Assembly (NCBI GenBank): GCA_948468535.1
Contig: CAOKIL010000003.1
Span: 1-64,000, forward strand
Source of the DNA: an uncultured Eubacteriales bacterium
Lineage (GTDB): Bacteria > Bacillota > Clostridia > Monoglobales > Monoglobaceae
DNA: 64,000 bases
Reading direction: 5' to 3'
Of the stretch, positions 1-64,000 are shown in pieces (within the stretch, counting starts at the first letter, position 1; each line of letters opens with the position of its first letter). The translations under genes and the position numbers were made by a program. A model generated the notes under the pieces. The model had not been told where the DNA came from. It worked only from the letters and a program-made list of their open reading frames with translations, and made no database searches.

Positions 1-423
1 TCTTATCTCATCTGTCGTAAATTCAGGTATCAAATCGGGATTAAGCTTAGAGAAAAACTCATACCCTATCTGCTTAATCTCTTCACTGCTATACTTGGGC
101 AGTTTTATATCATCATAATATGCGTAGCTGCTGTCACCCTTACTGTAATTCGTGATATTGCCGTTTTGGTCAATTACAACCCTTATGTATGAATAATTAT
201 CTGCATCATCTTTAGACGTTGACCATTGCATCGAATATGTATTCATTCCGCTGTCGGACACTATCGTGTCATTTGTAAACTTCGAATATTCCAGCGGAAT
301 TTCTATCCTCGACTTTACTGCTAAAATCGCATTCTGAAGACCATCGGTATTCTCAGCCAATACCGGCGTCACAGCGGTTATTGCCAGTACAAATACCAAC
401 AGCTGTACAACAAATTTTTTCAT
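1..423 (-). CDS. Secreted YcdB/YcdC-domain protein, N-terminal part (runs off window)
   Basis: The frame opens with ATG at 423, preceded by an AGGGGA ribosome site, and stays open to base 1, giving 141 codons without a stop. Residues 1-23 are a signal peptide (MKKF, a hydrophobic core, then a VLA cleavage region). The mature part contains a YcdB/YcdC-like stretch: an amphipathic helix, then a MQWST strand, then YIRVVIDQNGNITNY. In this family that module is repeated in extracellular proteins of spore-forming Firmicutes, often with SLH domains. I infer an exported cell-envelope protein of unknown function. The C-terminal part, which would show any wall anchor, lies outside the window. Confidence 0.6.
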   Translation of the reverse strand, partial: MKKFVVQLLVFVLAITAVTPVLAENTDGLQNAILAVKSRIEIPLEYSKFTNDTIVSDSGMNTYSMQWSTSKDDADNYSYIRVVIDQNGNITNYSKGDSSYAYYDDIKLPKYSSEEIKQIGYEFFSKLNPDLIPEFTTDEIR

Positions 424-522
424 AAAAATCTCCCCTTTTTCTCTTGACAGCATTACTGCAGCCTTAATTTTATTATACTGAATTAGACGATTTACATATG
501 TATTTTGTTCCCAAAAACTTAA

Positions 523-554
523 AAATTCACCGCTAAATTAACAGCGGTGAATTT
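523..554 (-). terminator. Rho-independent terminator of the TSCPD/activase operon
   Basis: There is a perfect 12-bp stem (523-534 with 543-554, AAATTCACCGCT) and an 8-base loop. On the minus strand it is followed by TTTTTAAGTTTTTGG. It lies just after the stop codon at 560, so it ends the four-gene operon that starts at 4059. Confidence 0.85.
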
Positions 555-559
555 AAATC

Positions 560-805
560 CTAGGATATTGCTTCCTGCACTGCCTTAGCGAGCTGAGCAG
601 GGCACGATGTGCCTTTTCCGTTACAGTCAATATTTTTGAGCAGTGACACTACCTTCTCGGCATCCATACCTTCAACCAATGCGGATATACCCTGAAGATT
701 ACCGTGGCAGCCGCCAAAAAACGCCACGTTCTTTACCTTGCCGTTTTCAATATCAAATGTTATCTGACGGGAACATGTCCCTTTTGTTTTATATGTATAT
801 GCCAT
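560..805 (-). CDS. TSCPD-domain protein (TIGR03905-like)
   Basis: This 81-residue protein carries the TSCP signature near residues 66-69 (GKGTSCPAQLAKA) and a central FFGGCHGNLQGIS segment, the layout of stand-alone TSCPD proteins. The TSCPD fold is also found at the C terminus of some B12-dependent ribonucleotide reductases and is thought to bind metal through its cysteines. The stand-alone form has no established function. A GGAGG site precedes ATG at 805. It lies 22 nt after the dehydratase-activase gene and before the operon terminator, so it is probably the last cistron of that operon. A role in iron-sulfur or metal handling for the activase system is inference only. Confidence 0.85.
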   Translation of the reverse strand: MAYTYKTKGTCSRQITFDIENGKVKNVAFFGGCHGNLQGISALVEGMDAEKVVSLLKNIDCNGKGTSCPAQLAKAVQEAIS

Positions 806-827
806 ACTATTACCTCCAATAATTTAA

Positions 828-1820
828 TTAACGCCCCGATGTCTGTGACGCCTTACTAGTGCCGGCATACTTACCGCACTTATCGCCCCATACAGCCAAA
901 ACCTCATTGTCAGAAGATATAACTCTGATAACCTCACACATGTTAGAGCAGCCGTTACACTCAAAGCTGGTCGGCTTGAATTCAAGCTCTAACTGTTCAA
1001 AACCTTTAAAGTTCGGCTTCTCGATATTGTTTTCTTCTATGTATTCTTTTGCAAGGATTGCCGAACCGATAGCGCCCATTACATTAAAATATTTAGGAAT
1101 TATAACCTTCTCACCGACTTCGTCCTCAAACGCCTTTCTTATTCCGACATTTGCAGCAACACCACCCTGGAAAATAAATGGCGGTTTCAGTTTCTTTGCG
1201 CGGGCGAGGTTATTGATATAATTTCTAACAAGCGCAGTACACAGCCCCTTGATAATCTCTGCCTTTGAGAATCCATACTGCTGTTTTGCTATCATATCAG
1301 ACTCGGCAAAAACTGTACAGCGTCCTGCGATTCTGACGTCTTTCTCCGCAGTCAGTGCAAGTTCACCAAAATGTTCGATTGGGACACCAAGTCGTTCTGC
1401 CTGGTGGTCAAGGAACGAACCCGTACCTGCAGCACAAACCGTATTCATTGCAAAATCAGTAACCATTCCGTCTTGCAGAATAATTATCTTTGAATCCTGT
1501 CCGCCAATCTCAAAAATAGTAGATGCGTCAGGATGAAAGTGCAATGTTGCCGTTGCATGTGCGGTAATCTCGTTCTTGATTACATCGGCTCCGACAAGAA
1601 CACCTGCGAGCTCACGCCCGCTGCCAGTTGTGCCTATGCCTAAAATATCATCATCACTGCATCCGATAGCTTCTTTTAACTTTGTCATACCCTTTTTTAC
1701 ACTCTCAAGCGGCTGACCGTTAGCCCTGATGTACTGATTAAAACAAACGTTATAATCCTTATCCATTGCTATAACATTTGTGCTTACAGAGCCTATATCT
1801 ATACCCAAATAATACTTCAT
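828..1820 (-). CDS. 2-hydroxyacyl-CoA dehydratase activase (HgdC/BadF-type ATPase)
   Basis: The 330-residue protein has an ASKHA ATPase fold: GIDIGSVSTN near residue 6, GTTGSGRE near 63 and EIGGQDSK near 104. Cys129 (VCAAGTGSF) and Cys168 (GRCTVFAESD) match the two cysteines with which the HgdC dimer holds its [4Fe-4S] cluster. In the family the activase spends ATP to inject an electron into a 2-hydroxyacyl-CoA dehydratase. The roughly 70 residues beyond a typical HgdC hold extra cysteines (CNGCSNMC near 288 and a WGDKCG motif), as in the long fused activases. It starts with ATG after AGGAG and lies 23 nt after the next upstream gene. No HgdA/HgdB dehydratase is present in the window. Confidence 0.9.
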   Translation of the reverse strand: MKYYLGIDIGSVSTNVIAMDKDYNVCFNQYIRANGQPLESVKKGMTKLKEAIGCSDDDILGIGTTGSGRELAGVLVGADVIKNEITAHATATLHFHPDASTIFEIGGQDSKIIILQDGMVTDFAMNTVCAAGTGSFLDHQAERLGVPIEHFGELALTAEKDVRIAGRCTVFAESDMIAKQQYGFSKAEIIKGLCTALVRNYINNLARAKKLKPPFIFQGGVAANVGIRKAFEDEVGEKVIIPKYFNVMGAIGSAILAKEYIEENNIEKPNFKGFEQLELEFKPTSFECNGCSNMCEVIRVISSDNEVLAVWGDKCGKYAGTSKASQTSGR

Positions 1821-1843
1821 ATATTACCTACTCCTACTATAAT

Positions 1844-3055
1844 CTATTTTGCCTGATACTCTGGTTTTGCCGGCGAAGTCTGCAAGTTTTCCTTTACTTT
1901 ATCAACTTTGGTTCCCACTTTTCTTGCAGCGTTCTCAAACGAGTCTGCCACATTGCCGCTTGTAGGCTGCTGCTTTGAAAAATGCTTACTCTTAATCAGA
2001 TCACTGAACGCTTCCAGTCTCGTCTTTACATGTGCCTCGCCCATTTGTTCGTCAAGTGAAAGTGAAATTATCGGCATATTAAGCTCTTTTGAAACAGCAG
2101 GGAACTTGCCGAGATTAACCAACTCCGGCAGGCAGGCAAACGGCATAAGATGCACTACACCGTCAAATCCGCGCTTTGCAAAGTCAAAAACCCAGCCCAT
2201 GTTTTCTTTATCATGTCCACCGCAGTTAATAGGCGAAACTTTGTCAGAACTTTTAAATACTCTATGCGACTTTGGAAACGGCAGCCATTTGGGAATAACG
2301 TTATGCTCAACCCAGTCAGAAATATACTGAACATTCTCAACCTCTACACCGAGTGAATTAAGGATTTCCTCAACGTTTTTATTCACAGTCGGCTCCATAA
2401 TAACATATATTTCGCCCACTATTCCGACACGGATACGTTCTTGTTCTTTCACTTCACGGCACGGTATACTGTCGAATATTTCAAGAGCCTTTTTATATGT
2501 GCGGTTCACATCGCGTATAGTATTTGTTTTTTCAAACATACTAACTATATTCTTCCACGCCTTTGAAAAATCGCCTTGATTAACTTCATATGCACGTATA
2601 ATCTTGAGACGTTTTTCAAGCTTATCCATCTTCTTAACCAGCGCATAAACATAAGCAGCTATACCTGCCGTCTTAAATATATTTGTGCCGTTCATCAGTC
2701 GTTTGGCTGTTTTGACAAATGCGCTGAAGTCTTTGAACATATTGTCAAATACCATAACCTCCGTTTTGTATCCCAGTTCCTGCAATACCTTCTGATGGAC
2801 ATCCGGGTACATACCTGCACGGCACGGACCGTTACCGCCTGATGATACGATTAGCTGAGCGCCCTTTTCGGCACATTCGATATAAGTACCGGTCATAACC
2901 TTAAACGGAAAGCAAATAAATTCCGGGCTGTACTTTGCACCAAGCTCCATAGTGCGCTGTGACGGACGTTCAGGCATTATTACCTCATGACCGAGTTTCT
3001 CCATAAGCCTTTTATATCCGGTTACACAACCCATATGCGGAAATGATACCTTCAT
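1844..3055 (-). CDS. 2-hydroxyacyl-CoA dehydratase/activase-related protein, CoA-protein-activase type
   Basis: This 403-residue protein begins with MKVSFPHMGCVTGYKRLMEK and contains SPEFICFPFK, SSGGNGPCRAG and a DEQMGEAHVKTRLEAF segment. These resemble the C-terminal part of the roughly 1400-residue fused acyl-CoA dehydratase activases of Clostridia. Several conserved cysteines (CVTG, CFPF, GPCR, NCGG and MPFACLPE) could bind Fe-S. Its ATG overlaps the stop of the 335-residue upstream gene in an ATGA, so the two are translationally coupled. Here the fused protein appears as three separate genes. The physiological target is unknown. The extreme C terminus is a charged, low-complexity tail. 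Confidence 0.75.
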   Translation of the reverse strand: MKVSFPHMGCVTGYKRLMEKLGHEVIMPERPSQRTMELGAKYSPEFICFPFKVMTGTYIECAEKGAQLIVSSGGNGPCRAGMYPDVHQKVLQELGYKTEVMVFDNMFKDFSAFVKTAKRLMNGTNIFKTAGIAAYVYALVKKMDKLEKRLKIIRAYEVNQGDFSKAWKNIVSMFEKTNTIRDVNRTYKKALEIFDSIPCREVKEQERIRVGIVGEIYVIMEPTVNKNVEEILNSLGVEVENVQYISDWVEHNVIPKWLPFPKSHRVFKSSDKVSPINCGGHDKENMGWVFDFAKRGFDGVVHLMPFACLPELVNLGKFPAVSKELNMPIISLSLDEQMGEAHVKTRLEAFSDLIKSKHFSKQQPTSGNVADSFENAARKVGTKVDKVKENLQTSPAKPEYQAK

Positions 3056-4059
3056 CTTTTCACCTCATTAACTTCTCTGACTTCTTTTACCTTACGAATT
3101 TTCCTCTTAATCATATCGGTAAACGCTTCAATTCTTGTCTGCAAATGACTCTCGCCTGTATGCTCATCGATTCGCAGCGTCATGAACGGTACTCCCGAAT
3201 CAGCAAAGTCGTGTTCTATCTCCTTGCCTACGATAGAGTCAGGACCACAGCCAAATGCTGTAATGTGTATTATTCCCTGAACCTGCAAGTCTTTTATCAT
3301 AACGCTTGCGGACTGGTAAAGCTTATCGGGAAAGGTCCAGAAAATAGGACGCGTACAATTGTTTCTGTACTTAAGAAGCTGTCTTGCATCGAGCATATCA
3401 AACGTGATTACATTGACTTTGAGCTCGCGCAGCTTTTTGATAATATTCATACTGATAAACGGATCATACACATTATATATATATCCAATAAGTCCTATTG
3501 TTGTGTCATATTCCGGCAATATAAAATCCTCGACCGATGCACCTTCAAACATAACCTTTGCTGCCTCATCCAGTGTAAGTCCTAAATGGCAGTATTCTCT
3601 GAACTTTGCAAAATCTTCAGCCGCACCTTTAAGCGCTGTTTTCATCTTACTCATAGGAATGCCCAGCTTCTTCGCAACCGGCGCATAACATTTCGGGTCG
3701 GCAGTATCCTCGCGCTGACAGTCTATTTCTGCAACAAGTACATTTGAGCCGGGTACAGACATTTCGACGAGTTCAGGCAAACCTATATACTTCGGACAAA
3801 ACCAGTAGTCCTTTTCTATATGTACAAATCTGGGACAAAAAATATAATCTACGCCCTTTTCCATAAGATTTATAACATGACCGTTGTAAATCTTTATCGG
3901 AAAACATATCTCCGGTACAGTAACAGCAATTCCCTTCTGTACAAGCGGTTTTGTGGATTCGTCTGATACGACAATCTCAAAACCTAAACGTTCAAAAAGT
4001 GAACGCCACAAGGGATAATAATACTGAAACAGCAACGCTCTTGGAATTCCAATTTTCAT
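3052..4059 (-). CDS. Acyl-CoA dehydratase activase-related protein (DUF2229-like)
   Basis: The 335-residue protein starts MKIGIPRALLFQYYYPLW, followed by VPEICFPIKIYNGH, IFCPRF and a TLRIDEHTGESHLQTRIEAF segment. It is the DUF2229-like module that is normally fused behind the activase. The DEHTGESHxxTRxEAF stretch also occurs, in variant form, in the next gene (DEQMGEAHVKTRLEAF), so the two are distant paralogues. It is the first gene of the operon, with a weak AAAGG ribosome site before ATG at 4059 and a promoter about 140 bp upstream. Its biochemical role is not settled in any organism I can name. Confidence 0.75.
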   Translation of the reverse strand: MKIGIPRALLFQYYYPLWRSLFERLGFEIVVSDESTKPLVQKGIAVTVPEICFPIKIYNGHVINLMEKGVDYIFCPRFVHIEKDYWFCPKYIGLPELVEMSVPGSNVLVAEIDCQREDTADPKCYAPVAKKLGIPMSKMKTALKGAAEDFAKFREYCHLGLTLDEAAKVMFEGASVEDFILPEYDTTIGLIGYIYNVYDPFISMNIIKKLRELKVNVITFDMLDARQLLKYRNNCTRPIFWTFPDKLYQSASVMIKDLQVQGIIHITAFGCGPDSIVGKEIEHDFADSGVPFMTLRIDEHTGESHLQTRIEAFTDMIKRKIRKVKEVREVNEVKR

Positions 4060-4198
4060 ATATGTACTACCTTTCCGGTTCTCATATTATACAGTCAAGC
4101 TGCATAAAGATTATTACCAATATACAAACATAAATATGCTGAAGTACTGTGCAAACAATAATTCCGCATATTAATCTCTATTCAATAATATCAAAGAT

Positions 4199-4227
4199 AT
4201 TCTACTCCTATTTTGTCAATTTGTCAA
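4199..4227 (-). promoter_or_regulatory. Promoter of the dehydratase-activase operon
   Basis: Read on the minus strand there is TTGACA (4222-4227), a 17-bp spacer and TAGAAT (4199-4204). A second TTGACA (4214-4219) lies 8 bp downstream of the first, so the -35 is tandemly repeated. The predicted start is near 4192, leaving a leader of about 130 nt. The rest of the 4060-4440 gap is very AT-rich and holds only the terminator of the SLH gene at its far end. Confidence 0.5.
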
Positions 4228-4386
4228 TAACAGCACATTTATATCTTTAACGAAAAGCCTGCCGCAAAAAAAGATTTTTTTGGTCAATCTACTAAATCGA
4301 TAAATAAAATATAATTATATAGAATATCATTATATCATATTGACATGTTTATTGTGATACAATGTAAGATTTTGGACATATAAAAA

Positions 4387-4409
4387 CCGCCCTGCATTTT
4401 GCAGGGCGG
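4387..4409 (-). terminator. Terminator of the pectate lyase/SLH operon
   Basis: A perfect 9-bp GC-rich stem, CCGCCCTGC with GCAGGGCGG, has a 5-base loop. On the minus strand it is followed by TTTTTATATG. It lies 32 bp after the stop codon at 4441. Confidence 0.9.
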
Positions 4410-4440
4410 CAAGTAAATTTGTGATGCTTAATTTAAAATT

Positions 4441-7176
4441 CTAATCTTGAATTACAAGCATATCAATTTGCTGATCAATATTTTTGGTTCTGATAAATAC
4501 TTTATCACCAACCTCTATATCAAACGATTCACCAATTATAATCTCATCTTTCTGTGTGTCATAAATATAGAGATTTATATCTGTTGTAGGATATGCTCTA
4601 AACCACTTCTTATCATTAATATTGGTTGTTTCAACCATGAAGTAGTCGTATGAACGCTGTACTTGACCAAACAGTGTGTAAAGATCATCATTTGATACTT
4701 GATAGTTCGACAGACGATCCTGATTTGCCTCAAAATAATTATCTGTAGCGCCTCTGAGTGAGTAGTTGAACAATACTCTGTACGTGTACAAATAATCATT
4801 AGAACCCTTAGTATACTGAATAACATCACCGCGTACTAAATCTTTAATACCCTTTTCCTCAGTAGTTGTAAGTGACTCAACCTGAGATACATCCTCGTCA
4901 ACCTTAAGTGAAATAAGTTCACCCTTTGACCATCCGCTTACTTCAAGAACCTTCTCCTGCTTTTCTTCATCCCATGCTGTTGAGAACTTATCAACAATAA
5001 GAGTATCTGCTGTATCGCTAAGCTTTGTAGGCTCCTTATCCTTAATTGCAATTACATTTGCTATACCGTTTCTGATATCATAAATATCAACTGTATATGA
5101 GCCGTTTGTCAAAGTTTCTTTAGTTTCAATCTGATAATCTTCGTTTCTGTCTCTATCTACAAACGGAACTCTGAAAATTAATGTAGAATCATTAATTGCA
5201 CAATTTGCAATCAAATTGTTATTATATCTTGCTGAACCGGTATAGTACATGCCAAAATCAAGATCATCCGGATCGCCAAGTTCTTTTGTATAGTCGGCTG
5301 CTCTGTACAGAGTTCTAATCTCACCATTGTTGTTTGTCTCAAAAACAACTACCTGTGGGTCTTCAAAATATGAAAAATATTTGGTTGCAATATCCGATGC
5401 AGATCTCTGCTTAATTTCACCATCAACATTTGTGTTAACCTTAAGTGCTGATACGTATTCAGCAACCTTACCGTTTCTGTCAAGAAGCTTTACTCTAAAG
5501 CCACTGTTAAACATACCGCCTTCTGTTCCAAACTTAATCAAATAACCATAGTTACCGCCATTTGAAGAAGAAGCTTTTGTTCCGAGAATTCTTCCATCAT
5601 AAGTAATCTGGAAGTCACTTGAAAATCCTGTGCTTATATCATTCGAACAATATGCAGAAATGAAATAGTCTTTCTCATTCAAGGTAACAACTGTATATGT
5701 TCCCGCTGCATAATCTTCTGTATACTTTCTTGAAACCTGACCTGTCTCAACAGTTTTTGAAACATAACCACGGATATACTCTCCGTCTTTACTTACTGTA
5801 AATGTAATAGCATCATTCTTAACGAGTTCCTCAGGTTTAATATCTTTGCCATCAAGAGTAAGTCTTGTTCTGTAAACAGTATCAAACTTAACCTCCGGAA
5901 GCTTCTGTGTCATATTATCCTGGAAAATAACCTGATAGTTTGTTTTATTATATCTTTCAAATAATCCGTCAAACTGCTCCTGAATAATAATGGCTTCTGC
6001 CCTTGAAGCTGAATCATGTGTAACAACCTTTACATGACCTTCTTTTACAATTAAAGATTTTTCGCCAAGGTCAAAGAACGGCTTACCATTATATGAAACC
6101 TCTGTTGAAGGCTGAACCTGAAGTGTTCTCTCGTTACCGTTTGCATCATTATATACAAACTCTGTTGATGTAAGAGATACTATATCCTTCGCCATTACAT
6201 CAATCTCATTATTCTTGCCTTTTCTCGGCTCACAGTATACAACATAAGGTCTTCTGTAACCCGAAACATCTTCCATGTAATAGCAATTAACTTCATATCC
6301 AAGCAATGCTTCCATATCCAGATTTGCTGTATCAAACTGGTAACATGTTCCGTCAATACTAACTTCGTTTTCGAGTCCTACTTCGCTTCCTGAAAGATAT
6401 GATAAATAAGTACCATCTACTATGCCTGAAAAGTTCTCAATCTTATATGTCTCGGTAAGAAGAGTTTTGGTTTCGCTAATCATAGCGTCTGCCGTACCGT
6501 CTGCTCTATAAATTACTTTATCCATAATGTTAGCTTCAAGAGCATTTCTCACCATCTGTGACATCTGCATAGCTGTCATTGAGCTTGTGTAGCTAAAGCT
6601 AAGGTTGTTATACACGCCCTGAATTGTTGCAAACTTATTATATCCTGTAGGATAACCGCCGTTAAGTTCGCAGGCATCTTTGAAGCCAATAGCGCACATA
6701 ACCATCTTTGTTGCTTCGTTCACAAGAATCGGTTCGTCCGGTCTGAAAACTGAATTTCCGTCACCATTCAAAATACCTATATCTGTAAGGTAGCATACTG
6801 CCGGATATGCAAAGTGTGATGCATTAATATCAGTATACGGTGAATAGCTGTAGCTCGGATAACCTGCAGTATTTGCCTTAATCATCTTTGCAACGATTGT
6901 CGCAAATTCACCTCTTGTTACTTGATCTTTCTGCCAGTAACCATCGGCAAGCATCTCGAAAATACCGAGAGCATAGTCAAACTTATAAGCATCAGCATAC
7001 TGAACATCATCATTCGGAAGTGATGCAAGTACGGATGCTGCCGCCGACTCTAAAACAGCGTCGGCAGCCTCCTGATTTGTTGTTGTTTCATCTTCGGCAT
7101 AGGCAACAATCGCAGACATGCTGAAAATCATAGCCACTGCCAAAAGCATTGAAATTACTCTTTTTAAATTACTCAT
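4441..7176 (-). CDS. SLH-domain surface protein, 911 residues
   Basis: Residues 1-27 are a signal peptide (MSNLKRVISM..., ending AYA). Residues about 65-225 carry three SLH modules, the best with a QVTRGEFATIVAKM core and GDGNSVFRPDEPI. SLH modules bind pyruvylated secondary wall polymers, so the protein should sit on the cell wall. The remaining 680 residues are beta-rich with no catalytic motif I recognise. Their order of segments resembles the 955-residue protein at 26307-29174 (a GYxVxxYY segment, then a NGK/NGRN segment), so the two look paralogous. Its start overlaps the stop of the pectate lyase gene by 8 nt with GGAGG inside that gene, so its synthesis is probably tied to the lyase. 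Confidence 0.85.
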   Translation of the reverse strand: MSNLKRVISMLLAVAMIFSMSAIVAYAEDETTTNQEAADAVLESAAASVLASLPNDDVQYADAYKFDYALGIFEMLADGYWQKDQVTRGEFATIVAKMIKANTAGYPSYSYSPYTDINASHFAYPAVCYLTDIGILNGDGNSVFRPDEPILVNEATKMVMCAIGFKDACELNGGYPTGYNKFATIQGVYNNLSFSYTSSMTAMQMSQMVRNALEANIMDKVIYRADGTADAMISETKTLLTETYKIENFSGIVDGTYLSYLSGSEVGLENEVSIDGTCYQFDTANLDMEALLGYEVNCYYMEDVSGYRRPYVVYCEPRKGKNNEIDVMAKDIVSLTSTEFVYNDANGNERTLQVQPSTEVSYNGKPFFDLGEKSLIVKEGHVKVVTHDSASRAEAIIIQEQFDGLFERYNKTNYQVIFQDNMTQKLPEVKFDTVYRTRLTLDGKDIKPEELVKNDAITFTVSKDGEYIRGYVSKTVETGQVSRKYTEDYAAGTYTVVTLNEKDYFISAYCSNDISTGFSSDFQITYDGRILGTKASSSNGGNYGYLIKFGTEGGMFNSGFRVKLLDRNGKVAEYVSALKVNTNVDGEIKQRSASDIATKYFSYFEDPQVVVFETNNNGEIRTLYRAADYTKELGDPDDLDFGMYYTGSARYNNNLIANCAINDSTLIFRVPFVDRDRNEDYQIETKETLTNGSYTVDIYDIRNGIANVIAIKDKEPTKLSDTADTLIVDKFSTAWDEEKQEKVLEVSGWSKGELISLKVDEDVSQVESLTTTEEKGIKDLVRGDVIQYTKGSNDYLYTYRVLFNYSLRGATDNYFEANQDRLSNYQVSNDDLYTLFGQVQRSYDYFMVETTNINDKKWFRAYPTTDINLYIYDTQKDEIIIGESFDIEVGDKVFIRTKNIDQQIDMLVIQD

Positions 7177-10100
7177 TAACAGTTCCCTCCATATTAGTTA
7201 GTCCGTGTATTATTTTAGCGGCTTGAGCACGATCTGCGCTTCCTTTAGGATCAAGCAGATTATTGCCTACACCATTAATTATATCAGCACAATACATTGC
7301 TTCGATAGCTTCAACAGCGTAGTCGCTGATTGAATTCTGATCGCTGAAATTCTCATAATCTTTATTCTTCGGAACTGTAAGGTTAATCGCATTCATAGTT
7401 CTGTATGCCATAACCATCATATCCTCACGAGATATATTGTCATTAATTCCAAAGGTTCCATCATCATAACCATTTGCTACGCCAAGAGCAACTGCTTTAG
7501 CGATAGGTTCATAATACCATTCACCTGCTGCAACGTCATTAAACTGAATGTTTGCGGCTGTAACATCACTGCCGTAAGCACGCATCAGCATAGTTGCAAA
7601 TTCAGCTCTTGTTACATTTGCGTTAGGTGAGAACTGTCTGTCAGCTGTACCTGTAATGATACCCTGTTCAGCAAGCGTATTTATAGAGTCAACAGCCCAT
7701 GCAACTGAACCGATGTCATCAAAATACTTGTTTGTTTCCGGATTAACAGGATCTGCAACCGGGGCTTCAGTAGCTGCCGGAGCTTCTGTTGAATTCGGGT
7801 CTTCTGTCGTCTGCGGTGTCGCTGTCGGATTTGCAGGTATTGTTACACCACCACCGCCGCCGCCACCGGTTGTTCCTGAAACCTGACCGGGCGGTACAGG
7901 CTTAACAGATATATCACCCTTGCCGTCGCCGCTATAAGCCTTAATACTTGCTATATTAACCCATGAATATCCGTCATTACGCGACTTAATCTGTACTTTG
8001 CCGACATTATACGGCTCTTCTAAGTTCTCACTGAAGGTACCCGATTCATAAATCGGCTCACCATCTGCATAAATTCTGATATCGTTTCCAAGCGGATCAA
8101 CTACAAACTTATATGTTACAAATTTAGCCGATCCAAGTTCGTAATACCAAATACCATGCAAGGTCTTATCAGTTTTGGCGATATTTGAATATTTAGCATC
8201 ACCATATTTTGTTGTGTATTCATAAGTTCCAAGTGAATAACCTGTACCTGACGGTAATACTCTGTTAGAAACATTCGGTCCCACAGTTCTTCCTGAATCA
8301 TATGAACCTACCGGGGTAGTTCCAAACTTAAATGTTCCTATCTCGGTTGTACCATCAAATCTTCCGCCTGCTTCTGTTATCGGCCTTGATTCGCTGTCAA
8401 AGTATACCGAAAATGCTGAATCCCAAAGAGCTGCATTTGTTGAATCTTTATCGTCTGTTACAAGTGCATCTTTAAAGAAGTTAACCTGTATTGTATTATG
8501 CTCATCAGCAGCAACAGTACCAACATTATCCTGCTTATTAAGAGCATCGGTCTGCTTCTGATACAAAAGTTTCATCTTAACTTCGTATGTGAACTTCTCA
8601 TCCTGTGTTACGGCAAACTTAAGGTCTGACTGTACACCGTGCGAGTTTGTTTCGTCAAGCTGCTGCAAAACATTCTCACCTGTATCAGGGTCTTTCTGCA
8701 TTGTTACACTTCCGCCAAGTACATACATATACTGATTTGTCATGTAATCTTTCTTTTCCGCTTCAGTCATCTTGGTGAAGTCGTAATCTATAAGCACACC
8801 TGTAGGAACTACCGTGATAACATCTGATCCTACTTTACCATTGCTGTTTACTGACGCAACTACAAAATAATAAGTTACGTTATTCTCAAGCCCCGTTACA
8901 ATAGCCTTATTTGTTCTTCCGTCGATACCTGTAAGCTTATGAGCATATGCTGTCAAATCATCACCATGATTTTCTGTATCATAATAAATCTCATAACTTT
9001 CATCTGTTGCAACATTTCCTGTCCAGTTAAGTCTAACCTGATTGAGATACGGAACTGAGTTTGTTACAACCGGCTTATCAGGCTTTAAATCACTTGAACC
9101 CTCAGGAGCAACCGTAGTCTTGAAAGTCATATTCTTCGTATTTTCATCATTCGGATCATACTCGGCTACAGTCTGATTACTGTTTTCATCGGTTGCAGTA
9201 ATCTTGTAGTAGTACTGTGTATCAGGCTCTAAATCTATAAGAGTTTGTGCATGATAAGTATGATAGAAGTCTGTTGTTGCATCATATGTCAAAATTTCGC
9301 TGTGTGTATAATTACCCGGCTCTGTTCCGTACTCAAGAACGCATGCTGTTCTGTAATCTGTGTTCCAGAATAACTGAACCGTTGAGTAACCTAATTTATT
9401 ATACTTAAAGTTCTCAATTGATGCCGATGTATCATCTGTATCAAGCGGCTGATCGTCAGCCATAAATTGGAGATATTCTTCAAGATAGGTATAACCTGTC
9501 TCAGGATCTACTTCACTTGACAAATAACGTGACTGGCTCCAGCCTCTATACTCTTTGTACCAGTTCGGAATACCGTCACCCATACCATCCCATGAAATTT
9601 TGTAGCTGTCATCTTTACCTGCATAATGCTTCTTTCTGTAACTATCCATAAATTCAGCAATTTCAGGGAAGTCTTCCTTAACCCAGTCTGCCGGATAGAG
9701 ATCTGCAACAGTTCTTTCAGTTGCAATATACTCTGTATCTATACCAACAAGTGAATATCTTGTCTGGTCATAATTCGGATCTGTTGTCTTAAATGTACGA
9801 TTAAGCGCTTCGTCATACAGCGTGTAAGTTTCCTGCTGCCCCGGCGAACCACAGTACTCACCCCACCAATCTCCTACTTCAAAAGTAGTTGTATAATGTG
9901 AGTCATATTTATTTTTGGCATCAGGATTTGTATTAACATTTACATCTGTATAATCATCCCAGTGAATAGGCTTTGTGCTGCCCGCTGCAGAAGCTGCACC
10001 CTTGAGCGTAGGACCCTCACCTTGCTTTACATACCATTCACGTTCTGTCTTATACTCAGAATAATCATTTCCTGTGCGTTTTTCGAGTTCCTCAAAGAAC

Positions 10101-13100
10101 GGTGCAACTTCACTTTGCTTTAGACTTGCTTTCAGTGAGTAAATGTTACTCTTATTATATGTTCCACCAAGCTTCATTTCTTTGAGCATCATTGTGTCAT
10201 AAAGATCACGAGCCGGTCTTGTTGCACCCATACCGTTATCGTCAAGCGCATAATCCACTATGCTGATTGAACCATCATCAGCAACAACATCCATTACGTC
10301 TCCTCGCGGAGCCGGGAAAGGATATGTCATATAAGTAAGCGTAGCAGCGTTTGCCTGCTTACCCATATTGTCATATGAAGCCGGATTATTATTCCATTCA
10401 TCAAGTGTTACATTGCTGAGGTCATAATCTGTTCCCGCCTTCTTATTATCAGAACCAAAATTCAAAACTGTCTTAATCGAACCTGCATTGGTAGCAGTTG
10501 CAAGGGCAGTCGGTTTTGAATCTTTAGCATTTCCCTTATAGTTACCTGTAAAGTATGCCATGATGCCGCCGGCATAATTACGTCCGCGTCCTGCTCTAAA
10601 CGGTGTACCATTAGATACGTTCGGACCCATACGTGCATAGTTATGATGAACGTTCATCTTTGCGTTCTTGTTCTGCCACTCATAGTTGTAAAGGTCATAA
10701 CCGTTGCCGCAGTTATAAAGCAGACAGTTATATGAGTCAATCCAGTCAGCGTCTGTGATACGCGGTGAACGCTGTGTACTGTCTCCTACAAAGTTCTTTG
10801 CAAACGTAACCTTACGCGCACCTTCATTAATCATACCAACATATGCGTGACCGCCCTTCTCGTGAGGAGAGTTAGCGGACAATGACTTACCCATCATTGT
10901 ATTAGACATTGTGATATACTCACCTGTAATACGGAAGTCCATGTCGATAGCCCACTGCATTGTACAGTGGTCAACAACAACCTGTTTTGATGAACCAATA
11001 CTCATCGGGTCAGACTGGTTAACAGCACCGTCTTCAAATACATCACCAATTCTTATTCTGATATTTCTAATTATTACATCATGTGCACTGCTTACTGTCA
11101 AACCATAACCCTTGAGTGTAATACCAGGATAAGGAGCAGTCTGACCCGCAACAGTAACATTTGAATATTTTTCACCCTTGATAGATATAGGTCTGCCAAG
11201 ATCTGTAAGGTCGATAACACCGCCAACGTCAAACACAATTGTTCTTGCACCTTGAACCTGTTCAAGTCCATAGGTGAGCGAACCAACGCCGTCATGTGCA
11301 AGAGTTGTAACGTGATAAACCTGACCGCCGCGGCCACCCTTTGAATATGCTCCATATCCTTCGACACCGGGATAAGCTTTCAGCGCATCTTCTGCAATAA
11401 CTGTGAGAATCAAAGCTCTTGTTGCTACCCGACCATTTACATTAGATGTAACATTTAAAGTCACAGTTACATTTGAACTGTTTCTATCAGGTCTTGTAAC
11501 TACAGCTTTGTAACCATCACAACCGATGATGTTGCCGCCCTCTGAATTACCTTCATCATCAAATTTTTCATCATCATATATATAATTATCTTCTATTTTA
11601 ATATAATCTTCATTTGATGAGCTCCAAGACAAATTACCATAGTTACCTTTGTCTCCAAGTACAAAGCTGCTCTGTCGAACATTATTGATATCAATTCCGC
11701 CTATAAATACATTATTTACATCGTACACGGCTTTTTCATAATCTGTTGCCGGCTCATTCTCTAAAATACTAAGTTCAAAAACTTTCGTTTCTGTCGAACT
11801 GCCGCTCTTTAATGTTGCAGTAAGTGTAACATTCTGCGTTCCGCCGTCTGTAAACGGTGGTCTTACAATTGTAACAGCACCTGTTGCATTATCAACACTC
11901 ACATATGATGAATTTGAAGAATATGTAATTGTTGAACCAAATGTTCCTTTAACAGGCATTATAAATCCTTCAGAAACGCTTGTCGCTTTAATTGTAGACG
12001 GAAGCTCCAATAAAGCTTTATCACCATTTACTATCTCGGCAGGTGTTGAAGGTGTCTGCTCCAACACCTGAACATTTATAGTTGTCTCAGCTGTAGCAAG
12101 GCCTCTTTCAAGTTTAGCTGTCAATACAGCTGCCACACCTCCGCCGCCTGTGAATTCCGGTCGTTTAACCGTTACATGTCCGTTTGCATCAACTGAAATT
12201 ACATCAGTATTTGAAGACGTCCATGCAATTTTTGAACCATACGGTCCTGTTATTGGAAGGTCAAAACCTTCAGTAATGGCATCCGCTGAAATCCCATCAG
12301 GCAGAGATGAAACAGCAGCCTTATCTGCCGCAACAATCTGTGCATCCGATTCAGCAGAGTTATTATCAATAACTACTAAGTTCTTAAAGAAACATGTTCC
12401 AAGAGTCTTAACATCATCCTGAATATTAAGACCAACACCGTATACCTTAGAATCACCTGTAAGAACACTCTCTGTAAGGCTAAGTTCTTTTGTGGAAACA
12501 ATATTTTTTCCTGATTCATCAGTCAAATCAACAGTATATTTACCTGAATCAGTGTTAACACTTAACTTGATATTATACCACTGCTTCTCTGACCAAGCCT
12601 GCGAATTATAATCTTTGGTCTTTGTATCATTATCCCATGCAATAAAGCCCTTAGGTCCTGCTGTTTTAGGATCAACCTTATCACCGCCGTTATCCCATAA
12701 ATAAGCTCTGCCAAGATACGGAACCGTACCGTTTGAACCCTTTGCAAGCTCATCCATTATGCTTTCCTGCGGAACAGCTGCACTCTGACCGTACATAAAC
12801 ATACCAAGTCTTGCAGCCTTTTCCACATACAAATCAACTGATACGATAAAGTTGCCTTCCATCGGTGTGCTAAACGGATACAATGCATATAAAGCTTCGT
12901 CTCCGGCATCAAAAGTTGTATTCTTAGCTCCGTTAACAACTTTATCAAGTTTAAGAGCGTTACCCTTTTCTGTTGACTGAACTGAAATTGTTGATTTTTT
13001 AGCATTGTTCCCTTTTGAGAATATACCAAATTTCCAGTTAGGAACGTCAGTATCTCCAACATTGCTGTTATCAAAAGTTTCATTAACTAATGTTTCTGCT

Positions 13101-13429
13101 GCAACAGTAACCTCCTCATTATCATATGCAAAGAAGCCTTCGGCATCAGCAGCATAATAACCTGAAGATTTTTCACCATCATTACTGTAAATCTCATTTC
13201 TCATTTCGTCTGTGAGGTCAACTTGATTTCCGTTTTCGTCAATCATAAAGTTGAGCTCTGATTCATTTTGGTCGTCAGCTGTTTTTGCAGCCTGATTTTC
13301 AGATTGCTCAGATGTGGCCGTTATATCATTTGCTGATTGCTCAGCAAAAGAATACATTGGCACAGTCTGAAACACAAACATCATTGAAACTATCAGTGCA
13401 AGTACAGCTTTCAGCCTTCTTTCTGCCAT
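7169..13429 (-). CDS. Giant SLH-anchored pectate lyase (PL1-like), 2086 residues
   Basis: Domains in order: signal peptide (1-30); a LamG/DUF1080-like beta-sandwich (about 114-355, NETFDNSN start); three atrophied bacterial Ig-like repeats (about 365-680, each with TxSSNxxxxSVD); a PL1-type pectate lyase (about 685-1100, opening AYPGVEGYGAYSKGGRGGQV, with VVVDHCTMQW and HNYARMGP); a tail with GDGIPNWYKEY; two fibronectin-III-like modules (about 1335-1550); a second LamG-like module; a polyglycine and PT-rich linker; and three SLH modules at the C terminus (about 1900-2080). In the family, PL1 enzymes cleave polygalacturonate by calcium-dependent beta-elimination. I infer that this one degrades pectin at the cell surface. 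AGGAGG precedes ATG at 13429. The Ig and FN3 modules probably act as spacers. Confidence 0.9.
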   Translation of the reverse strand: MAERRLKAVLALIVSMMFVFQTVPMYSFAEQSANDITATSEQSENQAAKTADDQNESELNFMIDENGNQVDLTDEMRNEIYSNDGEKSSGYYAADAEGFFAYDNEEVTVAAETLVNETFDNSNVGDTDVPNWKFGIFSKGNNAKKSTISVQSTEKGNALKLDKVVNGAKNTTFDAGDEALYALYPFSTPMEGNFIVSVDLYVEKAARLGMFMYGQSAAVPQESIMDELAKGSNGTVPYLGRAYLWDNGGDKVDPKTAGPKGFIAWDNDTKTKDYNSQAWSEKQWYNIKLSVNTDSGKYTVDLTDESGKNIVSTKELSLTESVLTGDSKVYGVGLNIQDDVKTLGTCFFKNLVVIDNNSAESDAQIVAADKAAVSSLPDGISADAITEGFDLPITGPYGSKIAWTSSNTDVISVDANGHVTVKRPEFTGGGGVAAVLTAKLERGLATAETTINVQVLEQTPSTPAEIVNGDKALLELPSTIKATSVSEGFIMPVKGTFGSTITYSSNSSYVSVDNATGAVTIVRPPFTDGGTQNVTLTATLKSGSSTETKVFELSILENEPATDYEKAVYDVNNVFIGGIDINNVRQSSFVLGDKGNYGNLSWSSSNEDYIKIEDNYIYDDEKFDDEGNSEGGNIIGCDGYKAVVTRPDRNSSNVTVTLNVTSNVNGRVATRALILTVIAEDALKAYPGVEGYGAYSKGGRGGQVYHVTTLAHDGVGSLTYGLEQVQGARTIVFDVGGVIDLTDLGRPISIKGEKYSNVTVAGQTAPYPGITLKGYGLTVSSAHDVIIRNIRIRIGDVFEDGAVNQSDPMSIGSSKQVVVDHCTMQWAIDMDFRITGEYITMSNTMMGKSLSANSPHEKGGHAYVGMINEGARKVTFAKNFVGDSTQRSPRITDADWIDSYNCLLYNCGNGYDLYNYEWQNKNAKMNVHHNYARMGPNVSNGTPFRAGRGRNYAGGIMAYFTGNYKGNAKDSKPTALATATNAGSIKTVLNFGSDNKKAGTDYDLSNVTLDEWNNNPASYDNMGKQANAATLTYMTYPFPAPRGDVMDVVADDGSISIVDYALDDNGMGATRPARDLYDTMMLKEMKLGGTYNKSNIYSLKASLKQSEVAPFFEELEKRTGNDYSEYKTEREWYVKQGEGPTLKGAASAAGSTKPIHWDDYTDVNVNTNPDAKNKYDSHYTTTFEVGDWWGEYCGSPGQQETYTLYDEALNRTFKTTDPNYDQTRYSLVGIDTEYIATERTVADLYPADWVKEDFPEIAEFMDSYRKKHYAGKDDSYKISWDGMGDGIPNWYKEYRGWSQSRYLSSEVDPETGYTYLEEYLQFMADDQPLDTDDTSASIENFKYNKLGYSTVQLFWNTDYRTACVLEYGTEPGNYTHSEILTYDATTDFYHTYHAQTLIDLEPDTQYYYKITATDENSNQTVAEYDPNDENTKNMTFKTTVAPEGSSDLKPDKPVVTNSVPYLNQVRLNWTGNVATDESYEIYYDTENHGDDLTAYAHKLTGIDGRTNKAIVTGLENNVTYYFVVASVNSNGKVGSDVITVVPTGVLIDYDFTKMTEAEKKDYMTNQYMYVLGGSVTMQKDPDTGENVLQQLDETNSHGVQSDLKFAVTQDEKFTYEVKMKLLYQKQTDALNKQDNVGTVAADEHNTIQVNFFKDALVTDDKDSTNAALWDSAFSVYFDSESRPITEAGGRFDGTTEIGTFKFGTTPVGSYDSGRTVGPNVSNRVLPSGTGYSLGTYEYTTKYGDAKYSNIAKTDKTLHGIWYYELGSAKFVTYKFVVDPLGNDIRIYADGEPIYESGTFSENLEEPYNVGKVQIKSRNDGYSWVNIASIKAYSGDGKGDISVKPVPPGQVSGTTGGGGGGGVTIPANPTATPQTTEDPNSTEAPAATEAPVADPVNPETNKYFDDIGSVAWAVDSINTLAEQGIITGTADRQFSPNANVTRAEFATMLMRAYGSDVTAANIQFNDVAAGEWYYEPIAKAVALGVANGYDDGTFGINDNISREDMMVMAYRTMNAINLTVPKNKDYENFSDQNSISDYAVEAIEAMYCADIINGVGNNLLDPKGSADRAQAAKIIHGLTNMEGTVNE

Positions 13430-13517
13430 GTTTATTCCTCCTAAAAATTATAAATGTTTTAATATTTATCATAAATTAATGTTACGCTACAGATAATGGC
13501 ATAGATAGATACTATAC

Positions 13518-13546
13518 ATTATAAAGCCTTTTTTCATAAAAGTCAA
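13518..13546 (-). promoter_or_regulatory. Promoter of the pectate lyase operon
   Basis: The minus strand reads TTGACT (13541-13546), a 17-bp spacer and TATAAT (13518-13523). The predicted leader is about 80 nt. The rest of 13430-13694 is AT-rich with no gene. Confidence 0.7.
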
Positions 13547-13694
13547 TGAATTAAATAATTAAACACAATTATGCCAGAAAACATACTGTTATTTTGCTTG
13601 AAATTTGTGCCTCTTTACAGTAAATTTGATTTTATTTTTAATTTTAGCATTATAAATCAAATCAGTAGTTAGATTTCAAACACTTTTCAATTAT

Positions 13695-15038
13695 TTATAT
13701 TGATACTATCCCTGCAAATTGTAATATATTTGTCAAAACAATAATTGCAAGAAATACCGGTCCGACATACTTTATAACAACTTTAAATATCTTTTTTCTC
13801 TTAAACTCGGATGTCAGCATTATTTCGTCCTCAATCTGTTTTAAGCCAACTGACCATCCAAATATGATACATGTTGCAAGCGCTGCAACCGGAAGCAACA
13901 GGGAATTTGCAATCAAGTCTGCAAAATCCAAAATTGAATTGCCTAAAATCTGAATATTGTCCCATACTCCAAAACCAAGCGACGCGGGGATTCCCAACAA
14001 ACACGATGCAACAACACAAATGATAACCGACCAGACACGCTTCATCTTAAACAAGTCGCAGACGCTTGATATAAGAACCTCTTGTATAGAAATATACGAT
14101 GTAAGCGCTGCAAAAGCAACAAGTACAAAAAATGCACCGCCGATAAATGTGCCAAACGGTACCTGATTAAATACCTTGGGCAGTGTAATAAACATAAGTC
14201 CTGCGCCCTGATTGAGCTGTTCCGGGTCGAATGCGAATACTGCCGGCACAACCATAAATGTAGCTATAATTGCAATAAATGTATCAAATATCTCTACATT
14301 TTTGACACTTTTCTCTATATCATCTTTCTTGCTTAAATACGAGCCGAATGTAATCATTATTCCCATTGCAAGCGACATTGAATAAAACATCTGACCCAAT
14401 GCGCCGACAATCGTCTCAAATCCAAAATTTGAAAAATCAGGAATAAGTATGTATTTTACACCATTCATTGCACCGGGCAGTGTTAAAGTATAAACTGCTA
14501 TCAAAACCGAGAGCACTACCAAAATTGGCATAAGAACCTTGCTTGCCCTTTCGATTCCACTTTTTACACCGCCGATAAGAATAACGGCCGATATAAAAAT
14601 AAATACAGACTGATATACAATCGGTTCAACCGGGCGTGCCGTGAATTCTGTAAAAAACGCGCTGTTAGCGGCACTGGAAGTTAAGTTTTGCACATATACC
14701 ATCAGGTATTTCAAAACCCATCCTCCGATTACGCTGTAATAGCCCGAAATCAAAAACGGAATCAATACTGTAAGCCATCCGACCCACACGTGTCTTTTAC
14801 CGAACTTTCTATATGCGCCGACAGGACTTAGTCCGGTATTTCTGCCAATAGCAATTTCAAGTGTCATTATTGAATACCCAAACGTAAGCACTAAAATCAA
14901 ATACACTAAAAGAAAAATTCCGCCGCCGTACTTAGCAACAAGATAAGGAAACCTCCATATGTTTCCAAGACCTACCGCACTTCCTGCAGCAGCTAAAACA
15001 AATCCTATCTTACCTGAAAAGTTGTCTCTTGTCTTCAT
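13695..15038 (-). CDS. Sodium-dependent transporter, neurotransmitter:sodium symporter family
   Basis: The 447-residue protein has the NSS signature near the N terminus: FVLAAAGSAVGLGNIWRFPY, then a GGGIFLLVY segment. These build the sodium and substrate sites in the first transmembrane helix. About eleven to twelve hydrophobic segments follow, within the range of bacterial relatives such as LeuT and MhsT. The family imports amino acids with sodium, and the substrate cannot be read from sequence. An AGAGGA site precedes ATG at 15038. It is a single-gene unit with its own promoter. No terminator hairpin was found between it and the pectate lyase promoter. Confidence 0.92.
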   Translation of the reverse strand: MKTRDNFSGKIGFVLAAAGSAVGLGNIWRFPYLVAKYGGGIFLLVYLILVLTFGYSIMTLEIAIGRNTGLSPVGAYRKFGKRHVWVGWLTVLIPFLISGYYSVIGGWVLKYLMVYVQNLTSSAANSAFFTEFTARPVEPIVYQSVFIFISAVILIGGVKSGIERASKVLMPILVVLSVLIAVYTLTLPGAMNGVKYILIPDFSNFGFETIVGALGQMFYSMSLAMGIMITFGSYLSKKDDIEKSVKNVEIFDTFIAIIATFMVVPAVFAFDPEQLNQGAGLMFITLPKVFNQVPFGTFIGGAFFVLVAFAALTSYISIQEVLISSVCDLFKMKRVWSVIICVVASCLLGIPASLGFGVWDNIQILGNSILDFADLIANSLLLPVAALATCIIFGWSVGLKQIEDEIMLTSEFKRKKIFKVVIKYVGPVFLAIIVLTNILQFAGIVSI

Positions 15039-15078
15039 TTAATACTTCCTCTCCTTTACGCAACTGCTAACTGTATTC

Positions 15079-15107
15079 ATTTTACCATTACACAGAACAA
15101 AAATCAA
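15079..15107 (-). promoter_or_regulatory. Promoter of the sodium-dependent transporter gene
   Basis: The minus strand reads TTGATT (15102-15107), a 17-bp spacer and TAAAAT (15079-15084), 40 bp upstream of the start codon. Confidence 0.6.
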
Positions 15108-15225
15108 CAATAATATTTGGATTTAACTCCGAATTTCAATATTAATATTTGATTTATAATTGTTATATCTGTAAATAAAATGACATAATTCTATATTTTC
15201 ATAAAATCCACAACATATATAATTC

Positions 15226-15254
15226 TTGAATTAAATGTAACATAGTGGTATAAT
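15226..15254 (+). promoter_or_regulatory. Promoter of the C_GCAxxG_C_C gene
   Basis: The plus strand reads TTGAAT, a 17-bp spacer and TATAAT (15249-15254), about 35 bp upstream of the start codon. Confidence 0.65.
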
Positions 15255-15289
15255 ACATAAACAAAGCTATTACACGCGGAGGTAGTACA

Positions 15290-15751
15290 ATGAGTAAAAG
15301 AGACAAAGCGATGGCGCTTTTCAGAGAAGGATATAACTGCTCACAATCTGTCATTGGAGCATTTGCCGAAGATTTAGAGCTTGAATTTGACACATCCATG
15401 CGGCTTGCCTCCTCTTTCGGCGGAGGAATGGGCCGAATGCGTGAGGTTTGCGGTACAGTTTCCGCAATGCTTATGGTGATTGGGATAAAATTTGGATATT
15501 CTGAACCTAAAGCTTTTGATAAGAAATCCAAACATTATAAGCTCGTGCAGGATGCAGCAGAAATGTTCCGTGAAAAACACGGTTCTATAATATGCCGCGA
15601 ACTTCTCGGCTTGAATTTAAAACCGGGTGAAACGGATAATCATGTTCCTGAGCGCAGAACAAAAACTTACTACAAAAAACGACCATGTGTAAACATTGTA
15701 GGTGATGCGGCAGAAATCACTGAGTATATTATAAATAACTCTAAAAAATAA
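15290..15751 (+). CDS. C_GCAxxG_C_C family protein
   Basis: This 153-residue protein has the family's spaced cysteines: NCSQSV near residue 18, the FGGGMGRMREVCGTVSAM segment (the GGGM...CG core), IICRELLG and RPCVNIV near the C terminus. The family is widespread in anaerobes and is proposed to be redox- or metal-related, but no reaction is established. An AGGTAG-type site precedes ATG at 15290. It is one of the few plus-strand genes here, has its own promoter, and is followed by hairpins, so it is monocistronic. Confidence 0.85.
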   Translation: MSKRDKAMALFREGYNCSQSVIGAFAEDLELEFDTSMRLASSFGGGMGRMREVCGTVSAMLMVIGIKFGYSEPKAFDKKSKHYKLVQDAAEMFREKHGSIICRELLGLNLKPGETDNHVPERRTKTYYKKRPCVNIVGDAAEITEYIINNSKK

Positions 15752-15767
15752 TTATACAAATAAAAAA

Positions 15768-15861
15768 TCCTCCAATTGGAGGACACTGTTAAAACAGTAA
15801 AATAAATATTTGTCAAACAGGATTAAAATAGTCTATCGCTTACAAAAGCGATAGACTATTT
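15768..15861 (+). terminator. Hairpin cluster ending the C_GCAxxG_C_C gene
   Basis: Three hairpins follow the stop codon: a palindrome TCCTCCAATTGGAGGA (15768-15783), a small ACTGTT/AACAGT hairpin (15785-15798), and a perfect 15-bp stem (15826-15840 with 15847-15861) with a 6-base loop and T-run. The last is the most convincing terminator. Because it is symmetric it could also stop minus-strand transcripts from the ABC permease side. Confidence 0.75.
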
Positions 15862-15895
15862 TTGTGTATATAGTAGAATAGATTTCTGCATTTTA

Positions 15896-16005
15896 TGGAC
15901 ATTTTAAATGTTAATAACCGTATAAACGTTTACTTTTTGAGATTGGAAAGTTAATGGTGTGTATAGTTATATTAAAACCGCTTAAAATGCGATTTAAAAT
16001 GTCCA
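15896..16005. repeat. 110-bp MITE-like element with 14-bp terminal inverted repeats
   Basis: TGGACATTTTAAAT (15896-15909) recurs in perfect inverted orientation at 15992-16005. The 82 bp between hold no ORF. The element lies between the terminator of the preceding gene and the 3' end of the ABC permease gene. No clean target-site duplication is visible, so mobility is inference. Confidence 0.45.
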
Positions 16006-16037
16006 CTTTACTTTATATTACATTTTTTATAAATTCC

Positions 16038-18359
16038 TTACAATTCATTTATCGTATCGGTTATCGCCATACTCTTAATCCGCTTTGACGGTGTATATAC
16101 CGCCGCAATACACGATACCGCTACTAATACAAGTATTATTGCTATTGCAGAAACAGGAAATTCCCACGGGTCGCCAAAGTGCGATGTTACCATTGTTTCA
16201 AAAAACGCTTTATTAAGAGGAATACCCGCCACGCTTCCAATAATACAGCCGAGTATTGCATAAGTTACAGCTTCAGCAGTAATCATCTTCGTAAGCTGCC
16301 TTGCGTCCATACCGATTGCGCGCATTGCTCCGTACTGTTTAATTTTTGCCGATACGCTCATTGAAATATTATTCATTATATTAAACACGGTAATCATAGC
16401 AATAATAGCCAAAAAGCCATACACTAAAATGCTGAAAAGCCAATATGTGCTTCTGCTTTGTCGGTTGCTTTCACGATAATCCACAAGTGAATGTTCACCT
16501 GCTAAATTACGAAGAAAAGTTACATCATTTTCCGTTGCGTCCTTTGTAAGTTTAATACATAAAGTAGTGTAATCGCTTTTTCCTGTCAATCGTGTAAATG
16601 TTTCCTCTGAACAAACAACGGTAGCTTTACCGTCCAACCATATACCCGTTGACAGTTCGCCTGCAATTTCAATTTCCTCATTGCCTATTCGTATTTTATC
16701 GCCTTTTCTTAATGTACTTGTTTTATTATGAATGGTAAAAGCATATTTGCTGTCGCCTAAAATTTTTGACAAATCTCCATCAAGCAAAGCATTGTTTTCA
16801 GACCAATTAAGCATATATTCATCATACGAAATTAAATCAACTTCGTCTGTTCTGTCAGACAGTACGTGAGTATGAAGCTGAAACATATTTCCGTAAACAT
16901 TTTTTATGCCTTGGCGACCGTAGATTTCATTATATAATCCTCTGTCTATTGAACAATCACCGTCCATACTCGTTATAGATAAATCGGGAGTATATGACCT
17001 AAGTGAAGGCAGAGCGTGTTCTATAAACCCAAGCATTGAGGAAAATCCTAAAAACATTATAATACTTACTGCAAATGAAAGCGTCATAAGCACAAGATTT
17101 TTCTTTGACACTACAGCGTGATGAATACCGAGCGACGTTTCAATTTTACCGAGATGAGTACGCGCTCCGTGCCGAATATTATTTGCGGTGTCCGAATTGC
17201 CTGAAACCGCTGCAATAGGTGAAATACGCGCGGCTCGCTTTGCAGGCGACTGCGCCGCTATTAAAACCGTTACAAATCCGATAACAATTCCGCATATAAT
17301 CCCAATTGCGCTTATTTCGAACAAAGGCATATTAGCAAATTCACCGCCGATACCAAACCGCAAAAACGCGCACAATCCCCACGTTATAACCACAGAAACA
17401 GCTATGCCTATCGGAATGGCGGTTTTACACCAATTAATCGCTTCCAGACGCACAAACCGCGTAATCTGCTTTTTACTTGCACCAATACATCTTAACATTC
17501 CGAAAAAATGAGTTCTTTGTGCAACATTGCTGTTCATACTGCTTGAAATCATAAGAACCCCTGCGCTTAACACAAGTAAGACCAACACCGCCGCAATACC
17601 ATAAAGGCCAAACATATATGAATTACTGCTGAAGCCCTCAAGTCCCATAATTGCGGTGTTTTCAGCTATGTTCTTATCAGTAAGACCATACTCCTCTTTT
17701 ATTTCGGCAATCGTTTTTTGTACGTTTGTGCGCTTACTAAATCTTATATAATATTCAGGATAGGAGTCCTCGCCGCCTGTAACAGTGCAAAATGTGTCAA
17801 ATCCCTCCTTATTCATAAATGTAACAAATGCGTCATAAAACACGGATGACTCGTCATACTTAAAGCCGGACACTGTATAATTCATATCACCGGCGGGCGT
17901 GTTAATTTTGATATTATCGCCTATATTTATGCCAAGAAGGTCTTTTGCGTTTGAGGTGAGCATTACCTCTTGTGTATTCTGAGGAAAATCGCCCTCAATA
18001 TCAGAAACGCGTATGTCTGTGATATATGATTTGTCGACTCCGCAAATAGCCGTTTTCTTGCCGTTTATATAGTAGTCTTTATCTATTTTATAGTTTATAG
18101 CGTCATACCAAGACGCGGCGGCAATATCAGAACGGTCAAAAATTTTTTCAGCAATGCTCTCATCTATTTCGCGCAGGCTTATATGCCAATTACCGTGCTT
18201 GTTAATCATATTTACTTTTTCTGCTCTGACGCCCATATCCGCCATAGAAAACACTGCGCTCACAAGAAATACCGCAAGAATGATACATATAAGCGTCAGA
18301 CGATTTTGCTTTTTTCTCACTTTTGCCGAAATCGGGATAAGGTTAAGATAGCTTTTCAT
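16038..18359 (-). CDS. ABC transporter permease, FtsX type with two extracellular domains
   Basis: The protein has about 773 residues with eight predicted membrane segments: one near 20-40, then a large extracellular domain, three helices (about 255-375), one near 425-445, a second extracellular domain, and three C-terminal helices. This duplicated FtsX architecture is that of MacB/SalY-like permeases. The open frame reaches a GTG at 18368, but ATG at 18359 is preceded by GGAGG with 8-nt spacing and is the likelier start, leaving a 17-nt overlap with the ATPase gene. Such transporters usually export or expel peptides, antibiotics or lipids, and the linked sensor kinase suggests an envelope-stress or antimicrobial-peptide response (inference). 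Confidence 0.88.
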   Translation of the reverse strand: MKSYLNLIPISAKVRKKQNRLTLICIILAVFLVSAVFSMADMGVRAEKVNMINKHGNWHISLREIDESIAEKIFDRSDIAAASWYDAINYKIDKDYYINGKKTAICGVDKSYITDIRVSDIEGDFPQNTQEVMLTSNAKDLLGINIGDNIKINTPAGDMNYTVSGFKYDESSVFYDAFVTFMNKEGFDTFCTVTGGEDSYPEYYIRFSKRTNVQKTIAEIKEEYGLTDKNIAENTAIMGLEGFSSNSYMFGLYGIAAVLVLLVLSAGVLMISSSMNSNVAQRTHFFGMLRCIGASKKQITRFVRLEAINWCKTAIPIGIAVSVVITWGLCAFLRFGIGGEFANMPLFEISAIGIICGIVIGFVTVLIAAQSPAKRAARISPIAAVSGNSDTANNIRHGARTHLGKIETSLGIHHAVVSKKNLVLMTLSFAVSIIMFLGFSSMLGFIEHALPSLRSYTPDLSITSMDGDCSIDRGLYNEIYGRQGIKNVYGNMFQLHTHVLSDRTDEVDLISYDEYMLNWSENNALLDGDLSKILGDSKYAFTIHNKTSTLRKGDKIRIGNEEIEIAGELSTGIWLDGKATVVCSEETFTRLTGKSDYTTLCIKLTKDATENDVTFLRNLAGEHSLVDYRESNRQSRSTYWLFSILVYGFLAIIAMITVFNIMNNISMSVSAKIKQYGAMRAIGMDARQLTKMITAEAVTYAILGCIIGSVAGIPLNKAFFETMVTSHFGDPWEFPVSAIAIILVLVAVSCIAAVYTPSKRIKSMAITDTINEL

Positions 18360-19038
18360 TGCTGACACCTCCGAAATCCGTCAAAATTCCGTCAGACACG
18401 TTCAGCACTCTGTCGGCTGTCTGCGCGATAGAACGGTTATGAGTAATCATTATTATTGTCTGTTCATATTTTCTGGACGCTTCTTTCAATAATGCGATTA
18501 CCTCACTGCTGTTCTGGGTGTCTAAATTGCCTGTCGGTTCATCAGCTAAAATAAGCGCAGGACGTGTAATCAAAGCTCTGCCTATTGCAACTCTCTGCTG
18601 CTGTCCACCTGATAATTGGCTCGGCAAATGATGACGGCGTTCTTTAAGATTAAGTACCGTCAAAAGCTCCTCTAAATACCCTTTATCCGGTTTCTGATAG
18701 TCAAGCAATACAGGAAATATTATATTCTGCTCAACAGTCAGTTCGGGAATTAAATTAAATGACTGAAAAATAAAGCCTATATTCCTGCGACGAAAAATTG
18801 TAAGATTACTGTCTTTCATCGAAAAAATATCTTTGTTATCAATAAACACCTTTCCGATTGTCGGAGTATCAAGCGCGCCTATCATATTTAAGAGCGTTGA
18901 TTTTCCGCTTCCAGACTCGCCGACTATTGCAACAAATTCGCCTTTGGGTACGGAAAAGCTGACATTTTTTAATGCTTTTACGGCGGTTTCACCGCTGCCG
19001 TAGGTTTTGTTTAGTTGTTTGACCTCTAATAAGTTCAT
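18343..19038 (-). CDS. ABC transporter ATP-binding protein (MacB/LolD-like)
   Basis: The 231-residue protein has Walker A GESGSGKST near residue 40, Q-loop FQSFNLIPELTV, signature LSGGQQQRVAIGRAL, Walker B LILADEPTGNLD and switch histidine MITHNRS. It is the partner ATPase of the FtsX-type permease, whose gene overlaps its 3' end. GAGGTG precedes ATG at 19038. A 72-nt gap separates it from the sensor kinase, so it may be transcribed with the two-component genes or from a promoter inside that gap. No convincing promoter was seen there. Confidence 0.95.
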   Translation of the reverse strand: MNLLEVKQLNKTYGSGETAVKALKNVSFSVPKGEFVAIVGESGSGKSTLLNMIGALDTPTIGKVFIDNKDIFSMKDSNLTIFRRRNIGFIFQSFNLIPELTVEQNIIFPVLLDYQKPDKGYLEELLTVLNLKERRHHLPSQLSGGQQQRVAIGRALITRPALILADEPTGNLDTQNSSEVIALLKEASRKYEQTIIMITHNRSIAQTADRVLNVSDGILTDFGGVSNEKLS

Positions 19039-19110
19039 ATTAAAAACACCTCTTTCATTTTGTGTGTCTTAATCATAACATGCAAATCCTACTATCATAT
19101 TACATTAAAC

Positions 19111-20148
19111 CTACAATTTTGTAGTAATTAAAAAATTTATAGTAAATGTTGTTCCTCTGCCGAGCTCGCTGTCAACCTCAATCGTGCCGTTATGCGCTTC
19201 AACAATAGCTTTTGCAAGCGGCAATCCAAGCCCGACACCTTGTGTATCTTTTGAAAAGCGACTGCGGTAAAAACGTTTAAAAATATGATGTAAATCTTCG
19301 GGGTGTATGCCGCTGCCGTTATCTTTTATTATAATCTGAATAACAGACGCAAACCGTTTCCATTCAATACTAATTATACCGCCCTCTGCCGTGTGATCGA
19401 GCGCGTTCTTTACAATGTTGTCTATTGCCTGTGTAAGCCAATCGCGGTCGCATAGCAAGATGATATTATCCTCGCCTGTTAATATAATTTGCTTTCCCTC
19501 TCGCTCGGCACGGAATGAAAAATGTTTTTTCACACTTTTTATCATTTCAGACACATTCTCTAAATCTTTATCAATCGTTATTGTGCCCGCATCAAGTTTA
19601 GTGATTTTTAAAAGGTTTTGTACCAATGTTTCTATACGATCAAGCTCGTGTTCGGTAAGCTCCGTAAATTCTTTCATTTCAGGCAAGGCTTCCGCTTCGT
19701 CTTGCATAATACCGTTGTAAATATTAAGAGCCGCAAGCGGTGTTTTTAGCTGATGTGAAATATCAAATATTGTATTCTTCAAAAATTCTTTTGATTTTAA
19801 TTCATTTTCAGCGTGTGCGTTTAAAATTGAAACCAAAGAATTTACCTTGTGAAACAGCTTATATAATTCGCCCTCATCATCACAATCAATACGCGCTGCC
19901 TGATTGCCTGCAATATATGCTGTAATCTGTGCTTCGGCTTTTTCAATAGTTTTATTCTGCCTCGTAAAGTATCTGTACAAGTCTATCAGTATCGTAAAAA
20001 ATAAACTAATAGCGCATACAAATATATACACCGCGGCGTTTTTTACTTCAAATATCATTAAGAGGGTGGAAATCAGCGCAAATACAAGTACGCATACCAA
20101 TATTACACAAAAAAGAGATTTTATTTTTCTATCCGTCAGTATCTTCAT
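19111..20148 (-). CDS. Sensor histidine kinase
   Basis: The 345-residue protein has two transmembrane helices (about 11-32 and 38-57) with almost no extracellular loop, an arrangement seen in intramembrane-sensing kinases. It then has a HAMP-like linker, a HisKA domain with phosphoacceptor His132 (DISHQLKTP), and the catalytic domain: N box NIVKNALDH, G1 DNGSGI and G2 GVGLGLPLAKAIV. With so little sensor domain, it may monitor the neighbouring ABC transporter, as in Bce-type modules (inference). It starts 1 nt after the regulator gene with TGGAG upstream. Confidence 0.92.
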   Translation of the reverse strand: MKILTDRKIKSLFCVILVCVLVFALISTLLMIFEVKNAAVYIFVCAISLFFTILIDLYRYFTRQNKTIEKAEAQITAYIAGNQAARIDCDDEGELYKLFHKVNSLVSILNAHAENELKSKEFLKNTIFDISHQLKTPLAALNIYNGIMQDEAEALPEMKEFTELTEHELDRIETLVQNLLKITKLDAGTITIDKDLENVSEMIKSVKKHFSFRAEREGKQIILTGEDNIILLCDRDWLTQAIDNIVKNALDHTAEGGIISIEWKRFASVIQIIIKDNGSGIHPEDLHHIFKRFYRSRFSKDTQGVGLGLPLAKAIVEAHNGTIEVDSELGRGTTFTINFLITTKL

Positions 20149-20149
20149 A

Positions 20150-20827
20150 TTACATGCTCCACTTATATCCCATACCGCGAACAGTTACTATCATTTTAGG
20201 CTCGCTTGGGTTGTCCTCAATTTTTGCACGAAGCCTGCGGATATATACGGTAAGAGTATTATTATCAACATAATTTTCGTCGCAGTCCCATAGTTTACTT
20301 AAAATCTGTTCCGCAGAAAGTACAATATCTGGATTTTCCATAAACATACAAAGCAGTTTATACTCACTTGTTGTCAGGTCAATCTGATTTCCGTTTTTGT
20401 ATACCTTTCCTTTGAGTAACTGTACGATTATACCATTTGAATTCAACTCTGTATCTGCTTGATTAAAATTATTGCTTCTGCGTAAAATTGCGTTTATCCT
20501 CGACAAAAGCACCGCCAGCTTGAAAGGCTTTGTTATATAATCATCTCCGCCCATGTCAAGTCCCATTATTATGTCCGCTTCCTCATCTGCGGCTGTGAGG
20601 AAAATAATCGGCACTTTTGAGACTTTGCGGATTTTTTTGCATATATCAAAACCGCTGCCGTCGGGAAGTGATACATCTAAAATTACTAAATCATATTTTC
20701 CGTCCGACCATATCTCGTTCGCCTCACAACTTGTACGGGCAATATCTAATTCATAACCCTGCTTCTTAATGACAAATGACAGACCGTTTATTAAACTTAA
20801 ATCATCTTCAATTATAAGTATTTTCAT
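20150..20827 (-). CDS. OmpR/PhoB-family response regulator
   Basis: The receiver domain has the acidic pocket EDD (residues 7-9), phosphoacceptor Asp51 (VILDVSLPDG) and Lys100 (ITKPF). A winged-helix DNA-binding domain follows, with LTTSEYKLL and a VTVRGMGYKW end. The open frame extends to 20863, but ATG at 20827 has AGGAG at 7-nt spacing and begins with the normal MKILIIEDD, so I choose that start (225 residues). It heads an operon with the kinase and probably the ABC transporter, and likely regulates that transporter. Confidence 0.93.
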   Translation of the reverse strand: MKILIIEDDLSLINGLSFVIKKQGYELDIARTSCEANEIWSDGKYDLVILDVSLPDGSGFDICKKIRKVSKVPIIFLTAADEEADIIMGLDMGGDDYITKPFKLAVLLSRINAILRRSNNFNQADTELNSNGIIVQLLKGKVYKNGNQIDLTTSEYKLLCMFMENPDIVLSAEQILSKLWDCDENYVDNNTLTVYIRRLRAKIEDNPSEPKMIVTVRGMGYKWSM

Positions 20828-20868
20828 CTTTATGCTCCTTTGCATGCCTAAATCTTGCGTCAATATAT

Positions 20869-20897
20869 ATTATATATTCTTGAACAAATAAAATCAA
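20869..20897 (-). promoter_or_regulatory. Promoter of the two-component/ABC operon
   Basis: The minus strand reads TTGATT (20892-20897), a 17-bp spacer and TATAAT (20869-20874). The leader is about 35 nt. Confidence 0.6.
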
Positions 20898-20925
20898 TAA
20901 TCTGAAAGAACAACTTTTAATATTT

Positions 20926-21042
20926 GATAATACTCACAAACCGATTATTTACCTTGATACTTGGGAACGTGTACAGGAGTTAAGAAAGAACAAGCGCAGA
21001 CCGATAAGAACTGGTGAGTTATCTGCCATCAGCTTTATTTGA
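20926..21042 (+). pseudogene. Serine-recombinase gene fragment
   Basis: A short plus-strand frame reads DNTHKPIIYLDTWERVQELR, then KNKRRPIRTGEL, and stops at 21042. This resembles the segment of large serine recombinases (the type with a DUF4368 tail) just before their zinc ribbon, where family members have NTHEPIID.ETWE..Q..R...RR...TGE. There is no start codon, no catalytic N-terminal domain and no zinc ribbon, so this is a relic of an integrative element. It lies against the promoter of the two-component system. The upstream boundary is approximate. Confidence 0.6.
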
Positions 21043-21051
21043 AAACAAAAA

Positions 21052-21087
21052 ACGTAATGGAATAGCATAAATACTATTCCATTACGT
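21052..21087 (-). terminator. Terminator of the 1409-residue SLH gene
   Basis: A perfect 14-bp stem (21052-21065 with 21074-21087) has an 8-base loop, followed on the minus strand by TTTTTTG. A second small hairpin (CTCCC/GGGAG, 21116-21129) lies between it and the stop codon. Confidence 0.85.
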
Positions 21088-21148
21088 AAAACAAATCTTA
21101 CTTCTTTGTTTAGGGCTCCCAAATGGGAGGGATTTTTTATTTCTTTTA

Positions 21149-24100
21149 TTATTTTGCCATAACAAGAGCTACAGCCGCAATATCACCCGTATACTGATCT
21201 GCCTGAACATCAGGTAAGATAGTAAATGCATATTCTGTGTTTGCGCTCAACTCAAATGTACTTTTAGCTGTTAACACAAGGGCACCCTTATCATCTATTG
21301 CATCACTAATTGTAAAATCAATTTTTGCGTCTTCATTACTGCTTACAGTAACACGAGTATTAGCAGTATTTGATGCCTTGAGGGCAAGCATATAGAGATT
21401 ATACGATCCATCTGCTTTGGGTGTAAATTTGAATGATGTATTACCATATTGTTTACCATTATAATTTACTGCCTTATTACCTGCATTTACGGCATTTTCA
21501 CCAAATATAGCAATAAAATCGTTATATGCAGCCGTAGCTGTACCAAACGCAAAATCACTGTTTGCACCGGGTCTGCTTGCATGCTCTCCTGTTCTGTTAA
21601 ATTCAAAATCTGTGGCTTTTATAACAGTTACATTGCTATCTGACGGAACATCCGTTGGAGTGGTTGTCGGTGCCGTTGTAGGTACCGGAGTTTCTGACGC
21701 TGTACCAAATGTTGCATTTACTGTAGTATCAGCTGCCGGCATTGTAAATGTATAATAACCATTGCCTGCATCTGTAACAGTCACTGACGGATCAGTTGTA
21801 ATGCTTATTGCATCTTCGGGATTGTTTGCAATTGCTTTAACCGTTATTGTTTGACCCGCTTTTGCTTTAAATTCATTAACTAAAACCTCATCGGATGTCG
21901 GTGTGTCAACTGTTGTATCTTCAGCAGCAGCCACAACAGAAGCAGCTGCTGTACCACCCGGTACAACTGTAAATCCTGCAATAAACAAATCACCCGTTGC
22001 TGAGATATAAACCTTTCCTGCCGGTACATTATTAAATGTAGTGGCTACAGACTTAACTCCATCTGTAATCTCTTCTTCAGTCGGAATGCAAGCAGTCGAA
22101 ATATCATTTCCGCCCGCAGTTGTTCCCAGAATAACATGTCTGTCCTTAGCCAAATCATTGTTTGAGTAAACAGTGATGGTTGATGCGCTTCCAAGCTCAA
22201 TCAGCAAGGTGTTCTGTGCCTGCTTAAGTCTGAGAGAGTTGTGATACTGCTCACCATTAATTATAGATTTATTCTTATTGGTAGCACCGTTATTTCCGCC
22301 CTCAGAATATACCTTGCCATTATCAAGCAGTGTAAAAGCAGAGATAGCTGTTGCTGTTCCTGATGCTGCATTTGTATAAGTCTCTGAAAGGAATGTGTAT
22401 TCCTCATTGATTGCTGTCATGGGCGGTATTGTCGGTTTTGGTGTTGCTGTAGGATCTGCTGTAGGTGCAGCCGGCTGTACAATTTGAAGTGTACCGCCTG
22501 TTATGCCGTCAGCAACCTTAACAGTATATTCCGTATTCGGATCCGGTGTTGCTGTCGGATCCGGCTGTCCTGTTGTAGAAACAAACTTAGCGCCAACCGT
22601 TACATCGCTTGCCGGCATTTTAAATGTATAACTATTTGCCGTCGATCCCGCCGAAACCGTTGTTGCCGGATTAGTTGTTACCTCATCTGTTTTATATTCA
22701 GCATTCGGTTTAGTTGTAACAGTAATCGTATCTCCTGCCTTTGCCTGCAATATATTAGATGAATATGTTGCACTTATTATACCAATTTTTGAGCCAACTG
22801 CCCAAAAATAGTAGCTGTTTGACTGCTCACAAGAAAATGTAAATGTATGTTTAGCCTCAGCTCCTGTAGTAAAGTCTTCAATTGTGCTCTGTGCATTATT
22901 ATCATATATATAAAGATGCTTATTTGAATATGCATAGATTTCAAGAGTTATATAACCATCCTTGGCAGCGTCATATCTAAAAATCGCACCGCCCGGCTGG
23001 TTGCTATCAGAAAACGGAGGACTTGCCGAAGGATTATTCTCACCACGGATATATCTATAAGTCTTTCCGTCTCCGCCATTTGCCTTATCCCATACCCAGT
23101 CATAATAATGCGCTTCTTCATATAATGTCAAAGTACCGTCCGATGCATCGACATCATTAAGATTAACTGTTGCAGCGCCGTTAACACCGAATACCGGAGT
23201 TTGGCCCTCTACAGCTCCTGCCGGAACATGGTCTGCTGCTTCCCATCTTACTGTTTTTATAGCATCACTTGATACCGAGCCGCTATTTACAACAACCGAA
23301 CCGTTTTGAATATTATCGGCAATGCTGATATTATATCTGTGGTTAGGATCAACCGTCGGCTCAGGTGTTGCTGTTGGCACAGGCGCTATGGTCGGCACTT
23401 CTGCATTATAATCTACGAATATACCGTAAATATTTATACCTGCAGCCGGCTTAATGGAAATAGTTTCTGCACCGCCGGTGTAGTTAAATGTTGCTGTATC
23501 AGACGCGCCGTTTAAACAGGTAAATGTGCCAAGGCTTGTAGAACCTGCAAACACGCTGTAAACTCTGTCTGCGCTGCTTGCCGATACTGCGTCAATCTTA
23601 ATCTGACAAGTTCCGTTAACCTTAAACGAAAGTGTTGCTGTACCTATCTTACAACGTCTCGAATACTTATATCCGGAACCATTAAACGTTTTGTTGCTGC
23701 CATCAATGCTAGAAGCCTTGCTCACCGTCAAACCTCCAACTTCCTTGTTTGCCGGCAATTCACTGAGCTCTGCAAAAGCTTCATCGCTAAACTTATATGT
23801 CGGCTCTACAACCGGTATCTCTGTCGGAACATTCGGATCAACCGTAGGTGTCGGCGGCAAAGGTTTTTCTGTCGGTAATGCGGTAACATAACGCGGATTT
23901 ACTGATACAGAATTATTCTGTACATCAGAAGGCATTACAAACGAATACTCGTTTGTTTCTTTATTATATTTAATAGCAGCTTCACTGACCGTCATTTCCT
24001 CGCCTGTTGAACTTGAAATATATTTAATAGTAGGAACACCTTCAATTTCAAATCCTTCAGGAGGTATAATATTAAAAGTTACTGTTTCACCCGGTATCAC

Positions 24101-25378
24101 ACTCGGAGGTATAGCTTCTATTGTACCGTTATGATATGAACCTGTTGTTTCTGTAGGTATTGTAACCTCAACATCTGCATATTCTGAATCAACAATCCAC
24201 TTTGCATAATAGCGCGTGTTTATTCTGACAGGTGTAGAAGCAAAATTAACTTTTGTACCACCGTTATTCTTTGTATACCAGCCTTCAAATGTATAATGAG
24301 CTCTTACAGGAACCACACTCGGTTCAGCTGCATAACTGCCTGAAACAATAGTCTGGCTTTCAACAGCAGTACCGCCGTTTGATTCAAATGATACAACAAC
24401 CTGACCTTCAATATACCAGCCTGCATACAATGTGATATTTCCGGTTATAGGTTTATTGAGGCTCCATTTCTTTGACTCAATCAATGCGTTAGCAGCATCT
24501 GCTGATGTATACCAGCCTTCAAAAGACATACCGTCACGAGTAGGTTGCGGCGCTCTCGAACCAATAACACTGTTCTTTCCAAGAGTTATAGATGCTGTCT
24601 CTTTTCCATCGCTGAATTCTCCGCCGTTTGCGTTAAATGTAACTCTGTAAGACGGAGTAACCTGGCTTCCGCCACCGCCGCCAAATCCGCCGCCTGTGCT
24701 GCCACTGCCTAAATTACCGATTGTGCCAACACTGTTTGTACCGCCGGTCGAATTTGTAGCCTGCGGAAAATCAGCAGATATACTATTAACACCGTCAAGA
24801 ATCTTAACCACTTCTGCGCGGGTGATAGATGCTTTAGGCATAAATGTACCGTCTTCATATCCATTTATAACTCCGGCACCAACAAGCGCTGTAACCGCAG
24901 TTTTTGCCCACTCGGAAATATCATTTGTATCTGCAAAATCAAGCATACCGATTGCATTTACATTATAAGCACGCACAAACATCGTTGATGCTTCTTCTCT
25001 TGTGATATAATTATCCGGTCTGAATGTACCGTCCTCATATCCGCCGATTATGCCTTGTGCAACGCACTTCTTTAAATCGGCTGCATACCACTCGTCACCC
25101 GAAACATCTGCAAAAGCGATGTCGGCTGAAGCAGTATAATTCTTAGCTGCAGAAATAATCTTCGCAAGCTCTGCTCTTGTAATAGAATCATCCGGTCTGA
25201 ACATGCCGTCCGCATAACCGTTGATCACGCCATTGTCACTCCACTTGTCTATCAGTGTTTCTGCCCAATATCCACTTGTATCACCAAAATTTTTTGCGGA
25301 TACCGTAGTAATTGCAAAAGTGGAAAGCACCATTGTCAGGGCAATTAAAAGTGCCAATGACTTTTTTAGTCTTCTCAT
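21149..25378 (-). CDS. Modular SLH surface protein with InlB-type repeats, 1409 residues
   Basis: After a signal peptide (1-28) come three SLH modules (about 30-200, e.g. GYADGMFRPDDSITRAELAK), a glycine-rich linker and two InlB B-repeat modules (about 243-395, VTFNANGG...FEGWYT...LYAGW). Then come beta-sandwich modules joined by PT-rich linkers (TPTVDP, TATPEPT). At least three long modules look like binding domains: one near 535-660, one near 1020-1170 and a C-terminal one near 1240-1409. I see no catalytic motif. I infer a wall-bound adhesin or carbohydrate-binding protein rather than an enzyme. GGGGG precedes ATG at 25378. It is monocistronic. Confidence 0.85.
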   Translation of the reverse strand: MRRLKKSLALLIALTMVLSTFAITTVSAKNFGDTSGYWAETLIDKWSDNGVINGYADGMFRPDDSITRAELAKIISAAKNYTASADIAFADVSGDEWYAADLKKCVAQGIIGGYEDGTFRPDNYITREEASTMFVRAYNVNAIGMLDFADTNDISEWAKTAVTALVGAGVINGYEDGTFMPKASITRAEVVKILDGVNSISADFPQATNSTGGTNSVGTIGNLGSGSTGGGFGGGGGSQVTPSYRVTFNANGGEFSDGKETASITLGKNSVIGSRAPQPTRDGMSFEGWYTSADAANALIESKKWSLNKPITGNITLYAGWYIEGQVVVSFESNGGTAVESQTIVSGSYAAEPSVVPVRAHYTFEGWYTKNNGGTKVNFASTPVRINTRYYAKWIVDSEYADVEVTIPTETTGSYHNGTIEAIPPSVIPGETVTFNIIPPEGFEIEGVPTIKYISSSTGEEMTVSEAAIKYNKETNEYSFVMPSDVQNNSVSVNPRYVTALPTEKPLPPTPTVDPNVPTEIPVVEPTYKFSDEAFAELSELPANKEVGGLTVSKASSIDGSNKTFNGSGYKYSRRCKIGTATLSFKVNGTCQIKIDAVSASSADRVYSVFAGSTSLGTFTCLNGASDTATFNYTGGAETISIKPAAGINIYGIFVDYNAEVPTIAPVPTATPEPTVDPNHRYNISIADNIQNGSVVVNSGSVSSDAIKTVRWEAADHVPAGAVEGQTPVFGVNGAATVNLNDVDASDGTLTLYEEAHYYDWVWDKANGGDGKTYRYIRGENNPSASPPFSDSNQPGGAIFRYDAAKDGYITLEIYAYSNKHLYIYDNNAQSTIEDFTTGAEAKHTFTFSCEQSNSYYFWAVGSKIGIISATYSSNILQAKAGDTITVTTKPNAEYKTDEVTTNPATTVSAGSTANSYTFKMPASDVTVGAKFVSTTGQPDPTATPDPNTEYTVKVADGITGGTLQIVQPAAPTADPTATPKPTIPPMTAINEEYTFLSETYTNAASGTATAISAFTLLDNGKVYSEGGNNGATNKNKSIINGEQYHNSLRLKQAQNTLLIELGSASTITVYSNNDLAKDRHVILGTTAGGNDISTACIPTEEEITDGVKSVATTFNNVPAGKVYISATGDLFIAGFTVVPGGTAAASVVAAAEDTTVDTPTSDEVLVNEFKAKAGQTITVKAIANNPEDAISITTDPSVTVTDAGNGYYTFTMPAADTTVNATFGTASETPVPTTAPTTTPTDVPSDSNVTVIKATDFEFNRTGEHASRPGANSDFAFGTATAAYNDFIAIFGENAVNAGNKAVNYNGKQYGNTSFKFTPKADGSYNLYMLALKASNTANTRVTVSSNEDAKIDFTISDAIDDKGALVLTAKSTFELSANTEYAFTILPDVQADQYTGDIAAVALVMAK

Positions 25379-25527
25379 ATGTATTCCCCCTAAATTAATA
25401 TATAAAATCTAAATTTTTACAAAACAAAAATGTATAACAGAACAATTCTTTACCATTATACTTAAAACAAATGACAGCCGAAAACAACTCCAAAAAACCG
25501 GCAACCATCTCATTTTAGATAAAACAT

Positions 25528-25556
25528 ATTATACATCAAACTGTCAATCCAGTCAA
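25528..25556 (-). promoter_or_regulatory. Promoter of the 1409-residue SLH gene, with a tandem repeat over the -35
   Basis: The minus strand reads TTGACT (25551-25556), a 17-bp spacer and TATAAT (25528-25533). The -35 lies in a 9-bp tandem repeat, GATTGACTG then GATTGACAG, which could be a regulator site. The leader is about 140 nt. Confidence 0.65.
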
Positions 25557-25633
25557 TCTAACACAAACAAAGTGGCAATTATTCATTAGTTTTGCCTAAT
25601 TTACCGCTATTTTATCATATTTGATTATAAAAA

Positions 25634-25659
25634 ATCAGAGTACATATCTATACTCTGAT
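25634..25659 (-). terminator. Terminator of the XRE-like regulator gene
   Basis: A perfect 9-bp stem, ATCAGAGTA with TACTCTGAT, has an 8-base loop and is followed on the minus strand by TTTTTTATAATC. The 13-mer AAGTGGCAATTAT abuts it (25660-25672) and recurs at 25570-25582. The rest of the 25379-25693 gap holds only the SLH promoter. Confidence 0.8.
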
Positions 25660-25693
25660 AAGTGGCAATTATGATTTTGTCTATGTGTATTAA

Positions 25694-26083
25694 TCAATAA
25701 GCATCAAGTTTACTAATATAATCATCATAAAATTTCTTTTTATAACGATTTACATATACATCGTCAACTATAATATTTATGTCAGGAACACTTGTTTCTT
25801 CCTTCTGCTGGATAAACTGAAGAAACTTCGGTCCAAGCAAAGAATTTGTAAAGAAGTATTCTTTTGTTTTTTGGTTACAAAAACACATAAACATTATTGA
25901 TGTGAGCTGGGACCAAGTCATTACAAAATGCTTATTCTCGATAACAGACATTCTGGGTGTAGATATTCCGCAGCGGTCACCAAACTCCTTCTGCGACAGC
26001 TTAAGCAGTTCTCTGATTTTCGGTAAATGTTCAGCAAGCTCAACACACATCTGCCGTTTATCCTGTTCCGATAAAACAACCAT
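25694..26083 (-). CDS. XRE-family (Cro/C1-type HTH) regulator
   Basis: This is a 129-residue protein when started at ATG 26083, which has AGGAG at 6-nt spacing. The open frame itself reaches 26116. An HTH covers about residues 20-60 (IRELLKLSQKEFGDRCGIST, then RMSVIENK), matching the XRE helix 2-turn-helix 3. The C-terminal half (GPKFLQFIQQKEE...) has no recognised domain and may be an effector or dimerisation region. It sits between two SLH genes and behind a structured leader, so regulation of surface proteins is possible but unproven. Confidence 0.75.
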   Translation of the reverse strand: MVVLSEQDKRQMCVELAEHLPKIRELLKLSQKEFGDRCGISTPRMSVIENKHFVMTWSQLTSIMFMCFCNQKTKEYFFTNSLLGPKFLQFIQQKEETSVPDINIIVDDVYVNRYKKKFYDDYISKLDAY

Positions 26084-26122
26084 AATTCTCTCCTCTCTCG
26101 TTGCGGTATGCGGCATTTTTAT

Positions 26123-26223
26123 GAAGCCCTTGCAAAAGCAAGAACTTCTTTTTTGCCGAAACCGCTCCTCTCAACTCAAAGCACACGGCATTGAGTTGTA
26201 TTGCCTAATCATTATGTTGGCAA
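26123..26223 (-). other. Structured leader upstream of the XRE-like gene
   Basis: This 100-bp stretch before the ribosome site holds three hairpin-forming inverted repeats: CTTGC/GCAAG with outer GAAG/CTTC (26123-26148), CAACTCAA/TTGAGTTG (26172-26198) and TTGCC/GGCAA (26201-26223). It may be a structured 5' leader. No ORF or known riboswitch was recognised. Confidence 0.35.
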
Positions 26224-26259
26224 CACCTTTGACGAAATTTGACTTTATCAACAGCCCAA

Positions 26260-26283
26260 CAGACCGCCCTTTCGGACGGTCTG
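26260..26283 (-). terminator. Hairpin after the 955-residue SLH gene
   Basis: A ten-pair stem (including one G-U pair on the transcript) with a GAAA tetraloop lies 24 bp after the stop codon at 26307. The trailing sequence is TTGGGC rather than a T-run, so it could be a weak terminator that lets transcripts into the XRE gene, or an mRNA-stabilising hairpin. Confidence 0.45.
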
Positions 26284-26306
26284 TAAAATTAAATTCGGAT
26301 ACTTAA

Positions 26307-29174
26307 TTAATCTCTGTAATATCCTTCGGTTATAGCTAAAAGCTTAACCTGACCATAGTACATATACATAACAACTTTAGCCGGGTTATGATCTGCGTTA
26401 TAAGCATCCATTCCGTTAAGTACAGCATCCTTATCTGAACTTATATCCTTAATATCCATTTTGCTTCCGCTTTCATCATATGCAAGAATCTTTGCGCTGT
26501 TGAAGCTTGATCTTGGGATAGTGTACTCATCGCCGGTAAGCTCGTCACCTTCTTCAAGATACTCTGTGACAATTACCATACCATCGTCTGAGTTTGATGA
26601 ATATACACTTCCGTATATTACAGTATATTCAGTATCAAACCAATTGTCCTTATTTCTGCTATTTGTATCCATGTAGCAGTTGCCTTTGATACTTGAATTA
26701 TAAACTATATAATCTCTGTCAAAGTTTGTGTAACCGTCACTGTCGGTTCCGCCTCTGTAAATATCACCAATCTCAGCCGATCTCATAATAGAGTTGGATG
26801 ATGTAGAAATCCAGTCCTTAAATGTGCTTGATGAACCTGTTGTAACTTTGATTCCTTCAGCCTGGTACATATTATCCCCGTCATTAACTGACTCTCCTAT
26901 GCTCTGCATTACATAAAGCGGTGAGTATTCGTCTATATCTTTTGATGAACTTCCGCCGTAAATTACAATAACTCTCGGAGCGTTTGATCTGACATCAAAT
27001 GCTTCAACTGAATACTCCTTATTCTTTGACCATGACTTTCTGTTATTAAACTTATCAGAGTCACTTCTTTCACTGTCCCCGGGAACGTTAAATACTATTG
27101 AACTTCCTACATTCAGCTGTATGTTGTTTGCTGAAAGTATACTGTTTGTGTACTTAACATTAACACTGCCCTGCTGCAGTCTGCTGTCAGAATAAATCTT
27201 GTCACTTACTATATCCTGGTTGTTGCCGCTTGTATATGTGTCTGATGTTACGGTATAGATAGAATCAAGACATGTCTTTCCGTTATATGTCGTTGTTGTA
27301 TACTTAATAACCTGCTGGATATTGGTATAATCTGATGAACCTGTGTTCTGATAGCTTGCACCGCTTCTCAGCTCGTCAATAAGCTGGTCTGCATTTGAAA
27401 CAGTCTTACCGTTAACGCTGGTACCTTTGTAAATATAGAAGTCTGTCTTGGTTCCGCCTTGTGTAAGAACTCTTAACTGCAAATCATTAATAGTTGCAAA
27501 AGCTGAGTTGCTGTTGTTATTATAAGCTATAAGGTATCCGTATGATACTGACTGATTGTTGCTGTCTGACTTATTGTAAGCAAAAACATTGCCTAAAATA
27601 TCAAGCGCAAATGTACTGCTTTCACCGGTTCTCGGCTCTGTTAGTTCATTGTTGTCATTGCCGTTGTCCATCCACGGTGCAGCATTTGAGAATTTGTATG
27701 TTGTTCCTCCCACTATTATTTCTTCACCTGAAATAACTGTAGAAACCGAACCTGTTGCCTTATCGTTTATAACAACTGCTCTCTTGTAAGCTGTACCGCC
27801 GTTGCCGGCATAGTTTGACTCTGCATAACATACTACGTTACCGGTTGAAATTGAACTGAAGCTAACTTTCTTGCCAGTCTTGTCAACGATTTCGAGATTT
27901 GTGTCCATATCGACATCAAGAATTAATTTCCTGTCAGCAACTCTCGTAGTGCTGTCAACAATAGAATAATCACTTGATGACTTGCTTGTTACATAGTAGA
28001 TCTGATAATCCCAGATAGTAATCAAATCGTATTTACCGTCTTTGTCTGAGTCAAGAAGAGTAACAGTACCTACATTCGGAATCATGCTATTAGAGAAAAC
28101 ACTGCTTGCAGCATTTCTGCCATAGAGCTTGCCGTTATAGATAACAATGTTATCACTTGCCAGGTTTGCTGCAGATTTATTTGATGTTTCTGTAGCATAA
28201 TATCTTATAACAGTATTTGTAGTATCATCTTCATCAATCTGATCTGAGTTAAGTTCAAGAACAGTATTTTCTCTTACATCATAGCTGAACAATGTACGGA
28301 TAGTATCTGTTCCGCTTGTCTTTGGATAATAGAAATCAACCTGATATCCGAGCTTGTCCATAAACTCAGCAGCCTTATCTGTCTGGTATGTATGAACTTC
28401 GTATACTGATGAATTCGGTTCTTTTGCTCGAATCTGAATCTGGTTGTCACGAAGATTTACATCCGGATCTTCAAGGCTTGTCAGACCGTTAGCTGAAATA
28501 TATCCTGTACCCTTTATATATCCAAGATAATCTGAAAGCAGAGTCTTTGTTGTTAAAACATTGTTCTCAACAAGCGGAATTTCAAGAGCGTCATAAAGCA
28601 TCTGAGCGATACATGAACGTGAAGCCGGTCTCTCCGCAGAACCTAAGTTCTGAGCATTCTTAAGCAAGCCTATTGTTGTTGCCTGCGAAATAAAGTTTGC
28701 ATACCACGGTTCAACATCAATTGAAACAGCCGAGCCGTATCCCAATGCACAAACTACCATCTTAACAGCTTCTTCATAAGCAACATTTGCAGACGGTCTG
28801 AAAGTTCCGTCCTCATAACCGTTTACAATACCCATCTTATAAGCTGTATCAATGTTCTTGATAGCCCAAGAAATATCTGAATTTGTGTCAGATACATCAC
28901 TGAACGGAAGTCCTGCAGATGATGTCGCACCAATATTGCCATAACCCATTGATCTCATAAGCATAGCACAAAATTCAGCACGGGTTACATCGTTGTCAGG
29001 TTTAAATGTACCATCATCATAGCCTGTGATAATTCCAAGCTGATTGAGTGATGATACTGCTTGCGAATATGACGAAGTATCGGGCACGTCACTGAACGAT
29101 GCAAAAACACCGACAGATGACAATACCATCAAAAGCGTCAAAGCCAAGCATAAAATTCTCTTAGCATTTTTCAT
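26307..29174 (-). CDS. SLH-domain surface protein, 955 residues
   Basis: The frame is open to 29219, but ATG at 29174 follows a GGAGG site and begins a normal signal peptide (MKNAKRILCLALTLLMVLSS), so this is the likely start. Three SLH modules cover about residues 28-205 (GYDDGTFKPDNDVTRAEFCA and GYEDGTFRPSANVAYEEAVK are the clearest cores). The remaining 750 residues are beta-rich, Ser/Asn/Asp-rich and have no catalytic motif I recognise. The arrangement resembles the 911-residue protein at 4441-7176. Likely an S-layer or accessory wall protein. It has its own promoter with a leader of about 145 nt. Confidence 0.85.
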   Translation of the reverse strand: MKNAKRILCLALTLLMVLSSVGVFASFSDVPDTSSYSQAVSSLNQLGIITGYDDGTFKPDNDVTRAEFCAMLMRSMGYGNIGATSSAGLPFSDVSDTNSDISWAIKNIDTAYKMGIVNGYEDGTFRPSANVAYEEAVKMVVCALGYGSAVSIDVEPWYANFISQATTIGLLKNAQNLGSAERPASRSCIAQMLYDALEIPLVENNVLTTKTLLSDYLGYIKGTGYISANGLTSLEDPDVNLRDNQIQIRAKEPNSSVYEVHTYQTDKAAEFMDKLGYQVDFYYPKTSGTDTIRTLFSYDVRENTVLELNSDQIDEDDTTNTVIRYYATETSNKSAANLASDNIVIYNGKLYGRNAASSVFSNSMIPNVGTVTLLDSDKDGKYDLITIWDYQIYYVTSKSSSDYSIVDSTTRVADRKLILDVDMDTNLEIVDKTGKKVSFSSISTGNVVCYAESNYAGNGGTAYKRAVVINDKATGSVSTVISGEEIIVGGTTYKFSNAAPWMDNGNDNNELTEPRTGESSTFALDILGNVFAYNKSDSNNQSVSYGYLIAYNNNSNSAFATINDLQLRVLTQGGTKTDFYIYKGTSVNGKTVSNADQLIDELRSGASYQNTGSSDYTNIQQVIKYTTTTYNGKTCLDSIYTVTSDTYTSGNNQDIVSDKIYSDSRLQQGSVNVKYTNSILSANNIQLNVGSSIVFNVPGDSERSDSDKFNNRKSWSKNKEYSVEAFDVRSNAPRVIVIYGGSSSKDIDEYSPLYVMQSIGESVNDGDNMYQAEGIKVTTGSSSTFKDWISTSSNSIMRSAEIGDIYRGGTDSDGYTNFDRDYIVYNSSIKGNCYMDTNSRNKDNWFDTEYTVIYGSVYSSNSDDGMVIVTEYLEEGDELTGDEYTIPRSSFNSAKILAYDESGSKMDIKDISSDKDAVLNGMDAYNADHNPAKVVMYMYYGQVKLLAITEGYYRD

Positions 29175-29324
29175 TTTATACCCTCCATGATTTAAATTTA
29201 ATAAATATTTACTAGACATACACGAACACCCGCAAACAATATCATATAACTCAAAAACATAAAAACTATGTCGCTATCCGGGTATTCAAACACAAATATA
29301 CAAAAACCGTATACCGCAAATGTT

Positions 29325-29353
29325 ATTTTATCATGGTTATAATAAAAAGTCAA
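29325..29353 (-). promoter_or_regulatory. Promoter of the 955-residue SLH gene
   Basis: The minus strand reads TTGACT (29348-29353), a 17-bp spacer ending in TGA (extended -10), and TAAAAT (29325-29330). The 29175-29475 gap otherwise shows nothing. Confidence 0.65.
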
Positions 29354-29475
29354 TACGAAATCAAGTTCTGATGATTACGTTAGTGTTAAAATTTTTTCAC
29401 ATTATACCAAAAATTTAAAATAACATAGAGATACTTAACGATATTGTATATTGGTGATATTTTAATATTACAGAT

Positions 29476-30732
29476 TTATTCACCTTTACTCTTTCTTTCC
29501 ATCCGCATAAACGTATCAGGTTCGAGTCTGACGTCACATTTTACATAAACCACACTCTGAGGATGGTTGGCCACTTCAATTTCGTTTCCGTTCTCGTCTG
29601 TCATATACTCAATAATCTGCTCATGAAAATCACCGTATGGTCGGAGAAACTCAACCTTGTTTCCCTTGAAAAATCTGTTCTTTTGCACGACTTTTGCCAT
29701 TTTGGTTTTTTCGTTATAGTCCTGAACAACACCGACCATATCATAGTTTCTGATATATGAGCTGCTTTCGTAATGTTGTTCGGTGCCGCCCGGCTTGCCA
29801 AAATAAAAACCTGTGGTATAGTCACGGTGACTGACCTTCTTGACCTCATCAAGCAGACGTTCGTCAAACCTATACTCTCCCGGCTCGGAATTGAAATAAC
29901 TATCTATTGCAGTTCTGTAAGCCTTGACGACGGTTGCAACATAGAATTCAGACTTAACTCTGCCTTCAATCTTAAAGCTGCAAAGACCAGATTCAATAAG
30001 CTTGTCTATATACGGAAGCATACATAAGTCTTTGGAGTTATATATGAAAGTACCTCTTTCGTTTTCATAGACCGGCATGTATTCACCCGGTCTTTGTTCT
30101 TCCATCAAAAAATACTTCCATCTGCACGGGTGTGCACATTCGCCATGGTTTCCGTCACGTCCAGCCATATAATTACTCAGCAGGCATCTGCCGGAATACG
30201 ATATACACATCGCACCATGAACAAAAGCCTCAAGTTCCAATTCCTTCGGCGTTCTTTCGCGAATCTCTTTAATTTCGTCAAACGACATTTCCCGCGCCAG
30301 AATAACTCTCTTCGCTCCCAGCTTGTACCACATCTCTGCACTCTTATAATTGACATTGTTTGCCTGAGTGCTTATATGTATATCCAAATCAGGCGCAACT
30401 TCACGAGTTATGGCAAACATGCCGAGATCAGAAAGGATTACTGCGTCTATCCCTGTGTCCTTAACAGATTTCAAAAAATCACCGTACTCGTCTATGTCAT
30501 TATTATGCGGAATGATATTGGCAGTCAAGTATACTTTTGCATTTCTTTCATGTGCAAACTTAACCCCTTCAGCAATTTCATCAACAGTAAAGTTGTCTGC
30601 CGCAACGCGCAGCGAGAATTCTTCGCCGCCGATATAAACTGCATCAGCACCATAGATTATCGCCATTTTCAGTTTTTCCAAGTTTCCGGCAGGCGCCAGC
30701 AGTTCCGGTTTTTTTATATTATCATAACTCAT
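29476..30732 (-). CDS. U32-family protein (probable tRNA/rRNA hydroxylation factor, TrhP/RlhA-like)
   Basis: The 418-residue protein opens with PELLAPAGNLEKLKMAIIYG and carries the U32 signature EAFVHGAMCISYSGRCLLS near residues 170-188, followed by CAHPCRWKY. The conserved cysteines are those proposed to hold an Fe-S cluster in this family. Although named peptidase U32, the characterised relatives TrhP and RlhA hydroxylate RNA bases with prephenate-derived chemistry, which makes an RNA-modification role likelier than proteolysis here. The start is ATG 30732 with AAGGA upstream. The 304-bp repeat ends 47 bp upstream of this start and may supply or disturb its promoter. Confidence 0.85.
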   Translation of the reverse strand: MSYDNIKKPELLAPAGNLEKLKMAIIYGADAVYIGGEEFSLRVAADNFTVDEIAEGVKFAHERNAKVYLTANIIPHNNDIDEYGDFLKSVKDTGIDAVILSDLGMFAITREVAPDLDIHISTQANNVNYKSAEMWYKLGAKRVILAREMSFDEIKEIRERTPKELELEAFVHGAMCISYSGRCLLSNYMAGRDGNHGECAHPCRWKYFLMEEQRPGEYMPVYENERGTFIYNSKDLCMLPYIDKLIESGLCSFKIEGRVKSEFYVATVVKAYRTAIDSYFNSEPGEYRFDERLLDEVKKVSHRDYTTGFYFGKPGGTEQHYESSSYIRNYDMVGVVQDYNEKTKMAKVVQKNRFFKGNKVEFLRPYGDFHEQIIEYMTDENGNEIEVANHPQSVVYVKCDVRLEPDTFMRMERKSKGE

Positions 30733-30779
30733 CTGACCATGTTCCTTTCGCTGTTATTTTATTTCTAAACGCACTTAAA

Positions 30780-31083
30780 GGCACATATACTATGTGCCTC
30801 AGAATGTCAAAAAAGTCGAATTTTAGCAAAGGATTTGCCTTTGAAACTAATGCCGAACCCATATTCCGCCATGCCAAGCCGCGGCAGCAATGCCGCCAAA
30901 GCCTTCGCTGAAATATGTGAAAGTGCCTAATTTAAGGGATTTCAAAGGGGATGAAATTCCCTTTGGCTGAAGCAAACTCTAAGAGTTTGTAAAGCGCCGC
31001 TCGGGTGGGCGAGCGGAACTGGGCTAGGCTTTTAATTGAAAAACGTAGTTTTTCGACACGCTGAGGCACATATAATATGTGCC
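30780..31083. repeat. 304-bp structured element with palindromic inverted termini
   Basis: Both ends carry a 23-bp inverted repeat with two mismatches (30780-30802 and 31061-31083). Each contains the near-palindrome GGCACATAT...ATGTGCC then CTCAG, and similarity continues inward for about 25 bp. The interior has several hairpins: CAAAGG/CCTTTG, CAAAGGG/CCCTTTG, CAAACTC/GAGTTTG and CCGCTCG/CGAGCGG. It is more GC-rich than its surroundings and has no credible ORF. It could be a MITE-like repeat or a structured RNA locus. The rest of the 30733-31109 gap holds nothing else. Confidence 0.55.
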
Positions 31084-31109
31084 CAACACCCTTTATTATT
31101 TAAATAGAT

Positions 31110-32528
31110 TTAATACGAAACTCCGAAGTAGTCGCATATACCGTTTGCAATACTTTCTGCATACGCCCATTGGAATCCTTTATCAGCAAGTACAGAAGCA
31201 TCTGCCGCTGTATCTATAAACGCTGTTTCGATAAGGATAGCCGTCATAGATGTATTCTTAATCACGGCAAAACCGGCTTCTTTAACACCCCTATCTACTG
31301 TTCCGACAGCGTTTGTTATGTTATTCTGAACATATGAAGCCAAACGCTTTCCTTCTGAGTTTCCGTAATAGTAATACGTCTCGGTACCTGTTCCTCCGCC
31401 CGCATTACAGTGAATTGAAACAAACAAATCCGCTCCGATATCATTTGCCAGATTATATCTGTATGCCAAACTTGCCGATGTGGACTCTGTCGAACAGTTA
31501 TCATAAAGCGAATCACGCGTCATAACAACATTAAAACCACGTTCTTCAAGATAAGGCTTAACCTTCTCAGCAATGTAAAAAGTAATATCCTGCTCCCTTA
31601 TACCGTTTCCTGTTGCGCCTGTATCAACACCGCTGTAATTGTGACCGGGGTCAATAACAACTGTCCGTCCATTGTTTTCTGCATTCTGTGATCCACCGCT
31701 GTAAACCGGCTTCGGTGTTGGAGCGAGTGTCGGCTTCGGGGTAGGCTCAAGCGTTGGTTCCGGAGTAGGTTTTTGTGTCGGAACCGGAGTTGCTTCAAAA
31801 ATATCTTCGTTTGATATATCAATATCTGTTATATCTTCATCATCAGGTTCTGACGGACGATATGCTGCATTGTTTGATAAATCAGCAGCGTCAGTCATAT
31901 CTCCCGGATCGGGCGCATCTATTTCACCGCCGTTGATAAAGTTCAGAGAATTATATACCATCTGTGCCACAAAGGCTCTGTTTGCATCTTTGCCTATTGC
32001 TTTTGTCGTATCTTCAAGCAAACCATATTTATCGGCAACAGCAACATAACCTGAGTACCAATACGGTCCTACGCTTCTTAAACTCTCATCACCTGCACCT
32101 GACGAACATACAACCATTTTTACCACCTGCTCATATGTGACAGGGTCAGCCGGTGCAAATGTACCGTCAAGCATTCCGTTAATAAAGCCATTCTCGTAAC
32201 AATACGAAATATAATTATTTGCCCAATAATCAGACGAAACATCAGGGAACGGAATTTCCTTAGCTGTATAGTATAATTCGTTGTATCCGTTGGCTCTTGA
32301 TAAAAAGGCACAAAACTCTGCACGGGTGGTCTGCGCTTCAGGAGCAAAGTTGCCGTCTTCCCTGCCTTGAATAACGCCGAGGTTACTCAGCTTATCAACG
32401 GCTGTGTAATACGAAGCCGTAATAGGTACGTCGGAAAACTCTCTCGCAGACACCGACGCACACGGCATTGCTAATATTAACATAGTGAGTAATAATACTA
32501 ACGCTGTTAACATTTTGTGTCTCTGCAT
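31110..32528 (-). CDS. SLH-anchored N-acetylmuramoyl-L-alanine amidase (Amidase_3)
   Basis: The 472-residue protein has a signal peptide (1-28), three SLH modules (about 30-205), an acidic stretch, a PT/PK-rich linker (TPEPTLEPTPKPT) and a C-terminal Amidase_3 domain (about 285-470). The zinc-site motifs are present: VVIDPGHNYSG, GIREQDITF, VSIHCNAGGG and the catalytic ILIETAFI. Family members cleave the bond between MurNAc and L-alanine in peptidoglycan, so this is a wall-bound hydrolase for growth, separation or turnover. It is monocistronic with a promoter about 120 bp upstream. Confidence 0.93.
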   Translation of the reverse strand: MQRHKMLTALVLLLTMLILAMPCASVSAREFSDVPITASYYTAVDKLSNLGVIQGREDGNFAPEAQTTRAEFCAFLSRANGYNELYYTAKEIPFPDVSSDYWANNYISYCYENGFINGMLDGTFAPADPVTYEQVVKMVVCSSGAGDESLRSVGPYWYSGYVAVADKYGLLEDTTKAIGKDANRAFVAQMVYNSLNFINGGEIDAPDPGDMTDAADLSNNAAYRPSEPDDEDITDIDISNEDIFEATPVPTQKPTPEPTLEPTPKPTLAPTPKPVYSGGSQNAENNGRTVVIDPGHNYSGVDTGATGNGIREQDITFYIAEKVKPYLEERGFNVVMTRDSLYDNCSTESTSASLAYRYNLANDIGADLFVSIHCNAGGGTGTETYYYYGNSEGKRLASYVQNNITNAVGTVDRGVKEAGFAVIKNTSMTAILIETAFIDTAADASVLADKGFQWAYAESIANGICDYFGVSY

Positions 32529-32645
32529 AAAATAATCACCTCATAAAATTTGCAAAAGTCGTTGTTATAATTACCGCTATGGTGCGTAAACATTGCAGTC
32601 AAACTTCTGCATTTTTGACAATCTCAAAACCGAAACTGTGTATCA

Positions 32646-32674
32646 AGTATATCACGGATATCCCGAAAAATCAA
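32646..32674 (-). promoter_or_regulatory. Promoter of the SLH amidase gene
   Basis: The minus strand reads TTGATT (32669-32674), a 17-bp spacer ending in TGA (extended -10), and TATACT (32646-32651). Confidence 0.6.
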
Positions 32675-32830
32675 GTAAAAACGCAATATTTTCACAATTT
32701 GTTAATTCTGAATTCATAGATACTTTACAAAAAAATAGGCTTTTTAGCAATATTTATTTCTTATATTTTCTGCATAGCTTACCATATGTTGCGATTGCTT
32801 GATTTAATACTTCCACATATTGTACTTTGC

Positions 32831-32891
32831 TTTTGTAACAAAATTCAAATGTTTTTGTAACATTTTTGTAATATTTAAAAAATCTGTAACA
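32831..32891. promoter_or_regulatory. Phased TTTTGTAACA boxes in the amidase/lipoprotein divergent region
   Basis: TTTTGTAACA occurs at 32831 and 32853, TTTTGTAATA at 32864, and a weaker copy at 32882. The spacings of 22 and 11 bp are helix-phased, as in binding sites of OmpR/PhoB-type regulators. The boxes lie between two divergent promoters, about 155 bp from each. The rest of 32529-33084 has no gene I can support. Confidence 0.35.
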
Positions 32892-33023
32892 CTGCCAAAT
32901 TGTACAATATGACCAAAAAATCTACTAAATTAAACTTGAGCGGAATCAAATACTATTCTATTCTGTTGCCCTCATTTTAACGAATAACCGCGATTTATGT
33001 CAGCAATAAAAAACGCAAAATGT

Positions 33024-33052
33024 TTGACTTGATGACAAACACATGATATTAT
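33024..33052 (+). promoter_or_regulatory. Promoter of the lipoprotein gene
   Basis: The plus strand reads TTGACT, a 17-bp spacer ending in TGA (extended -10), and TATTAT (33047-33052), about 30 bp upstream of the start. Confidence 0.65.
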
Positions 33053-33084
33053 TAGTGTAAATTTCATACTCAGGAGGTAAACCT

Positions 33085-33669
33085 ATGTTAAAAAAGCATC
33101 AAATCGTATCAGTCATGACATCTGCAGCTCTTGTTTTCTGTCTCACTTCATGCGGAAACAAATCGGTGGAACCAATACCGACCGAAGCTCCTCTGGCGCA
33201 ATCTGTAAGGGAAACAGAAAATCCGCAAAGCTCAGACATGGTTAGTGATACAGCAAACACCACAATCAATGACGGCACAAATGTAAACGCCAATACGGAC
33301 ACAGAATTTGAAACGCTGAAGAATGATTTTGATAGCGACGTTAAAAAAGTTGAAAAGCTTATCGGCAATGCCTCAAATGCAGTATCGGCAGACGGATTAT
33401 CCTCTTTAGTTAAAGAACTCTCCGAAATTCATAGTTCAATGTCAGCAACGCTTGACAGCATGGAACGCATAGAGGACGCCGCTCCCGATTCACAAGAGGA
33501 CAAATATGAAGCGGTAACTGATGCAGCAGATGATATTGAAGATATAATAGAAGACGCTTTGGAAACAGCGAATCAATCTTCAGGTCAGGAAATTAACACA
33601 TCTGCATTTTTGAGCGCTTTAAACGAATTTAATACCGCAAATGCAAAATGGAATCAAGTCATAAAATAA
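33085..33669 (+). CDS. Small lipoprotein of unknown function
   Basis: The 194-residue protein has a lipoprotein signal peptide with lipobox LTSC (Cys near 26), so it should be diacylated and held on the outer face of the membrane. A Thr/Asn/Glu-rich spacer follows, then a mostly helical region (about 75-194) with repeated acidic and hydrophobic heptads that could form a coiled coil. I recognise no family. AGGAGG precedes ATG at 33085. It has its own promoter and terminator and is convergent with the PBP2 operon. Confidence 0.8.
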   Translation: MLKKHQIVSVMTSAALVFCLTSCGNKSVEPIPTEAPLAQSVRETENPQSSDMVSDTANTTINDGTNVNANTDTEFETLKNDFDSDVKKVEKLIGNASNAVSADGLSSLVKELSEIHSSMSATLDSMERIEDAAPDSQEDKYEAVTDAADDIEDIIEDALETANQSSGQEINTSAFLSALNEFNTANAKWNQVIK

Positions 33670-33678
33670 GCATTTTAA

Positions 33679-33711
33679 AAGCCGCAGTTCGTTTTCCAAC
33701 GACTGCAGCTT
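33679..33711. terminator. Hairpin between convergent lipoprotein and PBP2 genes
   Basis: An imperfect stem (33679-33691 with 33700-33711) is followed by TATTTTTATTT on the plus strand. On the minus strand the hairpin runs into TTTTAAAATG, so it may serve both convergent genes. Confidence 0.65.
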
Positions 33712-33721
33712 ATTTTTATTT

Positions 33722-35095
33722 CTAATCACTCAGGAATTTTCTTATTACATCCCTTGCTATCGGACATGCGGTCGAACCGCCTGAACTGCCATCGTTTTCA
33801 AGAACAACCGCAACGCAGATTTGCGGATTTTCAGCAGGTGCATAACCTACAAACCAAGCATGATCCTTGCCCGAATCCGTTTCGGCTGTTCCTGTCTTTC
33901 CTGCAACCGATATTCCTCTTATCTGAGCGTTCTTTCCTGTTCCGCCCTCTACAACACCAATCATCATATCTTCAATATAATCAGCACATGTTGACCCGAT
34001 ACAATCATACAAAACGCTCGGTCTTGTCTGACCTATGGTGATATCATTTGCAGTCTTTACCTGTTCAACCAAATACGGCTTCATCATTTTTCCGCCGTTT
34101 GCTACTGCGCTTGCTGTCATTGCAACATGTAGCGGCGACATAACAAGTCCGCCCTGACCGATTGATACCAATGCCGCATCTAAATCCGTCATTCTCTTAT
34201 ACTGAATCTGACTCTCGGATGTCGGTATATCAAAATCAAATGATTTGTTTACACCAAACTTTTCTGCCTCTGCCTTTACCTTTTCAGCACCCATTTCATA
34301 ACCAAGAGTACAAAAAGCGAAATTACTTGATACTTCAAAAGCCTTTTTGATATCTATTGTGCCAAACGATTCTTTGTTATAGTTATGCACGGTCACATCG
34401 CCCTTTTGGAACTTACCGTTATCCTCAAACACTTCAGAAGTCATACCATAATCATAAACTCCGGCAGCAGTAACAATCTTATACGTTGAGCCCGGCGGAT
34501 AAAGTCCCTGCGTCGCTCTCGCCAAAAACGGAGATTTTTCGTCCTCCATCATAGACGACCAGTTGTCTTCTATTTTGTTAGGGTCGAAGTCCGGCAGACT
34601 AACCATTGCCAAAATCTGTCCGGTTGTCGGCTCTATTGCCACAATAGCTCCGTTTTTGCCCTGCAATCGGTCATATGCGTATTCCTGAAGCTCGTCGATT
34701 ATAGTGAGGTACAAGTTATTACCTTTTCTCATTTCGTTTATCGACAAGCTTATATTTCCTTTGCCGACAAGCTCATTATCATATGCCATTTCAAGCTGGG
34801 TCTTGCCGTACACCTGTGAGCAATATCCTATTATATGTGAGTACAGATTTCTTCTCGGATATTTTCGTATCCTTGCATCGCCCTGAACTTCGGTCTCTGC
34901 CAAAAGCACCTGTTCTGAAGAATATATACTTCCGCGGATTACTCTTTGTTCACTTTCCCACTGACGCTTATTATATGAGTTTGTCGACACTTCTTTTGAC
35001 TTGAACATGTTAAACCAAAGCAAATATGTTATCAGAACAAGAAACATAAGAGATATGCAAACCAGAACACGGATTATTCTTTTATTTACCTTCAT
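33722..35095 (-). CDS. Penicillin-binding protein 2-type transpeptidase
   Basis: The 457-residue protein has one N-terminal membrane anchor (about 9-29), a short dimerisation region and a transpeptidase domain. The active-site serine is in STYK (Ser203, GLYPPGSTYKI), the second motif is SSN near residue 256, and the third is KTGT (GISVAGKTGTAETDSG). It crosslinks peptidoglycan during growth. It is short for a class B PBP, like the PbpA proteins encoded beside RodA and FHA genes in Actinobacteria and Clostridia. Its start overlaps the RodA gene by 14 nt, with GAGGTG inside that gene. Confidence 0.93.
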   Translation of the reverse strand: MKVNKRIIRVLVCISLMFLVLITYLLWFNMFKSKEVSTNSYNKRQWESEQRVIRGSIYSSEQVLLAETEVQGDARIRKYPRRNLYSHIIGYCSQVYGKTQLEMAYDNELVGKGNISLSINEMRKGNNLYLTIIDELQEYAYDRLQGKNGAIVAIEPTTGQILAMVSLPDFDPNKIEDNWSSMMEDEKSPFLARATQGLYPPGSTYKIVTAAGVYDYGMTSEVFEDNGKFQKGDVTVHNYNKESFGTIDIKKAFEVSSNFAFCTLGYEMGAEKVKAEAEKFGVNKSFDFDIPTSESQIQYKRMTDLDAALVSIGQGGLVMSPLHVAMTASAVANGGKMMKPYLVEQVKTANDITIGQTRPSVLYDCIGSTCADYIEDMMIGVVEGGTGKNAQIRGISVAGKTGTAETDSGKDHAWFVGYAPAENPQICVAVVLENDGSSGGSTACPIARDVIRKFLSD

Positions 35096-36338
35096 GTTCC
35101 GTCACCTCACTCTTATTCTCTGTCTTTGCCGAAATCGCCTGTATTATTCCAAGCGATGTGAAACTGATAACTATTGACGTACCGCCATAACTCACAAACG
35201 GAAGCGTTATACCTGTCAGCGGTATCATTTTTGTTACACCGCCGATAATAATAAATGTCTGCAGCGCAAACATGACAGTCACGCCAAAACTCACCGCCTT
35301 GTCATACAAATTATCTGTCATGACTGAAATCTTAAAACATCTGTATGCTATCAAAAAGAACAGCAGTATAATTGCCACACCGCCGAATACTCCCATTTCT
35401 TCACAAATAGCGGCAAATATAAAATCTGAGTGAACCTCGGGTATATAATACGGAGAGCCGTTGCCCAAACCCCGGCCAAAGTATCCGCCCGATGCAATTG
35501 CAAATAAAGACTGTGTAATCTGATAACCCTTGTTTGCAATATCAGACCATGGGTCAAGCCACGTTGAAATTCTGACCTGAATATGATACAAGAACTTATA
35601 ACCCAAACATCCGATAATGCCAAGAGCCGCAACGTTGGTAAATAGCAACTTCTTGTCCGGCTCGTACACATAAACCATAAACAAATAAATCGACATCATA
35701 ACAAGTATAGTACCCCAGTCACGCTGCAAAACCAGAAAACCGACAAACACATATGTTATGCCGAGCGTCACCCATTTGGGCGAAACTTTGCCCAATACCG
35801 GCTTTGACCATGTTCCGCAATAATAACACGACAGGCACATAATGTACATGATTTTTATTATTTCAGACGGCTGAAATGCAAACGTACCGAAACCTACCCA
35901 GTTTTTTGACCCGTTTACCGTCTTTCCGAACAGCAATGTAATCATAAAAAGTGCAACACCTGTAATAAAATAAACGAACCATAACTTTTCCCATATCTTA
36001 ACCTTGTAATATATAAAGTACGCTATAAAGAACGATATGCCTCCGACAATAATCCAAATAATCTGCCTGAAACCATATTTGATGTTTATGCGGCATAGTA
36101 TAAGAACGCCAATTGACATCAGCATAAATGTCATAAGCAAGATAAACTTGTCTCCCATATGACAAACCACAAGAGTTGTATACATAATCAGAAACAGTAT
36201 CAGAACAGCCAAACCGTTATACAGAATATTCACGTTATAGTCCTTGGACATGAACAGCAGACCAAAACCCAGTACATTTAACAATATCAAAAGATACGCA
36301 GGTTTTCGATAATTTACTTTTATATTATTCATTCCCAT
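35082..36338 (-). CDS. RodA/FtsW-family peptidoglycan glycosyltransferase
   Basis: This SEDS protein has about ten membrane helices, the NWVGFGTFAFQPSEIIKI segment typical of RodA/FtsW, FSRG-like GRGLGNG, and a C-terminal PFVSYGGTSI motif. SEDS proteins polymerise lipid II glycan strands together with a class B PBP, here the next gene. The frame is open to 36386. I prefer ATG at 36338, preceded by GGTGG (418 residues), although ATG at 36374 cannot be excluded. RodA-PBP2 pairs drive cell elongation. Confidence 0.92.
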   Translation of the reverse strand: MGMNNIKVNYRKPAYLLILLNVLGFGLLFMSKDYNVNILYNGLAVLILFLIMYTTLVVCHMGDKFILLMTFMLMSIGVLILCRINIKYGFRQIIWIIVGGISFFIAYFIYYKVKIWEKLWFVYFITGVALFMITLLFGKTVNGSKNWVGFGTFAFQPSEIIKIMYIMCLSCYYCGTWSKPVLGKVSPKWVTLGITYVFVGFLVLQRDWGTILVMMSIYLFMVYVYEPDKKLLFTNVAALGIIGCLGYKFLYHIQVRISTWLDPWSDIANKGYQITQSLFAIASGGYFGRGLGNGSPYYIPEVHSDFIFAAICEEMGVFGGVAIILLFFLIAYRCFKISVMTDNLYDKAVSFGVTVMFALQTFIIIGGVTKMIPLTGITLPFVSYGGTSIVISFTSLGIIQAISAKTENKSEVTEHEGK

Positions 36339-36389
36339 ATTCTCACCACCAAATTCAATATCCGAATCGGACATTTTAGAACTCAAATC

Positions 36390-36836
36390 TTAGATATCAA
36401 ACACAAATTTAAGTCCGCCAATCGAGATTTCATCCTCCGGGTCAAGGATTACTTCGCGCTTTATTCTCTGACCGTTTACATGCGTACCGTTGCGGCTGCC
36501 TAAATCCTCAAGATACCATTCGCCGCCCTCATACCATATAATCAGATGCTTCTGTGATACAAACTTCTCGTTTATAACAATATCACATTCAGCGCTTCTG
36601 CCAACAATTGCCTCTCCGTATATATTGTATCTGCGTTTAAGCGGAGATGTCAGTTCAATCGCGGTCTTAACAGGTCTTATACTCGCACATGCCATATCAT
36701 TTATGCTGTTATCCTCAAATCTGCTCATTTTCTTGACATCAAGATATATTAGTCTAATCACAAACAATATAAAAACGTAAATTATGACTGTAAATACATA
36801 GCTCAGTATAGTCGAAATAAATCCGGATATTGTCAT
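36390..36836 (-). CDS. Membrane-anchored FHA-domain protein
   Basis: The 148-residue protein has one membrane helix (about 8-29), then an FHA domain (about 65-148) with the binding residues in AIVGRSAECDIVINEKFVSQ and EDLGSRNGTHVNG. FHA domains bind phosphothreonine, so the protein should respond to a Ser/Thr kinase. No kinase gene is in the window. In Actinobacteria the equivalent FhaB-RodA-PbpA cluster couples PknB signalling to cell-wall growth, and a similar role is inferred here. AAGGAG precedes ATG at 36836. Confidence 0.88.
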   Translation of the reverse strand: MTISGFISTILSYVFTVIIYVFILFVIRLIYLDVKKMSRFEDNSINDMACASIRPVKTAIELTSPLKRRYNIYGEAIVGRSAECDIVINEKFVSQKHLIIWYEGGEWYLEDLGSRNGTHVNGQRIKREVILDPEDEISIGGLKFVFDI

Positions 36837-36883
36837 ATTTCCATCTCCTTTTCACCTATTTTACATGAAATTAAAGAACGTTA

Positions 36884-39187
36884 TCAGTACTCGTTCCAAT
36901 AATCATCCTCACCGCCTGCGTCTGCGGCGTTTTCGTTTACTATCTTATGCTTTTTCTGCATCAGCCATAAGAGTATGGCAAATATCACACCGACAGCCAG
37001 ACAGCCAAGATAAATATACACCACCGGCGGCGCTTCAAACTTCATAGTCGAAATCGGATTATAGAATGTCGCTGAGGACTTGTAACCGTTTTCACCCGCA
37101 TCAAATTCGGTCGGGCTGACTTCACACATTCTTACAAACAACCTGTACAAAAACTCGGCTGCTGTCTTGCGGTTAATTTTGTTCTCCTCCGCGGCAAGAG
37201 CCATTCCGTCGTTTATTATACCTTCTCTCGCACCAAGTGCAAGATTGCCGAGCGATGACTTATTCATATACTGTATATCAGGATAATTCAAATAAATACT
37301 TGCATACGGTCTGTCACTGTCTTTACCCAAATCCGGCGTATAATACTCTTTATAATCCACAAGCAGCGCCATGCTTAGTGTAAACGTATCTTCAAGACCG
37401 ACGGCTGAATTACCGTTAAATCTGAGTCCGCCCTGATCTGAATACAACTTTATTTTTGCCGCGTCAATTGAAGCAACATACACTGACTGAGGGTCAGCTT
37501 CGTCAACATCGTTATACATTGCACGTGCGTCCGTATCTACTGTAAACAACATCCCTGACACAGCTCTTGCCGCATCATAGTTTGTATATTCATCATTTGG
37601 CTCAAAACGCATCCCTTTTGTCGCAAAATAATCCTTTGAGACTAACATCTTAATATGATCCTGCGATTTAGAATCTATATCATCAATATCTGAAATATCA
37701 GGTGTGTTATTCTTGACCTTATACAGTCCAGATGCGTTTGTCTTGAACTCAAGCGCTTTATTCTTCTCATCAAACATTCCGCCGATATTAAAGTCGCGTC
37801 CATCGCTTGTCGTATAAACACTGTCATACTTATCCTGTGCAGGAATTGAAAAATTCACTTTTATCGGCAGTTTATCAATACGCTTATTCTCTGAATCAAA
37901 AAAATTGATTATGTAACCGTTTCCGACTGCGGCGCCCATCTCGACAGTAAAAGCTCCGTATTCTTCAATGAGCTTATTACATGTTGCTTTATCCATAATT
38001 ACACTGTGATTATTGTCTCCGATAAAAATCCGCATGTACGAGATATTCATATCATCACGGGCAAGCTCGCTGTCAAACACAATGCGCGGTGCGGAATCTT
38101 CATTCAACCCGCGTATCACAATCTGTATAGGAACAACATTTTTTTTATTCGGACTTATTCCCTTATCAGCAACTCTGTCCCAAAGCTCACGGCTCGTTCT
38201 GTCCGCCGCCACAGCAGAGTCTCTGATAGAATCAGTTGTGAGGGTGACGGTGTTATTTTCAGCCATAATTTCAGTTTTTGAGTTTCTTATACAAGCCGAT
38301 GTGATATATGCCGCAATGTTATTAACTCCCGGACCGCTCGGCGAATTATCTCCGATGCTGTCCAATATTTGTGCAAGATATTCTTCATATTCGCTGACAC
38401 TGCTGAACTCATTTGTCTTTTGATAATCTATTTCGATATTCGATACAGCTTCTGACCCATTTTTTGCATCCTCGATAAATCCTGATTTTATATACTTGTC
38501 ATCAAGTGATGATATTGTTCCTATTTCTGTCGCTGCATAACCGCATGATGTACTTCCGTCTTTAAGTTTAGCATAATATAACGAACCATTATGCTTACCG
38601 CTGCCTGACTCAAGGTATTCAGGTATATAATGCACGAGATATCCGCCGTCATTCAGCTTAGCAAAATACTGAATTTTACAGCTCTCCGGAGACCATGTCC
38701 ACATAGTATCGCTTGGATCTTGCTGCGGCGGATGATAATTACCGTCAGTATGGTCGATATAATAATCATCAGCAACGCTCCTTACAGCATCAGGTGTTGT
38801 GCTTATCCCAAAAGTGTTTCTGATACAGCTTTGCAGATTATCCGGCGTAACAGTCTTTGTGTTACCACTTATTGGTGCGTTAGGATTCTGCCTGTCGCGC
38901 TTGCTGTACGCCAAATACTGCCACCATATTATCTCGGACATCTTACGCGTCCAATTCCTTGTATCAAATACTATTTTGCCGCCGTTTTCACTCTCAAACT
39001 CTGTGGTATAACATGCACCAAAACGGCATAAATAGTCGCTGAGCGATATTCTTCTCTCACGACTTAGCGTATATGTAATATCTATATATTCTTTTTCGAC
39101 TTCTTCATCAGCCAAAACTGCCGGGTAAAATAGATTTGCAACAATAACTGCGATTAATAAACCACTGCAAAACAGCTTTTTTAACAT
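36884..39187 (-). CDS. Exported membrane-anchored protein with degenerate SLH region
   Basis: The 767-residue protein has a signal peptide (1-26), a large unrecognised extracellular part, and a C-terminal region (about 505-700) with SLH-like features (FEPNDEYTNYDAARAVSGML, NRKTAAEFLYRLFVRM) but poorly conserved. A membrane helix follows at about 728-748 and then a charged cytoplasmic tail (KKHKIVNENAADAGGEDDYW), so the topology is type I. It is the first gene of the FHA-RodA-PBP2 operon, 47 nt before the FHA gene. I infer an envelope protein working with the elongation machinery. The function is unknown. Confidence 0.7.
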   Translation of the reverse strand: MLKKLFCSGLLIAVIVANLFYPAVLADEEVEKEYIDITYTLSRERRISLSDYLCRFGACYTTEFESENGGKIVFDTRNWTRKMSEIIWWQYLAYSKRDRQNPNAPISGNTKTVTPDNLQSCIRNTFGISTTPDAVRSVADDYYIDHTDGNYHPPQQDPSDTMWTWSPESCKIQYFAKLNDGGYLVHYIPEYLESGSGKHNGSLYYAKLKDGSTSCGYAATEIGTISSLDDKYIKSGFIEDAKNGSEAVSNIEIDYQKTNEFSSVSEYEEYLAQILDSIGDNSPSGPGVNNIAAYITSACIRNSKTEIMAENNTVTLTTDSIRDSAVAADRTSRELWDRVADKGISPNKKNVVPIQIVIRGLNEDSAPRIVFDSELARDDMNISYMRIFIGDNNHSVIMDKATCNKLIEEYGAFTVEMGAAVGNGYIINFFDSENKRIDKLPIKVNFSIPAQDKYDSVYTTSDGRDFNIGGMFDEKNKALEFKTNASGLYKVKNNTPDISDIDDIDSKSQDHIKMLVSKDYFATKGMRFEPNDEYTNYDAARAVSGMLFTVDTDARAMYNDVDEADPQSVYVASIDAAKIKLYSDQGGLRFNGNSAVGLEDTFTLSMALLVDYKEYYTPDLGKDSDRPYASIYLNYPDIQYMNKSSLGNLALGAREGIINDGMALAAEENKINRKTAAEFLYRLFVRMCEVSPTEFDAGENGYKSSATFYNPISTMKFEAPPVVYIYLGCLAVGVIFAILLWLMQKKHKIVNENAADAGGEDDYWNEY

Positions 39188-39271
39188 ATCTTTTCCTCTT
39201 TTTTCGTTAATATTTTAGATATCTCAGATTCGTGTATATATATAGCCATTTTAGATTATAATACTTTTTAT

Positions 39272-39299
39272 ATTATACCACATTTTTCTTTAATTTCAA
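39272..39299 (-). promoter_or_regulatory. Promoter of the FHA-RodA-PBP2 operon
   Basis: The minus strand reads TTGAAA (39294-39299), a 16-bp spacer and TATAAT (39272-39277), about 85 bp upstream of the 767-residue protein's start. Confidence 0.6.
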
Positions 39300-39347
39300 T
39301 ATCAATTTATTAGTTTTTAAATTATAAGAAATTACACTATAAAACAA

Positions 39348-39373
39348 AAGAGAGACCCGTTTGGGTCTCTCTT
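39348..39373 (-). terminator. Terminator of the dockerin/cohesin-like operon
   Basis: A perfect 11-bp stem, AAGAGAGACCC with GGGTCTCTCTT, has a GTTT loop and is followed on the minus strand by TTTGTTTTATAG. It lies 20 bp after the stop codon at 39393. Confidence 0.9.
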
Positions 39374-39392
39374 AAAATTGACTGTATTTAGA

Positions 39393-41111
39393 TTATTCAG
39401 CCGGTGTAGCTGTAGCTTCAGGTGCTTCTGATGCGTCAGGTGTAGCTGATGCATCAGGTTCTTCTGTAGCTTCAGGAACTTCTGTTGTTTCAGGCTCTGC
39501 TGTAACCTCAGGAGCTTCTGTCGGCTTTGTAGCAACATATACTCTGTCAAGGAGTGTAGCAGCTTCTGCTCTTGTTGCATTAGCCTTAGGATTGAACATA
39601 CCGTTGTCGCCTGTGAGGTAACCTGCCTCTGACAATGCAGCAACATACGGAAGTGCATATGCTTCAATGCTTGCAGCATCTGTAAAGTTTACTGCATTTG
39701 TTGAAGTCATACCAAGCTGACGGCCGATGATTGTAGCCATCTGCTCGCGTGTGATGTTCTCATCAGGACCAAACTCTGTAGCAGAGATACCCTGAACGAT
39801 ACCTGCTTCTGTTGCAGCGATAACGAACGGTGCAAACCACTCGCCTGCCGGTACATCTGTGAACTGTGATGTAGCTGATGTAGCTGTGAGGTTAAAGATA
39901 CCTGCAGCCATCTTTGTGAACTCTGCACGAGTTACGTTTGCTTCAGGCATAAACTCTGTTGCAGATACACCGTTTACAATACCGTTGTTGTAAAGATCCA
40001 TGATGTAGCTGTAACCCCAGTATGAAGCCGGTACATCTGTGAATACAGAAGTTTCAACCGGAGCTGTTGTCGGCTGATCTTCACTCGGTGTTGCTGTCGG
40101 CTCTGTGCTGAGTCCCGGTGTTGCTGAAGGAACAATTACACCGCCCGGTGTTGTTGAGAAGCCTGAGTTGCCGCCGCCGCCCGGAGCACGCATTGTATCA
40201 TCTTTGCTGTAGTTCTCTTCTACTTTGCTGTCCTTATAAGCTACGCCAACATTAAAGCTATCGCCTTTTTCTATGATAGCTTCTATTTCGTCAGCTGTAA
40301 ATGTTACTACAAGCTTCTTCTCGCCGGCTTTAAATGTTTCTGTCTTAGTAATCGGTGCAGCGCCTGATTCAGGTGTAATTACAACTGTAACTGTAGCTTC
40401 TTCACTTGCATCTGTTCTGTTAATTGTTACATTATAATCTCTGCCTGTGATAGCTGAGCCTGTACTAAATGTAACTTTCTGAGCTGCCGGTGTTGCTGTC
40501 GGTGCTTCTGTTGCCGGAGCATCCGGTGTAGCTGTCGGAACTTCCGGATCCGGTTCAACTGTAGCTGTCGGGTCAGGTTCACTGCCGCCTAACTGTATTA
40601 CAAGCGGATCTGACATATATGTCAAATTACTCGGTACCGTATCAGCGTTTTCATCAATAGCAAGTGCGTTCTGAGGAGTAATAGTTACAGAACTCTTTGT
40701 TGTGTCAATAACTGTGCAAGCAAATACCGCTGCCGGTGTTTCTTTACCCTTAAATTCTTTTCCTGCGGCATCCAATGCTGCCAACTTAATCAGACCGTTG
40801 CTTGTAACAGCCACACCACCAAAGTAAGAGTTAGGACGCTTAGTTTGATCCTCTATTGATAAAATAGTATTATCGTACACCAACTCAAGCTGGCTTGTTG
40901 TAAGATAAAATCCGTCTGCATTCTGTATTGTTCCCGATGCATTATCAGCAACATATACATTTAAAGTAAACTGTCCGTCTACAACCGGTGTAGATTCAAG
41001 AATATAATGAACTTCTTGCGTACTATCTGCAGCGAACACGCTTATCGACATAAGACTTAATACCATTGCAACCACTAATACAATTGCTGATATTTTTTGA
41101 AACTTTCTCAT
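39393..41111 (-). CDS. SLH protein with N-terminal cohesin-like domain
   Basis: Order: signal peptide (1-27); a beta-sandwich (about 30-182) with cohesin-like strands (FTLNVYVADN, LELVYDNTILS, AAVFACTVIDT); a TP/EP-rich linker; a second beta domain (about 210-300, VTFSTGSAITG); a glycine patch; three SLH modules (about 355-530, EFMPEANVTRAEFTKMAAGI); and a 40-residue Pro/Glu/Ala/Thr-rich tail. Cohesins receive dockerins, and the gene 33 nt upstream encodes a dockerin protein, so an anchoring role is plausible. The cohesin call rests on strand pattern and context only. Another cohesin-fold or Ig-like domain is possible. AAAGGAG precedes ATG at 41111. Confidence 0.7.
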   Translation of the reverse strand: MRKFQKISAIVLVVAMVLSLMSISVFAADSTQEVHYILESTPVVDGQFTLNVYVADNASGTIQNADGFYLTTSQLELVYDNTILSIEDQTKRPNSYFGGVAVTSNGLIKLAALDAAGKEFKGKETPAAVFACTVIDTTKSSVTITPQNALAIDENADTVPSNLTYMSDPLVIQLGGSEPDPTATVEPDPEVPTATPDAPATEAPTATPAAQKVTFSTGSAITGRDYNVTINRTDASEEATVTVVITPESGAAPITKTETFKAGEKKLVVTFTADEIEAIIEKGDSFNVGVAYKDSKVEENYSKDDTMRAPGGGGNSGFSTTPGGVIVPSATPGLSTEPTATPSEDQPTTAPVETSVFTDVPASYWGYSYIMDLYNNGIVNGVSATEFMPEANVTRAEFTKMAAGIFNLTATSATSQFTDVPAGEWFAPFVIAATEAGIVQGISATEFGPDENITREQMATIIGRQLGMTSTNAVNFTDAASIEAYALPYVAALSEAGYLTGDNGMFNPKANATRAEAATLLDRVYVATKPTEAPEVTAEPETTEVPEATEEPDASATPDASEAPEATATPAE

Positions 41112-41144
41112 ATTATTGTCTTTCTCCTTTCGATTTTAAAAATC

Positions 41145-42020
41145 TTATTCAAATGAAGTTATTTTTTCCAAGTAATACTGCATGATTTTTCCTGCATCTG
41201 CCATGTTAATTTCTGATGACACAGTATCAACGTTTGCAGCACTCTTCTGGTCGTCAGTAAATGTTGTTTTCTCAAGATAGAATTGCATTACAAGACCAGC
41301 ATCTGCCATATCTATTGTACCATCACCATTAACATCACCGAGAGTTACATCTGAGCCGCCCTGCTGTGCATCGCCGAGCTTAACTGATGCAGCGTCGGGT
41401 GTAGCAACATCTGTACCGCCCATCTTTACAACGATGATTGAATCATCTGAGTAGCTTTCTGCAGACAGCTTAAATACCCATTTACCTTCTGCTTTCTTTG
41501 CAGCGCCTGCTGCCTGATCTATGTATCCCACAGGTGTTGTCGTCTGATATCCAACCGATGTACTCGGTGCGCCTGACGCCAAAGCTGTTATATCATATAC
41601 AAAGAAAGACATCTGGCTCGGAGCGTTTTCAACCGTGAACGGAACAGTTACTGTATAGTAATCTGTTGACTTTGCAGCCGAAATTGTACCGATTTCGATA
41701 ACTGAACCGTTATCGTCTACCTGTGCAGCAGCTTCGATTTCAGCAGCAGCCTCAATGTTCTCTACTGTGCTTTCTTCCATTTCAAGCGGAATAACAACTT
41801 CCTGAACATTATCAGCCGGAGCTTCCTCTGCATCCTCTGCCGGAGCTTCTGTCTCTTGTGGTTCAGCATCTTCAACAGAATCTGTAACTACGTCTGAAAC
41901 AACAGTTTCAGGTTCAGCAACGGTTTCGTCAGTATCTGCATATGCAAGCATAGCTGTAGCCGAAAATACCATCATAGCAGCTGTAAGAGCTGCGCCGAAC
42001 TTAAAAATATTCTTTTTCAT
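41145..42020 (-). CDS. Secreted protein with C-terminal dockerin
   Basis: The 291-residue protein has a signal peptide (1-28), an acidic Glu/Ala/Pro stretch (about 30-100), a beta domain (about 100-210, YYTVTVPFTVENAPSQMSFF), and a type-I dockerin at residues about 228-288. The first dockerin repeat is canonical (GDVNGDGTIDMADAGLVMQF), with calcium-loop Asp/Asn at the expected places. The second (VDTVSSEINMADAGKIMQYY) keeps the helix but its loop is shortened and degenerate. Dockerins bind cohesins to build cellulosome-like complexes. No catalytic domain is present, so it may be an adaptor or regulator. AGGAGG precedes ATG at 42020. Confidence 0.85.
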   Translation of the reverse strand: MKKNIFKFGAALTAAMMVFSATAMLAYADTDETVAEPETVVSDVVTDSVEDAEPQETEAPAEDAEEAPADNVQEVVIPLEMEESTVENIEAAAEIEAAAQVDDNGSVIEIGTISAAKSTDYYTVTVPFTVENAPSQMSFFVYDITALASGAPSTSVGYQTTTPVGYIDQAAGAAKKAEGKWVFKLSAESYSDDSIIVVKMGGTDVATPDAASVKLGDAQQGGSDVTLGDVNGDGTIDMADAGLVMQFYLEKTTFTDDQKSAANVDTVSSEINMADAGKIMQYYLEKITSFE

Positions 42021-42140
42021 TTAAATTTTCCTCCTAATTTTGCTTTGTTTTTATAAATCATCGATTTCTTCCCAATTAAATCTGCAATTTTAAAACTTCA
42101 AAATTTGAGGTTATCCTCCTTTCCCAAAAAATATGTGAAC

Positions 42141-42222
42141 AATGCGTTTGCCCTGCAATTCTGCGTCTATTTACCCATTGAATCGGCAAATTAAAAGCCA
42201 CAAAGTACAATTTAAACGCATT
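42141..42222 (-). ncRNA. Possible structured 5' leader element of the dockerin gene
   Basis: The leader of the dockerin mRNA is about 228 nt, far longer than needed. It contains an 82-nt segment closed by a 9-bp perfect inverted repeat (AATGCGTTT at 42141-42149 with AAACGCATT at 42214-42222) and an alternative inner pairing (TTTGCC at 42147-42152 with GGCAAA at 42185-42190). A second purine-rich AAAGGAGG lies downstream at about 42115-42122. No known riboswitch was recognised. Confidence 0.35.
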
Positions 42223-42254
42223 TTATTTATTTTTCTATGCTATTACACGTTAGT

Positions 42255-42283
42255 ATTATACTACTCTTTGCATAAAATTTCAA
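42255..42283 (-). promoter_or_regulatory. Promoter of the dockerin operon
   Basis: The minus strand reads TTGAAA (42278-42283), a 17-bp spacer and TATAAT (42255-42260). It diverges from the apbE promoter 48 bp away. Confidence 0.7.
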
Positions 42284-42330
42284 CCCCTTTTTTTAAATTT
42301 CTTATTTTTTTTCAAAAATATTAAAATAAG

Positions 42331-42358
42331 TTGACAATTCCGATTTTTTAGATATAAT
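42331..42358 (+). promoter_or_regulatory. Promoter of apbE, giving an apparently leaderless mRNA
   Basis: The plus strand reads TTGACA (42331-42336), a 16-bp spacer and TATAAT (42353-42358). Only six bases (TACCTT) separate the -10 from ATG at 42365, so transcription should begin at or next to the start codon. Confidence 0.65.
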
Positions 42359-42364
42359 TACCTT

Positions 42365-43348
42365 ATGAAAAACGCATTTTTAAAACACATACCAAAATAT
42401 TCACTTATATATATTATGATACTTATGTGTCTGTCAGGATGCTCAATCCATACATCTTACAAGGCGAATACTGTTTCGGAGTCTGAATTTATACTTGATA
42501 CCGTATGCACTGTTTCGGTCACATGCACTGAATTTTCACACGAGATCATTTCTGATGCCTTTCGTATTGCACACGATATTCAGGAGCATATTAATTACTA
42601 TGAAAGTAGTTCAACCGTTTCAATATTCAATTCTGCTGCTGCAAACTGTCCTGTTCCGCTTGATGATGACACATTTAATATTATTAAATGTGCTTTGGAA
42701 GTATCTGAATCGTCCTGCGGAGCATTTGATATTACCATAGCACCTGTTACAGACCATTGGGACTTTAAATCGGACAACCCGGCTCCGCCCGATAACAATA
42801 AAATAAAAGAGGCTCTTAGTCTTGTAGGATACAAAAATCTGATACTTGACAAAGAGAATAAAACACTTGCCAAGAAAATAGACGGCGTAAAGATTAATCT
42901 CGGCGGATGCGGAAAGGGATATGTATGTGAAAAAATAACGGAAATCATATCCGATAAATATCCTGACGCTTTTGTAATAATTGATTTGGGAGGAAATACA
43001 GGGGTATGCGGAAAAAACCCCAAAAATAAAGACGGTCACACCACTGTCGGAATTCAGGAACCGTTTGAAAACAACGGTATATACACCAAAACTATTGACA
43101 TATTCTCAGGTCAATGCGCTGTCACAAGCGGAACATACCAACGGTGTTTCTACTATAATAATATATTGTACCATCATATCATTGATCCAAAAAACGGATA
43201 CTCTTCAGCGACAGAATCAAACAGTGTTACAATAATATCAGATTCATCACTGCTTGCTGACTGCTTATCAACTGCTTGCTTTGTGCTCGGCAGAGAACAA
43301 GGTACAGCTCTTGCTGAAAAGTACGGTGCCAAAATCATATGGACGTAA
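42365..43348 (+). CDS. apbE: FAD:protein FMN transferase, lipoprotein (ApbE)
   Basis: The 327-residue protein has a lipoprotein signal with lipobox LSGC (Cys near 26). The ApbE landmarks are present: NLGGCGKGYVCEKI, VIIDLGGNTGVCG, CAVTSGTYQRCF, HHIIDPKNGYSS and the metal-site region LADCLSTACFVLG. ApbE moves FMN from FAD onto threonine of exported flavoproteins such as RnfG or NqrC. No such target gene is in the window. There is no recognisable ribosome site before ATG 42365, and the promoter -10 is only six bases upstream, so translation is probably leaderless. It forms an operon with the amidohydrolase that starts 29 nt after its stop. Confidence 0.93.
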   Translation: MKNAFLKHIPKYSLIYIMILMCLSGCSIHTSYKANTVSESEFILDTVCTVSVTCTEFSHEIISDAFRIAHDIQEHINYYESSSTVSIFNSAAANCPVPLDDDTFNIIKCALEVSESSCGAFDITIAPVTDHWDFKSDNPAPPDNNKIKEALSLVGYKNLILDKENKTLAKKIDGVKINLGGCGKGYVCEKITEIISDKYPDAFVIIDLGGNTGVCGKNPKNKDGHTTVGIQEPFENNGIYTKTIDIFSGQCAVTSGTYQRCFYYNNILYHHIIDPKNGYSSATESNSVTIISDSSLLADCLSTACFVLGREQGTALAEKYGAKIIWT

Positions 43349-43377
43349 TAACACAGCTATATAACAAGGAGAAAGAA

Positions 43378-44535
43378 ATGCAAGTAATTATAAATGCAAA
43401 TATATTAACCATGGATTCAAATAATACAGAATTCAAAAACGGTTATATCGAAATACAAAACAAAACTATAACCAAAATCGGTCAAATGACAGAATATGAT
43501 TCTGCTGCCTATAAAGATTATGAAGTAATTGATGCAAGCGACAGACTTGTTACCCCCGGCCTTATTGACGCACACTCACATATAGGCATGTGGGAAGATG
43601 GTCTCGACTTTGAGGGGGATGACGGAAACGAGGACACCGATCCCTGCACTCCGCACCTTAGAGCTATTGACGCTATCAATCCAATGGATCATGCTTTCAG
43701 CGAAGCTTTTGACGCAGGTATAACAACCGTCATTACCGGTCCCGGAAGTGCAAATCCAATCGGAGGACAACCGGCAGCGATAAAGACACGAGGCAAAAGA
43801 ATTGATGATATGATAATAAAAGCGCCTGTCGGAATAAAAATTGCTCTTGGTGAAAATCCTAAATCGACATACAACAATAAGAGTCAAACGCCTATTACAC
43901 GAATGGCAACAGCATCGATTATACGCGAAAATCTAAAAAAAGCTCTTGACTACTTTAATGACCTTGAAAAGTACGAAAAAAATCCGGATGAAGAGGATAA
44001 ACCTGAATTTGACATCAAATCCGAGGCACTTATCCCTGTTCTTAAAGGTGAAATTCCGCTGCACGCACATGCACATCGTGCAGATGATATATTCACTGCC
44101 ATTCGCATCGCCAAAGAGTTCAGTATAAAACTTGTTTTGGTTCACTGCACCGAAGGACACTTAATATCTAATGAACTCAAAGCCGATGGATATCCGATTT
44201 TACTTGGTCCAATCCTTACAGACCGCAGTAAACCTGAACTGAAAAATCAAAGTGAAACTACTCCGGGAATACTATCTGAACTTGGTCTGTGTACAGCAAT
44301 AATAACCGACCATCCTGAAACACCTGAAAAGTACCTTACAGTATGTGCGGCAATGGCGGTCAAGTACGGAATGAACAAAACTGAAGCAATAAAAGCAATC
44401 ACAATAAATCCTGCGAAAATCTGCGATATTGACAATAGAGTCGGATCAATAGAAACAGGCAAAGATGCCGATATTGTTATATGGGACGGCGACTTGCTTG
44501 ATATTATGACAAAACCATATAAGGTAATAGTTTAA
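43378..44535 (+). CDS. Amidohydrolase (imidazolonepropionase-like)
   Basis: The open frame reaches 43339, but ATG at 43378 has AAGGAG upstream and begins the usual MQVIINANILTMDS, giving 385 residues. Metal-site motifs: HSHIGMWEDG (HxH), HAHAHRADD, LVHCTEGH and IITDHPETP (the distal Asp). An N-terminal and C-terminal composite beta domain frames the TIM barrel (IETGKDADIVIWDGD). The fold fits the COG1228 amidohydrolases, often annotated as imidazolonepropionase-like. With no histidine-degradation genes nearby, the substrate is open. Confidence 0.88.
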   Translation: MQVIINANILTMDSNNTEFKNGYIEIQNKTITKIGQMTEYDSAAYKDYEVIDASDRLVTPGLIDAHSHIGMWEDGLDFEGDDGNEDTDPCTPHLRAIDAINPMDHAFSEAFDAGITTVITGPGSANPIGGQPAAIKTRGKRIDDMIIKAPVGIKIALGENPKSTYNNKSQTPITRMATASIIRENLKKALDYFNDLEKYEKNPDEEDKPEFDIKSEALIPVLKGEIPLHAHAHRADDIFTAIRIAKEFSIKLVLVHCTEGHLISNELKADGYPILLGPILTDRSKPELKNQSETTPGILSELGLCTAIITDHPETPEKYLTVCAAMAVKYGMNKTEAIKAITINPAKICDIDNRVGSIETGKDADIVIWDGDLLDIMTKPYKVIV

Positions 44536-44538
44536 AAT

Positions 44539-44580
44539 ACAAGAAATGCCAAGGTGAATATCCGCCTTGGCATTTCTTGT
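44539..44580 (+). terminator. Terminator-like hairpin after the amidohydrolase gene
   Basis: A perfect 16-bp stem (44539-44554 with 44565-44580, ending CCAAGG/CCTTGG) has a 10-base loop, but only a weak T-tract (TTAAG) follows. It starts 3 bp after the stop codon. Confidence 0.75.
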
Positions 44581-44765
44581 TTAAGTAGAAGATTTAATTT
44601 TTTAAATTAATTGTGTAGAAAGCAATTAATTTATTTTGAATAGATTTAATTAATTTATTTTATTTAAATTAATTGTGTAGAAATTTATGTTATTTAAATT
44701 AATTTTATGTAGAAAATTAATTTAATTTTTTTAATTAATTTAGTAGAATAGTTTTAATATATTTT
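44581..44765. repeat. AT-rich degenerate tandem repeat, about 31-bp unit
   Basis: GTAGAA occurs at 44585, 44615, 44677, 44709 and 44743, spaced 30, 62, 32 and 34 bp, each preceded by TTAATTAATT-like sequence. A decayed copy is visible near 44640. The unit is roughly TTTAAATTAATTNTGTAGAAA. The tract contains almost no G or C outside the GTAGAA cores and lies between two convergent genes. Confidence 0.6.
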
Positions 44766-44785
44766 ATTTATTTTTTTCTAAATTA

Positions 44786-45436
44786 TTAGTTTTTAGGTAC
44801 TGTCGCCCAGTCCTTATCAAACTGTGCAATACCTTTATCTGTAAGCGGATGATTAAGCATCTGCATAATTACGCCGTATGGTACGGTTGCTATGTCGCAG
44901 CCGACCCTTGCAGCGTCAATTACATGAATCGGATTTCTGATAGAAGCCGCAATGATTTCTGTTTCGATCGCGGGATCGTTGGCAAATACTTCAACGATTT
45001 CTTCTATAAGATTCATTCCGTTTGTGCCTATATCATCAAGTCTGCCAAGGAACGGACTAACATATGTAGCTCCTGCTTTTGCTGCAAGCAAAGCTTGTGC
45101 AGCTGAGAAAATAAGAGTAACATTTGTCTTGATTCCAAGAGCTGTCATCTTCTTACAAGCCATTAAGCCTTCTTTATTGAAAGGAATCTTAATGATGATA
45201 TTTTTATGGATTTTTGTGAGCGGAATAGCCTGCTCAACCATTTCGTCAGGATCCTTTGCAGTAACTTCTGCACTAATAGGTCCGTCAACGATTTCTGTAA
45301 TCTCTTTAACTACATCTTCAAACTTTCTGCCCGACTTTGCAATAAGAGACGGGTTTGTTGTTACACCACATATTACACCCATATCATTGACTTCTTTTAT
45401 TTCATCAACAATGGCTGTATCAACAAAAAGTTTCAT
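44786..45436 (-). CDS. Fructose-6-phosphate aldolase / transaldolase-like protein
   Basis: The protein has 216 residues from ATG 45436. The Schiff-base lysine is in [12 protein letters not shown], within an (alpha/beta)8 barrel, and [42 protein letters not shown] and [10 protein letters not shown] are family motifs. Length fits the FsaA/TalC group of short transaldolases. Distinguishing fructose-6-phosphate aldolase from true transaldolase needs active-site comparison. It follows argH by 19 nt and probably belongs to the arg operon. An upstream in-frame GTG (45445) is too close to the ribosome site. Confidence 0.9.
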
Positions 45437-45455
45437 TTCTCCCACACTCCTTTAT

Positions 45456-46823
45456 TCATTTGTTTTTATAACTATTTATTAATTTTTTTACAGTTTCAAC
45501 TGCAGGACCGCCGGTAAGATTTCTCTGATTAACACATGCAGTGAGCGAAATCGCATCATACACGTCATCATCAAAAAGCTCCGAAAAGCCCTTAAACTCC
45601 TCAATCGTCAGCGCATCAATAATAGTATCGTTTTCAATACAGTAAGCAACCATTCTGCCAACAACTGCATGTGCGTCACGAAACGGCAGACCTTGCTTTA
45701 CCAAATAATCAGCAACGTCTGTTGCATTTGTAAATCCGCCTTTTGCTCCTTTGAGCATTGAGTCTTTATTAACCGTCATTGTGGCAATCATTTTTGCAAA
45801 TACAGGTAAACACATTTTTACTGTATCAACCGCATCAAATATCTGCTCTTTATCCTCTTGCATATCTTTATTATACGCAAGCGGGATTCCCTTCATGACT
45901 GTAAGAAGCCCTATCAAATCGCCGTATACTCTGCCCGTCTTACCTCTTGCAAGTTCCGCCACATCAGGATTTTTCTTCTGCGGCATTATACTTGACCCTG
46001 TACTGTAAGCATCATCAAGTTCTATAAACTTAAATTCATGCGAGCTCCAAAGGATAACCTCCTCTGACATACGGCTGAGATGTGTCATAATAACCGATAA
46101 ATCAAAAGCAAGTTCCAAAACAAAATCTCTGTCAGATACGCCGTCAAGGCTGTTTTGCGTTACACCATCAAATCCAAGTTTTTCCGCAACAAACTCACGG
46201 TCAAGGTTATATGTAGTTCCGGCGAGCGCACCGCTGCCAAGCGGCATTATGTTAAGGCGCTTTCTGCAATCAAAAAGTCTCTCGCTGTCGCGTCTGAACA
46301 TTTCATAATATGCCATCATATGATGTGCAAGTGTAACCGGCTGTGCCTTTTGCAGATGTGTGTAACCCGGCATGATTGTTTCAAGATTAGTTTCGGCAAT
46401 ATTTAAAATTGCTGATTCAAGGGCTTCAAGCTCTTTTACAATCACATCAATTTCATCCCTCAGGTACATTCGTATATCAAGTGCAACCTGATCATTACGG
46501 CTTCTGCCTGTATGTAGTCTTTTACCCACATCACCTATTCTTGAAATAAGAATAGTCTCTATGTTCATATGTATATCTTCAGCGTCAATTTGAAATTCAA
46601 TATTATCCGCTTCAATATCAGATTTAATCTCACCGAGAGTCTTTACTATAAGTTCAGCGTCCGCTTTCGGAATTATTCCCTGTCTGCCAAGCATTTCCGC
46701 ATGTGCCTGACTTCCCATAATATCCTGGGCATACATTCTGGCATCAAACCGGATCGACGAATTAAAATCATCAACAAGTACATCAGTAGACTTTGAAAAA
46801 CGTCCGCCCCATAGCTTTGCCAT
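45456..46823 (-). CDS. argH: Argininosuccinate lyase
   Basis: The 455-residue protein begins KLWGGRFSK and has [21 protein letters not shown]-like [14 protein letters not shown] and the fumarase/aspartase signature [12 protein letters not shown]. It splits argininosuccinate into arginine and fumarate, the last step of arginine synthesis, and works as a cytoplasmic tetramer. The gene lies 17 nt after argG with AGGAG before its ATG. Confidence 0.97.
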
Positions 46824-46840
46824 TGATTATCTCCTAAATT

Positions 46841-48055
46841 TTATTTATCAAATCTGTTTTTCATCATAGCTCTGACTTTAAGCGGCAGTCCAAAAAGATT
46901 AATAAATCCTTCGCTATCCTTATGACTGTAAAGTTCATGGCTGTCACCAAAGCTAGCAATATCTTCATTATATAATGAATACGGCGACTTAGCACCTGCA
47001 GGTATTGCACATCCCTTGTACAGTTTAAGTCTGACTTCACCTGTAACAGTTTCTTCCATTGAATCAACCATTTCCGAAAGTGCCTCGCGCAACGGCGTAT
47101 ACCACTTTCCATCATATACGAGTTCAGCAAACTTAATAGCTGCCTGACGCTTAAATGCTTGTGTATCACGGTCAAGACAGAGATACTCAAGCTCCTGAAT
47201 TGCGGTATAAAGAATAGTTCCGCCCGGAGTCTCGTATACACCTCTTGACTTCATTCCGACAAGTCTGTCCTCAACAATATCAGCAATACCAATACCATTT
47301 TTTCCGCCAAGTTCGTTGAGTTTTTCAACCAACGGACGCGGAGCTATCTTCTTGCCGTCAAGTGAAACAGGAACACCTTTCTCAAATCCTATTGTAACAT
47401 AAGTCGGCTTATCGGGTGCCTTCTCCGGCGAAACACCAAGCTTAAGCAAGCTGTCAAGCTGAGGTTCATTTGCCGGATCCTCAAGATCCATCCCCTCATG
47501 ACTTATGTGCCAGATATTTCTGTCTCTTGAATATAAATCCTTCTTTGTAACCGGAATATCAATATTGTGAGCCTCGGCATAATCAACAGCATCCTCACGC
47601 GATTTAATATCCCAAATTCTCCATGGTGCGATGATTTTAAGCTCAGGAGCCAGCGCCTTTATAGTAAGCTCAAAGCGAACCTGATCGTTACCCTTACCTG
47701 TTGCGCCATGACATATAGCAACAGCACCTTCCTGTTTTGCTATCTCAACAAGCCTTCTTGCAATAATTGGCCGAGCATGAGATGTGCCAAGCAAATATTT
47801 GCCCTCATATACAGCCCCTGCCTTCAATGTCGGGAAAATAAAATCCTCAACATATTCATCGCGCAGATCTTCAATATATAGCTTAGATGCGCCGGCTTTT
47901 TTTGCTCTCTCATCAAGACCGTCAGTCTCCTTGCCCTGACCGACATCTCCGCATACAGCGATTACATCATAATCGTAGTTTTCTTTAAGCCACGGAATAA
48001 TGATAGATGTGTCAAGACCGCCGGAGTAAGCCAGTATCACTTTATCCTTAGCCAT
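46841..48055 (-). CDS. argG: Argininosuccinate synthase
   Basis: Starts at ATG 48055 (the open frame begins at 48070, but GGAGG lies between the two starts and fits 48055). The ATP pyrophosphatase loop is [11 protein letters not shown], and [15 protein letters not shown] and YSRDRNIWH are conserved active-site segments. The enzyme joins citrulline and aspartate using ATP. It is the first gene of an argG-argH-aldolase operon. Confidence 0.97.
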
Positions 48056-48120
48056 TTTTAAGACCTCCATACTTTTCTCTTATCAGTTGATAATTTTTAT
48101 CTCCATCAACTTACTTGTCT

Positions 48121-48149
48121 ATTATATAACAAACAAAAGAATTTTGCAA
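48121..48149 (-). promoter_or_regulatory. Promoter and leader inverted repeat of argGH
   Basis: The minus strand reads TTGCAA (48144-48149), a 17-bp spacer and TATAAT (48121-48126). An inverted repeat AGTTGAT/ATCAACT (48084-48110) lies in the leader and may be an operator or attenuating hairpin. The ArgR box was not recognised with confidence. Confidence 0.6.
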
Positions 48150-48322
48150 TACATATTTTTAAAAAATCTGAGATTTTAGATAAAATATATATATCAAACA
48201 CAGCAAGATATTTTATTTTTATAGGATTTTATGTAAATACTCAAAAATATATAAAAATCTGACAAAATTTCTAAGCGGCACCCTATTTTTAGCTGGACAC
48301 CGCTTATATTTTAAGGAGATAT

Positions 48323-48466
48323 TTATAATTTATCTTCTATTTTATCTTCTATTTTATCTTTTATCACTATCTGTCTTATACTGTCTTTTAGAGGTTTAAT
48401 TACGTCTGTATTTTCTTGTAACGGTTTTTTATGTACATTTTTAAAAATTCTTTTTACCGATTTCAT
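48323..48466 (-). CDS. Small basic-acidic protein, 47 residues
   Basis: A small frame on the minus strand starts MKSVKRIFKNVHKKPLQEN and ends in a repeated charged tail IKDKIEDKIEDKL. A GGAG site lies 9 nt upstream of ATG at 48466, which supports translation. I recognise no family. It is followed by an imperfect hairpin (AAGCGG/CCGCTT, 48274-48304). A second small ORF lies upstream at 48552-48671. Confidence 0.5.
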   Translation of the reverse strand: MKSVKRIFKNVHKKPLQENTDVIKPLKDSIRQIVIKDKIEDKIEDKL

Positions 48467-48551
48467 AATCAAACGCTCCTTATATGCACAACACTTCTGT
48501 CTTAATCTTTATTTAAAATATGCTAAAGATTTTAGAATATTACCATTAATT

Positions 48552-48671
48552 TCAATCTTTAAAAATTAAATCTGAAAAACAGTATGATTTGTTACTTATG
48601 ACATCTCGGCTTAATACATCTGTAAATATCCTGTAATACTCTTCGACATAATCAACAAAATTGCCACTCAT
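48552..48671 (-). CDS. Possible 39-residue small protein
   Basis: The frame MSGNFVDYVEEYYRIFTDVL continues to a stop at 48552. It has no clear ribosome site. It could be real, with the 47-residue ORF as a small operon, or chance or a gene relic. Confidence 0.25.
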   Translation of the reverse strand: MSGNFVDYVEEYYRIFTDVLSRDVISNKSYCFSDLIFKD

Positions 48672-48762
48672 TTCTATTATTTCTATTGCCAGTCTTTAAA
48701 AATAACTAAAAAATTATCCAAAAAAGATTTTTTGATGTAAAAAATCTTGGATAGATTATAAC

Positions 48763-48791
48763 TTGACTTTTGGGCAAAAAGGTAGTTTAAT
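48763..48791 (+). promoter_or_regulatory. Promoter of the HPr-like gene
   Basis: The plus strand reads TTGACT, a 17-bp spacer and TTTAAT (48786-48791). A long A/T-rich hairpin (48715-48753) lies just upstream. Confidence 0.5.
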
Positions 48792-48869
48792 AATACATGA
48801 TAAGGGGAATAATCATCAAAGTTTGATATGCAGCGGTTTGCTGTATACGATAGTACAGGAGGAATGGTT

Positions 48870-49127
48870 ATGAGAGAATTTTCATACACTATCACAAACA
48901 AGTATGATTTAGCTGCTAAACCGGCGCTTGACTTGATAAAACTTGCCGGTGAGCATGACTGTCAGACATATGTAGTAAAAGATAACCATGTCGCTGACAT
49001 CAAAAAATTATTTGTACTACTGAGCCTCGGTGCTCAGTGCGGGGAAACCATTAAATTTATAACCGAAGGCGCAGACGAAAATTACGCTATTGACAAAATC
49101 GGAAATTATGTAACGCATAATATGTAA
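48870..49127 (+). CDS. HPr-like protein lacking both phosphorylation sites
   Basis: The 85-residue protein matches HPr in length and fold pattern (FSYTITNKYDLAAKPALDL, KKLFVLLSLGAQCGETIKF, EGADENYAIDKI). The catalytic His15 region GLHxRPA reads DLAAKPA, so the PEP-phosphorylated histidine is an alanine. The Ser46 region (KSxMxLxSLG) reads KKLFVLLSLG, so the regulatory serine is a lysine. It therefore cannot act as a PTS phosphocarrier and differs from Crh, which keeps Ser46. ATG 48870 is preceded by AGGAGG at 7 nt. It is monocistronic. Its function is unknown. Confidence 0.75.
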   Translation: MREFSYTITNKYDLAAKPALDLIKLAGEHDCQTYVVKDNHVADIKKLFVLLSLGAQCGETIKFITEGADENYAIDKIGNYVTHNM

Positions 49128-49173
49128 ATCACATTACTATAATTTAAAATTTATACAGTTAAATCATACGACT

Positions 49174-49211
49174 AACACAAAACGACCTCAAAATTGAGGC
49201 CGTTTTGTGTT
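49174..49211. terminator. Terminator after the HPr-like gene
   Basis: An 18-bp stem with one mismatch (49174-49191 with 49194-49211) is followed by a T-rich tail. It is symmetric and could end transcripts from both sides. Confidence 0.8.
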
Positions 49212-49236
49212 ATATTTAAATATAAACTCAATAAAA

Positions 49237-49265
49237 AAGAATCGCTCCGCACAAGAACGATTCTT
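49237..49265 (-). terminator. Terminator of the ferredoxin gene
   Basis: An 8-bp stem, AAGAATCG with CGATTCTT, is followed on the minus strand by TTTTTTATTG, 14 bp after the ferredoxin stop. Confidence 0.7.
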
Positions 49266-49278
49266 AAAATCAGCAAAA

Positions 49279-49446
49279 TTATGCCTTAGGAGCGTCAACA
49301 GGACAAACATTTGCACAGTTTCCGCAATCTATGCATTCGTCCGGATTGATTTCATATGTAGCATCACCTTCAGAAATACATGATACAGGACATTCGCTTG
49401 CACATACACCACACTTGATGCACTCTTCCCCAATTTGATAAGCCAT
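49279..49446 (-). CDS. 2[4Fe-4S] ferredoxin
   Basis: The 55-residue protein has two CxxCxxCxxxCP motifs (CIKCGVCASECP and CIDCGNCANVCP), the classical clostridial ferredoxin layout. It carries low-potential electrons, for example between oxidoreductases and hydrogenase. A GAGGTG site precedes ATG at 49446. It is a separate transcription unit with a near-perfect promoter, next to the hydrogenase operon but not in it. Confidence 0.95.
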   Translation of the reverse strand: MAYQIGEECIKCGVCASECPVSCISEGDATYEINPDECIDCGNCANVCPVDAPKA

Positions 49447-49495
49447 TACTTTCACCTCTTTTTTATAAACATTGATTTCTTAATTTCACAACTTA

Positions 49496-49524
49496 ATTAT
49501 AAAACATATTGCTGAGTTTGTCAA
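49496..49524 (-). promoter_or_regulatory. Consensus promoter of the ferredoxin gene
   Basis: The minus strand reads TTGACA (49519-49524), a 17-bp spacer and TATAAT (49496-49501), a perfect sigma-70-type match, implying high expression. Confidence 0.85.
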
Positions 49525-49542
49525 GTATATTATTTGTTTGCG

Positions 49543-51024
49543 TTAAAGGTTCTTTATTGAATCGGTAATAGTTTTTTCCATCGCAAGCTTACCATACTTA
49601 TCAACCTCAAGCTTATTCTTCGGACCATGTGTCAGACATCCTGCACCGCCAATACATCCGCCGACACATGCCATACCTTCAATAAAGTTCACGTTTCCTA
49701 TACCCTTTGACGCTTTCAGCAGTGCAGTTCTGCACTCCTCAATACCGTCACATGATACGGCATGAAGCTCAAAGTCCTCATTTCCCTGTTCCTTCAGCGC
49801 TTCCTGCACCGCCTCGGCAAGTCCACCGCAGCGTGCAAAAATTCTTCCATAGTATGATGCATTGTTGAGCTCAGACTCGCCGAGCTCTGTGAGTTCGATT
49901 CCCTTTGCGTCAAACAGCGCCTGAAGTTCTTCAAATGTTAGTGCGCTATCTACATACGGTTTTATATTATCTTTTCTTATCTCCGCCTTCTTTGCAGTAC
50001 ACGGACCTATAAACACAACCTTTGCCCCCGGATCGTTCTCTTTGATATACTTTGAAATCTCTGCCATAGGCGACAGATTATGAGATATATTATCTTTAAG
50101 CTCCGGGAAGTTCTTTTCAACAAAATCAACAAACGCAGGACAGCACGAACTTGTCAGGAAGCCTTTTTCAGCAAGTTCTTTTGCCTCGTTATACGCAACC
50201 ATATCCGCTCCCAAGGCAGCCTCAACAACGCTGTGGAAACCGAGCTGCTTTATTCCGGTAACAACCTGACCCAGCGTAATGTCCGCATACGAGAACTGAC
50301 CCGAAATAGACGGAGCAACAACAGCATAAAGACGCGTCTTTGTGTCTCCTGCATAATTCTTTAACAGGTTTACGACTTCTATTATATAAGACTTATCGCT
50401 GAGCGCTCCCCACGGACACTGATATACACATGCTCCGCAGTTGATACATTTGCTCTCGTCAACAACCGCCGCATTATTCTCATCCATGCTTATTGCCTTA
50501 ACCTTACAAGCTTTGACACACGGACGCTGTGTATTAGAAATTGCATTATACGGACAAACCTTTGCACACATACCGCACTCTACACACTTCGACTTATCTA
50601 TATGCGCCTTCTGGTTTTCGTCAAACGTAATCGCTCCGCGTTTGCATACGTCCTCGCATCTGTGAGCAAGACATCCGCGGCATGCCTGTGTAACTTCATA
50701 ACCGCCTATCGGACATTCATCGCAGGCAATATCCAGAACCTCAACGATATTATCTTTTTCTTTATGTCCGCCGCTTGCCATTTCAATTCTCTGACTTACA
50801 ATAGCACGCTCTTTGTAAATACAGCAGCGCATTGTCGCCTTATCTTTTACAATAGTTTTTGCAATATCGTTAAAACTCTGTGTTAAAGTATCATCATATG
50901 TATGACGTGCAACCTCACGCAACACCTTATACTTCAAATACTGAACTTTTGTATCGAACTTTCTGAGAGTTGTTGCAACTGTCTTGTTTGATTTTTTGTT
51001 ATTTACATTTTGTTCGTTACTCAT
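49543..51024 (-). CDS. [FeFe]-hydrogenase, group-B-like (monomeric)
   Basis: The 493-residue protein has an N-terminal domain seen in the TIGR04105/group B family, two sets of ferredoxin-like clusters (CRGCLAHRCEDVCKRG, CVECGMCAKVCP, CINCGACVYQCP), and an H-cluster domain. The H-cluster cysteine motifs are present: TSSCCPAF (L1), FIGPCTAKK (L2) and GMACVGGCIGGAG (L3). The group is thought to couple ferredoxin to proton reduction, though group B enzymes are poorly characterised. It is the last gene of a four-gene operon, 43 nt after the phosphatase. Confidence 0.88.
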   Translation of the reverse strand: MSNEQNVNNKKSNKTVATTLRKFDTKVQYLKYKVLREVARHTYDDTLTQSFNDIAKTIVKDKATMRCCIYKERAIVSQRIEMASGGHKEKDNIVEVLDIACDECPIGGYEVTQACRGCLAHRCEDVCKRGAITFDENQKAHIDKSKCVECGMCAKVCPYNAISNTQRPCVKACKVKAISMDENNAAVVDESKCINCGACVYQCPWGALSDKSYIIEVVNLLKNYAGDTKTRLYAVVAPSISGQFSYADITLGQVVTGIKQLGFHSVVEAALGADMVAYNEAKELAEKGFLTSSCCPAFVDFVEKNFPELKDNISHNLSPMAEISKYIKENDPGAKVVFIGPCTAKKAEIRKDNIKPYVDSALTFEELQALFDAKGIELTELGESELNNASYYGRIFARCGGLAEAVQEALKEQGNEDFELHAVSCDGIEECRTALLKASKGIGNVNFIEGMACVGGCIGGAGCLTHGPKNKLEVDKYGKLAMEKTITDSIKNL

Positions 51025-51067
51025 TTTAAACCCCCGTTAAAATAAACTGCTCAATTATATATTAATT

Positions 51068-52237
51068 TTAAAAATAGTTTACTATTACGTTCTTGCCCAT
51101 ATCTTCAAGGCACTGCGTCAGTTCTTCAACAATTTTTGACTTTATGCTGAAGCTTATATTTAAATCCGACTTCTGATGCGCCAGATTCTGAGCCCTGCCG
51201 ACAAATAAGTTTATATCCGTCGCCTCTTTAAACAGCAGTCTGGCAATCTCACTTGCGCCGTCATTCTGCTTCTCCCACTTCTCAAACAGCGAGTTGTCCT
51301 GAAGATAATTTTTGGCATAGTCAAGTACACGCGCCATAGTTATAACACCCTCGGTTACCAAATCAACACCTTCAATTGATGCCGCCGGCGGTATTGTTGG
51401 GTCGGAATAATCAACACGCGTAACTATTTCCTTGCCCAAATACTTTGCGGTTATCTTTGATGTTGTGCCTCCGCATACGATATGCTTGCCCTGCTTTGAA
51501 AAGAACAGCGCCAGCATTTTATTATCGTCATTTTGATCCTTGGGCGGACCAAACAACAGATTACACGGCTTACGCTTTCTGATCTGAACTGCAACAGCGG
51601 TTGTATCGTCACCCGGCTTCATGTCATACAGATGATTACATTCGTCCGTTATACTCGATGCGATTATCTTGGCAGTTTGTCTGTAATCATAATTGGCTTC
51701 AACAAATGCGATAATATTTTCCCTTTGCCAGCCGTAATTCAGTACCTGTCCTACACCGGCATATATAGCACCGTCACTCATGGCGATAAACACATCGTCC
51801 TGTTCAAGAGAAATTCTTGATTCTAATATCTTCTTTCCTTCGATTACACGCTCGTTCATAGGATATTCATAGTTCTTTCCTTTACGGAGAAGTATAACCG
51901 CAGGGTTATCAAACTGAATTATCTCGGCTTCGGTGTTTTCGATAAACCGCATTATTGTGAATGTTGAATATGCAACGCCTCTTTTCTTGCACACAGGAAG
52001 AGCCGCCGCAATTGTAGCAACACAATCGTCCACACTCATATTTTCGGCTATCATAGTTGAAATAATCTTTGACGTCAGCGTCGAAAGAATATTTGCTTTA
52101 ACTCCGCTGCCAAGTCCGTCTGCCAGTACCACAATAAGCTCATTGTCTTTGCGTACCACCTCGACCATGTCGCCGCAAAGTTCCTCTCCCACATGATTCA
52201 GACTTACATATCCGACATCAGCAAACAAATCATTCAT
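51068..52237 (-). CDS. SpoIIE-type PP2C protein phosphatase
   Basis: The 389-residue protein has PP2C metal-site motifs: GEELCGDMVEV, VLADGLGSG, AMSDGAIYAG and KPGDDTTAVAV. The C-terminal 150 residues (LFGPPKDQNDDNKM...) are an unrecognised domain. Its start overlaps the upstream sensory-hydrogenase gene by 8 nt. SpoIIE phosphatases usually dephosphorylate anti-sigma antagonists, and here the substrate is probably part of a hydrogen- or redox-sensing pathway (inference). Confidence 0.88.
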   Translation of the reverse strand: MNDLFADVGYVSLNHVGEELCGDMVEVVRKDNELIVVLADGLGSGVKANILSTLTSKIISTMIAENMSVDDCVATIAAALPVCKKRGVAYSTFTIMRFIENTEAEIIQFDNPAVILLRKGKNYEYPMNERVIEGKKILESRISLEQDDVFIAMSDGAIYAGVGQVLNYGWQRENIIAFVEANYDYRQTAKIIASSITDECNHLYDMKPGDDTTAVAVQIRKRKPCNLLFGPPKDQNDDNKMLALFFSKQGKHIVCGGTTSKITAKYLGKEIVTRVDYSDPTIPPAASIEGVDLVTEGVITMARVLDYAKNYLQDNSLFEKWEKQNDGASEIARLLFKEATDINLFVGRAQNLAHQKSDLNISFSIKSKIVEELTQCLEDMGKNVIVNYF

Positions 52238-53909
52238 CCTGAATCATTGTCTCCTTTAACTTAGTCAAGGCAATTTTTGTCTCGGCTGTGGTCTCACCGA
52301 GCAGCGATGCTATCTCCTGTACTACACGCATCTGCTTTTCTACTACCTTGTCGGTAATCTCTATAGCATTCAGACTTTGCTGTGACTTCTTTTCACGCAT
52401 TTGCTCTTCGTCTGTTACGTCCTTCATTATGCTCATTATGATATGATATTCAGAATCATATATTATAGTCTCATCAACATACTTCTGGTATTCGGTCAAA
52501 TATTTGCGCTTTGGCTCACTGCTGCGGTTATTGCTTGTCATAGCAACCATATAGTCTGTCGGATTCAATATCCTGACAACCGGCTCGCCCACCAAATCAT
52601 GCGCATTTTTGATATTCATAATTCTTTGCGCCGACTTATTAATCTGCTGAATTTCAAGACTGTCACTCAGAACAATAATACCGTTTGGCGTATTATTTAT
52701 TATCGTATCAGAGAATGATTCTGCCTTTTCTTTCAAAAACGGCAGGCACATCTCCATATCGGCTTTGCCGTTTAGTACGGCTATTGCCTTATCACGGCAA
52801 GTAGGATATCCGCAGCTTCCGCAGTTGAGTTCCTGTTCTTTTGTTTTCTTGCCCATACGGTGCAGGATTTCCTCAATCGCTGCACTGCCCGGCATAGTCC
52901 GCCTGATAAATTCTATATCAAACACCTTGTTAAGCCCGTCCTCAGGCTGGGCGACATCAAAGTCATTTTTTCCTGCGGTCTTTCCTATCGTGAGACAACT
53001 GCTCACATGGAAAACCTTATCATGCTTCATGATAGGTCCGCCGATACAACTGCTCTCGCACGCGCTCATTTCAACAAAGCAGTTTTCTATATTGCCGCTC
53101 TGTATATCCTCAAGAGCATTCATACAGTCATCAACGCCATCAACACTGAAATACGAGAAATCCTCGTCTATATCCATACTCTCGATTATTCCGCCCCTGG
53201 TCGGAAACCATCTGGCTCTGCCTCCGTCTGACGTGTCAGGGATAGAATAATCAAACTCGACATTTTTCTCTTCCATCCAATTATTAAGCTCGTCAAACGT
53301 AAGGGCATAGTCTATATATCCCGGATATTTATCGACTTCGTCCTTTTTAGAAATACATGGACCGATAAACACTGTGCAGCAGCCCTCATGCTCGTCTTTA
53401 AGCAGCTTGCCATGAGCCTGCATAGGCGACAGGACTTTTGCCAAATACTTAATCAGTCCGGGATAACGCTTTTGGATAAGCGTATTAACACTGTGGCAGC
53501 AAGACGATATGATAACGTTCTGACTTCTGTCCTTTATCATCTTTTCATATTCCTTTTTCACCACAGTAGCGCCGACAGCGGTTTCCTGAACATATTTAAA
53601 GCCCAATTTAAGCAGCGCATCTTTGATAATTGAAAAGTTTATGTTCTCGTAATTTGCTATGTATGACGGAGCAATCGACGCATAAACTTCTCTGCCGCTT
53701 TCAAACAGAGCTTTCACACCATCCGTATCATCTCTGAGCCTTTTTGCGTTCTGAGGACATACAACATAACACTTTCCGCATAATATACATTCTTTGGGTA
53801 TTATCTCAGCATGACCGTCAACCACCTTGATTGACTTCATGGGACAATACCTGACGCATTTATAACAATTCTTGCAATTTGATTTTTCAAGCTGTATACA
53901 ATTTTGCAT
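52230..53909 (-). CDS. Sensory [FeFe]-hydrogenase-like protein with PAS domain
   Basis: In order: two [4Fe-4S] ferredoxin clusters (CKNCYKCVRYCP and CILCGKCYVVCP, residues 13-55); an H-cluster domain (about 65-330) with variant motifs ISSCCHS (L1), FIGPCISKKDE (L2) and SACESSCIGGP (L3); a 4Fe-4S domain (CGSCGYPTCRDKA and the later EMCLPF, about 360-400); and a PAS domain (about 405-510). The L1 proline normally after CC is replaced by histidine. This is the architecture of putative sensory group C hydrogenases. It most likely senses hydrogen or redox state and signals through the adjoining phosphatase. AAGGTGG precedes ATG at 53909. Confidence 0.88.
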   Translation of the reverse strand: MQNCIQLEKSNCKNCYKCVRYCPMKSIKVVDGHAEIIPKECILCGKCYVVCPQNAKRLRDDTDGVKALFESGREVYASIAPSYIANYENINFSIIKDALLKLGFKYVQETAVGATVVKKEYEKMIKDRSQNVIISSCCHSVNTLIQKRYPGLIKYLAKVLSPMQAHGKLLKDEHEGCCTVFIGPCISKKDEVDKYPGYIDYALTFDELNNWMEEKNVEFDYSIPDTSDGGRARWFPTRGGIIESMDIDEDFSYFSVDGVDDCMNALEDIQSGNIENCFVEMSACESSCIGGPIMKHDKVFHVSSCLTIGKTAGKNDFDVAQPEDGLNKVFDIEFIRRTMPGSAAIEEILHRMGKKTKEQELNCGSCGYPTCRDKAIAVLNGKADMEMCLPFLKEKAESFSDTIINNTPNGIIVLSDSLEIQQINKSAQRIMNIKNAHDLVGEPVVRILNPTDYMVAMTSNNRSSEPKRKYLTEYQKYVDETIIYDSEYHIIMSIMKDVTDEEQMREKKSQQSLNAIEITDKVVEKQMRVVQEIASLLGETTAETKIALTKLKETMIQDE

Positions 53910-53937
53910 AGTGTACCACCTTTATGTAAATATCACT

Positions 53938-54186
53938 TTAAACCGCGCTCAAAACATATGTATCAAATACTTCGTTAAAATTCTCGGCAGTAACACCGCT
54001 GATTACCTGCTCATCTATCTTTATGCTGACGCCGTCTCCGCACTTGCCGAGACAAAATGCTGCCGCAAGATTAACCTTGTCCTCAAGATTATTCTTCTCT
54101 ATACCGCTCTTCATAAGATTGATTATGTCATATGAACCCCTCAAATGACACGAACTTCCTATACACACTCTGATTTCCATTTCCAC
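53938..54186 (-). CDS. Thioredoxin-like [2Fe-2S] protein (NuoE/HydC-like)
   Basis: The 82-residue protein has the four-cysteine pattern of the thioredoxin-like [2Fe-2S] family: CIGSSCHLRG near 7-12 and AFCLGKCGDG near 44-48. Such domains (NuoE, HydC/HndA C-terminal part) carry electrons in NADH-linked hydrogenases. It is the first gene of the hydrogenase operon and may link the sensory protein to an electron donor. Confidence 0.88.
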   Translation of the reverse strand: MEMEIRVCIGSSCHLRGSYDIINLMKSGIEKNNLEDKVNLAAAFCLGKCGDGVSIKIDEQVISGVTAENFNEVFDTYVLSAV

Positions 54187-54294
54187 AACTCCTTATTTGT
54201 ATTGAAGTAAAAACTTATACTAACATTTAACACAATCTATATATCTTATTTTAAATTGATTCAAAATATTAAAGCATCAGAATAACTCATTTTT

Positions 54295-54334
54295 ATTATA
54301 TAAGAAAAGTGCCTAATTGTCAATAATTTGACAA
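54295..54334 (-). promoter_or_regulatory. Consensus promoter of the hydrogenase operon with a Rex-like operator
   Basis: The minus strand reads TTGACA (54318-54323), a 17-bp spacer and TATAAT (54295-54300). The -35 is part of the palindrome TTGTCAAATTATTGACAA (54317-54334). Clostridial Rex binds TTGTTAANNNNTTAACAA, from which this differs by one symmetric base per arm. Rex is an NADH/NAD+-responsive repressor of fermentation and hydrogenase genes, so NADH-controlled repression is a good hypothesis. Confidence 0.65.
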
Positions 54335-54368
54335 ATTTATTTTGTATAAATTTGCAGAAATAATTAGC

Positions 54369-54403
54369 AAAAGAAAACGCCTCATAAGAGGTCGTTTCCT
54401 TTT
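54369..54403. terminator. Hairpin between the divergent hydrogenase and XRE promoters
   Basis: A stem with one bulge and a mismatch (54369-54383 with 54388-54403, loop ATAA) has T-rich flanks on both strands. No gene reads into it, so it may be a relic or an insulator against antisense transcription. Confidence 0.4.
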
Positions 54404-54468
54404 GCCTTGATTATCATACCTATAGATTAAATATGTCGCAACTGCAAATTAAAGAGTGTACAAAATTG

Positions 54469-54497
54469 TTGCAAATTAAAGTAAAATGTTGTATAAT
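54469..54497 (+). promoter_or_regulatory. Promoter of the tandem XRE genes
   Basis: The plus strand reads TTGCAA, a 17-bp spacer and TATAAT (54492-54497). TTGCAAATTAAAG is preceded by a near-copy (CTGCAAATTAAAG) 27 bp upstream. The leader would be about 215 nt, with inverted repeats ATCTCAAA/TTTGAGAT and AAGTTAT/ATAACTT. The remainder of 54187-54716 holds the Rex-like site and a hairpin. Confidence 0.6.
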
Positions 54498-54716
54498 TGT
54501 GTTGGTATAATAATTTAACAACGACTTACTTGTATCTCAAAATCTGTTTGGGCGTATTAATATAAATTTGAGATATGTTTGCAATAGCTTTTGCACTGTT
54601 AAGTTATTTGTTTTATAACTTGATTATATTATATCACGTGAATACACGGAAGTCAATAGAATTTTCCGTTATTTCAAGGAATTTGTCGTTTTACACAAAT
54701 ATATAAGGATGATTAT

Positions 54717-54965
54717 ATGTATAATTTACAAATAATTGAAGAACGAATTATGTCAATAGCAAATGAATTAGGTTTATCTAAAAATAAATTATTAATAAAT
54801 GCTAACCTAAATAAGAGTATTTTTGATAATATGAAGAAAGGTCAAATACCCTCTGTTGAAAAAATACACATTTTAGCAGATTATCTTGACTGCTCGGTCG
54901 ATTACCTTATCGGGCGTACCGATATACCTGAAATTAATAAAAAAAATACATCTCCGAAGAGGTGA
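54717..54965 (+). CDS. Short XRE-family regulator, first of a tandem pair
   Basis: The 82-residue protein has an HTH at about residues 10-55 (ANELGLSKNKLLINANLNKS and later IPSVEKIHILADYLDCSVDY), the layout of minimal phage-repressor-like XRE proteins with the YLDCSVDYLIGRTD ending. AAGGAT precedes ATG at 54717. It is followed by a second, clearly paralogous gene. Target genes are unknown, and auto-regulation through the inverted repeats in the leader is possible. Confidence 0.8.
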   Translation: MYNLQIIEERIMSIANELGLSKNKLLINANLNKSIFDNMKKGQIPSVEKIHILADYLDCSVDYLIGRTDIPEINKKNTSPKR

Positions 54966-55203
54966 TTTTATGTTCGATTCACTGAATATATCAAATCGAA
55001 TTAAAGAAACTGCCAAAAAACAGAATATCTTAATCGGTAAAATGCTGTCTGAATGCAGTCTTAGTAAAAATACTTTATCAACCATGCAGTCACGCGGATT
55101 TTTGCCGAGTTTGGAGACAATTAATAAAATAGCAGATTATCTTGACTGCTCAGTTGATTACCTTATCGGACGTACCGATATACCTGAAATTAATAAAAAA
55201 GAT
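54874..55203 (+). repeat. Near-identical 74-bp direct repeat in the two XRE genes
   Basis: Positions 54874-54947 and 55130-55203 differ at only about three bases, whereas the upstream halves of the genes have diverged. This suggests tandem duplication with later homogenisation of the 3' parts. Confidence 0.8.
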
Positions 55204-55212
55204 GTATCTTAA
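54970..55212 (+). CDS. Short XRE-family regulator, second of a tandem pair
   Basis: The 80-residue protein starts at ATG 54970, which has GAGGTG upstream (the frame itself is open from 54886). The N-terminal half (FDSLNISNRIKETAKKQNIL) differs from the first copy, but from IADYLDCSVDYLIGRTDIPE the proteins are identical up to the last few residues. Both belong to the Cro/C1-type family common in Clostridia. The stop codon lies in the loop of the terminator hairpin. Confidence 0.8.
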   Translation: MFDSLNISNRIKETAKKQNILIGKMLSECSLSKNTLSTMQSRGFLPSLETINKIADYLDCSVDYLIGRTDIPEINKKDVS

Positions 55213-55225
55213 CCGATACATCTTT
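55198..55225. terminator. Bidirectional terminator between XRE and deacetylase genes
   Basis: An 11-bp perfect stem (55198-55208 with 55215-55225) has a 6-base loop. T-rich tails lie on both strands, so it can end the plus-strand XRE operon and the minus-strand leuS operon, whose last stop codon directly abuts it. Confidence 0.85.
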
Positions 55226-56035
55226 TTATTTAGTAAAATACTTATGTTTAAACTTTAATAATTCACGGTAAAAACGACTCTGTGAATATGTTTCAATCGC
55301 TATTGTAAAACCTTCAAGCGTTGTGTTTCTGAAAACTCCGCCGCGTGAAATCTCATAGTGATTGTCCTTACTATACTCATTTGTATCAATTGCATAACAA
55401 TATGTAAAATACCGCTCCGCCTCTCGGATTACATCCTTGTTAAAATATCCGCCGGGATACGAAAGCGTAGTAACATTCTTGCCTGATATTTTGGAAAGCG
55501 CCGCACAGGATTCGCGAAACTCACGGTCTACAGTTTCCACATCGACACTCGACAGATCTATGTGATTTTGGGTATGACTCTGGATGCTCACCAGTCCGCT
55601 CTTGACCATCTCTTTAATCTGATATTCTTTTAGATAATCCTTTTGCCCAATATTTGCAGCCACGACAAAGATTGTCGCCTTTATCTTATACTTTTTGAGC
55701 AATGGGAAAAGCTCAATATAATTATCCTCATATCCGTCATCAAATGTAAGAATAACCGGCTTATGAGTACTGTATGCATCTTCATACTCATCCGAAAACA
55801 GAGTAGTATATCCGTTATCCGATAAGAACTGAAACTCCTCTTCAAGCTGAGCCGGACGAACATACAGGTTTTCGTCACCATCGCGAGGCTCGTCCGCAAC
55901 ACAGTGATACATAAACACCGGAATCCCCGGTTCAGTCAAGTACGGAACCAAAACCGCAGCCGCGACAGCTATCAACACAATCAAAGCAAGAATCCGCCTG
56001 CGTCTTCTGTTTCTTTTGGTTCGTTTTCTTTTCAT
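55226..56035 (-). CDS. Polysaccharide deacetylase (NodB domain), membrane-anchored
   Basis: The 269-residue protein has a very basic N terminus (MKRKRTKRNRRRRR) and one membrane helix (about 15-30). A NodB domain follows: ILTFDDGYEDN (catalytic Asp and metal Asp), SIQSHTQNHIDLS (metal histidines) and YPGGYFN. It probably removes acetyl groups from peptidoglycan or a wall polysaccharide on the outer face of the membrane. It is the last gene of the housekeeping operon, 40 nt after leuS. The ribosome site is weak. Confidence 0.9.
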   Translation of the reverse strand: MKRKRTKRNRRRRRILALIVLIAVAAAVLVPYLTEPGIPVFMYHCVADEPRDGDENLYVRPAQLEEEFQFLSDNGYTTLFSDEYEDAYSTHKPVILTFDDGYEDNYIELFPLLKKYKIKATIFVVAANIGQKDYLKEYQIKEMVKSGLVSIQSHTQNHIDLSSVDVETVDREFRESCAALSKISGKNVTTLSYPGGYFNKDVIREAERYFTYCYAIDTNEYSKDNHYEISRGGVFRNTTLEGFTIAIETYSQSRFYRELLKFKHKYFTK

Positions 56036-56075
56036 AAAATCAGCAAAATCCCCTTATTGCAATTTGCGGCTATGA

Positions 56076-58550
56076 TTACTTAACCACGATATTTATCAGC
56101 TTTTTAGGCACTGCAATACATTTTACAACTTCCTTGCCGTCAATAAGCTCATTAATCCTATCGCTTGACATAGCCAGTTCCTTCATCTGGTCCGGTGAGA
56201 GATTCGGGTCAATCTTTATCTTGTCTCTTATCTTACCGTTTATCTGGAGGACGATTTCTATCTCACTTACAACAAGCGCATCCTCATCATATTCAGGCCA
56301 CTTCTCAACCGAAAGATTTGACGTCTTGCCTATCATCTCCCAGAGCTCAGAAGTAATATGAGGCACAAACGGACTGAGCAATACTATCAGTGCGTTAACC
56401 GCTTCTGTGATAACGGCTTTGTTATAATTCTCTTTTTCGGTCTTTTCTTTATACACATAAAGCGCATTGACCATCTCCATAATTGAACTTATAGCTGTAT
56501 TGAAGTTAAATCTGTCACAGTCATATGTTACCTTTTTAATTGTCGAGTGAACCGCAAGACGCAGCTTCTTTTCATCCTCATTCAGGTCTGACTGATTTGG
56601 CTTTTCGTCTGTTAAATATTCTTTGAGGTCATCAACAGCTCTCCAAACTCTATTTAAAAATCTGTAAGCGCCCTCAACGGCTGTATCATTCCAATCCAAA
56701 TCACGTTCCGGCGGAGCCGCAAACATGATGAACAATCTTGCCGTGTCTGCTCCGTACTTCTCTATGATTTCCTCAGGACTGACAACGTTGCCGAGTGACT
56801 TTGACATCTTTGTGCCTTCTTTTAAGACCATCCCCTGCGTTAGCAGGTTCTTGAACGGCTCGTCACAGCAGTCAATATATCCAAAATCATGAAGCGCCTT
56901 TGTGAAGAACCGCGCATAGAGCAGATGCAGAATTGCATGTTCAACCCCTCCGATGTATTGGTCAACATTCATCCAGTAGTCCGCCTTGTCCTTGTCAAAC
57001 GGCATCTTGTCGTTATGCGGGTCACAGTAGCGCAGGAAGTACCATGACGAACAAACAAACGTATCCATGGTATCAGTCTCACGCTTTGCCGGTGCACCGC
57101 ACTTTGGACAAACGGTATTGACAAAGTCCTCGCACTCGCTGAGCGGTGACTGACCCTGTCCTGTGAACTTTACGTTCTGCGGCAGCAGTACAGGAAGCTG
57201 TTCTTCCGGAACCAAAACCTCACCGCAATGCGGACAATATATCACCGGAATTGGCGCTCCCCAATATCTCTGTCTCGAAATAAGCCAGTCTCTGAGCCTA
57301 AAGTTAACTTTTCTCTCGCCTATTCCGTTTTCTTCTAAATATTCAATAATCGTCTTTAAAGCATCCTTATTGTTCATTCCGTCAAACTGACCTGAGTTTT
57401 CCATTATGCCCTCAGCGGCAAATGCCTCGGTCATATCCTCAGACTTCATGTTCTGACCCTCAGGCTGAATAACTATCTTAATCGGCAGATTATACTTCTT
57501 TGCAAAGTCAAAATCTCGCTGGTCATGAGCGGCAACGCCCATAACTATACCTGTGCCATAGTCAAGGAATACATAATTAGCCAAATAAAGCGGAATTCTA
57601 TCACCTGTGAAAGGATGAATAAGATATGTGCCTGTGAACACGCCTTCCTTTTCGGTATCAGTTGCAGAACGTACAATTTCGCTTTGCGACTGTACCTTTT
57701 TGATAAACTCACGGCACTGTGCTTCTGTCTCACTTCCGCTTATCAGTTCATCAATAACCGGGTGTTCAGGAGCAATTACCATATAGCTCACGCCAAAAAT
57801 TGTATCGGGTCTTGTTGTATATACGGTCAAATAGTCGTCTCTGCCGTCAATCTTAAACTTAACCTCTGCACCTTCACTTCTGCCAATCCAGTTGGTCTGC
57901 ATCGACTTAACCTTATCCGGCCAGCCGTCAAGCTTATCTATATCGTCAAGAAGTCTTTGAGCGTAGTCTGTAATTTTAAAGAACCACTGTTCTAAGTCCT
58001 TCTTTCCAACCTCGCTTTTGCAGCGTTCGCACTTTCCGTTTACAACCTGCTCATTTGCAAGAACTGTCGCACATGACGGACACCAGTTTACATACGACTT
58101 TTTCTTGTATGCAAGACCATGCTTATAAAGCTGCTCAAACATCCACTGCGTGAACTTGTAGTATTCCGGCTTTGCAGTAGCCACCTCTCTGTCCCAGTCA
58201 TAACTGAATCCAAGTCTTTGAAGCTGACCACGCATATTGTCTACATTTGACCAAGTCCAGTCAGCCGGGTCAAGACCGTTCTTTATTGCGGCATTCTCAG
58301 CCGGAAGCCCGAACGAATCCCAGCCCATTGGATGAAGCACGTTAAATCCCTGCATCTTTTTGTATCTTGCAACAACATCACCGATTGAGTAGTTACGCAC
58401 ATGTCCCATATGCAGATTACCTGACGGATAAGGAAACATTTCCAGTGTATAGTATTTTGGTTTATCGGTGTTCTCATCAATTTTGAACTCACCGCTGTCC
58501 GACCATTTCTTCTGCCATTTTTCTTCTATACTCTTAAAATCATATTTCAA
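56076..58550 (-). CDS. leuS: Leucyl-tRNA synthetase
   Basis: The 824-residue protein has the HIGH-type motif in [15 protein letters not shown] (about 38-52), a CP1 editing domain with the TTRPDTIFG segment, a zinc-binding CPHCGE and CPKCG region, and KMSKSLGN near residue 580. The start codon is TTG at 58550, with AAGGG upstream, and no better start is visible. It charges tRNA-Leu in the cytoplasm. It lies 68 nt after rsfS in the same operon. No T-box leader is present. Confidence 0.97.
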
Positions 58551-58618
58551 TCTATATCAACCCTTCCGATTTAATTTAGTTATAGTTATGCTGTCCGCAG
58601 AATTTGTCATATTATATT

Positions 58619-58975
58619 TTACGACAATACATCGTTCATGTCAATATTAATTCCATCCTGCCAAACATGCTCAATATCATAAAACTCGCGCGTGTCACCG
58701 CAGAAGATATGCACAACAACATCGTCATAACCGAGAAGTATCCACTGGGCAGTTCTGTATCCCTCTTTATTTGTCGGGGTGATACCCTCCTTTTCAAGTT
58801 CTTCTTCTACATTATCACACAGCGCTTTGACTTGTGTATCAGAACCGCCTGTAACAATAACAAAATATTCCGTCATTGTGGTCAATGCCGATATATCAAT
58901 AACAGTTATATCCTTTCCTTTTTTGCTGTCCAGAATTTTTACTATTTTATTTACTACATCATTTTTGCAAGCCAT
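58619..58975 (-). CDS. rsfS: Ribosome silencing factor
   Basis: The 118-residue protein has the RsfS core: ITVIDISALTTMTEYFVIVTG, then QVKALCDNVEEELEKEG and the WILLGYDDVVVHIF segment ending in REFYDIEHVW. RsfS binds uL14 and blocks subunit joining during nutrient stress. Its place beside nadD and yqeK is the usual Firmicutes arrangement. Confidence 0.95.
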   Translation of the reverse strand: MACKNDVVNKIVKILDSKKGKDITVIDISALTTMTEYFVIVTGGSDTQVKALCDNVEEELEKEGITPTNKEGYRTAQWILLGYDDVVVHIFCGDTREFYDIEHVWQDGINIDMNDVLS

Positions 58976-59000
58976 ATATGTTTTCCTTTCTGTGATCGGA

Positions 59001-59855
59001 CTATTTAAAATACTTATTCATAAGCGCCTTTGTTTCTGCGCTGTCATGCACAAAGTATGAAACTCCGCCTATGTACTTCGAGTCGCCCGGAAGCTGATAT
59101 ATGTTTATATTATTCTTCCCGATTGTGAACACGTCAAACATGAGTTCTCTGACTTCGGCATTATTTAGGTCAGTTGTAGTGTTCTTCATAATTGTACTGT
59201 AGAGAACCGGCGCTTTTACAAGCCCTATCGGACTTATAGCCTTCTTCATTACCGCAGAATAAAACTGCTTCTGTGCCGCATTTCTGTCAATATCGCCCAT
59301 GGCATAGCCTGTACCGTCATCGTTCTTTCTGAACCGCATAAACATCATGGCATGTTCACCGTCAAGCTTCTGTCTGCCCTTGTCAAGCTCAATCGTGAGC
59401 CCCTGTACCGGGTCATGATAATTCATATCAATCGGTACGTCAATTGTTACGCCGCCAAGCGCATCAACAATTTCACGGAATGCGTCAAATGTTATCGTTG
59501 CAAAAAAGTCTGCTCTCATTCCAATAACACTTTCCACCTCGTTATTCAGTGTATTTATACCGCTAAAATACGATGAATTAATCTTTTTGTCATTTCGCCT
59601 GTTCTGAACTCTGGTATCACGCGGAATTTGAAGCACACTGACCTTCTTGTTTATATTATTCACCTGAACAAACAGTATAAGGTCGGTTCTGTACCCGTCA
59701 ATATCCACTCCGGCAACAAGCAAGTTAGTCACATCACTAAGCCGAGACTTTGCATTATCACCAAATATCGATCTGCCCATATTAAAACCAACAACCACAA
59801 ACACGACAAGTATAATTATCGATACTATGCGGTTTGGTGATGACTTTCTCTTCAT
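59001..59855 (-). CDS. LytR-CpsA-Psr (LCP) family protein
   Basis: The 284-residue protein has an N-terminal membrane helix (about 10-28) and an LCP domain: LLVAGVDIDGYRTDLILFVQ, VSVLQIPRDTRV (the Arg/Asp that bind the polyprenyl pyrophosphate), and HAMMFMRFRKNDDG with GDIDRNAAQKQF. LCP enzymes attach wall teichoic acids or other secondary polymers to peptidoglycan. In a cell with many SLH proteins such polymers are the anchor, so the link is attractive but unproven. AAGGAG precedes ATG at 59855. Confidence 0.92.
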   Translation of the reverse strand: MKRKSSPNRIVSIIILVVFVVVGFNMGRSIFGDNAKSRLSDVTNLLVAGVDIDGYRTDLILFVQVNNINKKVSVLQIPRDTRVQNRRNDKKINSSYFSGINTLNNEVESVIGMRADFFATITFDAFREIVDALGGVTIDVPIDMNYHDPVQGLTIELDKGRQKLDGEHAMMFMRFRKNDDGTGYAMGDIDRNAAQKQFYSAVMKKAISPIGLVKAPVLYSTIMKNTTTDLNNAEVRELMFDVFTIGKNNINIYQLPGDSKYIGGVSYFVHDSAETKALMNKYFK

Positions 59856-59884
59856 TAATAAATCTCCTTAATCCGGTTCTTCTC

Positions 59885-60466
59885 TTACTTTTTTTGAGCG
59901 CGTTTGATCACTAAATCATTTCTTGCGTGTATAGTATCGGGATGAAGCAAAAGACCGCGTTTGATTAAATCTGTAATAGTATCATCAATTCCTTTTATTA
60001 TTGCTTCGTCTATATTTGTATATGCCAGACGGCGGAGTTCGTCAACACCGTCAAAGTCACGATTTGGCTCTATGTAATCAGCAATATAAACTATCTTTGC
60101 AAGCATACTCATATTGCCCTTGCCGGTTGTATGATACTTTACCGCGTCAAGAATCTCCGGGTCATAAATCCCGAACTTGCTCTGCGCTTCACACGCGCCG
60201 AGAACTCCGTGGAGAATCTTTGGTGTCAACTTTGACATACTGTCAACCGAAACGCCATACTTGGTTTTCAAAATACCTTCCATATCATGCGGCGGAACCT
60301 CTTTTGCACAGTCATGAACCAGACCTGCAAGGTACGCACGGTTTTCGTCAACACCGTACTTACCCGCCAACTTCTTTGCCTCATCTGCCACACCAAGAGA
60401 ATGAACATACCTCTTATCACTAAGGATTTTACTAAGCTCCGCCTTAATCTCCTCGATTCCTGTCAC
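59885..60466 (-). CDS. yqeK: HD-domain hydrolase YqeK (Ap4A hydrolase type)
   Basis: The protein has 193 residues when started at GTG 60466, which has GGAGG at 8-nt spacing; GTG 60475 overlaps that site. HD motifs: HSLGVADEA near the N terminus, GLVHDCAKE (HD), HGVLGA and YHTTGKGNM, then IVYIADYIE. YqeK splits diadenosine tetraphosphate into two ADP. It follows nadD, its usual neighbour. Confidence 0.93.
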   Translation of the reverse strand: MTGIEEIKAELSKILSDKRYVHSLGVADEAKKLAGKYGVDENRAYLAGLVHDCAKEVPPHDMEGILKTKYGVSVDSMSKLTPKILHGVLGACEAQSKFGIYDPEILDAVKYHTTGKGNMSMLAKIVYIADYIEPNRDFDGVDELRRLAYTNIDEAIIKGIDDTITDLIKRGLLLHPDTIHARNDLVIKRAQKK

Positions 60467-60489
60467 TGCTAACACCTCCGACTCACATA

Positions 60490-61131
60490 CTAATTTGTTT
60501 TATATAAGTTATTTCTTGATATATATTCAATAATCTCATCATCGCAGAAATATCTGATTGACTCTCCACTTCTAATCCTCTCGCGCAGGTCTGTTGAAGA
60601 AACATCAACAAAAGGCATATCGACAATCCTTATATCTGCTGAAAACTTAGCTCTCAAATACTCTACTTTACCCAAAAAACGTTTTTCGGGTATAGTTGAA
60701 CGTTTCATTGCCGCCACAGTACAAAGCTCAAATATAATTTCGGGACTGTACCATTTGTCCATATAATCAAGCGAATCCGCTCCGACAATAAAATTAAGTC
60801 TTGCATCAGGCAATTCTGCCTTCAGACGCTTTAAGGTATTCGCCGTATATGTGGTCTCTTTCTGAGAGACTTCCATATCGGTAATGCAAAAACCGGGGTT
60901 TCGGTCAACCACGGTCTTTAACATTTTATACCTGTCCATGCCGCCTGCGCGATCATTATCTGACTTATAAACAATCTTTCCGGTCGGAATAAACAGCACC
61001 CTTTCAAGTCCAAGCTCGGTTATAGCCGTCTCTGCCATAAGAAAATGCCCAATATGAGGCGGATCAAAACTTCCGCCCATTATTCCCAGCCTCTTGATGT
61101 TTTTTAATTCCACAGAATATTTATAGTTCAT
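60490..61131 (-). CDS. nadD: Nicotinate-nucleotide adenylyltransferase
   Basis: The 213-residue protein has the nucleotidyltransferase signature GIMGGSFDPPHIGH (about 17-30) and the C-terminal ISSTxLR-type motif VSSTDLRERI. It makes deamido-NAD from nicotinate mononucleotide and ATP. It lies 18 nt after the zinc-ribbon gene. No good ribosome site precedes ATG 61131, and translation may be coupled to the upstream gene. Confidence 0.95.
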   Translation of the reverse strand: MNYKYSVELKNIKRLGIMGGSFDPPHIGHFLMAETAITELGLERVLFIPTGKIVYKSDNDRAGGMDRYKMLKTVVDRNPGFCITDMEVSQKETTYTANTLKRLKAELPDARLNFIVGADSLDYMDKWYSPEIIFELCTVAAMKRSTIPEKRFLGKVEYLRAKFSADIRIVDMPFVDVSSTDLRERIRSGESIRYFCDDEIIEYISRNNLYKTN

Positions 61132-61149
61132 AGCTTTACTTAAATAACT

Positions 61150-63474
61150 TTAATATGAAACAACCTTTGACACACCCTTATCAATACACTTTGACCTCTT
61201 GCCGTTCGGCGCGGCAAAGAAAAGGTTGGTATCAGCATCGTTTACTTTTTCACTGTATACAATCTCGCCGTTTCCTTTAAGACCGTACGAGCTTACATTA
61301 TCTACAACGTCTCTTGTCTTGCCTTTGTTATCCACACAATATACATCGCCTGTTCTGTTTTCCAAGCTGTAATTCTTAGCATACACTATATATTCTCCTG
61401 CTTTATCAAAAGTAAACGCTCCTGCGCCAACTTCTTCAGCAAGAATTGTTGATTTTTCGCCGTTGTATGCGTTAAGCGTAACTAAATTCCATGCTACGTC
61501 ATAATTATCTGCATATCTGATTGTACTTCCGTCAGGTGTCAGGTTGCACGAGTATGCTGTGTCGCTGATTTTTTTATCTGATGAAACACTGCTGTTGTTT
61601 ATTGAAACAGTGAACAAAGTTCCGCTTTCATTTGCAGTGTCATATCCCTGAATATATACCGCCTTTGTAAAGTCATCGTTGATATCAAACTGGCATACTC
61701 TCTTGTGGTCCTCGTCATCCAGAACCGTGACGTTCATCGCAAGCTCCTGTGCATCGCTTCCTGTCTGGTGTGCATAGAAGTAATCAAAAGCCGTACCTTC
61801 AGCGTTCGCCTTTCTGAATACAACCGCCTGCTCATCCTTGCTGATTTCAATCAGCTCTGTCAGACCGGACGCTATCTTTTCCTTCTGACCGCTCTCCAAA
61901 CTTGCATAATACAATGTCTGATAATAGTTCTCATAGCCTCCGCCGACAAACATGTTATCTGTCGTCTTTGCAATAATAGGCTCGCATCTTGAACCGTCCG
62001 TGACAAGAACTGCCTCACTTGAGTTTTCCTTCATCATATAGACATCAAAGCACTTATTTGTATTGTTATAACCCTTTGCATAAACGACAGTTTTACCCGA
62101 CGGATTAGCCCCGAAAACCTTATATACATCCGATTCAATCTTCTTGGATTCCGAAATCTCGCCTTTTGTAATATAAGCAACATGCAAATCTCCAACCGAA
62201 TTTTCACTGTTATACTCACTTATATATGCAGCTACGTTATCGTCTCCGATAAACATAAAGTTTCCAATATTTACATTATTGCTTATCTTAACCGATTTTT
62301 TGGTAACCGGCGACCAATAGTTCAGCGTTCCGCCCATTCCCGAGCTGTCAGCTCCGGTAAGATACAAAACTCCTGTTCCGTCATCTGAAACTCTTACATC
62401 ATAGTATACATTGTTTGCTATACTTTCGATAGATTTTTTCTTGTTATTTTTAACATACTTGAGCGAACCGCTCTTTTCGTTCATATCCGCAGTATCAATA
62501 TAGTATGTCACTTCACCGCCGGATGAATAATGGATTAAATCCTTTTCTTTTATGCGTTCATCAGACTCGTTCTGATCTTCAAAGTCTTGTGCTATGAAGT
62601 TCTGGCTGAGCTGTACTTCCTTGCCGTCATAAAAACCGTAAAGCTCGTTGCCTTTGGCATAAACAGTAGGAGTCTCGGGTTCGCCGTATCCTGCCTTTGA
62701 CGCCATATTAACAGAAGCAATAATCACGCCTACTACCAAAACCGCAACAATACAACCCAAAATAATTCCGAGGTTCGGTTTTAAATTGAATCCCTTAATC
62801 TTGTCAATTATAGACTTTGATGCCGACTTGCTTCCCGCAGAACTTTTGGCAAGTTCTTTTTTCACCTCATCGGTGTCCATTAATACTGTCTTTGACAAAT
62901 CATCAGACTTATCTGAGCCGGATGCAGCTTCGCTGTCAAATGACACAAAATCTGTGTTTTCCGATACTTCACGTTCAGTTTTTACAGCCGAAGCAACGGG
63001 TTTTTCTGATCTTTCGCTGCCGTTTAGCAGCGAACCTAAAAATCCGCCGTTGTCCTTCTTGGCAAGTTTTCTATCACGCTTTTCTTTGCGCGCAAGACGT
63101 GCCGCTTCAAGAGCTTTTATTTTCTCATCATTTGTCATGTTTGAAAAGCTCTCGTCATAACGCGCTTCACGCTTGCGTTTGAGTTCTTCATCAATCTTAT
63201 ATTCATTATCTCCTGAGCCTGATTTTTCAAATGCGCTTGAATAACGGAGCTCAAACTCAGAATCTGAATCCGCGGTATTTTCTTTGTTGTTCTGCTCCGA
63301 AGCGCCGCTCTCATTCGCGCCTGTATTTATCACTGTTTGAACTGAGTCCGCCGCTTTCGTCTTAGACTGTGAATCACTCTGTTTATTATCAATTGATTTA
63401 TCGGATATATTATTACAGCTGGGACAATTTTCACTGCCAGCCGGTATCTCTGCACCGCACTTTTCGCATTTCAT
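61150..63474 (-). CDS. Zinc-ribbon membrane protein with large extracellular beta domain
   Basis: The open frame begins at a GTG (63489), but ATG 63474 gives the usual zinc-ribbon start MKCEKCGAEIPAGSENCPSC. After the N-terminal ribbon comes a long charged, low-complexity cytoplasmic stretch (with REARYDESFSNMTNDEKIKA and a basic KEKRDRKLAKKDNG), one membrane helix (about 240-262), and about 510 extracellular residues with repeated beta-strand patterns like a TolB/WD-type propeller. I recognise no catalytic site. It is the first gene of the nadD-leuS operon and has its own promoter. Function unknown. Confidence 0.7.
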   Translation of the reverse strand: MKCEKCGAEIPAGSENCPSCNNISDKSIDNKQSDSQSKTKAADSVQTVINTGANESGASEQNNKENTADSDSEFELRYSSAFEKSGSGDNEYKIDEELKRKREARYDESFSNMTNDEKIKALEAARLARKEKRDRKLAKKDNGGFLGSLLNGSERSEKPVASAVKTEREVSENTDFVSFDSEAASGSDKSDDLSKTVLMDTDEVKKELAKSSAGSKSASKSIIDKIKGFNLKPNLGIILGCIVAVLVVGVIIASVNMASKAGYGEPETPTVYAKGNELYGFYDGKEVQLSQNFIAQDFEDQNESDERIKEKDLIHYSSGGEVTYYIDTADMNEKSGSLKYVKNNKKKSIESIANNVYYDVRVSDDGTGVLYLTGADSSGMGGTLNYWSPVTKKSVKISNNVNIGNFMFIGDDNVAAYISEYNSENSVGDLHVAYITKGEISESKKIESDVYKVFGANPSGKTVVYAKGYNNTNKCFDVYMMKENSSEAVLVTDGSRCEPIIAKTTDNMFVGGGYENYYQTLYYASLESGQKEKIASGLTELIEISKDEQAVVFRKANAEGTAFDYFYAHQTGSDAQELAMNVTVLDDEDHKRVCQFDINDDFTKAVYIQGYDTANESGTLFTVSINNSSVSSDKKISDTAYSCNLTPDGSTIRYADNYDVAWNLVTLNAYNGEKSTILAEEVGAGAFTFDKAGEYIVYAKNYSLENRTGDVYCVDNKGKTRDVVDNVSSYGLKGNGEIVYSEKVNDADTNLFFAAPNGKRSKCIDKGVSKVVSY

Positions 63475-63543
63475 TGATGATTTAGCCACCTTTCTATATA
63501 TTATAATGCCACTTAACCTACTAATATAATTACAGTTATTTTA

Positions 63544-63572
63544 ATTTTACCACACATTAAGACAAAAAACAA
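63544..63572 (-). promoter_or_regulatory. Promoter of the zinc-ribbon/nadD/leuS operon
   Basis: The minus strand reads TTGTTT (63567-63572), a 17-bp spacer and TAAAAT (63544-63549), about 70 bp upstream of ATG 63474. Confidence 0.5.
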
Positions 63573-63607
63573 CTGTTTTATAAAAAAATGTAAACAAACT
63601 TTTATAG

Positions 63608-63645
63608 AAAAGGACAAGCAGAAAATTTAATCTGCTTGTCCTTTT
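63608..63645 (-). terminator. Terminator of trmD transcript
   Basis: A perfect 15-bp stem, AAAAGGACAAGCAGA with TCTGCTTGTCCTTTT, has an 8-base loop and a T-rich tail on the minus strand. It begins 5 bp after the trmD stop codon. Confidence 0.85.
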
Positions 63646-63650
63646 ATTCG

Positions 63651-64000
63651 TTATTTATTTTTCAGTCTTTCGACATAATCTCGTTCTTCATCGGTTAGAG
63701 ACGCTTTGGCGAGCATACCGCGGCGTTTGTGAAATGTGTTCTCTATAGACTTCCTTCTCTTCCACGCCGTTATATTCTTGTGATGTCCGCTCATCAATGT
63801 TTCCGGAACCGTCATACCATGCCATACCTCCGGGCGCGTATATTGGGGATACTCCAAAAGTCCGCAGTAATGCGATTCTTCTGAAAACGCCTCCTCGGAT
63901 TTGAGCACACCCGGTATCATTCTGGACACCGCATCAACCACTGCCATTGCGGCTATCTCGCCTCCGGTCAGTACAAAATCGCCTATCGATACTTCCTCGT
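63651..64000 (-). CDS. trmD: tRNA (guanine-N1)-methyltransferase, C-terminal part
   Basis: The frame is open to the window edge. It holds EEVSIGDFVLTGGEIAAM (the SAM-binding trefoil-knot region), the VPETLMSGHHKNITAWKRRK motif and a basic C-terminal helix. TrmD methylates G37 of tRNA and prevents frameshifting. The N-terminal half lies beyond base 64000. Confidence 0.95.
   Translation of the reverse strand, partial: EEVSIGDFVLTGGEIAAMAVVDAVSRMIPGVLKSEEAFSEESHYCGLLEYPQYTRPEVWHGMTVPETLMSGHHKNITAWKRRKSIENTFHKRRGMLAKASLTDEERDYVERLKNK

Follow-up and report, generated by a model that had tools for sequence, protein, structure and literature searches.

Most work on cohesin-dockerin specificity concerns large cellulosomes, in which its evolution is difficult to trace. 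Among described systems, one close to the locus reported here is OlpC of Clostridium thermocellum, an SLH-bearing anchoring scaffoldin; the likeness (Coh-OlpC/Doc435, PDB 4dh2) lies in the fold and in a surface cohesin protein that binds a dockerin protein. Non-cellulosomal cohesin folds have been solved from Clostridium perfringens glycoside hydrolases and from Archaeoglobus fulgidus (PDB 2vo8, 2w1n, 2xdh), where they sit on enzymes or archaeal proteins. Matched specificity modules at a gene boundary are found in CDI and other polymorphic toxin systems, in which matched C-terminal toxin/immunity cassettes are adjacent and exchangeable between conserved flanks. Variation within a docking module is documented for ScaC of Ruminococcus flavefaciens, a polymorphic protein whose dockerin differs between strains of one lineage (PMC3197198).

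Here we analysed a 64,000-nucleotide stretch of DNA (the window) from a 79% complete genome of a Monoglobus species, a gut bacterium whose nearest named records are uncultured Monoglobus species. It holds a gene for a small dockerin protein followed by a gene for a cohesin-SLH anchor protein. Unlike OlpC, the anchor has as its candidate client a small non-enzymatic protein encoded next door, with no multi-enzyme complex found, and what looks like one dedicated pair has its interface replaced species by species. In contrast to the C. perfringens and A. fulgidus examples, the cohesin here is part of an SLH anchor whose putative dockerin partner is encoded alongside. In ScaC variation affects part of the dockerin and the protein's own cohesin is conserved, whereas here changes in the dockerin go hand in hand with changes in the cohesin encoded by the next gene. 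The likeness to toxin/immunity cassettes is an analogy of architecture, without toxin or immunity function. In the open-access literature we found no published description of a dockerin and a cohesin being co-exchanged across a gene boundary. We give a probability of about 75% to the reading that this is a dedicated non-enzymatic docking pair with its interface exchanged as a matched cassette.

Architecture of the gene pair

The features of the locus are collected in Table 1. A good ribosome-binding site precedes gene 2, and a two-gene operon is supported by the promoter-like site upstream and the terminator-like hairpin after gene 2. In an alignment of ten genus members, TTGA and TATAAT of the promoter-like site are retained in most rows.

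Table 1. Coordinates of the gene pair and associated elements in the window.
Feature	Position	Strand	Basis and remarks
Promoter-like site TTGAAA-17-TATAAT of the two-gene operon	42255..42283	-	Consensus scan, 11/12
Ultra-conserved 5′ leader element of gene 1, about 89 nt	42049..42132	-	Multi-genome alignment (L156-L167)
Gene 1	41145..42020	-	ORF; 291-aa secreted protein: signal peptide, acidic E/A/P-rich linker, Ig-like domain, dockerin
Ig-like middle domain, residues about 100-217	41370..41723	-	AlphaFold2 model, pLDDT 69.7 (modest confidence)
Dockerin module, residues 227-291	41148..41342	-	Pfam Dockerin_1, 2ccl_B, co-variation; 5′ half of exchangeable cassette
Intergenic spacer with ribosome-binding site GAAAGGAG	41112..41144	-	33 nt; middle of exchangeable cassette
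Gene 2	39393..41111	-	ORF; 572-aa cohesin-SLH anchor protein: signal peptide, N-domain, linkers, three SLH modules
Cohesin-fold domain, residues 30-175	40587..41024	-	Foldseek (predicted fold); sub-threshold PF00963; 3′ half of exchangeable cassette
Three SLH modules, residues about 356-529; cell-wall anchor	39525..40046	-	Pfam SLH, E=3.5e-39
Terminator-like hairpin 3′ of gene 2	39348..39373	-	11 pairs, 6 G-C, T-rich tail

The C-terminus of the gene 1 protein is a dockerin. Pfam Dockerin_1 (PF00404) matches residues 227-282 with E=7e-6 and 26.5 bits, above the gathering score of 22.9, and the best solved match is the C. thermocellum dockerin 2ccl_B (E=6e-8), to which the dockerin part of our AlphaFold2 chain compares with a TM of 0.93. 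Both recognition helices are retained. The two calcium loops differ: DVNGDGTIDMAD, the first, has the canonical form, whereas NVDTVSSEINMAD, the second, carries one residue too many and is missing the customary Asp pattern, which bears out its earlier description as degenerate. The Ig-like domain in the middle of the protein is likely the displayed cargo; it gave generic Ig-like fold matches only and no specific family. The same domain is also found in other surface-type proteins (L037 7365-10499; L036 4139-6249; L153 3173-5485), and one surface-type protein with an SLH anchor carries three copies of it.

The N-domain of gene 2 misses the Pfam Cohesin (PF00963) cut-off, with 14.8 bits against 24.1 and E=0.03 in its own genome; the domains at the same position in three relatives (G002, G004 and G005) pass it. 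For structure prediction, the window's own DNA was read through two TAA codons, which places dockerin and cohesin in one chain, and the resulting AlphaFold2 model formed both folds. Nearly all of the 38 PDB matches that Foldseek returned for this model with E<=0.001 are cohesins (best 1e-6, probability 1.00), and the matches of the N-domain span type I, II and III cohesins as well as non-cellulosomal ones. The N-domain is thus a cohesin by predicted fold. A PDB profile search with cohesins of the window's type (type A, defined below) found no match, and profile comparison of type A with the other cohesins found no significant link (hhalign probability 6.6%). The SLH modules match the SLH structures of the S-layer protein Sap (E=6e-18), and gene 2 combines the elements of an anchoring scaffoldin: a cohesin, three SLH modules and a signal peptide, the last judged by eye.

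A sequence-only reading of this stretch had proposed a non-catalytic two-gene anchoring pair, made of a dockerin gene and, 33 nt further on in the same operon, a gene for a cohesin-like beta-sandwich with three SLH modules. This description stands: open reading frames and sequence give the same coordinates, strand and spacing, the promoter-like site and the hairpin bracket both genes, and neither Pfam nor NCBIfam finds a catalytic domain in either protein. Comparison of the predicted structure with solved cohesins gave a match rather than an unrelated fold. Besides gene 2, the window encodes at least five further SLH proteins (4441-13429, 21149-32528), one of them with an Amidase_3 domain.

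Co-variation of dockerin and cohesin across the genus

Comparison with other genomes adds what a single sequence does not reveal, namely a pair conserved genus-wide whose hypervariable dockerin-cohesin interface is exchanged in one piece. Every one of the 12 same-genus genomes searched has gene 1. Its downstream neighbour is assembled in 11 of them (the contig of G001 ends before it) and always encodes SLH modules together with, at the cohesin position, a variable N-domain, which in G003, G007, G009 and G010 is termed cohesin-like from position and pattern only. A similar arrangement, with a small dockerin protein beside a secreted protein, is seen in ten genomes from other genera of this family; many of the neighbours have Pfam cohesin or SLH domains, and some show neither domain above the cut-off.

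Four segments of the pair were compared separately across 11 genomes, most of the comparison genomes being MAGs. The SLH modules are 83-98% identical among a core group of about eight genomes and 61-67% identical to the window and G002, and the Ig-like domain ranges from 41 to 88%. For dockerin and cohesin we found two shared types, type A (window, G006, G008 and G011) and type B (G007 and G009). Outside these types, identity falls to 28-60% for the dockerin and 14-30% for the cohesin, with two cohesin pairs at 39 and 37%. About seven unrelated versions of plug and socket exist in otherwise related proteins. Genomes G004 and G010, for example, are 99% identical in RodA and 98% in the SLH amino acid sequence, yet only 39% in the dockerin and 30% in the cohesin; their Ig-like domains differ too.

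Such extreme divergence between near-identical neighbourhoods, in a surface-anchored SLH protein, is also what antigen variation might produce, if phage or host antibodies drove change in the exposed cohesin and the dockerin followed. This explanation retains the docking pair and departs from our main reading only in what makes it diverse. We regard it as rather doubtful, because the Ig-like domain, which is likely exposed too, is less variable, and because the recognition helices of the dockerin change as strongly as the rest of the module.

Identities of dockerin and cohesin are correlated across the 11 genomes (r=0.80; partial correlation 0.85 given Ig-like domain and SLH modules; reached by 0 of 5000 permutations), and each is uncorrelated with the flanking domains. 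The correlation persists when type B (p=0.004) or type A (p=0.025) is removed and is gone with one genome per type (r=0.09), as would be expected if the unrelated versions are saturated; it comes from the two shared types of four and two genomes. The claim of co-variation therefore rests on the grouping of genomes into these sets of four and two, which is the same for dockerin and cohesin and is one of 6930 possible groupings, together with the DNA evidence given below.

Of the pairs that we examined, only the focal one is hypervariable. In a control pair of a GH25-dockerin protein and an NlpC/P60-type cohesin protein (G003, G004 and G010), the dockerin is 92-95% and the cohesin 72-82% identical, and in a control protein with cohesin, SLH and dockerin modules, the dockerin is 88-92% identical within a clade and 58-73% otherwise. 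The adjacency of the GH25 lysozyme with its dockerin to a peptidoglycan-hydrolase-like cohesin protein (L108, L109 and L110; NlpC/P60, or CHAP in L108) is itself a possible docked wall-hydrolase pair.

Dual-binding, symmetric dockerins have been reviewed (PMC12484212). The two repeats of the focal dockerin agree with each other at 0.62, an underestimate as three registers were misread, compared with 0.31 to other types (p=1e-4); there is hardly any such agreement (0.18-0.27) in the control cohesin-SLH-dockerin protein. Such repeat symmetry agrees with the reviewed dual-binding dockerins and is expected if both dockerin faces bind the same cohesin; each face seems to be maintained in a form that suits one and the same cohesin as it changes.

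DNA patterns of cassette exchange

The two type-B genomes belong to different clades: G007 and G009 are 85% identical to each other in RodA, and 93 and 99% identical to their own clade mates. At the nucleotide level they share 89% identity in the dockerin and 95% in both the junction and the cohesin, inside immediate flanks of 66 and 62%. Along the locus, windows through the Ig-like domain are at 63-80%, with one at 28%; identity rises to 91-98% from within the dockerin through the spacer, the signal peptide and the cohesin (83% in the last cohesin window), and drops to 55% and below past the cohesin. The two genomes thus have in common a block of ~0.7 kb at ~95% nucleotide identity, embedded in flanks of ~65%, and this documents one near-exact transfer between clades.

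The comparison of G003 with G006 is the mirror image. Here the flanks are 87-94% identical, and the dockerin and the cohesin 46 and 40%; windows run at 78-90% up to the dockerin, at 26-63% through dockerin, junction and cohesin, and then mostly at 85-100%. In both comparisons the exchange breakpoints fall near module boundaries. From these patterns and that of G004 and G010, it follows that dockerin and cohesin move as one, leaving their neighbours behind in the two clearest pairs. The dockerin-cohesin pair behaves as an exchangeable specificity cassette across a gene boundary, both modules being replaced together between conserved flanks. Chimeric assembly of MAGs at conserved flanks could mimic such swaps; against this, the type-B cassette is 95% and not 100% identical and lies within longer contigs, and the type-A cassettes have themselves diverged.

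Simple linkage offers another account, in which dockerin and cohesin co-vary only because they lie side by side at a recombination hotspot, with no need for binding. The two modules are indeed adjacent, with 33-98 nt between the genes across genomes, and the co-variation does come from two shared types. However, linkage leaves the exclusion of the neighbouring flanks unexplained: the breakpoints spare the Ig-like domain and linker directly beside the cassette. Nor does it account for the internal symmetry that the dockerin maintains while its sequence is replaced, or for the conserved gene order, and we consider it unlikely.

Under the preferred reading of a dedicated docking pair, the SLH protein would use its three SLH modules to hold the cell wall and would present one cohesin, into which the dockerin of the co-expressed, secreted Ig-like protein would plug. 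Cognate binding of this kind is implied by the sequence comparisons, and docking would then show the Ig-like domain at the surface on an acidic stalk. Because dockerin, short spacer, signal peptide of gene 2 and cohesin lie side by side, a single recombination between conserved flanks could swap plug and socket together, so that the specificity of the interface would shift between species and yet stay matched.

Our first guess at the selective reason for this change is a private, self-only retention of the secreted partner. We rank it first because it is the interface itself that changes, while other dockerins are less diversified and the Ig-like domain, likely exposed, is less variable. More tentatively, the junction could be a self-recognition locus that keeps the cell's own secreted surface partner and does not capture those of other species or strains, with a pool of mutually exclusive cassettes shuffled genus-wide. 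The locus also suggests that surface display can stay private to a lineage. With about seven unrelated versions at one conserved locus and a cassette transfer between clades, the evolution of binding specificity becomes directly testable, and the Monoglobus cassettes may supply a set of orthogonal anchoring pairs.

Other docking modules and the 5′ leader

The sequence-only reading had further suggested that the pair could recruit other partners or act as a surface sensor; neither idea gained ground. For a sensor we found no evidence. As to recruitment, the SLH-cohesin protein might be a scaffold for several dockerin proteins, a small cellulosome-like system with the neighbour as one client, and other dockerin and cohesin proteins do exist in the genome and the genus, including a dockerin-bearing M60 peptidase. 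Yet only three dockerins were found in the source genome (2-6 matches per genus genome), of which the other two differ in sequence from that of the window, and the M60 peptidase has an SLH neighbour of its own. Type-A dockerin and type-A cohesin were each found once per genome in the window genome and the three genomes sharing the type. The sole other weak match to the type-A dockerin profile in the source genome (C33), a possible extra dockerin at first, falls within a small lipoprotein-like ORF that is unrelated. In place of a several-cohesin scaffoldin and many dockerin enzymes, as in a cellulosome, there is one cohesin on the anchor. The lack of a second matching dockerin in this 79% complete genome, from which further clients could be missing, favours a dedicated, non-cellulosomal pair over a hub or sensor, and we hold the hub to be highly improbable.

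Two other loci of the source genome carry docking modules. On contig C46 (L038 6002-12102), the gene after that of a dockerin protein with M60 peptidase, fn3 and F5/8 type C-like domains encodes an SLH protein. Its N-domain looks like a cohesin on visual inspection alone, and the two proteins may form a second docking pair. Contig C43 (L039 6603-9017) encodes an 804-aa protein with SLH and dockerin modules, whose N-domain passes Pfam Cohesin in several relatives; a similar protein is found in most same-genus genomes.

The 5′ leader element of gene 1 is better conserved than the protein encoded downstream: seven genomes from two clades share it at 100% identity and the others have it at 85-99% (85% in the window), with one full-length copy per genome. 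A search of the leader against Rfam gave no family at a meaningful score, and as RNA it folds with no clear advantage over shuffled sequences (z -1.6). Monoglobus genomes contain the core of the element, TTTAATTGGGAAGAA, at other places too, several of them immediately behind terminator-like GC hairpins (L169-L185).
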